A stretch of 64,000 nucleotides of DNA. It comes from Polytrichum commune (taxonomy: Eukaryota > Streptophyta > Polytrichopsida > Polytrichales > Polytrichaceae). Shown here piece after piece: positions 1 through 64,000 of this stretch. Location: positions 2,542,001 through 2,606,000 of the forward strand of contig OX485804.1 in assembly GCA_950295325.1 (NCBI GenBank). The letters are read 5' to 3'. The notes under the pieces were generated by a model. It worked only from the letters and a program-made list of their open reading frames with translations, searched no databases and was not told the origin of the DNA. The position numbers and the translations under genes are program-made. Every line of letters starts with the position of its first letter. Position 1 is the first letter of the stretch.

Positions 1-3000
1 ACCGGTCCAACATTGGTCAGGACTCCATGCAGAGTCAATCTTAAATTAAATTTGTAAGCATAGAAGCAGACTTGAGTCTTGTTGCTTCCATGAATTATTG
101 CTTTGATCTTGAACAACGGTTTCGATGGAAATGAATGAGCCATTGCAAAGGGAGAATGAGTGTTGTTGCAGGCTCTAAGTTACACAGCTAGATGCCCATC
201 CTGACCTTGAATGGCTGGGCTGGGTAGTAAAAGTAGAAGCAGTAGGGTTGTGACAAATTATAATCAACTATTTCAACTCCATATATGATGCCAATGATCT
301 TCATGATTGAATAGTCAAAGCAACATTATAACTTACTCGTTCACAGTGTTGTATGATGAATTTAGCTAAGTAGCTTATGCTCTGTTTGCATTCATTTTGT
401 TTCTGCTGCGAAGTCCGAGCTTGTTTGCGATTTGGGTGCAGTAGAAGCTTCATATACTGACATGGGCATAAAAACTTCATTAGGTCGCTCTTTGGAGGAT
501 CAGACTGCCTTTGGAAGTTTAGCTTTTAAGTGTCACTCCTAACTGGTGCTCAATCTTTTTGAATTAAACATTCAGATTGAATACCTCCCCGCCCCGGCCC
601 TGCCCCCGTGGTCTTCTTTGCTTTGCTCATTTAAGGCAGACGTGCCTAATTCGGTTACTTATCTTAATCAAATACCTATACTTGAGTGGTATTTGGGTAA
701 GCCTGCATACAAGAACGGACACCAAAAGACACATGTTGAAAAAAGATCGGACTACGAGCTCGAAATTTTTAATCATTTTAGGTTCAATACTCAACAAAAT
801 TGGGGGGATTTCTATGACCATTCAATGAGCACGTGAATCTTCGCTTTGATAATGAAAAGATCTTCATATGACTTCCAACATTAATGAGGTAATTTGCTAT
901 GGATTCAGTTTAGATTTGCTAATCATCATGCTTTAATTATGTGTTTCATATCCTAGGAGATGTAAGATGGTCGGAAAAAGTAACCATTCAAGACATGTCT
1001 ACCTTACAGTACGAACATGATCTCCTCACCTTTTGCTAATTTGAAGGTTGAATTTTCTATTTTAATCATTTCTATTGAGTGCGTTATTCTTACATATCCT
1101 CTAATTTCAAATGAAGCCGAAGTTGCAAGCTTTACCTCCAAAATACAATATGTACACCATTACTTTGAAAAGGGGCGCAAGGGGTGGGGGGACTGATTGA
1201 GACCCACTTTAAATTACACTAGAGCATGAGTTGAGAGCTTTGAACTTGCAACTTTATAGTAGTTTGGTACGTGGAGTTGACAAGCTTTGATTCAAAGTTC
1301 AAATTATAAACATGAGCTTCGCCAATCTTCAAGCTCTCATCAATTTGAACAAGTGTAAAGTGATCATGCTTAAAGTGTGATATCAAGGGGTAGTGATACT
1401 AACACTACGAGAATTGCGTGGTCATGCCACTAGCAATTTTTGTGTAATTGGGATTGACTTTAAAAAAAATCAAAAATAGTTATTGCAAGAATTGGTAAAT
1501 CGTCATGATGGAAATGGGGAGTGTCTTCTCCAACATTTATGTGGGAACCATGCAATATTTAAAGGAGATATTATTGATTGAGGCAGCTGAAGGCTTTTCT
1601 TGAAGGTAGGCTATGGTGGTGACCATCTTCTTTAGTAGGCATGCGCTCGGTTGAAATTACCATTTGTTAAACTTTCTAGAGAATTGTGCTTTGCTAGTAT
1701 TATTGGACAATTTGAGCAATTGTTAGTAAAAAAATTGTACTTCCCCTTAGTTAATGTCCCATTTAGTAATGTCAATAGACCTTTTAGTTGTGAATACATG
1801 CTATAGGATTGGTTCAAGTGGCCTTGACTAGTGGCATGACCATGCAATTCCCGTGGTGCAAACAAAACAATTTTTCTTGAAGCTCATTCAAGGTTCGGGT
1901 CCCATAGAATTAGTTGAGCTTGAATTCTCGACATTCCTAAGCGGGTTTCATGAGGTAGCTTAAGGATTTGACCAAGACCTTGTGGTAGTTGTTCTACAAG
2001 ATGCAATGTTGAGAACATTTCAATCACAAACCCATTACAAGATGCAATATTTTTTGAAGGTTATGAAGAAACCCCTTTGTTTACCCATGTATTTGAGTCT
2101 CTATATGAGTAAGAATTAAGGGGGAAAAGGAAATAAATATACATATATTTAGAGATCAACATCAACTCCTATCAGTGCAAGCATAAATGAAGAGCCTCTT
2201 CGCCCACTTGGTATGATCCCTTGTTAGGGCGGACTCTAGACAAAACACCACAATTTCAAATGGAACAAATATATCCGTGACAGAAAATTGTTTTGGGTTG
2301 GATGTTTATGGGGATTAAAATTTTTCTTGTGCAAGTAATCAGAATCCCAGGTGTGTAAGCCAACCTCATGAGGGTGCGACTTTCTGGTCAGTAATGACCT
2401 CAGTTTCAAGTCCAAGCAAGGCCTCCAAAAGTTAGTGCATACAGGGAAGTGCTCATCCCCTACCCTAATTAATTTGAAAACAATTAAGAGATGTGCATGA
2501 TGGGAATGTATGTCTAGATTTTGTGAGTCACATGTGTGGAAAATGAACATCACTAGAGGTTATTGCAAATACAAATTTGACGACCATGTCGTTGTGCATT
2601 CATGTGTTCTGAGTGTTGTTATGCAAACAGACAAACTTCGACCCATATTCGTCGTGAGAATTGAATCAAGACAACAAACATCACAAAGTTTGAAATTTTA
2701 TGTAGGTGGCCAATCACTTTCATCTACTACTTGCATCATGTTGCTATTTGCCAACATCGCCAATTAACTGCACGCCTTCACCTTGTGGTGGAAGGACTTT
2801 AGATCACACATACAAATGGCATTCCTAATAATTTGTTGAAATGGGTTGTACATGATGTATGATCCTAATTTTGCTAGAGTGCCTCCATAATAAAAATTGT
2901 CTTCTTCACTCTTCACCTTCACATTATGTGCCTCCCTCACCTCCTTCCTACTTGACCTCGTGAGACGTATGGAATTATCAAGTCCATCTCTTCTTCTCTA

Positions 3001-3820
3001 CATTCCAATAGGTATGCGCTTCTTCTCAAAACACATCATGAACCTCACTATGTAACCCATCTGCCTTCCCAACACTGGCTCACTTTCCTCTAATTTGTCA
3101 TGTTCATGCTCAGACATTGAAGGGTAATTCCGAATATGCCTTGTTGTTCTCATTGTTGTCTAGTTTTATGAATGGCTTCTTTTTATGATTGTGCGGCCTC
3201 ATTGCAATTCACCCATATGAACCTTCATGTCATGTCTATGCTTCAACTCATGCCTAAGAGCAAAGTCAAGACAATATGCATTTTGGAGAATATAAGTCCA
3301 CCAAATGCAGCAGGCAAAGAAAAGGGCAAAGAATCCAATGAGAAGGACAAGGTCCATTTTGCTCCATTCGTGGACAAATACTTGTCGGAAGTTCCGGAGA
3401 ATGTGCAGTTGAACTTGGCGCACATGTACAAGTCATATGACTACCACAAGATGTTTGCGTATCTATCTACTCCAGCATTTTGTGAAGCAGTGAAGGTGAA
3501 GCATATTCTTCATGCCGCTTCATTGCAGAAATGCGCAAGAGATGGAAAGCCTTCGAAGCTCCACGGGAACGTCATGGACGAGATCAATATCCCGGATCAA
3601 CGGCTGCGCAAGCACAAAGTGTTGTGGACTCCACCGTGGAGATAATTGACGTCAGTGGTGTACAGGAATCTCCGACCCGTGATGTCCATGTTGGAGCTGC
3701 TGAGTCCTCTAGCCCTCATGGGTTTCCATCGAGTTCTCCTCCCCGCGTTGAACAAGCCTCAAATCTCCCCGTCACCCAAGTTGAAGGTAAGATATGTTGT
3801 GTATTGTTGATGATGTTCCT

Positions 3821-3842
3821 CCCACGGGCGAACGCCCGTGGG
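3821..3842. repeat. GC-rich palindrome 1
   Basis: Perfect inverted repeat: CCCACGGGCG, an AA centre, then its reverse complement. It lies in intron 1 of the FCP1-like pseudogene. Confidence 0.9.
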
Positions 3843-3889
3843 CCACTGGTCATGCTTTACAATTGTCCTCCATACAGAATTTTGTCATT

Positions 3890-3911
3890 CCCACGGGTGA
3901 ACGCCCGTGGG
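3890..3911. repeat. GC-rich palindrome 2
   Basis: Same element with one mismatch (CCCACGGGTG on the left arm, CGCCCGTGGG on the right). It lies in the same intron as palindrome 1, 48 bp downstream. Confidence 0.9.
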
Positions 3912-5164
3912 AGAGTTCCCCTTGATCATTTGGTACTGAACACACTGTGTGTGGATGTGTTAACAGGTCAATTGACAGAGGATCAAGTGCTTCCTACGGT
4001 ACGATATTTTGTCTGACCTAATTGATTGTGTCAGCAAGATTCCATCTTCCATATGTATTACTCATGTCTTACCATACTATTTTTTCATTAGATGAATAAA
4101 TCTTAGAATGACCCTCAATTTTGTTATCGCCAGATCCTCACCTCTCCAAGTATAGTTGTTCATCGGAGAGAGAAGATATGGTTAGTGTTGGATGTCAACG
4201 GGATTCTTGTGAGGTCAGCAAAGTGCGACAATGTCAACACGAGGAAGGCTCTTGAATCGCAACATAGCCCCATGATAAGTGGGGAGGTGGCTCCACTATT
4301 TCTCCCATATAGTGTCATCATACCTAGGAAAGGATTGGGACGCTTTCTGCGCTTTGTGCTGTCAAATTTCCATGTTGTTGTGTGGTCGTCGAAGCTTCTG
4401 AAGAATCTCAAGCCACTTGTCCAACACTTCTTCAAAGGTTGTAGGCAACCTGAGTTTGTGTTTGGGCAAGAGATGTATCACATTCGGGGCGATGAGAACG
4501 GACAAAATCTTCCTAGTCCTGTGAATGTTGATTCAAGCTTCTTCATGAAGGACCTGTGCGCATTTTTTGAGTGGAGCCGGTTGCATCTAGTGCCGCATTC
4601 GAAGCAGACTCATAGAACAACATTACTTGTTGATGGCTCCCCTTACAAATGCATCCCGAACCCTCAAGGGAGCTATATAATCTCCCACCATTTTTTGCGA
4701 ACCAGAGCTTGGATATTCTACATAATTACCTCCAAAACCTCTTGAATTCTCAACAATTTGTACCAGATTTTGTGGGGAGCAACCCTTGTCCATCAGGCCA
4801 GAGACCCTTCAATCTAGATTTACCCATTTCACAAATTTATAAGCATGCGTTGGCTAGACATAGCCAACTGGCTCCTGACCGTAGAATTCCAGCGGCGCAG
4901 ATGTCTATGTAGACACCCGAAGGGCGTCTTCATATAGTGTAGAGGAATTCAAGATGTACATTTCATTGGATTTATGTGGAACTCAAGCTTTATTCGCTTA
5001 GCACTTCACTTGATATGTGTTTTGGCGTTGATGTTTTTTCTCATGTAAAGTTGTTCTATCAGCACAGTCATCTAAAACTGTATATATGTGTTGTGTATTG
5101 TATATATATAAACATTGGGTATGTACTGTATATATTTAAACACTAGGTACTAGTCTTTGATTGT

Positions 5165-5186
5165 CCCACGGGCGTTCGCCCGTGGC
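5165..5186. repeat. GC-rich palindrome 3
   Basis: CCCACGGGCG, a TT centre, CGCCCGTGG. It lies about 250 bp after the end of the FCP1-like reading frame. Confidence 0.9.
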
Positions 5187-5328
5187 AAGTCTAATGCTGG
5201 TGGCACAATTGTGATAGACCACTTGGACCTGGTTAGCTGCGTTTTGGATCGCTTTGTTTGGTTCCATGGTGTAATATTTTGAGTACGCAGTGGGCTATGT
5301 TCCAATTCTGCTGCACTTTTTCAACTTC

Positions 5329-5350
5329 CCCACGGGCCATCGCCCGTGGG
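5329..5350. repeat. GC-rich palindrome 4
   Basis: Arms CCCACGGGC and GCCCGTGGG around a CATC centre. It lies about 80 bp upstream of the exon at 5434. Confidence 0.9.
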
Positions 5351-5433
5351 CTCTTGCTCCACACAGTGTCCTTCTTCCATGCAATAACGTCCATGTATCT
5401 TGACAACATTCCCCATTGCATACACGTGCCAAG

Positions 5434-5974
5434 AATCATGTTCCCACTCCACCTCGTCGACAACATGTTTCGGATGCTAATGCGGACTTCGCCGAAGTTT
5501 CGTCACCATGTCCTAAGGTAATTCATTTTCAATTAGAATCCCCTCTTGCAGTATTCTCTTCATCCTAGGCGATTTTAATATGAACATGTCATGCTTTTGT
5601 CATTGACACAGATGCTGCAATCATGTGATGTTGCGGTTGCTGTTGCGGTTGCGGTAGCGGTGGCGGATGAAGCTCCAGTCGGAAATCAACCCCCTCGGGC
5701 GAAGAGACAACTTGCTCTCCAAGCGCCTCACCCCAGTGAGCCCATGGGATCTGGAAACAGTTCTGGATGTTGGAAGTGCGGTTCGCCCAATACTACATCA
5801 TCTATGTCTGATTACATGGCTGCAAGAGTGAAACAACTTCGAGAAGCCACAATTTTGATGAATGAAAATCTTCATGTAGAAGAGCTAAAGCGCAAGCAAA
5901 GGACTGCAACTCAAAGGGAACCCCATGATATAAAATTGAAAAGGATTAAAGATTCATACTCCTATTGTGCTTAA
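5434..5974 (+). CDS. Two-exon gene fragment, Ala-Val repeat and basic C-terminal helix, function unknown
   Basis: I do not recognise the family. Exon a is 5434-5517 (after GTGCCAAG, before donor GTAATT) and exon b is 5612-5974 (after TTGACACAG, ending TAA). Both are phase 0 and together give 148 codons. Exon a is proline- and serine-rich and looks disordered. Exon b begins with an (Ala-Val) run encoded by degenerate GCGGTT-type hexamers, then a proline- and glycine-rich linker. It ends with a charged helical segment (MAARVKQLREATILMN, then KLKRIKDS), such as is seen at the C-terminus of plant nuclear proteins with SANT/Myb-like domains. No N-terminal domain or start was found, so it is probably a captured 3' fragment. 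It may belong to the same gene as the FCP1-like pieces, but I see no joining exon between 4912 and 5434. Confidence 0.45.
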
Positions 5975-6026
5975 GCGGACCTTTGTGGTTATAGATTTGT
6001 GATAACTCAACGTTCAAATGGAACTT

Positions 6027-6850
6027 CACGGGCGTTCGCCCGTGGTACATTTGTCCATTTTTCTTTCTTTAATATCATGTGCCCACCGTGGTATATATGG
6101 TTCAACCATTTATTTTTTGACATATTTGTTGTCATTTGCATGGTGTACTCATGGTAGTGGTCAGATATCATTTGTGTTATCATGTTTGTCATCGCTCGAA
6201 TCCTGGATGTGTTGTGGAATGTTCCCGCATGTTACACGCGCTGTTGGTTTGTGACGTGCTTTCACCCGTGGATACAAGTATCCCTCTACTTTAAGAAATA
6301 TTATGTGCCTATTATGGCTTATATGATTTGAGCAATAACTTTTATAGCACATATACGTTGTCATGCGCATTGTTGCTTCTCTGTTGTGATGACCTTCGTT
6401 TGGTTAATGAGGCTTGTGGTATGGATTTTCATGCATGTGTTGCGTTGTGTTGGTTTACTCACGGGCGTTCACCCGTGGTTTAGATGTATCCTTCTACTTT
6501 GAGTCCAAAGTAATTTGAACATTGTTTATTGAGGCTGCATTGATTAAACCAATAATTTTAGAACACATTTGTTTTCATGCGCATCGTTGCTTTTTAGTTG
6601 TCATGACCTTTTTATGTTTAGTGATTCTTGTGTAAAGAATTTTCCGCTTGTGTTGCACGGCATTGGTTGGTCACGGGCTTTCACCCGTGGTTAGGGTTAA
6701 ACCTAAGTTCTACTTTGTTACGCAATACGCGCCCTTCTAGCATATATGAATCAACTTTGATCTTTGAAACACAGTGTTTTCCTGTCTTCATGACCTTTTG
6801 GTTGTTCTCAACATTGTTAATGAAGTTATTTCCACGGGATTTCGCTCGTG
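6027..6850. repeat. Tandem array of about 210-bp units, each ending in the GC-rich palindrome
   Basis: Palindrome copies at 6027-6044, 6253-6271, 6460-6477, 6672-6689 and 6832-6850 are spaced 226, 207, 212 and 160 bp. Sequence between them is shared: CATGCGCAT near the start of units, then a TTGTTG-rich stretch and TGTTGGTTT just before the palindrome. The palindromes decay along the array, from perfect (CACGGGCG/CGCCCGTG) to CACGGGAT/CGCTCGTG. Strongly T-rich and G-poor outside the palindromes. Confidence 0.8.
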
Positions 6851-7514
6851 AACTACGTTCCCAATGAACGTTCCCAAGGTACGGATTGTCTCATAATGGC
6901 CCAATTGGCTCATTTTAGTTAATAAGGCCATAAGAGGGTCGTTGCTGGCTTGCACTATGATGTATGTGCCCTGGAATGATGAATTATGTGATAATTGTGT
7001 TGCATTGCATAACTGTTTCTTAATCCATGCATTTTGCAACATGAAAGTCGGTCAATTAAGGAGGCGTTGTTCTTGTGAGAAGGTAGAGATTGCGCCATCT
7101 ATCCAATTCTATTCAGAACCTAATATTCAAGTAAGAGGAATCACAAGTCAACTTCAATAAAAAATCGCAATATGTCTCGATGTTGGCTGATTAGAGGTTG
7201 GTGAAGTATTGACTACATTAGACATGATTTTAGTGTGCCTTGTGCCAATCTACCCCTACATATATACCTTGGACTTTCTAGAATGTAAGATTGGGAAGCT
7301 CATTAGCTTGTCGGCAACATTGTGAAAGGGATAAGCACACAACAAGTGTGACAGTCACGACAAAACTGGATCAAGAGGATTAAGGGAGCCAAACCTTAGT
7401 CTCAATTATCGCATCATGAGAAAGAGGAATGGAGGTGTTTTCTATACTGAAAATTCTCGTCATTCATCACTCAATTTCCTCTGACATTCTACACCATGTA
7501 AGCAGCTATACTCA

Positions 7515-7911
7515 CTACACTAAAATTTGTATTTAGTGTCATCAATTTTATTTGTCTGGTTCAAGACTAATTGTAAACCGCCTGTGTAGTGTCACCAACT
7601 TTAACTGTAACCTAAAATCATTTGTCATTCCTTGTAAAAGAAACTGGGCATTCTAGATGTACAATGTTGCAATTACTATCACTTACCAAGTGATTTTTCA
7701 TCCAAATTTCAATCATCCATGACAATATTTCATTACATAAATGTTAGTATGTAGAATATCCCAAACTTAGTTCCAATAATTGACATTTGAATGAACTCAA
7801 CTAAGTTGGGATGACACCAGTTGTAAACTCTTTCATGAAAAGTATCATCAGACAAGTTACCATAGTGACATAAAATACCATATGACACTAAATGCAACAT
7901 TTAGTGTCCTA
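7515..7911. mobile_element. MITE-like element, CTACACTAAA termini (unit A copy)
   Basis: Left end ACACTAAAATTTGTATTTAG and right end, reverse complemented, ACACTAAATGTTGCATTTAG, are imperfect inverted repeats of about 35 bp that continue into GTGTCAT. Each end also has its own small hairpin (ACACTAAA...TTTAGTGT). No open frame inside. Orthologous copies are in B (22539-22932) and C (39472-39864), so insertion predates the triplication. No convincing target duplication. Confidence 0.55.
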
Positions 7912-8670
7912 CTCTCATACGAACAGGTGGATGCCACAGCCAAAGGACCCAATTACGTTGCCTCCACAAATTCATACTCCTCTCTTCATTAACAGGCGTT
8001 CCAGCCACATCCAACTCGAACAATCTACTACTATTTGAATCAAGAGAAGAGTACATCTTCAATTAGGTTGCCTCTTTACCCATGCACTTTGCCTTGGGAC
8101 AATCCATATCACAAAAACTGAGGACTTTGTTTATTCATTCATATAGCGGCCGCAACCTAATTGCACATATCAGCTTTGCACTGATATTTACTGTTAGGTT
8201 GCCTTTGCGAATAGGTCGTCTCTTCACCCATGCAAATTACCTTTGGTCAAAATCAGATAACAAAAGCTTATCGCTTCGTCTATCAATCTGTATGGCAACA
8301 ACGGTAAAACTACATATCCTAGTTGAAAATCTTCTAAATAGTCACGACTGCCGATGAATTAGGGTGGAATTACCTAATTGCACATATCAGTATCCAATTT
8401 TGCTTTGTTTGGGTCCCAAAAAGGGAGGGTTGTCCCTGCCCACTTGTAAACTTATTCATGAAAAGTGTCATCAGACAAGTTACCATAATGACATAAAATA
8501 CCATATGACACTAAATACAATATTTAGTGTCCTACTCTCATGCGAACAGGTGGATGCCCCAACCAAAGAACCCAATGATGCTCCCTCGACAAATTCATAC
8601 TCCTCTCTTCATTCACAGGCGTTCCAGCCATGCCCATCTCGAACAATCTACTAATATTTGAGTCAAGGGA
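7819..8670. repeat. Local tandem duplication next to truncated U2 sequence
   Basis: Bases 7819-8060 recur at 8441-8670 (anchor CATCAGACAAGTTACCATA and CAGGCGTTCCAGCCA). Unit B has the same pair (22840-23060 and 23436-23650), while unit C has one copy. The second copy starts inside a 20-base U2 3' remnant (8422-8441). Confidence 0.75.
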
Positions 8671-8744
8671 AGAGTACATCCTCTCCTCTTGATTCACATG
8701 CGGATTGAAGTTGTCCAATTTTCGTTTCTTTGGATCCCCGAGAG

Positions 8745-8792
8745 GGGAGGGTTGTGCCTGCCAAGGTGGTTGTGCAATATCATGGCCACGCT
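8745..8792 (-). pseudogene. Truncated U2 snRNA (3' end only), unit A
   Basis: The minus strand matches the last ~48 nt of the intact U2 copies downstream (CATGATATTGCACAACCACC, then GGCACAACCCTCCC). At 8793 it switches abruptly to a dispersed repeat, so the 5' three quarters and the promoter are gone. A 20-nt scrap of another U2 end sits at 8422-8441. Confidence 0.8.
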
Positions 8793-9340
8793 TTCTGATT
8801 TAATTGGGATTAATAAGAATTAATCAGGATTAATCAAAATTTATTAGACTTATTGCATTCAATCACACTTAACTAGTTTAAATGCGTATGAAAACTTTGT
8901 GATAGTAGAAGGTATTAGCTATAAAATATTAAAATGAATCATTAATTTTAGTTCCATTTTAGAATTACAAAGACCCTTTCAATTGTAAGTCACAATAATT
9001 ATAACCTCAATGCTAATGAGGATTTCGTAATGTTTTTGACTTCCAAGTTAATTACATGTTTTATTGGCGGTTTCACTTTGAAAATGAAATTCGGTCAATT
9101 GCTTATTTACTCAATGGAAGTGAACATATATATTGGATTTGGGACCTTGAAAATGAAGTGCACTCAATATGGGATTTGTGGATAAGTGACCTTCAAGAAT
9201 ACAAGGACAATAGTTTTTTCAAAGTCAGGCACGCGGGCAACAGTTTTTGGTCGGGTCTAGAAAATTTGACGAGCGGTTGCCCCTGCCCGAATATTCCTCC
9301 CCAGAAAAGTTGGTGGGGGGGGACTTAACGTCCGCCCATG
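8793..9340. repeat. Dispersed repeat R1, copy 1
   Basis: One of four copies (others near 20400-20815, 23784-24345 and 33024-33440). Shared anchors are TTAATGAGGATTT-type text, CAATTGCTTATTTACT and GTGCACTCAATATGGGATTT. Not coding: stops are frequent and frames are not conserved. It replaces the missing part of the U2 copy at 8745-8792. Type unknown. Confidence 0.7.
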
Positions 9341-10219
9341 ATAAGGAGAGAGGGAATGTTGTAGACAAGCGCACCTCTCATTCATTCCAACATAGAAGCC
9401 ATCAAATAATATGCAGCCCAAAGGTTGTTTTTTATATTTGATTTGAGATCGGAATTAGCTTTAAAGACCCCTAATTAGTCTACTCAAAGTCATTTGAGAT
9501 GAATTGGCAACAAACCTATAGGACGCCGAGTTTTTATGTTGGATGGATGAGAGGTACGGTTGTATATGATCATCCCTCTCTCACAATGGCAAGGTCTGCT
9601 CTTGTCCCAAGTTACTTGCAACCTACTCCGAAAGTGTAAAATAATATTTTCACAATCTGAAGACAAAGATTGTCAACATTCAAGGAAACTGAAACTTACA
9701 TCCAGCTCCTGAGATCCAGACGACTCATTGCAAATTTTCAACACATAATACTTTTCAGCTAACCACATTCCAACACTAAATGTCTAACCAAGAATTATAC
9801 ATAGTCAGAGAATTTACGTGCAACTTTGATGAGGCAAATGCTGTTACATGAAAGTATAATAAGCACAGTCTTGTCCTTCAATGCAGATGTCGCTCATTCT
9901 TCTAGCTGAATGATTTAAACATATAAAATCAAAGACTAATTTAAAGGTCATACTAATTGCCACAAACAACCACAACTTCCTAGATTGCCTCTCATTTGTG
10001 AAGCTCAGAGAATTGGACCATCAATAAGGCGTAGGCTTGTGACAGTGCTAGGACAACAATTAGAGCAGGAGAATGGTGTAAGTTTATGCATTTGATGCTT
10101 TCTCAAAATTGCTGGGAAAAGGAGCCAGTGGTGAAAAAAGTCTCCATATTCATGTGTGCGTGTAAGTCCTGCATAACACCCACCAGATAAAAATATTTCA
10201 GAACACGCCCCTTAGAAGA

Positions 10220-10661
10220 CTACACTGTTTTTGGTATTTAGTGTGACATGCGTAATAATGTCGCTTATCCTATTTTGAGGCATATGCTAGGTTACACTGA
10301 TGACCAACAACTTCATTATTAGTGTCACTCCATGACACTTTGGCGTTTAAGTGCACTTACTAATATCTTGGCTTGAGTATGTTCAATATTGTTATGAGGT
10401 GTATGCCTATGATACATAATGGTCTACAAGTTGCCTAAAGTGTGCACGGATGACACTTGACATTAGTATGCTCAAGAATATCTTCCCCTTGCATATCAAA
10501 CCGCAAAACTATCATCTCAAGTATCCCAATTTGCTACACTAAATGGCATAATATCGTTACTCACGTTGACGAATAGTGTCATACTAGCAATTAACAGATG
10601 TGACGCTTTCAGACCTGTGTGCAAATAGTGTACGTGACACTAAATACCATAAACAGTGTAG
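10220..10661. mobile_element. MITE-like element, CTACACTGTTT termini (unit A copy)
   Basis: Inverted ends of about 31 bp: left CTACACTGTTTTTGGTATTT, right reverse complement CTACACTGTTTATGGTATTT, both running on into AGTGT. 442 bp, no coding capacity, no clear target duplication. The unit B copy (25218-25685) is 26 bp longer. Confidence 0.65.
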
Positions 10662-10937
10662 CACTCTGATTTGCAAGGTGGTAGAAACAGAGGAAATTTC
10701 CGTGTGTTTTTAAGGTTGGAATCAAACTAATGTCCAATATTAACCTACTCAGTTGCAAGTCGCTGATTTTCAAATTAGACTAAAGGGGACTTATTTGAGA
10801 CAAATTGTTCTTCCAATTATTGACGAAAAGATATGTCATAGAAGAGAAATGGAAATGAAGCAATATTCATTTATCAAATGCTTCAAGAACAAATGATGAG
10901 AGACCTTAGAACCCTCCACCTCGGGCATTTTTCCACC

Positions 10938-11011
10938 TCACGCTCCTGAGAAATCAAGGACAAAAGCATCGAGCATTGCAAGTTCTTCATTATCAAATGG
11001 TGGTGTTACAC
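10938..11011 (-). other. Possible alternative 3' exon of the AP2-like gene, copy A
   Basis: On the minus strand a good acceptor (TTTTTTTGCAG) precedes a short frame GVTPPFDNEELAMLDAFV ending at a TGA (23 whole codons if one base is supplied from upstream). The unit B equivalent (25959-26032) keeps the same length and frame (GVALPFDNEELAML). Its start resembles another reading of exon 6 (GVTPTYESMELD), so the gene may have duplicated terminal exons. Use of this exon is inference. Confidence 0.4.
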
Positions 11012-11399
11012 CTGCAAAAAAACCCACAAATGTAACCTTTTAAAACCACCAAAATACCCTCTGTGCCTCTCACTTTTCATACACAATGCTTCTATCCATG
11101 AATGTCTAAATTTCGAAATGTCATGCGGCACGTTGTTATTAGTTGAGAGTATTAGTAAATGCTATATGGCACCTTGAATTTTGTAGTTTTTGTCACGTGG
11201 GTTTCATAATCTACCTGCAATGCACAGTAATATTTGATGCAAAAGCATGAGTGGAGATGATTTAGCAATTCGGAATTTCAAGCATGGTCATTTTTAAGCG
11301 AGGAAAAAGATGCACCTTGCCTTGTGCATGTAATGTTAGAATCAAGTTGGGAACTATCATTTTAGAAATCACAATTCAAGGTCGAATTGGGGAGTGATA

Positions 11400-14176
11400 T
11401 TATAGTTCAATATTTTCTCCTATGCCACTCAAGAGATAACTCAGTGAAGAGGATTGTATATAATCTAAGAGTCGAGCCTTTATGACTTCAGGAGACAAGG
11501 ATGATTGCTCAGAATTTTCCACCTCTTGCATCAGGTGGCTCATGGACTTCACATTGAATGGAAGCTTGTATTGTTGTGTCAAGTTCCATGCTTTCATATG
11601 TTGGTGTAACTCCTGCACAAGAGAGGACACCAAGAGAAAATCAAAGGAAATCCAATTGATTAAAATATTGAACCTGGGATAAGACTAACAAAATAAAATT
11701 CGAACAAAAAATTAAACATTTAAACATTGAAAGTAATGAATAATAAAATAATAAAACAAAGGTAAAACCCAATATTTTTTTGAAAGGCAAACATAGTGTT
11801 CGACAAGGTAGGGTTTGAAAATGTTTGAGCGCAATAGAAGGCAACCATTAAAATCAAAAAGAAGAGAAAAAGTAAAGAGAAGATTTATGACTTAGAGAAT
11901 AGGATAGTAACAAATAAGATTAGAATAGAAAAAAAAATTGAAAAAAAATTGAAAAAAAAAATCTGAAAGGCGATCAGCGGTGTTTGAATAGGTAAAAGGG
12001 TTTGAAAAGGCTTGAATGCAATAGAAGGTAACAATCAAAATCAAAAAGAAGAGGGGAAAAAAATAGAGAGAAGAGCTATGACTTAGAGAATAGGATAGGA
12101 ACAAATATAATTAGAATAGAAATAAAATTAGAATCAAATTATTTCTTAAAGTAAGAATAAGAATAAGAATAAGAATAAAATGAAGGTAAATTTTCTTTAA
12201 AAAAAAAGGAAATGAATGGAGTTTAAAAAGGTTTGAATGCAATAGAAGGTAATCATCAAAATCAAAAGGAAGATATAAAACTTAGAAAGAAGAGCTACAA
12301 CTCAGAGAATAGGATAGTAACAAATAAAATGAACTTATTTAAAATTAGAACCTAAAGATAAAAAAGTAACAAAGAATAAAACGAAGGTAAAATTTTACAT
12401 TGATTTTTTTTCTTAAAAGGCAAGTAGAGGTGTTTGGAAAGGTTTGAATGCAAGAGAAGATAACCATCAAATCCAAAAAGAAGAGAGATTAGAAGAAGAG
12501 GAGAAGAGCTACAAATCAGAGAATACAATAGTAAATAATGTTGCCCAAATGTAAGTCCAATAAATTTTAAAGAAGAAGCAAGTGAAAAGATTTAAAATAA
12601 ATTTAAAATAAATAAATAAATAACCCAAAGGAAAATAGTAAATTTGGAAAAGGGGGAAAAACTACTAATAGAATATTCATACCCATACAGGCCGAGCTCT
12701 TGGAGGGCATCTGGAGTTGCCCTCTTCACCCGTGGTCCAAGTAAATCCTGGTCGTGACAGTTAAGTACTTCTATGTCCACACATCATAAGACTAATACTA
12801 ATAAGAATAAGTCCATGGCAGCTCGAAGTGCTTCCGAAGGGCTCCTCCTTCAACGTCTTAAGTGCCAGCTGGCCTGCAGCATCAACGGACAGGCGTCAGC
12901 ACACATCAACAGTCCTCACACCTGCCTCCATGTGCTCGCCTCGCAACATTCCCGGCATAACCAGGGAACTTTTCCTGTCAACATCGGCCGACAACGAAAA
13001 CAAAAAGGTCCCACCATTTCAAAAAAAAAAAACACATGTATATAACAGCCCTTGCCAAGCTCTCTTACTCTTTGGCTCTCCTTCAGGAACATGCACACCA
13101 TCTCGTACCTTGAGTTGCACATCTCTGTTCTTCATCACTGCACATACGCAACACTCGCCCCAACTCTGCCATTTCTTCCTCATGTTCAATGACCAACTTC
13201 TGATGTCTACGTCCCTTGGCCACAATCAGGCGCCCAACAAACTCGGCGAGCTACAGCGCAGAGAAAATTACTCCGGTTACTTCAACACATAACCATCCAG
13301 AAATGCACACAAGAAGGGAGTGACAAAACCCACTTCACTGGAAAGTCCTCAAATTGACAATCGAATCGGCAGGAGAACTCCTAATCTCCAAATTCTTGCA
13401 AAAAGTAAACACGTACATGTCTCGGATCAACTCCTGCCTGCGTTTGCCTAGGAGGATTTTGAGGATCCTGCACAAGTACTGCACCTCGAACGCCACAGGC
13501 AAAGCAAACAGAGCTGGATTCCGGTGCATCTGGTGGCATCGGTGGCTCCTCCGTCTTCCCGCGGTCGCGGTCGAGACGGTGGACCGAATCTGCAAGGAGG
13601 AATTCAACCTGCCAAAATGAGAGTGGAAAGACCGGGACTCGTCTCGTTCTGCTTGTCTTGTTCTATCAACGTGATGTTGTATGCAAATCTCCGGCGTCAA
13701 CATGAACCCGACATTGTTAACCCTTACAAAAAAAATTTACAAAGAAACCCTAAACCAGCCATTTCTTCAAGCATATCAACACTTCACCGTATATGGACCT
13801 CTGGTCTCCTCTGTACACCAAACGAAAAAAATAAAATAAGCACTGCCCTAATCGTACCTTCGGGGACCTCGGCGGCAGTGGACTTGTTTACTCCAGCCTC
13901 CTGCTGCAAACAATCTGTCTCTGACTCCAGCGCCTGCAGCACAACCTGTTTGAATTCCGCGCTACGAAATTCGTCAAGAAGGCCAGGAACATTGGGATGA
14001 TCGTCACCGAGAGCCTTGAAGCCAGCAACGTAGAGATCGATTTTCTCAACAATCCTCTTAGCCGAGTTCAAATCATCCACAGTCATCCACATCGTCTTCC
14101 TTCCAGGTAGTCGCATGTTCACAACAAATTTGTGGCCTCGGGGTATGATGCCCCTCCGATCCTCGTCTACGTCCAT
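11400..14176 (-). CDS. Six-exon gene, divergent AP2/ERF-like N-terminus plus coiled coil (copy A)
   Basis: Exons on the minus strand: 13858-14176, 13417-13589, 13109-13250, 12799-12873, 12683-12747 and 11400-11612. All introns are GT-AG and all phases agree, giving about 328 residues. Exon 1 (MDVDEDRRGI, then VNMRLPGRKTMWMTVDDL and AKRIVEKIDLYVAGFKALG) has the order of an AP2/ERF domain: RG, three short strands with a W, then an amphipathic helix. The match is weak and lacks the usual WLG and RAYD words. Exon 2 is proline-rich (PPMPPDAPESSS). Exon 3 is a charged coiled coil (HQKLVIEHEEEMAELGRV). A nuclear regulator is possible; that is inference. Copy B preserves the frame through exon 5. The start is the first ATG shared by both copies, with TATAAT about 270 bp upstream. 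Exons 1-3 are the surest. Exon 4 may instead end at the in-frame TAA near 12766. The exon 5 donor and exon 6 are less certain. Confidence 0.65.
11795..12560. repeat. Purine-rich intronic tandem repeat, about four units (copy A)
   Basis: Units begin near 11795, 11978, 12215 and 12428. Each carries GGTTTGAATGCAATAGAAGG-like text, AAATCAAAAAGAAGAG and TAGAGAATAGGATAG. Spacing is 183-237 bp. It fills the last intron of the AP2-like gene model, pyrimidine-rich in the sense orientation. Copy B has about three units. Confidence 0.8.
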
Positions 14177-14500
14177 TCTGGTATTCTCTCTGGGGCCGGA
14201 ATGCTAGAAATTTTTTCAAAACATGTACATCTGCTACGCAAGAAGGCGACGGAGACAAGAGAAAGGAAATTCATCGAGGAGGTTGGGGTTATGGGTAGGC
14301 GCTCCCCGAAGCGAAGATTGCTGCAGACATGTCTGCACAACTCCACACTCGGGTGTCTGTTGCCTGCACTCGCATCACTTCCCACCGACAAGTTCACACG
14401 ACGTAGGATTCTAAGGGTCCCAGCCAAGTAAAACTCGACACGTCGGATTTCGATTATACAAGGATAATCCCCACCGCTTTTGCTGAGCAAGAGGTCGCTG
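14177..14500 (-). promoter_or_regulatory. Conserved 5' region of the AP2-like gene, copy A
   Basis: The 320 bp upstream of the first ATG match 29103-29440 closely and are richer in G and C than their surroundings. A TATAAT lies at about 14450-14456. An overlapping long frame here shifts between copies, so I read this as leader and promoter, not coding. Confidence 0.45.
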
Positions 14501-14519
14501 TGACTCGTTCGTAAGGTAA

Positions 14520-16350
14520 ACGAGGACGAGTTAATTAATTAGGTGAAGCAAGGTGAGCGTGAAGGGTGGTGCGGAAATTAAGTTGAAGGAAGTAGGCCTA
14601 ATTCGGTTACTCCTCTTGAAGGGATACCTATATTTGAATGGTATCAATATGCTTAAGTTGTGGATCTAAGGATGGACACCCAAAACATACAAGTTGTGTT
14701 AAAGAGACATTAGACTATGTGCTCAATATTATAGGGTTCTAGGATCAATAGTCAATATAACTGGGCGGACCTATATGATTATTTAATAAGAGAGAAAAGT
14801 TTGAACACTTTGATAATGAATAAGAACCTCAAATGAGCTCTAAAAATTATGGGGGTAATTATGGGTGTGATTTGAATATGCTAGTCATCTTGTACCCATT
14901 GTGACTTTTCTAAATTTAAAGTGTCCATTTAAGACCCACTTACTCTAGGTCTAGTACGTCAACAACACCTTCTTTCATTTTCACTGGAACCAACAATAAT
15001 CCGTAAATGGACAAGCCCAATTTTGGGTCAAATGGCCACATTTGAGTCTCCCCTTGACCAATGTTTATATGTCTTTTCCTTGGTGTTTGATTTGGAGTTC
15101 AAGTCTTGGGGGGGGGGTCACTAGCGAAAATCATAGAAACAACATGCCATAAAAAAAATAGGGTCTAATATATACATTTTAAATAAAATTTGCAAAAAAA
15201 ACATACATATAATACACGGGATTTTAAAATAATGAAACATGTTTGCATGTAAAATACCATGGCATATAATGGCCTCTTTTATCTAGTCAATACATGTAAA
15301 ATAGCGTGGAAACAATTACTAGGGGTAGCAAGTCTAAGGTAGGGTCTGTACTAGTTGATGAAAAGAGGTAAATTTTTTTGCTGAAAAATCTTGGATGGAT
15401 GACTTTGCAAGCTAGCTAGCTTGAACAATACTGAACCAACATATCCAATGTGGAGTTAATGTTCTCTACCTACGTGCCAGGAGGGAAAATTTCAACACGT
15501 TGTTTGAATTGCAATCTTTTTTCTAATTTCTTTGGCAGTATAAGTAAAATAGGGTTTTTTAGATGATTCCCTAAAAATTTATAATTACTGATAAGGTGTA
15601 TCAAAATACAAGCATTTATTTTGGAAAATACCATCCTTATAATCTTTTCTACAAGGTAAATAGCCCCCTGATAAATAAATCTTGAGTGCATGTGTATGCA
15701 TTAATATAAGAGGGAGTGACCCCCCCCCCCCAAGGTTCATACATATTGAAATCCAATCATATTGAATCAACCATTTAACCATACATATTGAACCATTTAA
15801 CCATTTAACCATATTGAATATTTAACCATACATATTGAAATCCAATCATCTAATTAATCAATCTCATAATTCTAGGTTAATCCAAACCATATTTTTGTCA
15901 AGTGGAGTGTACTTAGTGCAAGGACAATGATGTAGTCATGTTATATTGATAATTATGTGGTGTAAATGGTGGACAATCGAGGAGGAGGGACCATAAGTGA
16001 GGGACTTGGGGTTGCACTCAATGATAGATCATCAGAATTATAACATGATTGAGTGCTTTTGATCCCCTATTTGAGGTCTGCTATTAATATGGAAAAATTA
16101 AGTAGTTCATAATCCTTGTGCAACTTCTATGATGTGATAGAAGATCATTATATCTTTTAAGTGTTGTAAATTTTATCCTACAAATTTTCAAAGAAAAAAA
16201 TGAGACATTTCGATTCAAACATTCATGCAAGTTTCAACTAGGAAACATGTGGAGGGGGTTGGATGCATGTTTTAAATTTTAAATGATATTTTATATCATA
16301 TCATTATATAAATTCTTGATCATGTGAACACCAATGAATAGGGTGAACCG
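14520..16350. other. AT-rich duplicated spacer, no gene seen
   Basis: Collinear with 29460-31710. It contains mononucleotide G and C runs (about 15108 and 15721) that differ in length between copies, and at 14590-14720 a diverged copy of the text at 640-760 (CCTAATTCGGTTACT). No conserved reading frame. Confidence 0.6.
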
Positions 16351-16353
16351 ACC

Positions 16354-16681
16354 ACTACACTAAATATCCCTATTAGTGTGGGTGGAATATTGGTGTGGAA
16401 TTAACGTGGGCCCAAGACCTAAAGTCTTCCCCCAAGCCTTCAATAAGACTTCCCACCAACACATTCTATATTAGTTACAAGACAAAAGTGGCAAAAAATA
16501 GAATAATCATCCACACTAATTTTCTTGGAAAAAAATTACTATGGTTCACACTAATTCTCAACCAGAAATTGAGTGTGTGATGAAAGTTCATGTGGCCCAC
16601 ATTAATTCTCATGATTATAAAACTTAGTGTGGGCTCAAGGAAATTACTATGGCCCGCATGAATAGGATTATTTAGTGTAGT
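16354..16681. mobile_element. MITE-like element, ACTACACTAAATA termini (unit A copy)
   Basis: Left end ACTACACTAAATATCCCTAT, right end reverse complement ACTACACTAAATAATCCTAT: about 28 bp of imperfect inverted repeat. Internal AGTGTGGGC and GCCCACACTAAT-type words repeat several times. The B copy is 31716-32044. Related words near 18510-19160 and 62950-63000 suggest a family. Confidence 0.65.
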
Positions 16682-18364
16682 TACAGTTGCATTGGTTGAG
16701 TTTGAGAAATTACCGCTTCAAATTCGAGACTTCAAAAATTGCCAATCCATTTAGCGGAATTTACAGAACATACGGAATAGTCCACAGTTTAAGAAAGGAA
16801 AACCAAGAGATGTCAACATGTAACCGGTCGGCCTTCGAAAGCACTAGGATCTGGACTGATTATGCCCCAAAATCTCCAGAAACACTGGCAGACACCATAG
16901 TAACATGCATGCTTATATATAACAAGTCATTATGCCAGTGCTCCAAAGTTGAGGGGGGTGAAGTTAAGGTACCATTCCCTCATGCAATTGTGGGCGACAC
17001 TTTTCACCTCCAACTCAACTTAGAACATGTGGTGGTGGTGCTGCTACTGCAGCTTGGGTGAATAATAATTAAGGTTCGATAAATTCAATTGCAGGGCTAC
17101 AACACCCCCGGCCCTGCATTGTCCATCACTCAGAGTCAAGGGCCATAAAAGGCGGTGGTTCTAGCTAGACCTGGTGCAAATCCACTAAGTTAGTGCCTGC
17201 AGTCAAAACGGATCGAGGGAGCACAACTAACTTACTTCTTAATTATAACTTAACCCTAAACGATGTGTGGAAAAGACATCCATGTAAAGCCCACGAGGTC
17301 AGACAGGTTTAATCTTGAAAGTGATCTTCTCACAACCCATAAATGGCAGCATGCAGGAGTCTGCTGATGAAAACTCCACCACCGTAAGTACTTACACCAG
17401 GTGGAATATTAATGCTTACTCACTCACTTCTTGGAGCAGCCGAAAGTCGGTCGGAGTTCTCGGCAGAAAATTGTTTGACTCGCAGATGCTGCATTTACAG
17501 CCAAGCAGATGCATGGTAATGTGTGTGTGTGAGTATATATATATAGACACACCTTTGTGTCATCTATCCTTATCCAGTAAAAGGGAAAAAGAAAGAAAAG
17601 AAACACCGGTGTTCATGCACCGACATCACTGTGAGCCTGTTCTCCTTGGTTTAATCATGGTTGACCATTAAACAAGGTCCAATAAAATTTCGTGATGTGG
17701 CCCTAATAGCAAACCAAATTTCTCTTAACATGAGAGAGATGAAGACATATTAACTTGTGAGGCAGATGGTGCTGAAACAATCACTTAAAGCGGGCTAGGC
17801 AAAGATTATTGGTTAAACAAGGATTGAATTGTTCTTGTTAGCAATTGACAAGGGATCCAACGCACCAAAACATGTCTTGTTTGAATTCCAAGTGAAAAAG
17901 TTACAAGGGTTCAAAAGTTTTATTGGTAGATGCCCCCAAGAGGTGCACTCTTCATAGGAAACCTAAATGACGTGCATGGGTGGCTATGAAATTAAACCCC
18001 CTGTATACGAGAAGCCTATAGAGAAAAACAAGTGTATACATACTAACGGTGGGTTAGAAAATGGACTCAGATATTTATTTATACTAAGCTTTACAATGTG
18101 ATGGGATAAATGCCTCCACTACATATACAAAATATAAATCTCAAATTAAATAAGCATTTATTACATATGAAATCCGCTTTCACCACCCAAGAGAAAATCA
18201 TTGAACATTTTTCCATCCATAGCGTGTAACTCAATGTTTGCATCAAGCAAACAAAGACAAGAGAACAATAACTTAGCCACAATCCATAAGAAAAACCGAT
18301 GAGTGCTCCAAGAACCTCCAATTTGTACAAACCTAGAACCCACATGCAAACCCCTAAACATAGT

Positions 18365-19262
18365 AATTATGAAACGTCACATTCACATGTGACATTTTTT
18401 TTCTCCAAGGCCAACTCAGTTTCTACTAGTCTTGTGGAGTGCACTTGAACTTTGGAAAAAGATGTAGTTGGCAATAACTTGTGAAGTTGGAAAAAGCTAC
18501 ATTGTTTTGTCTAATTAGTGTGGATGGGAAATACATGTGGGCTGGAAATTAGTGTGGCCCACATTAGTTTTTGAGTACTTGCCTTGGTTAAGATCATTTT
18601 GGATGAAATTTGTACTACCATCCCAAACACTTCATCCATATATGTTAGGGTTCTTTGTGGTGTGCCATCGGACAAAAATTAGGTTTGAGCACAAACATGA
18701 TTTGAGCACAAATTGTAATGTCCTACTTTTCTTTGTTGCCAAGCTTAGCGGAGGAGGAGCCACTTTACACCAACTTAAGTAAGTAGGTATCTATGTTAGC
18801 GTTGTACTTTTGGACTTCAACTCATCTTTATTGTTAGGTTGCATTCGTAATTTTGGTCTTTGATAGATACGCATGTCAATTATTGGGGTGTCCGTTGGGA
18901 TGCCTTAAGTTACTTGATTTTGGTTATCAACATTGCTCATCTTTGATTTTCCAACATTTCCTTGCAAAATTTGTACATGTTCAATCAAGGATAGTTGCAA
19001 AATACATTTGGATGAGAATTTGTATTTTGTATCAAAATATGTAAACAAAAAAGCCCACGCTAATTTCTCACACTAGATATTACGGTGGGCCACTTCAAAT
19101 TATTAAAAAAAAAATGTGGGTAATTCAAAATTAGTGTGGATTACACTAATTAGACAAATACACTGAACCTCCAATGGCCAATTCAAGCCGGCCTTCCTTG
19201 TATTGGAGAAAACGGCATATGTGACATTTTTATGAGCCAAGTGACGTTGTCTCGAATACCAT
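18365..19262. mobile_element. About 0.9-kb insertion with TTTGTCTAATTAGTGT inverted repeats
   Basis: The diverged duplicate at 51530-52080 reads through this point (51955-51970), while unit A has about 900 extra bases. Inside, TTTGTCTAATTAGTGT at about 18508 recurs inverted near 19145-19163. The outer ends show only a weak inverted match (AACGTCAC). Boundaries are approximate and no target duplication was found. Confidence 0.45.
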
Positions 19263-19634
19263 GTTCCAACAAGAATGGACAATGTAGTCATTGAGGACTA
19301 TTTCCATATGACAACAACGAAAGAAAACTTGAATTGGATGAAACTAACACGTCTATTGTCAACTTTTCTCTATACCCTACGGCCCCCTTTTGTACATCTA
19401 CCTCAACATTCCAAATACCATAGGTTGATAGCCGGTCTGATACAATTGCGTCGAGTTAGTTAAAGTGCCAAAAGTTGGATCAACACTTCCAAACAATACA
19501 TTTGAAAATCTCAACACTTTTCCTATGACTTTCTCACAATTCCAATTGGTTCACATAACCCCAATCAACATGTTTGAGGTGTCCACATCACACATTGTAT
19601 TGTTTGTACGTTTAAGTATATAACTCCTCCCCAT

Positions 19635-19669
19635 GGCCAGGGATTCGTGGCACTCAAGTAAAGTCATCC
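19635..19669. mobile_element. Single end of the GGCCRGGGATTCGTGG MITE family
   Basis: Matches the terminal repeat of the complete element at 49866-50113 with few changes (GGCCAGGGATTCGTGGCACT and on to GTCATCC). No opposite end was found before unit B starts. Unit B (34097) lacks it, and the A/B match stops exactly here, so the element sits at a duplication breakpoint. Confidence 0.7.
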
Positions 19670-20400
19670 GGTAACCAAAATCGGATGAGTCCATCAAGCA
19701 GCTCAGATGGAGCTTACTTTAGTGAAACGCCTCCGAGTTGGCATGTAAGACCTATTTTCTCCCTCATAGCTATTGTGAATTACTAGCTATTTTGTAAATA
19801 TCAATTAGTTGGCAAGGGGCAATGATGTGGCCTTGGATGCTCTAAGCCTATTTTCTAACCTCCCATGAGTTGTTTCCAAGGCCATTATGTGGCTTTGAAT
19901 TCCACATGGTTATTTTGATAAATATTACAAGATATCAATGTGTGCAATATATAATTATGACGTGTTGTCATAGACTCTTTTTTTGTTTGTTCACAATTCA
20001 TTTATTTTGCACGGGTGTGATTGCTCAAATATTTGTAATATGTCAAAATAATATATATCACCTTATGGTAAATTGGTGAACCAAAAAATCAATTCAATAT
20101 AATAATAATAATAACATGAAATTTATTTGAAAATAATTAGTATACACTATGTGATTTTAAGATAATACAATATATGATGACGATAAAATATTACAATAAT
20201 TCATATAGACTATAGTTAGAAACTTATGATAATATGAGTATACCCCATTCATAACATTGTCTCACAAGTCTAATTCCAAATAACATACCATTTATTTATA
20301 CCTCATAATACATTACCTAAAATTAAAATTGATTTTTATATAATAATTGTTTATATTTTATATTATATCTTCATTGTTTTATTTTGGTTATCTCATGAAC
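19670..20400. other. AT-rich unique spacer, no gene seen
   Basis: Very AT-rich with runs of AATAAT and TATATT. No conserved frame or duplicate elsewhere in the window was recognised. Confidence 0.5.
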
Positions 20401-20815
20401 ACTTGCACTAATCTATCATTAGAATGGAAAAGATAATTTTAAATAATAAGTCACAAAATTATAATTTCAATATTAATGAGGATTTTTTAATGTTTCTAAC
20501 CTCCAAATTAATTACGTGCTTCATTGATGGTTTCACTTGCGAAATGAAATCCCAATCAATTGCTTATTTACTAATTGGAAGTGCACATATATATATATTG
20601 GATTTTAGACCTTGAAGGTGAAGTGCACTCAATATGGGATTTGTAGTCAAGTGGCCTTCAAAAATGCAAGGGCAATGTTTTTTTCGAAGTTGGGCGGGAT
20701 GGGCAACATATTTCGGTCGGGTTCAAAAAAACATTTAGAGGGTTTCCCCAACCCGGATTTGTCACCCCGAAATTTTGTGAGGGAGTATTTAATGTCCACC
20801 CATATTAAGAACACT
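20400..20815. repeat. Dispersed repeat R1, copy 2
   Basis: Matches R1 at 8793-9340, including the GGGCAACAT...CGGTCGGGT and CACCCATATTAAG parts. It ends where unit B starts. Confidence 0.7.
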
Positions 20816-22538
20816 TTATACGCATTCATTTTGTTTCTGCTGCGAAGTCCGAGCTTGTTTGTGATTTGGGTGCAGTAGAAGCTTCATATACTGACATGGG
20901 CATAAAAACTTCATCAGGTCACTCTTTGGAGGATCAGACTGCCTTTGGAAGTTTAGCTTTTAAGTGTCACTCCTAACTGGTGCTCAATCTTTTTGAATTA
21001 AACATTCAGATTGAATACCTCCCCCCGCCCCGGCCCTGCCCCCGTGGTCTTCTTTGCTTTGCTCATTTAAGGTAGACGTGCCTAATTCGGTTACTTATCT
21101 TAATCAAATACCTATACTTGAGTGGTATTTGGGTAAGCCTGCATACAAGAACGGACACCAAAAGACACATGTTGAAAAAAGATCGGACTACGAGCTCAAA
21201 ATTTTTAATCATTTTAGGTTCATGTATGATGTAGGAGATGTAAGATGGTCGGAAAAAGTAACCATTCAAGACATGTCTACCTTACAGTACGAACATGATC
21301 TCCTCACCTTTTGCTAATTTGAAGGTTGAATTTTCTATTTTAATCATTTCTATCGAGTGCGTTATTCTTACATATCCTCTAATTTCAAATGAAGCCGAAG
21401 TTGCAAGCTTTACCTCCAAAATACAATATGTACACCATTAGTTTGAAAAGGGGCGCAAGGGGTGGGGGGACTGATTGAGACCCACTTTAAATTACACTAG
21501 AGCATGAGTTGAGAGCTTTGAACTTGCAACTTTATAGTAGTTTGGTACGTGGAGTTGACAAGCTTTGATTCAAAGTTCAAATTATAAATATGAGCTTCGC
21601 CAATCTTCAAGCTCTCATCAATTTGAACAAGTGTAAAGTGATCATGCTTAAAGTGTGATATCAAGGGGTAGAATGATACTAACACTAAGAGAATTGCGTG
21701 GTCATGCCACTAGCAATTTATGTGTAATTGGGATTGACTTTTAAAAAAATTAAAAATAGTTATTGCAAGAATTGGTAAATCGTCATGGTGGAAATGGGAA
21801 GTGTCTTCTCCAACATTTATGTGGGAACCATGCAATATTTAATGGAGATATTATTGATTGAGGCAACTGAAGGCTTTTCTTGAAGGTAGGTTATGGTGGT
21901 GACCATCTTCTTTAGTAGGCATGCGCTTGGTTGAAATTGCCGCTTGAGGAATATAAGAGCGTCGTTGCTGGCTTGCACTCTGATGTATGTGCCCTGGAAT
22001 GATGAATTATGTGAGAATTGTGTTGCAGTGCATAATTGTTTCTTAATTCATGCATTTGCGACATGAAAGTCGGTCAATTAAGGAGGCGTTGTTCTTATGA
22101 GAAGGTAGAGATTGTGCCATCTATCAAGTTCTATTCAGAACCTAATATTCAAGTCAGAGGAATCACAACTCAACTTCAATAAAAATTTGCAATATGTCTT
22201 GATGTTGGCTGAATAGAGGTTGGTGAAGTATTGACTACATTATACAAGATTTTAGTGTGCTTTGTGCCAGTCTACCCCTACATATATATACCTTGGACTT
22301 TCTGGAATGTAAGATTGGGAAGCTCATTAGCTTGTCGGCAACATTGTGAAAGGAATAAGCACACAACAAGTGTGACAGTGACGAAGAAACCGGATCAAGA
22401 GGATTAAAGGAGCCAAACCTTAGCTTGATATATGGCATGAAGAGAAAGAGGAATGGAGGTGTTTGCTATCCTGAAAATTCTCATCATTCATCACTCAATT
22501 TCCTGTGACGTTCTACACCATGTAAGCAGCTATACTCA

Positions 22539-22932
22539 CTACACTAAAATTTGTATTTAGTGTCACCAATTCTATCTGTCTTGCTCAAGACTAATTGTAA
22601 ACCGCCTGTGTAGTGTAACCAACTTTAACTATAACCTAACATCATTTGTCATTCCTTGTAAAAACATTGGGCATTCTAGATGTACAATGTTGCAATTACT
22701 ATCACTTACCAAGTGGATTTTCATCCAAATTTCAATCATCCATGACAACATTTCATTACATAAATGCTGGTATGCAAAATATCCCAAACTTAGTTCCAAT
22801 AATTGACATTTGGATGAACTCAAGTAAGTTGGGATGACACCACTTGTAAACTTATTCATGAAAAGTATCATCAGACAAGTTACCATAGTGACATAAAATA
22901 CCATATGACACTAAATGCAACATTTAGTGTCC
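22539..22932. mobile_element. MITE-like element, CTACACTAAA termini (unit B copy)
   Basis: Orthologue of 7515-7911, with the same ends and site and small internal indels. Confidence 0.55.
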
Positions 22933-23737
22933 TACTCTCATACGAACAGGTGGATGCCACAGCCAAAGGACCCAATTATGTTGCCTCCACAAATTCATAC
23001 TCACCTCTTCATTAACAGGCGTTCCAGCCACATCCACTCGAACAATCTACTACTATTTGAATCAAGAGAAGAGTACATCTTCAATTAGGTTACCTCTTTA
23101 CCCATGCACTTTGCCTTGGGACAAATCCATATCACAAAAACTGAGGACTTTGTTTATTCATCCATATAGCAGCCGTAACCTAATTGCACATATAAGCTTT
23201 GCACTGATATTTACTGTTAGGTTGCCTTTGCGAATAGGTCGTCTCTTCACCCATGCAAATTTACCTTTGGTCAAAATCAGATAACAAAAGCTTATCACTT
23301 CGTCTATCAATTTGTATGGCAACAACGTTAAAACTACATATCCTCGTTGAATTAGCGTGGAATTACCTAATCGCACATATCAGTATCCAATTTTGGTTTG
23401 TTTGGGTCCCAAAAAGGGAGGGTTGTCCCTGCCCACTTGTAAACTATTTCATGAAAAGTGTCATCAGACAAGTTACCATAGTGACATAAAATACCATATG
23501 ACACTGAATACAATATTTAGTGTCCTACTCTCATGCGAATAGGTGGATGCCCCAACCAAAGAACCCAATGATGCTCCCTCGACAAATTCATACTCCTCTC
23601 TTCATTCACAGGCGTTCCAGCCATGCCCATCTCGAACAATCTACTAATATTTGAGTCAAGGGAAGAGTACATCCTCTCCTCTTGATTCACATGCGGATTG
23701 AAGTTGTCCAATTTTGCTTTGTTTGGGTCCCCGAAAG

Positions 23738-23783
23738 GGGAGGGTTGTGCCTGCCAAGGTGGTTGTGCAATTTCATGGCCACG
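23738..23783 (-). pseudogene. Truncated U2 snRNA (3' end only), unit B
   Basis: Orthologue of 8745-8792 with the same truncation point against R1. The upstream text TTTGCTTTGTTTGGGTCCCC is closer to the intact U2 flanks than the A copy is. Confidence 0.8.
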
Positions 23784-24345
23784 CTTTCTGATTTAATTGG
23801 GATTAATAAGAATTAATCAGGATTAATCAAAATTTATTAGACTTATTGCATTCAATCACACTTAACTAGTTTAAATGCGTATGAAAACTTTGTGATAGTA
23901 GAAGGTATTAGCTATAAAATATTAAAATGAATCATTAATTTTAGTTCCATTTTAGAATGACAAAGACCCTTTCAATTGTAAGTCACAATAATTATAACCT
24001 CAATGCTAATGAGGATTTCGTAATATTTTTGACTTCCAAGTTAATTACATGTTTTATTGGCGGTTTCACTTTGAAAATGAAATTCGGTCAATTGCTTATT
24101 TACTCAATGGAAGTGAACATATATATTGGATTTGGGACCTTGAAAATGAAGTGCACTCAATATGGGATTTGTGGATAACTGACCTTCAAGAATACAAGGA
24201 CAATAGTTATTTCGAAGTCGGGCACGCGGGCAACATTTTTTGGTCGGGTCTAGAAAATATGACGGGTGGCTGCCCTTGCCCGAATATTCCTCCCCCGAAA
24301 AGTTGGTGGGGGGGGGGACTTAACGTCCGCCCATGATAAGGAGAG
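23784..24345. repeat. Dispersed repeat R1, copy 3
   Basis: Orthologue of copy 1 (8793-9340), with a longer G run near 24306. Confidence 0.7.
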
Positions 24346-25217
24346 AGGGAATGTTGTAGACAAGCGCACTTCTCATTCATCCCAACATAGAAGCCATCAA
24401 ATAATATGCAGCCCAAAGGTTGCTTTCTATATTTGATTTGAGATCGGAATTAGCTTTAAAGACCCCTAATTAGTCTACTCAAGGTCGTTTTGAAATGAAT
24501 TGGCAACAAACCTATAGGACGCCGAGTTTTTATGTTGGATGGATGAGAGGTACGGTTGTGTATGATTATCCCTCTCTCACAATGGCAAGGTCTGCTCTTG
24601 TCCCAAGTTACTTGCAAGCTACTCCGAACGTGTAAAATAAAAATTTCACAATCTGAAGACATAGATTGTCAACATTCAAGGAAACTGAAACTTACATCCA
24701 GCTCCTGAGATCCAGACGACCCATTGCAAATTTTCAACACATAATACTTTTCAGTTGACCACATTCCAGCACTAAATGTCTAACCAAGATTTATACATAG
24801 TCAGAGAATTAACGTGCAACTTTGATGAGGCAAATGCTGTTACATGGAAGTATAATAAGCACAATCTTGTCCTTCAATGCAGATGTCACTCATTCTTCTA
24901 GCTGAATGATTCAAACATATAAATTCAAAGACTAATTTAAAGGTCATACTAATTGCCGCAAACAACCCACAACTTCCTAGATTGCCTCTCATTTGTGAAG
25001 CTCAGAGAAGTGGACCATCAGTAAGGCGTAGGCTTGTGACAGTGCTAGGACAACAATTAAGAGCAGGAGAATGGTGTAAGTTTATGCATTTGATGCTTTC
25101 TCAAAATTGCTGGGAAAAGGAGCCAGTGGTGAAAAAAGTCTCCATATTCATGTGTGCGTGTAAGTCCTGCATAACACCCACCAGATCAAAATATTTCAGA
25201 TCACGCCCCTTAGAAGA

Positions 25218-25685
25218 CTACACTGTTTTTGGTATTTAGTGTCACATGTGTAATAATGTCGCTTATCCTATTTTGAGGCGTATGCTAGGTTACACTGATG
25301 ACCAACAACTTCATTATTCGTTTCACCTCATGACACTTTGGCGTTTAAGTGCACTTACTAATATCTTGGCATGAGTATGTTCAATATTGTTATGAGGTGT
25401 ATGTTTATGATACACAATGGTCTACAAGTTGCCTAAAGTGTGCACAGATGACACTTGACATCAGTATGCTCAATAATATCTTCCCCTTGCATACCAAATC
25501 GCAAAACTATCATCTCAAGTATCCCAATTTGCTACACTAAATGCCATAATATGTATATTATTATTTTTAACTTTAGAAAGTCACTCATGCTGACGAATAG
25601 TATCATATTGGCAATTAGCAGATGTGACACTTTCAGACCTGTGTGCAAATAGTGTACATGACACTAAATACCATAAACAGTGTAG
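25218..25685. mobile_element. MITE-like element, CTACACTGTTT termini (unit B copy)
   Basis: Same ends as 10220-10661. It has about 26 extra bases near 25550-25580, an AT-rich stretch. Confidence 0.65.
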
Positions 25686-25958
25686 CACTCTGATTTGCAA
25701 GGTGGTAAAAACAGAGGAAATTTCCGTGTGCTTTTAAGGTTGGAATCAAACTAATGTCCAGTATTAACCTACTCAGTTGCAAATCGCTGATTTTCAATTA
25801 GACTCAAGGGGACTTATTTGAGACAAATCATTCTTCCAATTACTAACGAAAAGATGTCATAGAAGAGAAATGGAAATGAAGCAATATTCAATTATCAAAT
25901 GCTTCAGGAACAAAGGATGAGAGACCTTAGAGCCCTCCACCTCGGGCATTTTTCTACC

Positions 25959-26032
25959 TCACGCTCCTGGGAAATCAAGGACAAAAGCATCGAGCATTGC
26001 AAGTTCTTCATTATCAAATGGTAGTGCTACAC
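25959..26032 (-). other. Possible alternative 3' exon of the AP2-like gene, copy B
   Basis: Equivalent of 10938-11011, with the same acceptor (TTTTTTTGCAG), 74-bp length and stop. Encodes GVALPFDNEELAMLDAFV with only a few substitutions from copy A. Confidence 0.4.
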
Positions 26033-26489
26033 CTGCAAAAAAACCCCACAAATGTAACCTTTTAAAGCCACCAAAATACTCTCTGTGCCTCTCACTTTTC
26101 ATACACAATGCTTCTATCCATGAATGCCTAAATTTGGAAGTATCATACAGCACGTTGTTATTAGTTCAGAGTATTAGTAAATACTATATGACACCTTGAA
26201 TTTTTTTATTTTTTGTCACGTGGGTTTCATAAACTGCCTGCAATGCACAATAACACTAGTTGCAAAAGCATGAGTGGAGATGAATTAGCTATTCGGAATT
26301 TCCAGCATGGTCATTTTTAAGTGAGGAAAAAGGATGGACCTTGCCCTGTGCATTTAATGTTAGAATCAAGTTGGGAATTGTTATTTTAGAAATCACAATA
26401 CAAGGTCTAATTTTGGAGTGATATTACATGACATCATTTTCTCCCATGCCACTCAAGAGATATCTGAGTGAAGAGGATTGTATTGAATC

Positions 26490-29102
26490 TCAAAGTCGAG
26501 CCTCTATGACTTTGGGAGACAAGGAAGATTGCTCATATTTTTCCACCTCTTGCATCCGATGGCTCATGGAGTTCACATTCAATGAAAGCTTGTATGGATG
26601 TGTCAAAATTTGTGCTTCCATATGTTGGTGTAACTCCTGCACAAGAGAGGACACCAATAGAAAAATCAAAGGAAATCCAATTGATTAAAATATTAAACTT
26701 GGAATAAGCTAACGAAATCAAATTAGAAAAAAATAAACATTTAAATATTGAATAATATTGAATAATATGATAACATAATAATAAAACAAAGGTTAAAATG
26801 TGGAGGGAAAAAAATGTTAAAAAAGGAAAACACAGTGTTTGAAAAGGTAAAAGAGTTTGATAAGGTTTGCATGCAATAGAATGTAACCATCAAATTCAAA
26901 AAGAAGAGAAGAAGTACAGAGAAGAGCTACGACTTAGAGAATAGGATAGAAGCAAATAAGAATTAGAGTATAAATAAAATTAGAACCAAAAAAATAAAAT
27001 TAAAAGAATAAAAAGAAGGTAAAAAAAATATAAACAAATTGAAGGCAATCAGTGGTGTTTGAAAAAGTAAAAGGGTTTGAGAAGGTTTGAATGCAATAGA
27101 AGGTAATCATCAAAATCAAATGGAAGATATAAAATATAGAGAGAATAGCTACAACTCAGAGAATAGGATAGTAACCAATAAAATTCGAACCAAAAAACAA
27201 AAAATTAAAGGTAAAAAAGTACATATCAAAATAAAATGAATAAAATGCAGGTAAATAATGGTAAAACAAAGGTTTTAAAAGGCAATCTGCGGTATTTGAA
27301 AAGGTTTGAGTGCAATAGGAGGTAACCATCAAATCCAAAAAGAAAAGAAAAAGACAGAAGAGAAGAGCTACGAATTAGAGAATACGGTAGTAAATAATGT
27401 TTCCCAAAGGTAAGTCCAATCAATTTAAGAGGAAGCAAGTCAAAAGATTAAAAAGAAGAAGTAAAGAAAATTATTGAATGTGCAAATTGGGGAACACTAC
27501 CAATGGAATATTCATACCCATACACACTTTGTGGCCGATATTGGACGAGCTCTTGGAGGGCATCTGGAGTTGCCCTCTTTGTCCGTGGTCCAAGTAAATC
27601 CTGTTGTGAGAGTTGGCAACACACGGCGAGGTTAAGTACTTCTACTGTATGTCCAGACCTCATAAGACTAATACTAATATGAATAATAAGTCCATGGCAG
27701 CTCCAAGTGCTTCCGTCGGGCTCCTCCTTCAACGTCTTAAGTGCCAGCTGGCCTGCAAGGTCAACGGGCAGGCGTCAGCACACATCAGCATTCCTCACAC
27801 CTGCCTCCACGTGCTCGCCTCGGAACACTCCCGGCGCTCGGGGTGCAGCACCTATCGGGGTCCGATATAGTATAACCGATATCATGGATTATATCAGAAA
27901 CAAAAAGTTCCCGCGATTTGAAAAAAAAAAAGGCACCAGTATATAAAGGCCCTTGCCAAGCTCTCTTACTCTTTGGCTCTCCTTCAGAAACCTGCACACC
28001 ATCTCGTACCTTGAGTTGCACATCTCTGTTCTTCATCCTTGCACATAGGCAACAATCGCCTCAACATCGCCAGTTTTTCCACATGGTTACGCCTCAACGC
28101 TGCCATTTCTTCCTCATATTTACGTTTCTCGGCCATAATCAGGCACTCAATAGCCTCGGTGAGCTACAACACAGAGACAATTACACCGGTTACTTCAACA
28201 CATAACCATCCAGAAATGCACACAAGAAGGGAGTGACAAAACCCACTTTACTGGAAAGTCCTCAAATTGACAATCCAATCAGCAGGGGAACTCCTAATCT
28301 CCAAATTCTTGCTAAAAGTAAACACATACATGTCTCAGATCAACTCTTGCCTGCGTTTGCCTAGGAGGATTTCGAGGATCCTGCACAAGTACTGCACCTC
28401 GACTGCCACAGGCAGAGCGAACAGAGCTGGATTCCGGTGCGTCTGGTGGCATCGGTGGCTCCTCCGTCTTCCCGCGGTCGAGACGGTGGACCGAATCTGC
28501 AAGGAGGAATTCAACCTGCCAAAATGAGAGTGGAAAGACCGGGACTCGTCTCGTTCTGTTTGTCTTGTTCTATCAAAGCGATGTTGTATGCAAATTTCCG
28601 GCGTCGACATGAACCCGACATTGTTAACCCTTACAAAAAAAAATTACAAAAAAACCCTAAACCAGCCATTTCTTCAAGCATATCAACACTTAACCGTGTA
28701 AGGACCTCTGGTCTCCTCTGGTCTCCTCTGTACACCAAACCCAAAAAAAAGAAAAGAAAAAAAAAGCATTGCCCCAATCGTACCTTTGGGGACCTCGGCG
28801 GCAGTGGACTGGTTTACTCCAGCCTCCTGCTGCAAACAATCTGTCTCTGACTCCAGCGCCTGCAGCACAACCTGTTTGAATTCCTCGCTACGAAATTCGA
28901 CAAGAAGGCCAGGAACATCGGGATGATCGTCACCGAGAGCCTTGAAGGCAGCAACGTAGAGATCGATAGTCTCAACAATCCTCTTAGCCAAGTTCAAATC
29001 ATCCACAGTCATCCATATCGTCTTCCTTCCAGGTAGTCGCATGTTCACAACAACTTTGCGGCCTCGGCATATGATGCCCCTCCAATCCTCGTCTACGTCC
29101 AT
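26490..29102 (-). CDS. Six-exon gene, divergent AP2/ERF-like N-terminus plus coiled coil (copy B, shorter C-terminus)
   Basis: Exons on the minus strand: 28784-29102, 28330-28496, 28010-28163, 27675-27752, 27518-27600 and 26490-26636, about 315 residues. Compared with copy A, exons 1-5 differ in length by 0, -6, +12, +3 and +18 bp, all multiples of three, and every splice site is kept. That pattern argues for selection on the reading frame. Exon 1 reads MDVDEDWRGI, then VNMRLPGRKTIWMTVDDL. Exon 3 is a longer coiled coil (MAEKRKYEEEMAALRRNHVE). Exon 6 has a TGA where copy A has TTA one codon on, so the protein ends at KVIEARL, 22 residues earlier. Function is unknown; the AP2-like reading is tentative. 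The intron between exons 5 and 6 holds the tandem repeat at 26830-27330. Confidence 0.6.
26830..27330. repeat. Purine-rich intronic tandem repeat, about three units (copy B)
   Basis: Units start near 26830, 27052 and 27292. Text is shared with 11795-12560 (GGTTTGAATGCAATAGAAGG, AGAGAATAGGATAG). One unit fewer than copy A. Confidence 0.8.
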
Positions 29103-29440
29103 TTCGGTATTCTCTCTGGGGCCGGAATGCTAGAATTTTTCCCAAGGGATGTGCATCTGCTACGCAAGAAGGCGACGGAGACGAGAGAAAGGAAGTTCAT
29201 CGAAGAGGTTGGGGTTGTGGGTAGGCGCTCGCCGAAGCGAATATTGCTGCAGACATGTCTGCTCTTGTGTCTGCACATCTCCACACTCGGGTGTCTGCTG
29301 CCTGCATTCGCAGCACTTCCCACCGACAAGTTCACACGTAAGATTCTAAGGGTCCCAGCCAAGTAAAACTCGACACGTCGGATGTCGATTATACAAGGAT
29401 AATCCCGTCCGCTTTTGCTGAGCAAGAGGTCGCTGTGACT
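29103..29440 (-). promoter_or_regulatory. Conserved 5' region of the AP2-like gene, copy B
   Basis: Equivalent of 14177-14500. It has a 12-bp insertion (near 29265) and a TATAAT at about 29390. Confidence 0.45.
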
Positions 29441-30867
29441 CGTTCGCAAGGTAAACGAGGGCGAGTTAATTAATTAGGTGAAGGAAGGTGAGCGTGAAGG
29501 GTGGTGCGGAAATTAAGTTGAGGGAAGTAGGCCTAATTCGGTTACTCCTCTTGAAGGGATACCTATATTTGAGTGGTGTCAATATGCTTAAGTTGTGGAT
29601 CTAAGGATGGACACCCAAACCATACAGGTTGTGTTAAAGAGACATTAGACTATGTGCTCATTACTATAGGGTTCTAGAATCAATAGTCAATATAACTGGG
29701 CGGACCTATATGATTACGTAATAAGAGAGAAAAGCTTGAGCACTTTGATAATGAATAAGAACCTCAAATGAGCTCTAAAAATTATGGGGGAAATTATGGG
29801 TGTGATTTGGATTTGCTAGTCATCTTGTACCCATTGTGACTTTTCTAAATGTAAAGTGTCCATTTAAGACCCACTTACTCTAGGTCTAGTACGTCAACAA
29901 CACCTTCTTTCATTTTCACTGGCACCAACAATAATCCGTAAATGCACAAGCCCAATTTTGGGTCAAATGGTCACATTTGAGTCTCCCCTTGACCAATGTT
30001 TATATGTCTTTTCCTTGGTGTTTGATTTGGAGTTCAAGTCTTGGGGGGGGGGGGGTCACTAGCAAAAATCATAGAAACAACATGCCATAAAAAAAATAGG
30101 GTCTAATATATACATTGTAAATAAAATTTGCAAAAAAACATACATATAATACATGGGATGTAAATATAGTGAAACATGTTTGCATGTAAAATACCATCAC
30201 ATATGATGGCCTCTTTTATCTAGTCAGTACAGGTAAAATAACGTGGAAACAATTACTAGGGGTAGCAGGTATAGGATAGGATTTGTACTAGTGGATGAAA
30301 ACACGTAATTTTTTGTTGAAAAATCTTGGATGGATGACTTTGCAAGCTGGCTAGCTTGAACAATACTGAACCAACGTATCCAATGTGGATTTAATGTTCT
30401 CTACCTACGTGCCAGGAGGGAAATTTTCAATACATTGTTTGAATTGCAATCTTCTTTCTAATTTCTTTGGCAGTATAAGTAAAATAGGGTGTTTTTAGAT
30501 AATTCCCTAAAAATATTATAATTACTGATAGGGTGTATTAAAATACAAGCATTTATTTTGAAAAATACCATCCTTATAATCTTTTCTACGAGGTAAATAG
30601 CCCCCTCATAAATGAGTCTTTAGTGCATGTGTATGCATTAATACAAGAGGGAGTGACGCCCCGAGGTTGAAGTCCAAGATTTAACCATACATATTGAAAA
30701 CCAATCATCCAATTAATCAATCTCATAATTCGAGGTTAATCCAAACCATGTTTTTGTCAAGTGGAGTCTACTTAGTGCAAGGACAACGATGTAGTCATGT
30801 TATATTGATAATTATGTGGTGTAAATGGTGGACAATTTGGGAGGAGGGACCATAAGTGAGGGACTTG

Positions 30868-31365
30868 CCCGGGTACGCAACTCCCGTATTATATGGTCTT
30901 GATTATAATCACTTATAATGCGTTTTAGTCCAATATTGAGTGATACAATTTGTTTTAATGTAGGAAACCCTTGTAGCCCATCTAACAAGGAATCCAAAAA
31001 TGTAATTATATATAGGAAATGAATATTTTTTGAAGCATACAATTGCATTAAAAACCTAATTATATGATTTAAAAAAAATACAAGTACCATAGGTCAAACT
31101 ACCCAACTTTTTGGACTTTTTAATAAAATTTTAACATTGTGAATGAATTATAATTTTAATGGGAGGCAACTCTTCGTGGCTTATAATTTTAATGGGAGGC
31201 TTAATAAATATGCAACCCAACTTTGTTTTCATCTCATTTTATTTAATTTGGTCTTCACCCAACTTTTTGATCATTTTAATTTGATATAATTTTTACAAAA
31301 GCCGTCCTCTAAGCCGTTTTAAGTACGATGCCCCCTGCGTATAATATGGGAGTTGCGTACCCGGG
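30868..31365. mobile_element. 498-bp hAT-type MITE with 8-bp target duplication
   Basis: Flanked by GGGACTTG at 30860-30867 and 31366-31373. Unit A has a single GGGACTTG at the same place (about 16000). The ends are inverted repeats of 25 bp with one mismatch (CCCGGGTACGCAACTCCC, then G or A, then TATTAT). No transposase frame. An 8-bp duplication is the hallmark of the hAT superfamily, though these ends lack the usual CAG start. It inserted after units A and B separated. Confidence 0.88.
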
Positions 31366-31715
31366 GGGACTTGGGGGTGCACTCAATGATGGATCATCAA
31401 AATAACATGATTGAGTGCTTTTGATCCCCTATTTGAGATTTGCTATTGATATGGAAAAATTAAGTAGTTCTTAAACCTTGTGCAACTTCTATGATGTGAT
31501 AGAAGATCATTATATCTTTTAAGTGTTGTAAATTTTATCCTACAAATTTTCAAAGAAAAAAATGAGACATTTTGATTCAAACATTCATGCAAGTTTCGAC
31601 AAGGAAACATGTGGAGGGGGTTGGATGCATGTTTTAAATTTTAAATGATATTTTATATCATATCATTATATAAATTCTTGATCATGTGAACACCAATGAA
31701 TAGGGTGAACCGACC

Positions 31716-32044
31716 ACTACACTAAATATCCCTATTAGTGTGGGTGGAATATTGGTGTGGAATTAACATGGGCCCAAGACCTAAAGTCTTCCCCCAAGCC
31801 TTCAATAAGACTTCCCACCAACACATTGAATATTAGTTACAAGACAAAAGTGACAAAAAACAGAATAATCACCCACACTAGTTTTCTTGGAAAAATATTA
31901 CTATGGCTCACAGTATAATTCTCAACTAGAAATTGAGCGTGTGATGAAAGTTCATGCGGCCCACACTAATTCTCATGATTATAAATCTTAGTGTGGGCTC
32001 AAGGAAATTACTATGGCCCACATGAATAGGATTATTTAGTGGAG
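31716..32044. mobile_element. MITE-like element, ACTACACTAAATA termini (unit B copy)
   Basis: Orthologue of 16354-16681. The right end has one change (TTTAGTGGAG). Confidence 0.65.
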
Positions 32045-32534
32045 TTACAGTTGAATGGGTTGAGTTCGAGAAATTACCAATTCAAATTCAAGACTTTATT
32101 GAAAATTACTTCATTGAAAATTACCAATCCATTTAGCGGAATTTACAGAACATACAGAGTAGTCCACAGTTTAAGAAAGGAAAACCGAAAGATGTCAGCA
32201 TGTAACCGGTCGGCCTTCGAAAACACTAGGATCTGCACTGATTATGCCCAAAATCTCCAGCGACACTGGCAGACACCATAGTAACATGCATGCTTATATA
32301 TCACAAGTTATTATTTATGCCAGTGCTCCAAAGTTGAGGGGGGTGAAGTTAAGTTAAGGTACCATTCCCTCATGCAATTGTGGGCGACACTTTTCACCTC
32401 CAACTCAACTTAGAACATGAGGTGGTGCTGCTTGGGTGAATAATAATTAAATTCAAATGCAGGGCTACAACATCCCCGGCCCTGCATTGTCCATCACTCA
32501 GAGTCAAGGGCCATAAACGGCCGTGGTTCTAGAC

Positions 32535-33527
32535 GGCTAGGGTGAACCAGCAGCTACACTCGTACCATCGGGGGATGTTAATTAATTATAATTAATTAGT
32601 CTTACTTTATTGGCTCTGTCTGTAGGACAGAGACTATGCATCAACTTCTTCGTTTCAAGAGCAAATTTCCTAACCACTTTGTGTTCACACTTGGACGTTA
32701 CTTGTTCTTGTTATTTTGGTCCACTTTATGTAATGTGGATGTTAACTCTATATATATATAAGTGCTCCCTAAAATGCATTGAAAGAAATCTAGTTAACTA
32801 TAGTTAATTTGGCAGTTCTTGGTTATTTATTTTTAAAATTTCGGGTGATAAATGAGTAGCTTCAATCCTTGACCTGTATTTGAGAAGAAGGTGCACAAAA
32901 TCCAAGAAAGGTTTGGTATAGTGAATAGCCATGGATTGGCGTAAGCAAAATAATCAGCTACAATTGTAGTCTTTCATAGCAAAGGACAGAGCCTCACGGT
33001 TCTACCGTTTTCTTGTTTGGTAAGCACACTTTTCTGATTTATTTGGGCTTAAATAGGATTCATCAGAATTAATTAGACTTAATGACATTAAATCACACTT
33101 AATTGGTTTGAATGTGTATGAATACTTGTGAAAGTAGGCGGCGTTATTAAAATATTATAAAATATACATACTAAATCAGCACACTAAATTTAAGTGTCAT
33201 TTTAGAATGACAGAGAGAATTTCAAATGGTAAGTCAAAAAAATTATAACTTCAATGTTAATGAGGATTTTGTAATTTTATTTGACCTCCAAGTTGATTAC
33301 ATGCTTCATTGATGGTTTCACTTCCGGAATGAAATCCCAATGAATTGCTTATTTACTAATTGGAAGTGCACATATATATTGGATTTTAGACCTTGAAGGC
33401 GAAGTGCACTCAATATGGGATTTGTAGTCAAGCGGGCTTCCCCATAAAGAAGGATGAAGTTTTCAGTGTCATCCGCGAGGCCTTCATCCCCCGAAGGTAC
33501 GAGTGTAGCTGCTGGTTCACCCTACCC
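32535..33527. mobile_element. 993-bp non-autonomous Mutator-like element
   Basis: Flanked by GGTTCTAGAC at 32525-32534 and 33528-33537. Unit A has no insert here (about 17155-17165). The ends form inverted repeats of about 43 bp with about two mismatches, starting GG(C/G)TAGGGTGAACCAGC and passing through TACACTCGTACC. A 9-11 bp duplication and GG ends fit Mutator-like elements. No transposase frame. The inside holds an R1 repeat (33024-33440), so it has carried other sequence. Confidence 0.88.
33024..33440. repeat. Dispersed repeat R1, copy 4, inside the Mutator-like element
   Basis: Diverged R1 text (CACTTCCGGAATGAAATCCC, GTGCACTCAATATGGGATTT). Closer to copy 2 (20400-20815) than to copies 1 and 3. 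Confidence 0.7.
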
Positions 33528-34099
33528 GGTTCTAGACCTGGTGCAAATCCACTAAGTTAGTGCCTGCAGTCAAAACGGATCGAGGGAGCACAACTAACTT
33601 ACTTCTTAATTATAACTTAACCCTAAACGATGTGTGGAAAAGACATCCATCTAAAGCCCACGAGGTCAGACAGGTTTAATCTTGAAAGTGATCTTCTCAC
33701 AACCCATAAATGGCAGCATGCAGGAGTCTGCTGATGAAAACTACTCCACCGTAAGTACTTACACCAGGTGGAATATTAATGCTTACTCACTCACTTCTTG
33801 GCCAATACCACTTGGCTTATTGTTAACTTTTTCTCTATACCCTAGGGCCCCCTTTTGTACATCTACCTTAACCTCAACATTCCAAATACCATAGGTTGAT
33901 AGCCGGTCTGATACAATTACGTTGAGTTAGTTAAAGTGCCAAAAGTTGGTTCGACACTTGCAAACAATACATTTGAAAATCTCAACACTTTTCCTATGAC
34001 TTTCTCACAATTCCAATTAGTTCACATATCCCCAATCAACATGTTTGAGGTGTCCACATCACACATTGTATTGTTTGTACGTTTAAGTATATAACTCCT

Positions 34100-35390
34100 C
34101 CCCATGAGGTGTCCACAATCCATGTGGGATAGGTAAACTTGAGAGATGAAGCCCAGTAGTCCTCGTGTATGTGTTTGTCCGCATCTTTTTTATAAAAACT
34201 TCAAATCGCACTTCTGTTTGTTGGTGGTGGTAGTATGTTTGATTGTCTAAGTTTTCTTGGTGTAAAACAACTCCCAAAAAAAGGATTCTTTTTAACACAA
34301 TCAAGCTCCGAAAATATGTTCATAACACATTTTCTCTTGAAACCCCCTCACTTCTTGAAAATGCTTATTGAAATTCGTTCATTTCATTGCACAAATTTTT
34401 AAAATCACAAAGTTAATTAGTCTTGGATGTAGTACTTTGTTTCATGTACTAACTTTCTCTAGTTGGACACAATTCCAAATAAGTGCATCTTCCTTGTGGA
34501 ATTTAGGCCCGAAAATGTATTAAGGACATAGACCAAGTTCTCAGTACATAATCTTGCAATTTCATGTTTACCCATAGTATGCTTTGCGATAACCGAGGAT
34601 GACTTGGAATATAATGTGAACCCCTTCTTTATGTAGTGCCTTAAAATGGATTGTTAACACTATATAAGCTTGTGTATAGTGAGAATTTACCATATTTGGC
34701 AAAATCGTAAGGTGAATTAAAGTTGACAAAATCTGTCTACTTTTTTCAAAATAATTTGACATTTATTTCCAAGATTATTTTGTGCCGGAGCAGCTATTAG
34801 CCTTTTCAAATGTAAATATTAGACAAAAATAATGCCTCTCCCTTCTGTATACTATATACACTAATGCCTCAAGTAAATACCCCTTCTTACATCACATTAG
34901 TTTATATGTGGTATGAGGAGTGCACCCCTCGTAGATGACCCAAAATTGCAACATGGGCTTGATGTTAAGGTGGTGGACATTCTCAATATCAATATGCACT
35001 TATAGTGCAAGAGATTAGGGTGTTGATTTTTGCACCATCTACTTCAATAAACTTACATTTATCTCTACATCACAACCTTGTAGATTCATATATATATATA
35101 ACATCCAAGTACAACATTGAATCAATGCCTACGAAACACATGGGTACAAATCTAAACTTTTGTTACTATATTTTTTTTTCATAGACGCAAAACTTAGGTA
35201 AACTTGCCCTAATATCAATGTAATTTAGAATGGTATTGACCAAATAATAACGCGAGTATACAAAGATTCATTCACCTTGACACACCCACCAAATATCAAT
35301 GTTTGATTGGTACTATCATTTGATATCCACAGGTAGGTTCTTTGATACCATTATCGATGATGATGATGATTTTACCATACATTCACTTGT
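34100..35390. other. AT-rich spacer, no gene seen
   Basis: Diverged matches to 52600-52700 (GTATACTATATACACTAATGCC) and 54740-54890 (TTTAGAATGGTATTGACC). A GATGAT run sits at 35356-35371, just before unit C. Confidence 0.55.
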
Positions 35391-35848
35391 ATACCGGTCC
35401 AACATTGGTCAGGACTCCATGCAGAGTCAATCTTAAATTAAATTTGTAAGCATAGAAGCAGACTTGAGTCTTGTTGCTTCCATGAATTATTGCTTTGATC
35501 TTGAACAACGGTTTCAATGGAAATGAATGAGCCATTGCAAAGGGAGAATGAGTGTTGTTGCAGGCTCTAAGTTTTACACAGCTAGATGCCGATCCTGACC
35601 TTGAATGGCTGGGCTGGGTAGTAAAAGTAGAAGCAGTAGGGTTGTGACAAATTATAATCAACTATTTCAACTCCATACATGATGCCAATGATCTTCATGA
35701 TTGAATAGTCAAAGCAACATTATAACTTACTCATTCACAGTGTTGTATGATGAATTTAGCTAAGTAGCTTATGCTCTGTTCACATTCATTTTGTTTCTGC
35801 TGGGAAGTCCGAGCTTGTTTGTGATTTGGGTGCAGTAGAAGCTTCATA

Positions 35849-36197
35849 AGGTAGGGGTGGTTATTTCCGTCCAAATTTCAGATGTGCCTAGTTGGGATGT
35901 TGAAACTATTTTTTTATAAATTTTGAGCGCTCTGCAAAGCTGGTGCAAGAGCAACTATGAAAAAATAAAAGTTTTCCAGCATGTTTGTGATTTCCTACAA
36001 ATTTTTAAAGGTAACCTTGTAGAATGACCAACACTTGCACATAGGGTACGTGGTATATCCACAGGGTGGATTTCTAAAACCGACCGCTGGCAGCCAATGA
36101 AATGTTGGCAGCATTGTGAACGGTAAAAGCACCTAGAAAGGTGCTTCCGACATAGGGGTCGACTTTAGGACCCGCACGGAAATTGCCACCCCTACCT
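35849..36197. mobile_element. 349-bp MITE with TA target duplication
   Basis: Flanked by TA on both sides (35847-35848, 36198-36199). Units A and B read GCTTCATATACTGAC without the insert. Ends are inverted repeats of 22 bp with two mismatches (AGGTAGGGGTGG, two variable bases, ATTTCCGT). TA duplication suggests a Tc1/mariner-type (Stowaway-like) MITE, though the ends are not the usual CTCCCTCC. Present only in unit C. Confidence 0.85.
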
Positions 36198-39100
36198 TAT
36201 ACTGACATGGGCATAAAAACTTCATTAGGTCACTCTTTGGAGGATCAGACTGCCTTTGGAAGTTTAGCTTTTAAGTGTCACTCATAATTGGTGCTCAATC
36301 TTTTTGAATTAAACATTCAGATTGAATACCTCCCCCCGCCCCGGCCCTGCCCCCGTGGTCTTCTTTGCTTTGCTCATTTAAGGTAGACGTGCCTAATTTG
36401 GTTACTTATCTTAATCGAATATCAATATTTGAGTGGTATTTGGGTAAGCCTGCATACAAGAACGGACACCAAAAGACACATGTTGAAAAAAAATCGGACT
36501 ACGTGCTCGAAAATTTTAATCATTTTAGGTTCATGTAAGATGTAGGAGATGTAAGATGGTCGGAAAAAGTAACCATTCAAGACATGTCTACCTTACAATA
36601 CGAACATGATCTCCTCACCTTTTGCTAATTTGAAGGTTGAATTTACTGTTTTTTATAATTTCTATTGAGTGCGTTATTCTTACATCTCCTCTAATTTCAA
36701 ATGAAGCCGAAGTTGCAAGCTTTACCTCCAAAATACAATATGTACACCATTAGTTTGAAAAGGGGCGCAAGGGGTGGGGGGACTGATTGAGACCCACTTT
36801 AAATTACACTAGAGCATGAGTTGAGAGCTTTGAACTTGCAACTTTATAGTAGTTTGGTACGTGGAGTTGACAAGCTTTGATTCAAAGTTCAAATTATAAA
36901 TATGAGCTTCGCCAATCTTCAAGCTCTCATCAATTTGAACAAGTGTAAAGTGATCATGCTTAAAGTGTGATATCAAGGGGTAGAATGATACTAACACTAA
37001 GAGAATTGCGTGGTCATGCCACTAGCAATTTATGTGTAATTGGGATTGACTTTTTAAAAAATTAAAAAATAGTTATTGCAAGAATTGGTAAATCGTCATG
37101 ATGGAAATGGGGAGTGTCTTCTCCAACATTTATGTGGGAACCATGCAATATTTAATGGAGATATTATTGATTGAGGCAGCTGAAGGTTTTTCTTGAAGGT
37201 AGGTTATGGTGGTGACCATCTTCTTTAGTAGGCATGCGCTTGGTTGAAATTACCACTTGTTAAAATTTCTAGAGAATTGTGCTTTGCTAGTATTATTGGA
37301 CAATTTCAGCAATTGTTAGTAAAAAAATTGCACTTCCCCTTAGTTAATGTCCCATTTAGTAGTGTCAATAGACCTTTTAGTTTGTGAATACATGCTATAG
37401 GATTGGTTCAAGTGGCCTTGACTAGTGGCATGACCATGCAATTCCCGTGGTGCAAACAAAACAATTTTTCTTGATGCTCATTCAAGGCTTGGGTCCCATA
37501 GAATTAGTTGAGCTTGAACTCTCGACATTCCTAAGCGGCTTTCATGAGGTAGCTTAAGGATTTGACCAAGACCTTGTGGTAGTTGTTCTACAAGATGCAA
37601 TGTTGAGAACATTTCAATCACAAACCCATTACAAGATGCAATATTTTTTGAAGGTTATGAAGAAGCCCCTTTGTTTACCCATGTATTTGAGTCTCTATAT
37701 GAGTAGGAATTAAGGGGGAAAAAGGAAATAAATATACATATATTTAGAGATCAACATCAACTCCTATCAGTGCAAGCATAAATGAAGAGCCTCTTCACCC
37801 ACTTGCCATGATCCCTTGTCAAGGCGGACTCTAGACAAAACACCACAGTAACAAATGGAACAAATATATCTGTGACAAAAAATTGTTTTGTGTTGGATGT
37901 TTATGGGGATTAAATTTTTTCTTGTGGAAGTAATCAAAATCTCAAGTGTGTAGGCCAAGCTCATGAGGGTGCGAGTTTCTGGTCAGTAATGACCTAAGTT
38001 TACAGACCGAGCGAGGCCTCCAAAAGTTAGTGCATACAAGATAGTGCTCATCCCCTACCCTAATTTATTTGGAATAATTAAGGGATGTGCATGATGGGAA
38101 TTCTTCTCTAGGTTTTGTGAGTCACATGTGTGGAAAATGAACATCACTAGAGGTTATTGCAAATACAAATTTGACGACCATGTCGTTGTGCATTCATATG
38201 TTTTGAGTGTTGTTATGCAAACAGACAAACTTCGACCCATATTCGTCGTGAGAATTGAATCAAGACAACAAACATCACAAAGTTTGAAATTTTATGTAGG
38301 TGGCCAATCACTTTCATCTACTACTTGCATCATGTTGCTATTTGCCAACATCGTCAATTAACTGCACGCCTTCACCTTGTGGTGGAAGGACTTTAGATCA
38401 CATATACAAATGGCATTCCTAATAATTTGTTGAAATGGGTTGTACATGATGTATGATCCTAATTTTGCTAGAGTGCCTCCATAATAAAAATTGTCTTCTT
38501 CACTCTTCACCTTCACATTATGCGCCTCCCTCACCTCCTTCCTACTTGACCTCGTGAGACTTATGGAATTATCAAGTCCATCTCTTCTTCTCTACATTCC
38601 AATAGGCATGCACTTCTTCTCAAAACACATCATGAACCTCACTATGTAACCCATCTGCCTTCCCAACACTGGATCACTTTCCTCTAATTTGTCAAGTTCA
38701 TGCTTAGATATTGAAGGGTAATTCCGAATATGCCTTGTTGTTCTCATTGTTGTCTAGTTTTATGAATGGCTTCTTTTTATGATTGTGCGGCCTCATTGCA
38801 ATTCACCCATATGAACCTTCATGCCATGTCTATGCTTCAACTCATGCCTAAGAGCAAAGTCAAGACAATATGCATTTTGGAGAATATAAGAGGGCCGTTG
38901 CTGGCTTGCACTATGATGTATATGCCCTGGAATGATGAATTACGTGAGAATTAGGTTGCATTGCACAACTGTTTCTTAATTCATGCATTTGCGACATGAA
39001 AGTCGGTCAATTAAGGAGGCGTTGTTCTTGTGAGAAGGTAGAGATTGTGCCATCTATCGAGTTCTATTCAAAACCTAATATTCAAGTCAGAGGAATCACA

Positions 39101-39471
39101 AGTTAACTTCAATAAAAATTCGCAATATGTCTCGATGTTGGCTAATTAGAGGTTGGTGAAGTATTGACTACATTATACATGATTTTAGTGTGCCTTGTGC
39201 CAGTCTACCCCTACATATATATACCTTGGACTTTCTAGAATGTAAGATTGGGAAGCTCATTAGCTTGTCGGCAACATCGTGAAAGGAATAAGCACACAGC
39301 AAGTGTGACAGTCACGACGAAACTGGATCAAAAGCATTAAGGGAGCCAAACCTTAGTCTCAATTATCGCATCAAGAGAAAGAGGAATGGAGGTGTTTGCT
39401 ATACTGAAAATTCTCATCATTCATCACTCAATTTCCTCTGACGTTCTACACCATGTTAGCAGCTATACTCA

Positions 39472-39864
39472 CTACACTAAAATTTGTATTTAGTGTCACC
39501 AATTCTATTTGTCTTGCTCAAGACTAATTGTAAACCGCCTGTGAAGTGTAACCAACTTTAACTGTAACCTAACATCATTTGTCATTCCTTGTAAAAACAT
39601 TGGGCATTCTAGATGTACAATGTTGCAATTACTATCACTTACCAAGTGGATTTTCATCCAAATTTCAATCATCCATGACAACATTTCATTACATAAATGT
39701 TGGTATGCAAAATATCCCAAACTTAGTTCCAATAATTGACATTTGGATGAAATCAAGAAAGTTGGGATGACACCACTTGTAAACTTATTCATGAAAAGTG
39801 TCATCGGACAAGTTACCATAGTGACATAAAATACCATATGACACTAAATGCAATATTTAGTGTC
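39472..39864. mobile_element. MITE-like element, CTACACTAAA termini (unit C copy)
   Basis: Orthologue of 7515-7911 and 22539-22932. Confidence 0.55.
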
Positions 39865-40390
39865 CTACTCTCATACGAACAGGTGGATGCCACAGCCAAA
39901 GGACCCGATTACGTTGCCTCCACAAATTCATTCTCCTCTCTTCATTAACAGGCGTTCCAGCCACATCCAACTCAAACAATCTACTACTATTTGAATCAAG
40001 AGAAGAGTACATCTTCAATTAGGTTGCCTCTTTACCCATGCACTTTGCCTTGGGACAAATCCATATCACAAAAATTGAGGACTTTGTTTATTCATTCATA
40101 TAGCGGCCGCAACCTAATTGCACATATCAGCTTTGCACTCATATTTACTGTTAGGTTGCCTTTGCGAATAGGTCGTCTCTTCGCCCATGTAAATTACCTT
40201 TGGTCAAAATCAGATAACAAAAGCTTATCGCTTCCTCTATCAATCTGGATGGCAACAACGGTAAAACTACATATCCTCGTTGAAATTTTTCTAAATAGTG
40301 ACGACTGCCGATGAATTAGCGTGGCATTACCTAATTGCACATATCAGTATCGTTGGATTTGTGCAATTTTGTTTGTTTGGGTCCCCAATA

Positions 40391-40586
40391 GGGAGGGTTG
40401 TGCCTGCCAAGGTGGTTGTGCTATACCATGGCGACGCTTGTAGCCTCGGACAGCAAGCTGCCCTGTGAGCCCACACCCGAAATAAATTGGATTAATATCA
40501 TGATGCTCGATGAGCCTCGTATCAGATATTAAACTGATAAGAACAGATACTACACTTGATCTTAGCCAAAAGGCCAAGAAAGGTAT
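40391..40586 (-). ncRNA. U2: U2 spliceosomal RNA gene, copy U2-1
   Basis: The minus strand begins ATACCTTTCTTGGCCTTTTG and continues with CTAAGATCAAGTGTAGTATC, the conserved U2 5' domain with the branch-site recognition sequence GTAGTA intact. Length to the end of the 3' stem is about 196 nt, the usual plant size. Expected role: U2 snRNP pairs with the intron branch site. One change in stem I (C to T at about position 11) keeps a G-U pair. A mismatch in the stem IIb region (GAGGCTC against GAGCATC) slightly weakens it. The Sm-like site reads AATTTATTT. USE and TATA are intact. Probably functional or recently so. Confidence 0.88.
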
Positions 40587-40609
40587 GCCTCCTAACGCTT
40601 CAACTTCCC

Positions 40610-40660
40610 ATTATAAACTCCGCCTCTGCCCTCCATCGCACCTCCTGTCAAGTATGGGAC
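40610..40660 (-). promoter_or_regulatory. U2-1 promoter: USE and TATA
   Basis: Minus-strand USE-like GTCCCATACTT at 40650-40660 (plant consensus RTCCCACATCG) and TATA (TTTATAAT) at 40610-40617. The 32-bp gap fits RNA polymerase II snRNA promoters. Pol III types have shorter gaps. Confidence 0.8.
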
Positions 40661-41545
40661 AATCCAGTCCATTTCTTTTGCAATATCCATCACTACTCAT
40701 AAACTTCTCCACAGAGGCCTGCTTCAAACTGCAGCCAACAATCTCCAAGGCAGGTCTTTTTATCACCGTGGCTATTACATACATCTAATACAAATGAGAA
40801 ATGTACCAACTTGTAGCTATAAATTCTGAATCTTTAATTCTCAGAACCTGAACAGAAAAGCTAATGGCACACGCATTCCAGGCGCTTGCAAACCCAATTA
40901 TGCCAGAAACCATCAGATTGTTCGACCTTCCAGACCTCGATACACATATTTCGCAAGTACGTCCAGTGACCCAATTCAGAATGCCAGAACCTCACCAACA
41001 GCTGGTGAGCACCTCCTGCCACATTGGAAGTCAACCAATGGCCATGGCTGTGCAGTTCTAACACCTCAAGCATCGGACCACCTTTCATTCTTCTGAGAGC
41101 TCAAACCCTAAACCCTCCTTGGTCCCACCCCAAGCCCTCCTTGGTCCCAAGAGAACACATCTTTACCATTTCATTCATTTCATTTTGTTTTTCTCACACG
41201 GGATAGGACTAGAAGGTTTAGAATCATGGATCGAAATAATTTCGTTCAATTCTGCAACTTGAGGTGTCTTTGCATCGCTAATTCAAGTGCGACTTGTTGT
41301 TGTGTACCTGCTTCTTTCTGCTAGATTGGATGTGACATGTCTTTATTATTTTCTCTCTGATTACATTGATTCCTACAGGATTGCAATAAGCTTTGGCACC
41401 GTAGCAGCTCTTGTGGTGTCCAAATTGTAGTGTCAACTTATGCATACTTAGCCCATCGTCTAATGGAATACTCGTTCCTCTAAAATACCGAACTAGAAAG
41501 GAGCGTGCTTCACATTGATTCGAAAATACATGAGTGCAAATTTGT

Positions 41546-41961
41546 TCACCAAGTTGAAATTGTTATATGTAAAAGAACCCTTTGATTTGTGGCCCTTGTG
41601 GATATGGAAACACAGATAGACTTATCTATCGGCCCAGTACTTCCACCTGCTGCTAAGGTGTGCTCAATGCTTGACTTGGAGAGGTGAATGTCGTCCGACT
41701 CGTCCCTGCTGTTTCCTAAACAGATCGTCCTGCGAGAGAAATCACCATTGACAGAGGCACTGTGATTGTTTAGTTGTTGTTGGTGAAGGTGAAAGTTTTC
41801 TTTGTCATTCCAGAGACGGTCTCCACAAATGTCACTTGTATGAGCTGCTTCTTCATTGCTATGCACTCGCGTTGTCGAAAAGCTCGATCTCTGGCTTGTT
41901 CTTGTCTAGAGATCTCCATGCATTTAGTAGCTTTTGGGAGCCAGGACAGGCCGTCATGCAT
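41546..41961 (-). pseudogene. Possible gene fragment in U2 spacer, function unknown
   Basis: Two overlapping minus-strand frames have protein-like composition. One (41770-41961) contains a charged helix (EISRQEQARDRAFRQREC). The other (41546-41866) is serine- and asparagine-rich (RTICLGNSRDESDDIHLS). A frame switch near 41800 would join them. Base composition is less AT-rich than the surroundings. No second copy in the window and no domain recognised. Confidence 0.25.
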
Positions 41962-42404
41962 TAGGAAGCCAATATTGAACTACCAGCACTCGTGTCGTGA
42001 TTTATTCCTGTCTGTTGCTAAATTTGTTTGCTTTAATTTTGTGTGAGATAAGCGGAGTCCGCAGAAAGGGGCTATGAGGTGGTCTCGATCTCGAACTCTT
42101 CTTAAAATTTCGTAAAGATGCTTCGTTGAGAGAAAAGCAGCAGTCGTGATGAAACGAAAACGCAAACTCAAGTGTTTCTTGTTTAACACTACAGCAATCG
42201 CTAATCTCTCAACGCTCCTCTCATCAATACATTAGTTCCAATAATTCGATGTTATGCTCATGCTAACAGGCGGATGCTATAGCGAAAGAGTAGGCAAAGC
42301 ACTCATTTGTGTTCTTTCTCTCAACTACTTCGACTGGATAATCTTGCAATCTTCTTTCGTAAGTGCGCCGGTCACGAAAATTTCATACTATTTGAATGGA
42401 AAGA

Positions 42405-42602
42405 AAAAGAAATGCTGTCAAAGAAATAGTGCAATTGCATGGCGCGGCGACATTCGCAGGCTGAGACAGCAAGTTGGGTAATGATCCCACACCCGAAAGA
42501 AATTGGATTAATATTATGAGGCTCGATGAGCCTCATACCAGATATTAATCGGATGAGAATAGGTACTACACTTCATCTTAGCCGAAAGGCCGAGAGAGGT
42601 AC
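42405..42602 (-). pseudogene. U2: U2 snRNA-like copy U2-2, degenerate 3' half
   Basis: The 5' half is recognisable: TCTCGGCCTTTCGGCTAAGA, GTAGTA present, with changes such as AGATGAAG for AGATCAAG and ACCTATTC for ATCTGTTC. The 3' stem-loop is badly worn: the plus strand reads AAGAAATGCTGTCAAAG where the others read GGGTTGTGCCTGCCAAGG, mostly G-to-A. The 5' end reads GTACC instead of ATACC. Promoter words are intact, so it could be transcribed, but the RNA is unlikely to be stable. Confidence 0.8.
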
Positions 42603-42625
42603 ACTTTCACACCCTTCAACTTCCC

Positions 42626-42678
42626 ATTATATACCCACTCCCCTCCTCCCTACCTTGTCATCCTGAGAAGTATGGGAC
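42626..42678 (-). promoter_or_regulatory. U2-2 promoter: USE and TATA
   Basis: GTCCCATACTT at 42668-42678 and TATATAAT at 42626-42633, gap 34 bp. Intact although the transcribed part is worn. Confidence 0.75.
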
Positions 42679-42679
42679 A

Positions 42680-45300
42680 ATCAAGTCAATCCCCATGCAC
42701 ACATCCCTCTTATTACCATTGTTGTGCAAGTCCACAAATGGTTCTGTTCTATAAGTATGCAGCCTCATTTTGACTCACTTAACCGGACCTTTTGTGCCAT
42801 GGCTATACTTCATTTCTACACATGAGCAATGTTAAGACAAATCTGGATTTGTAGTATGTAAGAGTGGAAAAGGGGATGGCGTGCTGTTTCTGATTTTACT
42901 ATTATGTATTGTTGTGGCCATGAAGTAGTCACCCATCAACCAAAATTGCTGGGAGGTCGCAACTACCAAGATGTGTGAACCTCGAAAGCGGGATTGCTCT
43001 GGTAAACTATAATGATGAAATATTGGAATTGAGACAAGCCTCAATACGGTTGGTGCCTAGACCTTGCTCGTAGCGACTCCATTGGCGCGAGTATACTCAT
43101 CCTCCTGCTCACCAATTACACGAACACATCACTGACGAGGCACTCTCTTGGAGAAGGCCATAGCCATGCAAACATCTTGCTGGCCACATGCTCCGAGTTC
43201 TCCATATAACTCTTCTCCAGCTACAAAATAGTCCATGATAGGATTGAATTAGCAGTCTGCAGATGTTCGCAGTGATATCTCTGGTTTTATGAAAGACAGT
43301 CGGGGGTAGTTGGACATACCTTTCACCTATAGTCAAGATGTTGAGCATCGTGAAGTAAAAATTGTTTTTTCCCTAAACAGAACTTTCCCATTTATGTCTG
43401 AAGTTCTTCTACGTTTGTGTGTGTTGCATTTTCTTCTCTTTGTTTCAGTCACATTAATAGAGTTATCCGTAAAGTGAGCTGAAGAGAGGGTTTTGGGCCT
43501 AGATTTGAGAAAATTGTGTGACAGGCCCTAAAAGTGGAGCAGGTGTCTGTAGCTATAAAAAAACACAGGCACAAATCTTTTGAGGGACCGGAAATGGTGA
43601 AAAAAAAAATTGCTCCTGTGTTGCGAGCGCGCCCCGGGAATTTAGCGTCGCTTTGTCAGAGGGCCCTCTCTTGTTTCGCTAATTATGTCAACAAAGAAGA
43701 TCCACTGACAAGGCGGGGCGAAAGTCATAAATAAAGGCAATTGAATTATTAGGAACAATTTCGGCAATTAGGTATGTCCCTAATTTTAGGTCACACATTG
43801 CAGACAAGGGGACTTGCCCCCCCCCCCCTCCTGCCCCATGCTTGTTATATGTTGGGAATCTTCAAGCCCACTTATTTCAGGGTTTTCAAGAGGCTCCTCA
43901 ACTTACACAATAAACACCTGAAAATAGGCCCATACAAAATGAATACTATGTGTTGTGGGCCAGACGCCTGTTTTAGTCTCTGAAAAACTCTTAATTTCTT
44001 TTGACGAATAGGCGGACCCCGATTCTCTCATCCAAAAACAAGCAGACCAGCTCTGACCCTAAACCCTGGCCTTCTGTATTATGCCCCGGAATTCTAGAGC
44101 CTTACTTTGCGTTTCCATGGGTTTGTGTGAATAGTGCACTCAAAATCTGTCAAAACACCAGCTTACTTTACGGATAACTCAAATGGGTGAAGGTAATCAA
44201 AGTGGATCTTATTTTAGTACCAATAAGGAGGTTGGTTACCGCGTACTACAAACTCTCTCGGCCCCCTTGATTCCCACCTTGCCATTCTAATTTCAGTAGA
44301 AGCGGCACATACAGTTTCACTCGGCACAATCTTTGCGTTTCTAGCCCAATTGTAGGGTTTGTCATACCTTTTCCAAGTCAGGTGAATGACGGTTCATCTC
44401 ATCACATGCCTAATGAAATATTCAATATACTGTATTATTAAAGTCTTTCATAATTACCTACTTTCAACATCTTGCAAATCTGTGTATTCAGTTCAATTAT
44501 TAGTTCACTATCATTACAAAACAAGTTGTGTAAATGACCAAAATGATGTCCCTCATATCTAGCAAGAGAACTGTATTTATGTGAATGTTCAAAATATAAC
44601 TGCACAAAATTCCAGTAAGAGCTGCACAACTTTGGAAAAAGTGCAGACTTCGGGCACAACTAATGAGTTATATGCAAAACCCATTCAACTTAGAGGAAAC
44701 TACCACTCATTTTCAACCAAAAATCGCAGTATGTCATGATTAGCCTGACTAGAGTCTAGTGTAGGAACGGCCACATTATACATGAGCTCAAAGTGGGCTT
44801 GTGCAAGTCCACCCCTGCCTGTATACCTGACCCTCTTACAAAGTGAGATCCGGAAGCTCATCAGCTTGTTCAAGACGTTGTGTAAGGAATAGACTGACAA
44901 CAAGTGCGACATCATGAAGGAAATTGGATCATGTGGATTACGGCATGCAAATCTTAGCCTGAAAAACAATCAAGAGATTAGGAATGGAGATAATTATCTA
45001 AAATCAACTCAGTCTCAAGCGGTTTAATACTCTTCTAGGACATTTTACACCATGTAAGGAGTCATTCAATATTACTCTCATCCTTACAAGCAAGTGCCAT
45101 AGCCAAAGAAAGGAGGCCAAAGACCCACTTGTGGTGAATCTCTCAATTGTTTCGGCTAATTCATTTCCATTCACATGTATGACGACGATGTCCAACTCAA
45201 AATTTTAGTGTTGCTTGATTCAAACTTAGAAGTACACCTTGCTCTCTTGCATCACATTCAAATTGATATAGTCCAGTTTTGGTTTATTTGGATCCCCGAC
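42680..45300. other. Spacer between U2-2 and U2-3, no gene seen
   Basis: Parts are diverged duplicates of the spacer after U2-4: 42890-43060 resembles 47700-47850, 44400-44520 resembles 48460-48580, and 44690-44960 resembles 7140-7440. C run at about 43809. A plant telo-box-like ACCCTAAACCC at 44060-44070. Confidence 0.6.
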
Positions 45301-45301
45301 A

Positions 45302-45506
45302 TGGAGGGTTGTGCCTACCAAGGAAGTAGTGCAATACCATGGCATGCAACGCTCACAAGCTCATACAACAAGTTGCCAGATGAACCCACCCCTTAAAGAA
45401 ATTAGATTAATATCATGAAGCTCAATGAGCCTTGTATCATATATATATTAAACTAATAAGAAATGATATTACACTTGATCTTAGCCAAAAGTCCAAGAAA
45501 AGGTAT
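45302..45506 (-). pseudogene. U2: U2 snRNA-like copy U2-3 with altered branch-site sequence
   Basis: The minus strand starts ATACCTTTTCTTGGACTTTT (one extra T). The branch-site recognition word reads GTAATA where every other copy has GTAGTA, and the following bases read TCATTTCTTATTAG. A TATATATATGATAC expansion lies in stem IIa/IIb. Length is about 205 nt. TATA is weak (TGTATTAT) and the USE is GTCCCATACTC. Most likely a decaying copy. A variant U2 with altered pairing cannot be excluded. Confidence 0.8.
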
Positions 45507-45529
45507 GCCTCTTCACTCTTCAACTTCTC

Positions 45530-45577
45530 ATAATACACCACGCCTACTCCCTACTTACATCCTAAAGAGTATGGGAC
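45530..45577 (-). promoter_or_regulatory. U2-3 promoter remnant
   Basis: USE-like GTCCCATACTC at 45567-45577, TATA-like TGTATTAT at 45530-45537, gap 29 bp (shortened by about 3 bp relative to U2-1 and U2-4). Confidence 0.6.
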
Positions 45578-47194
45578 AATCAAGTCCATATTTCTTTTTA
45601 TATCCAACACTACTCATGGACTGCTTCTCAAGACACAACCATGAACCTCACGGTGCAACCTATTTGCCTTCCACACATTGCTTCAATTTATTTAGAATTT
45701 GTCAACTTCTTCCTCAAACATTGAAGCGAAATGTAGTAAAAACAATTGTCGATTTCTAGAATAAAAGAGTTGGAGAAGGGTACCCATGTGTTGTTGTTGC
45801 CTTGTATCATGTATGTGCCTCGGGGGGGGGGGGGGTACACTCATTGTCTCTCAAGCAGTACTTGAAGGAGTGAAGAAAAGATGGATAAAAAAATCAAATC
45901 GGCTAAAACATTGACCATCAAGATTTGATATTTTGGAAGGGTCTGTAGGATGCGCTGCAAAATTGGCAACATATGGATTAAGTATCGTCAACTAATTGAT
46001 CTCTAGAACTGGCCTTCTAATACATGAATAAGGCTATGTTGGTATCAAAATAAGAATGAATCAATATATATGGACCTACGATTTGACAAATCGTTTGATG
46101 TTAGAGTTAGAAACCACTATTGCATTGGTTATAATAACTTATATTGTAGAAACAAATTTATATGAGTTACGACCAATGAATGAATGAGTGTTCAACAACT
46201 ATATCAATGATAAATAAATATGTCTTGCTAAGAGTAATTTAGCCATATTTCCAATATGGCCTTTCTAGTGTATACATATGATTGAGCTCTATATGATTTA
46301 TTTGTTTTTCACTTGCCTATGTATATGAGGGAACATCCAACTACAAATTGTACGTATATCATTTTTTAAAGCATAAAAATCTTGTATATTAGGGGTATTA
46401 ATTTCAGGGTCATGCACGCACGTGATTCCTGGTTCTAGCATTGAGTGCATCCCCCCTTTGTATGTGCCTAGGAGTGATGAATCATTTGAGGATTGTCTTT
46501 GCATCACACATCTGTATTTTAATCAATTCCGTTACAACATGGTCACCGTGTAGAGTTTCACTTAATTAACAAAAAGTTGCACACCTTGTGAAAAGGCAAA
46601 GACTATGTCATCTTTTAAGTAATGTTTCAAACCTATGAACTTAGAGGAGACCATGAACCATCTTCAACCAATATTTGCAATATGTCCAGATAGGCTAACT
46701 ATAGTAAGGGTGAAGTATTGACTACATTCTACATGATATCAAAGTGGTATGTGATAGTAATGAACGGACAACATGAGGATCAAAAGGATTAAGAGAACCA
46801 AATCTTAGCCAGAAATAACGTATCATAAGAAAAGAAATGGAGACAAGTGTTGTAAAGACAATTCTTAAATGATCCATCATTTCCAAGACACATGATTCAT
46901 TCAACAAGACAACAACGACACATGATTCCCTTCTCCTCTTGTGACTTTCTACCATGCAAGAAGTCCATACTTAATATTACTCTTTTGCAAACATGCGGAT
47001 GTCATAGCCAAAGAGAGGAGGCAAAGAACCCATTTGCATTCATTCTCAGGTGCTTCAACAAACTCATCTTCCTCTCTTCACTCACATTTGCATCAGCCAC
47101 GTCCACTTCCACAAAATCATATTATTTGCATCAAACAAAGAACACATGTCAGTCTGATGATTTGTCCGATTTAAGTTGGTTTGGATCCCAAAAT

Positions 47195-47390
47195 GGGAGG
47201 GATGTGCCTGCCAAGGAGGTAGTGCAATACCATGGCGACGCTCGCAAGCTCCGACAGCAAGCTGTCATATGAGCCCACACCCTAAAGAAATTAGATTAAT
47301 ATCATGAGGCTCGATGAACCTCGTATCAGATATTAAACTGATAAGAACAGATACTACACTTGATCTTAGCCAAAAGGCCGAGAAAGGTAT
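47195..47390 (-). ncRNA. U2: U2 spliceosomal RNA gene, copy U2-4 (most canonical)
   Basis: The minus strand begins ATACCTTTCTCGGCCTTTTG, then GCTAAGATCAAGTGTAGTAT and CTGTTCTTATCAGTTTAATA, identical as far as I can judge to the conserved U2 5' domain. Stem IIb pairs well (GAGGTT/GAGCCTC). The Sm-like site reads AATTTCTTT. The 3' stem-loop is CATGGTATTGCACTACCTCC. 196 nt. A possible plant snRNA 3' box (CAAACCAACTTAAA) lies about 10 nt downstream. USE and TATA are intact. Best candidate for an active U2 gene here. Confidence 0.93.
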
Positions 47391-47413
47391 GCCTCTTCAC
47401 ACTTCGACTTCGC

Positions 47414-47464
47414 ATTATAAACTCCGCCTCTGCCCTCCATTGCAGCTTCTGACAAGTATGGGAC
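47414..47464 (-). promoter_or_regulatory. U2-4 promoter: USE and TATA
   Basis: GTCCCATACTT at 47454-47464 and TTTATAAT at 47414-47421. The gap is 32 bp and the TATA distal edge is 31 bp from the 5' end of the RNA, the same in all five copies. Confidence 0.85.
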
Positions 47465-47469
47465 AACTC

Positions 47470-49555
47470 GGTCCATCTCTTCTTCTCTATCCATCACCGG
47501 TCACGGACTTCTTCCCAAGAGTAACAACCCTCTTATTATCATCGTTGTGCGGTTTCACGAATGGCTCCTTTTTAATAATTATGCAGCCTCATTTTGACTC
47601 ACTTAATTGAACCTTTGTGCCAAGGTTATACTTCAATTCCTACACATGAGCAATGTGAAGGCAATTCTCAAATTGTCGAATGTAAGAGTGGAGAAGGGTA
47701 AGACGTGCTGTTGGTGACTTGTATTATTATGTATTGTTGTTACAACGAATTAAGTCACCCTGCATTAGCCGAGATTGCTGACAACCTGAAACTGCCGAGA
47801 TGCGTTAATCTCGATAGCTGGATTGCTCCGTTGAACTGTAATGAATTGCCACCAAGCACCGGGGATGATGTTTGTTCTTCTGTCGATTTCTCTTTCTTCA
47901 TCCTCACCGCACAGACTCGGCCGGTGCTCATCCACTCCATGCTGGCAACGACTGGACTGTGTGGATCCTCACCCTCCTGTACCAGGAATCACGATCTTCG
48001 AGCGCTTGGTTCCCACCTCGTGTTGGCAAGACCTTAATTGCCGAGAGGATCCTCATCTTCCTGCACCCCAATTACATTCACATATGACTGATAAGGGACT
48101 CTCTCGGAGGAGGCATTGGTCGATGCAGACATCCTGCTGGTCACATTTACCCTAACTCCCATGTAACTCTTCTCCACTTACCGAATACTAATATGTAGTG
48201 CATGATAGGGTTGATTTTGCAGTTCACAGATGTTGGAAGTGAGATCTCTGCTTCTGCTAAAAGATATCCATGGTAGTTGGAGATGCCTTTCACGTGTAGT
48301 GAAGATGCTAAGCATCGTGCAATGAAGATTGTTTTCCCAGAAACAGAAATTTTTCATTCATGTTCAAAGTTCTTCTGCGTTTGTGTGTGTTGTATTTCTT
48401 CACAGTTCTAGGTGTTGGGATACCCTTTCGAAGTCAGGTGAAGGATGGTTCATCTCATCACATGCCTAACGAATTATTCGATATAATATATTATTAAGGT
48501 CTTTCGTAATAACCTACTTTCAACATCTTGGAAGCCTGTGTATTCGGTGCAATTGTTAGTTCACTATCATTCCTGAACAATTCGTGAAAACGACCACAAC
48601 GATACCTCTCGTCTGTAGCAAGGGTCCCGTATTTATATGAATTCCAGTGCTTCCTTGCACCAGCATGGTATATAGCCTAGCTGGACTCGCTGGAAATGAG
48701 TGGGTTCAAGAGTTAGGAGATGGTGCAGGAGTACTTCTTACTCAAGCTGCTCTGAAATCATTTGAAAATTTATCTTTGCACTGAACAACTGTTTCTAAAT
48801 TCTTGCCTTTACGACATGATCACTGTGCTCAGTTTTACTCAATCAAGAGGTGCACAACTTTCGAAAAGGTCAAGACTTCGGGCATCTATTGACATCTGAT
48901 TAAACCCTATTCAACTTAGCGGAAACTAAGTACCACTGAGCGTCGATTAAATTTCGCAGTATGTCTTGATTGACTTACTAGAGTCTTGTGAAGCATTGAC
49001 TGCATTGGACATGATTTCAAAGTCTACCCCTGCATATTACACCTTCGATAAATTTTTATAACATGAGATCAGGAAGCTCGTGCATCATCCTGTTCTTGAC
49101 ATTGCGAAAAGGAATAGGCAGACAGCAAAGTGCGACAGTCACAAAGAAGATGGATCAAGAGGATCAAGACAGCCAAATCTTAGCCTGAATAACGCACCAA
49201 GAGGAAAGAGTTGGAGATGATTCTTGTAAGCGACAATTCTCAAATGATTCATCACTTCAAGGCACACATGAAACAATTCAGCAACGGCACCTGGTAATGG
49301 CCTTTCTCCACTCTGGCATTGTACACCATATAAGCAGTCATATCAATACTCTCCTGCTAAGAGGCAAAGCACCAATTTGTGTTAATCCTCTCTAGGGCTT
49401 CGACTGATTAACTTTCTTTACTTCATTCACGATTCACGAGTGTCAACCATTCCATGTCCACCTCCAAAAACATTTTACTTTTCGAATCAAACAAAGAGTC
49501 CCTCCAAACTTTCAGAGTAACTGAAATTGTCCAATTTTGGTTTATTTGGGTTCCC
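47470..49555. other. Spacer between U2-4 and U2-5, no gene seen
   Basis: 47555-47700 is a diverged match to 38760-38890 (AATGGCTYCTTTTTA, then TGTAAGAG) and reads through the cassette insertion site. 47705-48155 has several overlapping open frames; I see no domain or splice pattern supporting any of them. 48920-49200 resembles 7140-7440. Confidence 0.6.
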
Positions 49556-49559
49556 GACA

Positions 49560-49755
49560 GGGAGGGTTGTGCATGTCAAGGAAGTTGTGCAATACCACAG
49601 GACGCTCACAAGCTCGGACAACAAGCTGCCGGATGAGCCCACACCCAGAAGAAATTAGATTAATATCATAGAAGCTCAATGAGCCTCATATCAAATATTA
49701 AACTAATAAGACCAAATACTACACTTGATCTTAGCCAAAAGACCGAGAAAGGTAT
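49560..49755 (-). pseudogene. U2: U2 snRNA copy U2-5 with damaged promoter
   Basis: The RNA body is well kept: ATACCTTTCTCGGTCTTTTG, GTAGTA present, 196 nt, 3' stem mostly intact. Changes include TATTTGGTCTTATTAG in place of TATCTGTTCTTATCAG and a shifted stem IIb. Both promoter words are damaged (see next entry), so it is probably silent. Confidence 0.8.
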
Positions 49756-49778
49756 GCTTCTTCCCACTTCAACTTCCC

Positions 49779-49830
49779 ATTATGGAACGATCAAGTATTC
49801 CCTACCGTCGACCTCCTCAATGTATGGCAC
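49779..49830 (-). promoter_or_regulatory. U2-5 promoter remnant
   Basis: The USE position reads GTGCCATACAT (49820-49830) and the TATA position TCCATAAT (49779-49786). Spacing is normal (33 bp). A Mutator-type MITE lies 36 bp beyond the USE. Confidence 0.65.
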
Positions 49831-49865
49831 AATCATATCCATCTCCGCTACTCTGTATCCAACTC

Positions 49866-50113
49866 GGCTGGGGATTCGTGGCACTCAAGTAAAATCATCC
49901 ATCCAAGATATCGTGGATGAAGTGGCTCCAATAAAAAAAAAGCCCCCCTATGGGGTTGAGGGCCGATTCATTCGAATGTGACGTCACTAGACTAATTCGG
50001 GGCCTTTGACTCTATTTCCGGAATCAAATTGCCCCAAAATAGCCATTTAGATGATTCTTGTGTTTTTTTCATCCGCACGGATGATTTTACTTGAGTGCCA
50101 CGAATCCCCGGCC
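49866..50113. mobile_element. 248-bp Mutator-type MITE with 9-bp target duplication
   Basis: Flanked by ATCCAACTC at 49857-49865 and 50114-50122. Ends are 35-bp inverted repeats with one mismatch, starting GGC(T/C)GGGGATTCGTGG and ending AAAATCATCC. The interior has ATCGTGGATGAAGTGGCTCC and CTAGACTAATTCGGGGCC. Relatives: 19635, 60650-60892, and a copy cut by the window end at 63877. Confidence 0.9.
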
Positions 50114-50517
50114 ATCCAACTCTGCTAAGTAATGCTCTTCTCCACACCTAACCCTACTTCATAGTGCACCCAACAATCTCCTCTCCAGATCTTTGTGCTA
50201 TGTCAATGTTGATGACGTACAACTGATATAATCAAGGCAAGCAGATCTAATTCAAATTATCATCTTAAACGGCTACCTATATTTGAATGGTGTCTGGTAA
50301 GGTGCAAATCTAAGAACAGAGACACCGAAACACACATGTTACGAACTTCATAACGCATTAATTGTGTATTTCATATCCTATGTGAAGTGGAGACACAGAA
50401 GAAAAAAGTGTTCATTGAGAACCCAATTACCTTAAGCAATGTGATTACTCCTCCATCTTGCCCTTCCCCACACAAATGTACTCGGTGATGGGGATTGCCT
50501 AGTGAAATGAGGGTTTT

Positions 50518-50640
50518 CTTTTCTTTTCTTTTTTGGCACAAATTAAAAATCCAATTGCAAAGAGAACGAAATACAACCAACCCGGCCGAAACAACGCAAC
50601 CCGAGTGGAAATCAAGAAATAATGCTCATCTAAGGCCTAT
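50518..50640 (-). mobile_element. Retroposon 3' end (LINE- or SINE-like), copy 1
   Basis: The minus strand reads CAACCCGAGTTGCG-type text, GGTTGGTTGTATTTCGTTCT, GCAATTGGATTTTTAATTTG, then an A-rich tail (AAAAAAGAAAAGAAAAG). The second copy at 55523-55650 shares text and an A-rich end in the same orientation. No coding part is left, and target repeats were not resolved. Confidence 0.5.
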
Positions 50641-51530
50641 CATGTGTGATGAGGCGTTGATAACATAATGCTCAAGCTCTTGAAGTGCGTGTATGCATTG
50701 AAGACATCCATGCAGTTTATAAAGGACACGGAACCTAAAATAGAGTCCTAAAATTGATTTGAACTAATTAAAACATTCATAATTAATGTGCATAAAGTCA
50801 CAAATAAATAAATAAATAGAACCTGCCACATAGACATTCATTAAATTGGTATTTAAAGAATTTATATGGATAAAAATTTTGAGTATATGTATCATGCAAT
50901 AACCTTCGTATCATGATGTCAGTATTTTAAATTTTTATGATATTAACCAAATTATTTACTTAGGTATACAAAGATCATGTCATCTAGTGATGCCCATCAA
51001 GTATTGATACTTGATCGAAATTACAAATCCGATATCGATCAAGGTGGTCATGATTTGATATCAAACATTCACTTAATATTTATGATTCCAACATTGGCAC
51101 ATTGAACCACCTAAGCTAAAACGATCCTTTGGGGAGGGGAGGAATAAATAATAGACTTATCTAAGAAAATATCTTCTTTAAAGCATTTGAGCATGGGCCC
51201 TATGTGAGCCCTTTATAACATCACACCAATTTCTTCAATACACCAGGATGTGAACCCCCGACAATCTCTTGAGATAATTTTTTATATAGGATGTACATGG
51301 GTCCAACATAAAGTTGAAAGCCCCATTGAACTTTGACATGGTCTTAATGCCTTGTCATCTTATCCGACAAATAGGTGGCATGAAATTCATGCCAGAAAAA
51401 TGTGGCCCAATGGCTCATTTGTTCTCTAGAGTTGTTATTTGTTTCCACCGAAGTTTGGTCGGTAGTTGGTTGTTTTGCATCCAAGACTTTTCACATTAGG
51501 TAAGTGTTTAATGTTCAAGGGTGGACTCTT
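50640..51530. other. AT-rich spacer, no gene seen
   Basis: ATAAATAAATAAATAGA at 50803-50820 is a simple repeat. 50940-51060 weakly resembles 35220-35330 and 54750-54880. Confidence 0.5.
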
Positions 51531-52722
51531 CCTTGGAAACCTAAATGACGTGCATGGGTCATTGTGAAATTACCCCCCCCCCCCCACCACCACCCCCGTA
51601 TACAAGAAGTTTACAGACAAAAAAAAATGTATACCTACTAACAACATGCTAAAAATTGGACCCATGTATTTATACTGGGCTTTTCAATTTAATGTGATAA
51701 ATGCCTCCACTGCATATACAAACTATACATCGTGAATGAAACAATCTTTTACTACATATAAAATCTACTTTCACTTTTCAAAGAGAAAGTGATTAAAGGT
51801 TTTTTCATCTATAGCATGTAACTCAACGATTGTATCAAACAACATAAATAAGAGCACAATAATTTAATCACAATTTAGAGAGCAAAACTAAAGGAAGCCC
51901 ATGAGAGCTCCAAGAGCCTCTAGTTTGTAAAAAACCTAGAACTCAATTACAAACACTAACAAGAAGGCATGTGGTACTTATTGAGGACTGTGATCATATG
52001 AAAACAATGGATGAAAATGTGAAGTGGATGAAACTAACACGTCTATTGTGAACTTTTTCTCTAGACCTTAGGGGCCCCTTTTGCACATCTACCTCTACTT
52101 TGTAGAATTTAATAGCCTTTTTAGATGTACATACTAGAGAAACAGTACCGTAGCTCTCTAGCAACTTGGGCAGAAACCATTTAATTTTAAAGGTTCCTAA
52201 ATTTATGAGAAATTCATTTCGTTGAGTGTCCAAAAAAAATGAAATAACATTCAAAGAGTGCCTAAAACCACAATAATACAAATGACATTTACTAGAATCC
52301 AACAAAGTAGCATCAAATCAAAGCAAAATTTGTTGCCAAGCAAAACCTTGACATACAAGTAAAAGACAAACTTTAGGGTAAGGAATGTTGGTTATGGAAA
52401 GTGTTTAGGTTAATTATAGCTGCCATAGATGAAATTAGGAAAACCATCCATGAATTATGGAATTAACTTGGATGAATGTAAAATGTATTTTGAATTTTGA
52501 ATTTCTTTTTGAATTTACCCAAATTTTTAATATCATTTTCTAGACTGCCTAACTTACTTTCGCACTTTGATTAAATATTAGGCAGAAAGGTGCCCAAGCT
52601 ACTAGAGAGCTACAGTATCTCTCCCTTGTGTATACTATGTATGTGAATGCCTCAAATAATACCCCTTCTTACACTCACATCAGTTCGTACATGGTATGAA
52701 GAGTCCACCCCCTGGGTTCATT

Positions 52723-52890
52723 GCATGCTTGGAGTCGATGTGGAGGTTTGAAGGATAAAATATTCTATATTGGTTCATGATGGGCCAACCTCGTTTTAGC
52801 ACCTCTTGGCATGTCCAAATGAGTTGGGCCCTCAATGAACCAATGTAGGAAGTTCTCCTACAAACCTCCACACCGACTTTAAAACATGCT
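52723..52890. repeat. Long imperfect fold-back (about 75-bp arms)
   Basis: The left arm carries GATGTGGAGGTTTG, TATTGGTTCATGATGGGCCA and TTAGCACCTCTTGG. The right arm, reverse complemented, carries GGTGTGGAGGTTTG, CATTGGTTCATTGAGGGCCC and ATGCCAAGAGGTGC. The arms meet with almost no loop, with bulges and mismatches spread along them. It could be a MIRNA-like precursor, a fold-back transposon or fused ends of a retroelement. Confidence 0.7.
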
Positions 52891-53584
52891 TTACAAACTT
52901 AACAAACACGAAAAGTATTATATGCATAATGACCAACTCCTAACCAAAACTTCAATTGAATTGAAGGATAACTCTAATGTAACTTATATGAAAATGTCAA
53001 CTCATTGAGCACTTTGTACACTACTTAGATGATTTAGAGCAATATACTCGAAGATAACAAATCTTCTAGTTTGCTTTTGTGAAACTACACCATATGTATG
53101 TTCCAATTGGAATAGTGCACGTAATGCCAAATGGGCCAATTTAGTTATGGACATTTATTACACTTTTCACCAAAGTTTATTCAAGAAGTAATATTGAAGC
53201 CCATTGTGTGACATCTTGAGGCCCATACTTATCAGCCTCTCAAATCATCAAGGGTCAAGGTCAATGCACTTATTGTGCATACTTTTCACATTTCACAATA
53301 TACAAAATTGTAAATCTACATGGACCCTTTAGCAAATCCAAGCAACAAACATGTAAAATTTGACCTAATTTAAATTTGGAGTCATTGTGAAATTCTTCTA
53401 AACGTTTGAAATGACATTCATAGATGACTTAAAATTTATTGTATTCAGATATGTACATTTTGAAATATTTGGATTTGTACCTATATATTAGAAACCATTA
53501 TAGGCCATTGTCTAGATGATGTGTACCTACATTTGTCATTTCAAAGTTCATAACTTGTTGAGCCTTTTTTATTAAAAAATAACA

Positions 53585-53603
53585 AAACACACACACACAC
53601 ACA
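53585..53603. repeat. CA microsatellite
   Basis: Short (CA)n run in AT-rich spacer. Confidence 0.9.
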
Positions 53604-53731
53604 AACACATTTTCCCAATCAAGCATGTACAATCAAACAATTTTCATGGGCAAAGTATCCATTTAATCATGGTATTTAATGCCACTCAACCATGAAAACA
53701 TGAAAGACACTTATTGTATAAGAAGAAGAAG

Positions 53732-54012
53732 AACTCCGGTCTCCAAAGGAGGCCGGAGCAAATAGAGTATATATTTGTAAAACATCCTTGGCCATGCCCT
53801 AAAGGATAATGACGTTAGATGTGAAACTACTTCATAACTTAGGTATGTTGGAGAGCCAACCATTGATCAAAGCCGCAAACTCTAATATAAACCAGGGCAA
53901 AGTTTATGGACGTCGTTTAACAAATATGAATTCGATAAACAAGTAATCACTTAGTGCATATTATTCATATTTAGTGTACATGAGATTGCTCCTCGAAAGA
54001 GGACCGGAGTTT
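53732..54012. mobile_element. 281-bp inverted-repeat element, AACTCCGGTC ends
   Basis: Left end AACTCCGGTCTCCAAAGGAG, right end reverse complement AACTCCGGTCCTCTTTCGAG, both continuing to GGAGCAA. The ends lie in simple repeats (GAA and TATC), so no target duplication can be read. No coding capacity. Confidence 0.55.
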
Positions 54013-54889
54013 CTATCTATCTATCTGTACATGAGATTGCCATGATTAACATTGTAGAGCACATCACCAAACATCTTACTCGAAACATTTGTGTGTGCAT
54101 TTAGACGTGAGATTTTTTGTGCACTCCAATTGGAAAGGCTCACTTTATAGTGTCACTTCCAAGAGACCGATTTGGAGCTTCAATTTTTAGTGAGGAATTG
54201 TGGGCTTGAAATTGAATGAACTCATGTTGCCTATGAGACGAGGATAGTAAAATAGAGGAGAGAATCAAAAGCGGCTAGAATGGGAATCTCGATCGAAAAA
54301 AACAAATCCCTTGAGAACCTCTAGGTGTACTAAGTATACAACATTCTTCATGGACACATCCCTTTCAAAAGCATTCCATCACTTTGTCCCATGACTTGTT
54401 GCTCCCAAGGCAAGCCCGGAGTCAAATGCATACTAAAAATGCTTATTGTTAGCAAAACCCAACCAACAAGAATAGTCTCTCACAAAAGACTAGCCAACCA
54501 TCAAGGATATTTCAAGCGACATCTCTTAAAGTCGTCCAAGAATGCCATTTTATAGAGGTCTCTACGTTTGTTGGATTGGTACCGTTTTTATTAAATAGCA
54601 TTCAAGGATGTATCTATGCTGAGGATATCACATTTTTTGGATACCAATAGGGTATGGGTATTTGACGGTATTTTGTTTTCGATGACATTCGGGTATATAT
54701 CACATGCAAGGACCTCTGTACCGAGGTAAAACCCTACTACTATCAGTATGATTTAGAATGGTATTGATCCAAATAATAACTAAGGTATAGAAAGATTCTC
54801 TCACCTTGATATGCCCATCAAATATCCATATTTGATTGGTATTACAATTTCGATACCCACAAGTAGGTTCTTTGATGCCATTACTGATG

Positions 54890-57060
54890 TTAACCAAAAA
54901 TAGTGTTGCAACTACTTATCAAGCAAAACACATATCTACAAGCTTGGGAAAAATGTTGCAACTTAAGCCTATTACAAATTAAGTTATAAGAGTGTTTAGT
55001 TACAACGTTAGTTGCCTTCAAACTAACATGCTGCATATTAACCAGGGACCGTATTAATCTTCAAACTCCTTAGAATTCTCGTGTTTTTGTGTCACTTTTT
55101 ATTTTATCCTTTTGTTGTAGCATCACGTATTGTTTATGTTATGGTAATATTGACCCACAGTAATTAAGTGTGAAAAAAAATTCATGTGGCTCATGCCAAG
55201 AAAATTGGTAAGAAAAGGTTTTGCTAGAAAGTAATGTGACCCACAATTTTTTGTGTAGTGTTTGTTGTCGTAAATTTGACGATGAATCGTGTGACCCACA
55301 CTTATATCCATAGTGTGGTTTGTATAGGGTTTGTAGAACTTGAATTTACTTTGAAGTAGCACCCAAGATCCCAAAGACGTTTTGTACAATACATCCCTCT
55401 TTGGTGTGCGCACGTATCATTTGGTCAAAATATGTTTCCTACACTATGTAGTTTAAGTCATTCAAATGCAATATGATAAAGTGGTTTATTGTGTATGATT
55501 GAATATTATGTGACATCATAATAAGTATGTTTTTTTTTGCATGAATTGAAAATTCAATTGTAAGAAAAGGAACCAAAATACAACCAACATGGACGAACGA
55601 ACGCAACCTGAGTGGAAATCGAGAAATAATGCCCAACTTCGATAACAAGTAATCAAGTCAGTTGTAGAATACACTTCATGTACACAACAAATCCTCGAAT
55701 TTTGTTGGTTGGCTATGTAAAAACACATGCAAGGTTGCTTGTTCAAGATTGAACATGTTATTTAGGTAATTGGATGTTAAACAAAGACTTTTGATCCCTC
55801 TCTGCAACAATTATATTGTCATTCTCAAACAAGGTTCCGAGGACTTGTAAATATGAAAGCTATCATGATTTGGCATGCATTGACAACTTGAGAATGACAT
55901 TTATGGGTAGTTGTGCCTAAAACATGTGACTGCCTCACTATGCCATTCAACGTATCACACAACCTCCATAAGCTATGTGGCCCTTACGTGATCACTCTTT
56001 TCAAAACAACACCTATATTTGATATATAAGATACAACATATGCTTAAGAACGATAAAACAAGACATGTGATGTGATGAGATCAAAGCATGTGCTCAAAAT
56101 ATAGACAATATTACAAATGCAATATTTAGCACAATTAGGAGGGCTTACTATATGTGTTTCTTTAAAGAAACGAATACTCCTCATTTATACATCTTACAAT
56201 GTTTGCGCATCTACTCAAATTTTGAAAGTTTGAAAGAACAATCTTTTTTCATTACAATTGGGTGCAAGCATGGTAAAGGGGACCATAAATTTGCTTCAGT
56301 TTACCAAAACCATAATTGTTTTGGTCAAAGGCCTAAAGGTAGTAGCAAAGTGTTGTTTAAATTGGGATTATTTATTTATTTTTATGATGACCTCTATTGT
56401 TTGTTCAATACTCAAATGTAGAATATCAAGTTGAGATCTTAAAAACGTATCATTTAAAGTGATGCTCAAAAGCAAATGCTTGAATCTCATTTTGGATGTA
56501 AATTTCATGACCTTAAATACTTTGAAGTTGGAAATCTTTCATATTCTTTAAATTCATTATCTACTCGAGGGCACCATCAATTTAATGTAATGTTGTCGTA
56601 TTTGAACAAATTTTAGATAGTTCCTTGCTCAATATCGCCTACTTGCACACCCCTTACACCGTCCTCTAAAATATGTAGACTTCTCTTGGAATTTTTTTGT
56701 CATCATAAATTATTTGGCTTTGTATATTAAATTTTATTAAATCTCTATGAATTTTTCCTTCGCAAAATTCAAAAGTTAGTGGAAAGTATTGAATCACTGT
56801 CACTTAACACTAGACACATATCACGAGTTCACTTTACCGTGCTTGCACCCAATTTCTATTTGTATAAGATAATTTGCATTATCATGGATGATCCAACGGT
56901 AATATTCAAATTTGTAGAGTTGAAAATGTCCATGTTAGGCACACAATTAATATATGAGTGGTCAACAAGGATGTTTGCGGTTATCAATGGACACCAATAA
57001 CAACACATATCAGGATGAGAGTAGAGCTTGTGCTTGCAGTAAAGACATGAATGTAAGTTT
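54890..57060. other. AT-rich spacer, no gene seen
   Basis: Contains one retroposon tail (55523-55650). Short open frames such as 56152-56421 lack domains and splice support. 55140-55330 has ACACTTA/TAGTGTGG words like the CTACACTAAA elements. Confidence 0.5.
55523..55650 (-). mobile_element. Retroposon 3' end (LINE- or SINE-like), copy 2
   Basis: Matches 50518-50640 (CGCAACCTGAGTGGAAATCG on the plus strand) with a T run at its plus-strand left end, the A tail of the minus-strand element. Confidence 0.5.
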
Positions 57061-57102
57061 AGTGTTTAACACACTTGAGTTGGTTTGCAAATTCACTTAA
57101 AG

Positions 57103-57103
<1 letters not shown>

Positions 57104-57139
<36 letters not shown>
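57104..57139. repeat. TA microsatellite
   Basis: About 18 TA dinucleotides. Confidence 0.95.
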
Positions 57140-57141
<2 letters not shown>

Positions 57142-59900
57142 TCACTTTGACCTCTACATCTCAACGTCGATGTTAACATGTGTAGAGAGCTGACTTTCCA
57201 AAACTTTTACAAAGTTTGAACTTCCTCTTTTCATAGGCCAAATCCTTCAACCTCTTCTTCATTGCAATACAAGGGTGGGTGGGTGAGAATTTCCACGAGA
57301 CTCTTTTTTATTTCGTTTGCATCTTATTATTTGGTAACTTAATGATAGCTTGCATAATAGAGTTGTTTGCAATTATGCCTAATTGGATGTGTTGTACAAT
57401 ATAAACAAGTTGTCTCATAGATTAAGTTGCTTCGCAAGAATGTGTACCTTACTTAGGGTTTCTGCTATCAAATGATATCCAACAACAAAGGTTTGATTTT
57501 TATTGTCCCATACCTTGGAAGTTTCAATCAACTATCTTTTTGCGTCACCTCAAAGTACTCATAGCTAATCCACCACGCGTATGGAGTACTTACAAGGGAA
57601 ATGTTCCTAGTAACTTCAACCAATATAGATGCATAAAATGTCATAATCACAATACATCATTGTAACGAAGTTGTGAATGGCATGCCTCACATGTGCCCAT
57701 GCAACCAACCAACAAAACATTTGAGGATTAGTTACGTACATGAGGTAAATAACAACAAGACCCAGTTGTCATTCATGTTGCACACACTTTATCCATTTCA
57801 AATGCATTGTAGTATTTCAAATTACAACATTCATTGCAAAACGACATATGAGTGTTCAAACCTATTCCTTGGCCATGATTGGGTTACTCCAAGTAGAATA
57901 CTCCTCTTGGTGATTAGCCCTAGTTTCTCTAACTTTTAGCACGTACCCTAAGGAGTATACACAAAGCCAACCACACCTCTCACTTGCGTGAATGATAAGA
58001 AGGAGGCTCATTTTAGGGTTAAGGGTTTATGTTGGAGTTCTTACCTATGGTAAGTTTTCGCAAACCCTCTTTTTACCGTGGGTTAGAGATGTGGGTCACG
58101 GTTGTAACTATGGTTATTTTGCTCTATCCATTTACATCCCTATTACATTCACTTCATGGTAAGTATGAATTCTTTCCATTTATGTAGACTTAGAGTCTCC
58201 TAAGCATATAGTTGTCTATTTATAAAGAGGATAATTGCTAGGTAGATTAATGTAAGAGTTTAAAATCAAAATTTAAGTGGCATGGCATTGAGAGAGAGAG
58301 AGAGAGAGAGAGCTTCTAAAATTAGCATGAATGAGGTTTAGGGTCTAGGGTTGATCATAGCTGCAAGCTCATGTGTGAACCCAAGATGGGTCAATTGAGA
58401 TTGCTCCTTTGTCGGCACCGCATGCCATGAGTTCAAATTTCAAATGACAATTTACATGTTTGCAATTGCGAATTGGACAACACAATACCCACTTTGATTT
58501 AATAATCCAAATAATTGTAGAGACGAAAGTGCATGCAACATGACCACATACCTTAGCAAAAGCATCTATGTGGAATTGCACCGGAAATGTACATACATAA
58601 GGAGTGTGTCTGCAATGAAGGAGCTCAAACCTATAGTTAGCGGTTGTGGGGGGACGACGTTTTGGGAACTTTGAGATAGTGACTCATGTTTCCTGCACCA
58701 ACTAACATAATTTACGCGCTTTCCACCACCGCACTCCCTCCAAGTAATTTCAAGCCCCACGCACCATCTGTGAGCAAAGAATGCTAATGCTACAAGACAA
58801 TCAACATGATGGGGCTAATGAAAGCAGTTTGGCCTATGTACTAATCAAAGTGTCATGCAATTTTTTGAAGCACTACAAGATTAAGTGGAATTTCCAACAA
58901 GTCATTTAAAAAGAATCCCAATGTAAGAGTACATTGGTACAAGACAAACTATATTTTCTTACACGACGTGCTAATTAAACCACAACTACTATACCGACAA
59001 TTTTGGTCATCTCATTTGAACTCATTTATATACTAATATTGAAATAATACCATTTTGTCCCCCTTAGAAAGCGTATAAAGTTATAAAACAAAGTCACCCA
59101 TGCACAATCATGTGTGGGTGTGAGGTTGGTCTAAGCTCTAGGAGGTAAGGTGCCTTCACACAATAAGTCTCATGCTCACACCTCCAAGCCAATAAGGCAA
59201 GTATGTCATAGTTGTTGTTGTGCTACTAGGTAAATGTCAAAAAGTAATCCTTTTACAATCAAAACATCTAAATAAATTTCAAACCATCATGATTTCACAT
59301 TCACTACTTTTATGACATGTGAAGCTACTTGAAAGTGATCAACTTCTCTCTTGCCGCAATGTCCATAAGAAAGTGACAAAAACGAGGTCAAGCAAGTATG
59401 TTTTCCTAAATGGTCATGTCCAAAAAACCACGTGTTTTTCTCACACGTCTTGCCTTCATACCTTATTGAATTACTCAAGTTTCAGTTAGAAAATAAATAT
59501 CCCATCTTTTTGAGTAGATGGTATCACCAAACTCTTTTGCAATTTGGAAAAAGAAAAAAGAAAAAAGCATTAAATTTTGGGATGAAAGTACCTACACTTG
59601 AATGAATTCAAAAGTGCCATCCTTCATCCTCCCTTCAATAATATGAATGTAAATAGCTTCTTCTCTTCATAAGATCGTTTTTTGTATTCCTTATAACCTT
59701 CAAACATAATCCAGGGATGTACCACTTACCGCCAACAACTCATAACATTTTAAACATGAACCTCTTTGCAGTAGGTTGGGACATCCCATGGTCATATTCT
59801 CATGGCCCACATGAACAAATGCAGAGCGCTTGATAATGTTGTGCTCGAGGAGACGACGAAAAGCTATGAGGACTAATAACTTGTGGGAATAGTGATTGGC
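57140..59900. other. AT-rich spacer, no gene seen
   Basis: Repetitive short words only. Open frames here are short and isolated, without acceptor/donor pairs I could join. Confidence 0.5.
58289..58312. repeat. GA microsatellite
   Basis: (GA)n of about 12 units. Confidence 0.95.
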
Positions 59901-59912
59901 CGCCCTTGGACT

Positions 59913-59950
59913 TCATCCATCCATCCACCCACCCATCCATCCATCCATCC
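59913..59950. repeat. CATC tetranucleotide microsatellite
   Basis: About nine CATC/CACC units in one run. The same word is frequent at the ends of the local MITE family. Confidence 0.95.
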
Positions 59951-60649
59951 GTTCGGAGGAGGGGTTGACCTGGATTCTGGGACTCCTTTTAGCCACCACC
60001 ACCCAAACAACCTCTTGCTGCCACTTCGCTGAATCTCTCCCATGCTTTGCGTGTGGCTTTCTTATTTTCCGCTTTCCCAGTTCTTCCTACTGCACCCGAC
60101 CTCACTTTATGATCACTTGGGATGGATATAAGAATCTAGCTGGCTTAGTAACGGTGGATGAGAATGTGAGGAAACGGTGAAGCATTCATCCTCTCCAAGC
60201 GACTTATGGAACATTATGGTGAGGAAATGTGGGTGATAAAGGCGGAAAGGGTGAATTAATCAACTTCTTTGAGCAAGTTATGGAACATTATTGGCTTGCC
60301 TCTTACAAGGATGGCGTGGTGATGCTATTTTAGGATTGATATCCGCACATGGAGGGATAGTAAACTTTTCATCCGTTGCTGAAACAGTCCACTCAGAACT
60401 TTCATCCACGCAGTAGAGGTAATCCTTTTTCCTCCCATTCCCAAAGAACAGTGGGTAACTTGTGTATCCATCAACACGCCGTGTAAAGAAGATGAACATT
60501 TTTAAGTTTCATCCAGAAATAGTAAATCCATCCACACTCTTTCCCAAAACCAGACCAAGTACATCTCGTGACTTGTTTGCAAAGGATGGATGACTCACGA
60601 GTCCAGCACATTGTCATCCACCACCTGTCACTACACAACGATCGTAGTT

Positions 60650-60892
60650 GGCTTGGGATTTCGGGGTGTCCATGTAAAACTCATCCATCGTGGATGAAGG
60701 GACTCTAGTAAAAACAAGTCCCCTGCAAGGTTATGAGTCATCTCATTCCAACTAGACTACATTACACTAATTTGGAGTCTTTGATACTATTCTCGAAGTC
60801 AACTTATATAAAATTAATCAATTTGTAATAATCAACCGCATTTTCACCTACGTAATGGATGAGTTTGCATAGACACCATGAATCCCTACCCT
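60650..60892. mobile_element. Diverged member of the GGCCRGGGATTCGTGG MITE family
   Basis: Left GGCTTGGGATTTCGGGGTGT and reverse-complemented right GGGTAGGGATTCATGGTGTC, both leading to AACTCATCC. The interior keeps ATCGTGGATGAAGGGACTC, CAAGTCCCC and GACTACATTACACTAAT. No clear target duplication. Confidence 0.7.
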
Positions 60893-60899
60893 AGTTAGT

Positions 60900-61860
60900 G
60901 AGGTTTAAACTTTGGATTTTGTGACCTGAACCAAAATTCACAAATCTACAGAATACACACCAGCCCAGTTCTGCTGTCCCTTATTGTGGGTGAACCCCTG
61001 TTGACCCTGTAAAATCCACAGAAAACGTAGATCTTAGCACCCATTCATGTAAAATTTTGGTGAATTACTCCCTGTTTGTGTAGAATCTACGTTGTTGGTA
61101 GACCTGGGGCGAGTTCTCTAGTCCTTGTTGTGAGTGAATCTCACGTAGGCCTGGCACCCGTTCGTTTTGGTGGATCTCTGCGCGTTTCTGTAATCTACGG
61201 CCCTCCTAGATATTAGACCCGCTCTCTTGTCTGTGTTACGGGTTGAATCTTTGACGGCACTGTGAAATCCATGCACAGTGTAGATTTATGAACGGGGAGA
61301 AGGACCGCTAGTTACAGATGAATTAGTTGAGTTTGAGAAACAACCGGATCAAATTCAAGACTTTAGTCGCTGATCGATCTAGAAACTTAAAAAATATTCT
61401 TCACTTTAACAAAGATAAACCGAAAGATGTCAACATGTAACCGGTTGGTCTCAGAAACACTAAACTCTCGACCGATTAAAGCCCATAATTCTCCCCGGAC
61501 ACTGGTGTAGTTTCTGGCACCGGTTTATGTGTTGGTGATGAATCTCTGAGCTGGTGTTCCTATAGTCTGTGAAATTCCTAGACATGAGGTGTGTTCTCTT
61601 GTCTGTGATGGCACTTGTGAAATCCACGCGATATGTAAATCTGGCAGCAGTTTGTGTTATGGTGAGGCTCTGCTGCGTTTTCTGAATCTACAGATGCTGT
61701 ACATATGGGACCACATCCCTTGCCGATGTCTGGGTGAATCTATCTGGTGGCCTTGCTTGTCCATTGTGGCGGAGCAACCACGGATTAGGAGGGTTCTGAT
61801 CTCCATTGCCTGTGTCGGTGCTCATACATAACTTGCATATTTTACCGGATATTATAGTTC
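60900..61860. repeat. Degenerate local repeats, GTGAAATCCACG/GTAGAT words
   Basis: Words such as AAATCCAC, GTAGATCT/GTAGATTT, TTCTCTTGTCTGTG and GGTGAATC recur every 50-120 bp, for example at 61010-61290 and 61565-61760. This looks like an old tandem array, split by the block at 61305-61510. No gene seen. Confidence 0.45.
61305..61510. repeat. Third, diverged copy of the text at 16680-16890 and 32040-32270
   Basis: Shares AGTTACAG, GAGTTTGAGAAA, GATGTCAACATGTAACCGGT and ACACTGG in the same order. In units A and B this text follows directly on the ACTACACTAAATA MITE; here no MITE precedes it. Confidence 0.7.
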
Positions 61861-61899
61861 ACACAACTTGGAGCTGAGTCAAGATTCTATGAGTTTGGT

Positions 61900-63640
61900 G
61901 CGAGTGATGCCCGGTCTGCACCGACGTTTTCGTCTGATTCCATCCGTGAAATTGTTGGGGATTATGTTGAGAGATAGATGTTAGCCCACCACTTTTCACA
62001 CAATTACAGCCGGAGATGCCGACGGATGGTGCCATAAGTTGGCCAGTGTGATTGGCCCCTGGGGGAAGGATTTCCGGCAAGTGTGCAGACAACGGTGGAT
62101 GTTCTTGTAGGAAGCATGTAGTGTGGGGTTGGTCAGGTTATAAGCTCTGCTCAAGGCTTCAAGTTGCTCCTACCAAAACAGAGTAAAAAGTTTGATTGCT
62201 AATTTTCACAAAAAGTTTGAAAGACGTAACACACACTCAGGAGTCAACTCTCTTTGAAGTCGGTGTGTCCAGAAATTCGGTGAAAGGCAATCGGTAGGTG
62301 CTGCTACTTTCTGAACAAGCTTTCCAACACAGGGACCCTACCACCATCTCACTTATCTAGGAGAATGGTAGATGTAATACTTTCGACAGTGATATCATCT
62401 ACACCAGACCTAGATTTTGAATATAGGTGTTGAACTTCGCTCCTCTTGCACAAGTGTTGATTTTTGAACCCGTCAAATATCTGTCAAGTGCATGTCACAC
62501 CCGTCAAATATCTGTCAAGTGCATGTCACACCCGTCAAATGTGCATCGTGTATATATTTGGGTTTGTAATTTTGGACATTTGGGGTTTGTGACGGGTGCA
62601 AAAACCAACCCTACGGCCTTGCACATTTTCATTCAAATGGTAACAAACCTCACAACTTCAAAGTATGTAGCGTTGACCATCTCGAATCTCACTGAAGTGT
62701 CATGTCCTCGTTGGACATGAGCACGTCAATTATAGACTATATCATGCTATCCTTGCAACATGGTCATCACTACATCATATAGCATACACATGTTGTCTTG
62801 CTACATGTTGTACTAGGGTTCCTCATGTACAATATCTAGTTCATGGTTTATGAAGCCTAGTGTCACTTACTAGTTTGTAGTTACGTAATGTCGTATCTTC
62901 TTACTTAATATGTAAGGTTCTTCAAAGCAAAGTCATTTATGTTATGTAGTGTTCACACTACACTATACATTTGTTTACAGTGCGGCCCACATTATTCATA
63001 GCCAACTGACGTGAATGATTTTGCAATCACCAAGGTGGCCACCCTAAAAGGTGTCGTGGAACACTCGTTACTATAAGATGAGTCATGGGGGCCATTCAAA
63101 ATTAACATGGCACATCCATATTAATGCCACATTAGATTCAATATACAATGTACCTACCTTTTTGTACGTTGTTAGTACGTAGAAGCCAAAGGGTCATTTA
63201 CACTATAGGTGGTTGTGGTTGTGGTTGTTCTTGTAGTTTACTTTCTATGGTTTCGTGGCCGTGGAAAGGTGTCATAATTGCTAACCATCACCACAACCAC
63301 CTTCTTCCTCATCACCCCCACTACTCTGCATTAGTAATGTTTGTACTCATGTGACATCATTAAAGAGCTTCACCAAGGTTTGGGGAAATTTTTGAGGTGG
63401 CTACCATTTTAACACTACAATTTGAGGTCCACAAGGATAACATCACTTTCATCTTTTTTTGAGGCGAAGACATTTAAGGCAATAATAGATTGTGATTTAG
63501 AAGACCGACCCCATCATCAACCACAACCACAAAGGATTCTCATAAAATAAGCTTGAATGAGAAACAATCGTACATGTGATTGATTGCGACAGTTGACCAC
63601 ATCCACTACCATGACAAAGAGAGGGGAGAATTATCGCATA
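61900..63640. other. AT-rich spacer, no gene seen
   Basis: Holds the 31-bp tandem repeat (62468-62540). Short CACTACACTATACATT and GCGGCCCACATTATTCATAG words at 62955-63002 resemble ends of the CTACACTAAA MITEs. Confidence 0.5.
62468..62540. repeat. 31-bp tandem repeat, about 2.3 units
   Basis: Unit starts at 62468, 62499 and 62530 with ACCCGTCAAATATCTGTCAA. The first two units are identical. Confidence 0.95.
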
Positions 63641-63876
63641 CGAGCATACAATTCATCCATCCATCATTATGAAATAGTATGCAACCCAGAGGTTAGTATT
63701 CGTAGTTGATATTCACATCTAAATTAGTTTCAAAGACCCTGAATGAGTATAGAGGCAACCAAATGAGACGAATCAACAACAAGCTTGTTATAGGAGGTCA
63801 AGTCTTACACTTGATGGATGAGAGGTATAATGCTCATATGTAATAATTCCCTCCCTCCTACCACAACCACCTTCGT
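63640..63876. repeat. Diverged copy of unit text at 9380-9600
   Basis: Shares ATAGTATGCAACCCA-like text, TTTCAAAGACCC and TTGATGGATGAGAGGTA with 9380-9600 and 24375-24600. Confidence 0.6.
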
Positions 63877-64000
63877 AGGACTCATGGATTGCAACATCTA
63901 CATAAATTCATCCATCATGAACGAAGGGGCTCTAGTAAGAAAGACAAGTCCCCACAAGGTTGAAGGCCGATTCATTTAAATTGAGCTCCACTACACTAAC
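63877..64000. mobile_element. Partial MITE of the GGCCRGGGATTCGTGG family, cut by the window end
   Basis: Interior words match 49890-49990 (ATCATGAACGAAGGGGCTC, ACAAGTCCCC, GGCCGATTCATT). The left end is diverged. The window stops at CACTACACTAAC, inside the element. Confidence 0.65.

Follow-up and report, generated by a model that had tools for sequence, protein, structure and literature searches.

A small moss gene family that joins a probably AP2-derived domain to a probable coiled coil and bears signs of diversifying selection

The window analysed here, a stretch of 64,000 nucleotides from the moss Polytrichum commune (C2:2542001-2606000; the 408-Mb genome has seven large contigs of 42-78 Mb), harbours two related four-exon genes on the minus strand, copy A at 14176-11509 with 245 residues and copy B at 29102-26533 with 247 residues. 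In agreement with a moss, the four best PDB matches of a PsaL gene are the PsaL chains of 6l35, 7xqp, 8htu and 7ksq, which are Physcomitrium structures, and a number of seven large chromosomes would suit Polytrichaceae (n=7). Both lie within a tandem duplication, for which a self-blastn of the window places the unit with A at 8352-17164 and its counterpart with B at 23345-32532. The unit recurs in pieces with 90-92% identity overall: 8352-12320 corresponds to 23345-27393 (90.2%), 12998-15725 to 27898-30662 (91.7%) and 16001-17164 to 31366-32532 (91.3%). The duplicated pair described in the first-pass annotation of this DNA is therefore real as a tandem segmental duplication, but it is more than a pair, as 15 or more places belonging to the same family were found. 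An open reading frame with a match to NIF (NLI-interacting-factor-like phosphatase; Pfam E 5.5e-7) is located in the same array at 4107-4742 on the plus strand. In its neighbourhood, the self-comparison shows 954-3296 to be repeated at 36543-38890 and 954-1658 at 21232-21938, and no counterpart of 3296-6930, the part surrounding this frame, was present among the self-comparison matches listed for the window. Dispersed direct repeats of about 250-360 bp with 78-86% identity occupy 40338-49783, some of them containing similar open reading frames (IKLIRxxTTLDLSQK) at 40504, 47308 and 49664.

The gene model was built by comparison among paralogues and assigns one exon each to an AP2-like domain, a linker, a probable coiled coil and a short tail. 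Exon 1 of copy A (13858..14176, like all following exons on the minus strand) contains the ATG and the AP2-derived domain and ends in phase 1 at CCCGAAG/GTACGA (the slash marks the splice junction). It is open in all five close copies (A, B, L005, L006 and L007, all on C2), and its phase is common to the genes on C6 and, as judged by eye, to L010 on C1. Exon 2 (13417..13589) encodes the linker between the acceptor CTTGCAG/AT and an end in phase 0. It includes a shared DS...DAPESS-type motif, read by eye, and displays about 70% DNA identity across the acceptor to exon 2 of L011 and L012 on C6 and of L009 on C1. Exon 3 (13109..13250), which encodes the probable coiled-coil helix, ends in phase 1 at CTCAAG/GTACGA, and the last exon (11509..11612), entered by a phase 1 acceptor and open in five of five close copies, encodes GVTPTYESMELDTTIQASIQCEVHEPPDARGGKF followed by the stop. 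In copy B, exon 1 (28784..29102) encodes the AP2-derived domain, exon 2 (28330..28496) is 6 bp shorter and exon 3 (28010..28163) 12 bp longer than in A, and the last exon with the stop is found at 26533..26636. The phases 1-0-1 are also those of the C6 genes, completely in L011 and L012 and over exons 1-3 in L013. The exon 2 acceptor TTGCAG/AT is also found in L011 and L012 and, by eye, in L010, as is phase 1 both at the donor of exon 3 and at the acceptor of the last exon, and the paralogues keeping these splice features have exon-1 proteins matching that of A by only 35-45%.

Originally, five exons with length differences of 0, 6, 12, 3 and 18 bp between the two copies had been proposed, with every splice site being kept. 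The differences in exons 1-3 (0, 6 and 12 bp) and the conservation of the GT-AG sites in the corrected model agree with this, but exons 4 and 5 (A 12683..12873, minus strand) were rejected as coding sequence and are treated as part of intron 3. This is because 'exon 4' contains a 1-bp deletion in L006 and L007, that is in two of the five copies, because the intron between 'exons 4 and 5' would measure about 45-51 bp in A and 68-74 bp in B (with a donor assumed after the 3-bp indel), and because, with both left out, exon 3 and the last exon still connect in phase. Stops seen in A and L005, near or after the assumed donor, are no proof by themselves. To the eye, the C6 genes contain a short stretch similar to part of this region, which blastn did not report, and use of the region as an alternative exon would still be conceivable. 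The proposed end of the gene at 11400 had to be given up as well, since it fits a frame (ELHQHMK) which exon 3 does not offer. As exon 3 ends in phase 1, the last exon reads G-VTPTY...GKF and then stop, and the same phase is found for the last exon in the C6 genes and, by eye, in L010. An exon 2 acceptor at CATTTTGGCAG/GTTGAA was rejected because of an in-frame stop after the phase-1 exon 1, with CTTGCAG/AT being common (as TTGCAG/AT) to the C6 and C1 genes. Within intron 3, a partly poly-T stretch of 30 bp (13003-13032) is 93% identical to intron 3 of L011 despite far-diverged exons.

Searches with four exon-1 proteins revealed at least 15 places in the genome, comprising 13 genes or gene remnants and two fragments, and all these counts are lower bounds. 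C2 contains A, B, L005, L006, L007, L015 and L014, the latter with a frameshift in exon 1, which matches in two frames. L008, L009 and L010 are located on C1 and L011, L012 and L013 on C6, so that the gene plan is repeated in diverged paralogues on two other chromosomes; the two short fragments are found at C3:69.6 kb and C2:66.83 Mb. In L008, exons 2 and 3 are missing, and sequence of the last exon directly follows exon 1 and part of intron 1. Together with the local clusters this suggests that the family duplicates locally and also loses members. L015 (C2:2.207 Mb) appears by eye to contain two exon-2-like segments and a long charged open reading frame (ERRWIEQEKRRVEQEKRR...). The last exon of L013 (C6:41.43 Mb) was not found within the 5 kb of sequence taken. 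From about 3120 (minus-strand orientation), exon 3 is followed there by large tandem repeats that return about every 429 bp, with similar open reading frames at 3120, 3549, 3977 and 4406. Searches of open-licence PMC papers and passages of PMC12454661 yielded no account of a family of this kind.

All five close copies are open from the ATG to the end of the model and keep their splice sites, with exon lengths of 319-325, 167-173, 142-175 and 103 bp (the stop being read out for A and B). This bears out the initial view of a multi-exon protein gene that stays open. Of the gap blocks among these five copies, four of four in exons are triplets, as compared with 16 of 55 in introns and upstream sequence (one-sided Fisher p 0.011), which also agrees with the non-triplet indels reported earlier for the introns. 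On C6, all four exons are open in L011 and L012, as are exons 1-3 in L013, and exon 3 measures 202, 280 and 178 bp in L011, L012 and L013, respectively.

The YRG element and the WLG/RAYD element are motifs of AP2 domains. In an alignment of nine of the 13 family domains, xG(I/V) is present in 9/9 and W in 7/9, and LG and RAYD are absent. A candidate-limited run of the Pfam AP2 model over the genome yielded no family locus among the 121 matches listed (E up to 10), and single members gave no AP2 hit, hence none above the gathering score of PF00847, so that an AP2 HMM of this kind does not confirm the AP2/ERF-like domain that had been suggested. Profile-profile comparison, however, supports it. 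In hhalign, the profile of these nine domains reached a score of 35.4 (probability 88) when compared with 19 AP2 domains from this genome (a canonical set of 19 of the 121 matches listed) and a score of 56.0 (probability 96) when five divergent AP2s were added, which had been chosen by eye from nine weak loci (L035, L038, L040, L041 and L043, leaving out L036, L037, L039 and L042). The maximum among 300 column permutations, performed with this nine-member profile only, was 18.3 and 17.5, reversed profiles gave 12.1 and 10.7, and control profiles of the same genome gave 8.2 for WRKY (10 of 34 matches, several of the pieces being partial) and 8.7 for B3 (10 of 114 matches). In a ranking with 12 of the 13 members, L014 being left out for its frameshift, the family HMM placed 18 of 24 AP2 sequences above all 2000 shuffles and the wider AP2 HMM placed 11 of the 12 members above all shuffles; with the canonical AP2 HMM only two of 12 members beat the best shuffle. 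On the strength of these comparisons, the N-terminal domain is considered to be descended from AP2, well beyond the canonical family.

An AlphaFold2 model calculated from two window sequences comprises strands at 9-13, 16-21 and 29-33 and a helix at 36-56. The strand-strand-strand-helix order is that of AP2 domains, but the confidence is low (mean pLDDT 56.6), too low for the model to decide for or against the AP2 assignment. Foldseek gave no match at E 0.001 or better, with AP2 chains of TEM1 at E 1.6. In VIA-align a PH domain scored best (Z 5.6), followed among AP2 chains by 6sy0 (4.4), 7et4 (4.1) and 1gcc (4.0). The latter aligns over 47 residues (8-54 on 147-197) with 2.3 A rmsd and 23% identity, several PH and FERM domains ranking higher.

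Downstream of this domain, the proline-rich linker mentioned in the first-pass annotation is evident in the translations as a Pro/Ser-rich linker. For the coiled coil the picture is mixed, as a heptad-rich helix is clear in the C6 paralogues but weak in A and B. By eye, the exon-3 proteins of L011, L012 and L013 exhibit about 4, 8 and 3 EVERxKx-type heptads. In the best register of a simple count, the hydrophobic share at a/d positions is 0.52 in L012 as compared with 0.15 elsewhere, and the difference is modest in A (0.46 vs 0.35) and B (0.47 vs 0.39).

Between A and B, 64.0 amino-acid differences and 7.0 synonymous differences were counted. Omega values were obtained with a purpose-written codon model and tested against an omega of 1. 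For the whole coding sequence of the five C2 copies omega is 2.70 (2dlnL 22.3), a test value that none of 200 neutral simulations (omega 1) reached, the largest being 8.5. A dN/dS ratio near 1 would count against a selected protein, and the 2.7 of C2 is not near 1. The site model M2a is favoured over M1a (2dlnL 55.7), with about 35% of the sites in a class of omega 7.7. Omega for the individual exons is 1.67, 4.52, 5.63 and 1.46 (2dlnL 2.6, 5.7, 13.0 and 0.4). As exon 1 and the last exon are not significant alone, the C2 signal stems from linker and helix (exons 2 and 3). For C6, where the last exon of L013 was left out of the tests, omega is 2.54 (2dlnL 10.2). There, the signal comes from exon 1 with the AP2-derived domain (omega 4.78, 2dlnL 9.4 for this exon alone), exons 2 and 3 having values of 1.10 and 1.05, and the gap-free comparison of exon 1 between L011 and L012 yields 19 non-synonymous (Nd) and 0 synonymous (Sd) differences. 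The C1 members, compared over exon 1 only, show no amino-acid excess (omega 0.95) and are neutral-like rather than constrained. These values are best explained by diversifying selection in C2 and C6, two of the three clusters compared. The reading-frame selection originally proposed is hence right with regard to intactness, but the substitutions point to diversifying rather than purifying selection.

Several controls bear on this amino-acid excess. The pooled pN of 0.104 in C2 exceeds a pS of 0.061, and introns 1 and 2 and the upstream sequence differ at 0.061, 0.037 and 0.058. The ratio is 1.70 in the true frame, as compared with 0.55 and 0.81 when the same sequence is read out of frame; for short stretches of non-coding DNA with an arbitrary choice of frame, the values range from 0.24 to 3.28. 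Between A and L005, exon 3 differs by 19.7% (28/142), as compared with 4.8% and 3.8% in the adjoining introns. L005 and L006, whose upstream sites lie at about 2.534 and 2.502 Mb of C2, differ by 0.4% in the upstream flank, 13.2% in exon 1 and 4.9% in intron 1. The nearly identical flank beside the diverged exon may reflect either gene conversion of the flank or a strong divergence of the exon. However, a comparison of {A, L005} with {B, L006, L007} gives 19-21% difference for part of intron 3 (12640-12400). In the 3′ flank the copies differ by 11.5-14.3%, A and L005 also by 14.0%. This suggests that the neutral rate is uneven, and a faster change of the last exon than of the sequence around it is not evident. 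On C6, intron 1 of L011 and L012 is with 8.0% even more different than exon 1 (6.1%). As the best tree differs between exons in C2, gene conversion is likely; it can inflate site models, and the results site by site are thus unsafe.

The reading that we favour, with a probability of about 60%, is that A and B are functional members of a fast-evolving family of DNA-binding proteins dimerising through a coiled coil. The genes would be transcribed, and their products, of about 245-300 residues, would consist of the AP2-derived domain, the linker, a heptad helix that varies in length and a short tail, which is likewise variable. They are predicted to be nuclear proteins, which would dimerise via the helix and bind DNA via an AP2-type sheet. 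The family would grow by local tandem duplication and recombination and lose members by decay, with diversifying selection probably acting on the AP2-derived domain in C6 and on linker and helix in C2. Pairing or target specificity may in this manner have changed repeatedly. What drives the change is hinted at by its diversifying character, which would fit an evolutionary arms race or a shifting specificity.

The domain was also compared position by position with the DNA contacts of AtERF1. Positions 152, 156, 162 and 172 (AtERF1 numbering) are mostly kept, and positions 147, 150, 154 and 170 vary within C2. Tryptophan 154 is replaced by H, R or D in C2 and by Gly in C6 and C1, position 160 (Glu in AtERF1) is N, D or H, and R150 is lost in four of five C2 members and the three C1 members. 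These replacements fit with a domain that has lost DNA binding and acts within a recognition system as a decoy or as a module for protein interaction, an explanation which is possible but doubtful, as the equivalents of R152 and K156 are present in 11/11 cluster members and that of W172 in 9/11. The variable sites of C2 are not concentrated at the AP2 DNA contacts (4/10 contacts and 17/41 other positions).

Rather unlikely, though worth considering, is that the AP2 domain has come to serve recognition and evolves rapidly in this role, in the manner of a genetic-conflict or self/non-self system. If so, sheet as well as length and pairing surface of the coiled coil would vary in such a way that new dimers and new targets keep arising, which would be unlike a hormone or stress regulator. 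KRAB zinc fingers and PRDM9 are rapidly evolving DNA-binding families driven by conflict. The moss family resembles them in local duplication, intact paralogues and above-neutral amino-acid change in binding modules, but is not homologous, and no evidence of transposon, meiotic or other targets of a conflict was seen for it.

That A and B are young, dying duplicates under relaxed constraint, being intact merely through recency, appears improbable. The broken members L014 and L008, the two short fragments and the omega of 0.95 in C1 would suit such an origin. Yet neutral drift would result in an omega near 1 and not in the 2.7 which no simulation reached, and all five close C2 copies as well as exons 1-3 of the three C6 genes are open despite some exons having diverged by 10-20%. 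Quite improbable, too, are ordinary divergent AP2/ERF transcription-factor paralogues under purifying selection, an idea close to that of the first-pass annotation. Intact frames and splice sites, the AP2 profile match and the mostly kept equivalents of R152, K156, R162 and W172 are in agreement with it, but omega values of 2.7 and 2.5 in two clusters, a non-synonymous rate above that of introns 1 and 2, the absence of RAYD and the missing match to Pfam AP2 are not, and purifying selection is largely ruled out for C2 and C6. An amino-acid excess produced as an artefact by gene conversion and by the alignment of the repeat-like, indel-containing exon 3 is very unlikely, for although the exon trees disagree and the L005/L006 flank contrasts with exon 1, conversion should carry synonymous and amino-acid changes together without raising their ratio, and the C6 excess lies in a gap-free exon 1.

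Among known systems, the closest comparison is that with AP2/ERF proteins (PF00847; GCC-box domain of AtERF1, 1gcc). Shared with them are the order G(V/I)xxR...K...xxxRxPG...W, a predicted succession of three strands and a helix (in a weak model), the mostly kept contact equivalents and a profile score of 35-56. Unlike them, the moss family is missed by the Pfam model, has WLG reduced to W (or Y), lacks RAYD and Trp154 and combines four exons and a helix with rapid amino-acid change. Three other AP2 genes in this genome are divergent as well, namely L040 (C1:54.15 Mb), L038 (C4:1.19 Mb) and L043 (C3:52.1 Mb), and are similar in being below the Pfam cut-off (22.9-27.1 bits, cut-off 33.3). In contrast to the family, they give at least weak matches to the Pfam model and have retained WxGTY and RAYD/RACD, and the 1.1-1.2 kb of sequence taken for them showed no arrangement of four exons with a helix. 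In L038 and L040, an N(F/H)PDS loop is followed, by eye, by FIKAQA/FIRSQA. Clusters of AP2 matches are located at C4:36.78-37.16 Mb and C4:24.37-24.51 Mb, with L031 and L035, the two that were read out, being of an unusual type (YKGVRWRPERKxPWVxEIK...MWIGN). L036 (C1:40.40 Mb) and L037 (C6:40.68 Mb) each have an open frame of 319 aa in which two AP2-like domains score weakly (24.7-38.8 bits, cut-off 33.3).

Transcription-factor domains of plants are usually strongly conserved. The family described here, with amino-acid change outpacing silent change in two clusters, would clearly exemplify how diversifying evolution can seize on a DNA-binding domain in plants, and its set of paralogues would be suited to testing how the choice of targets or partners shifts. 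It also illustrates that the standard Pfam model overlooks some relatives of AP2, which means that the numbers of AP2 genes counted in mosses may be too low.
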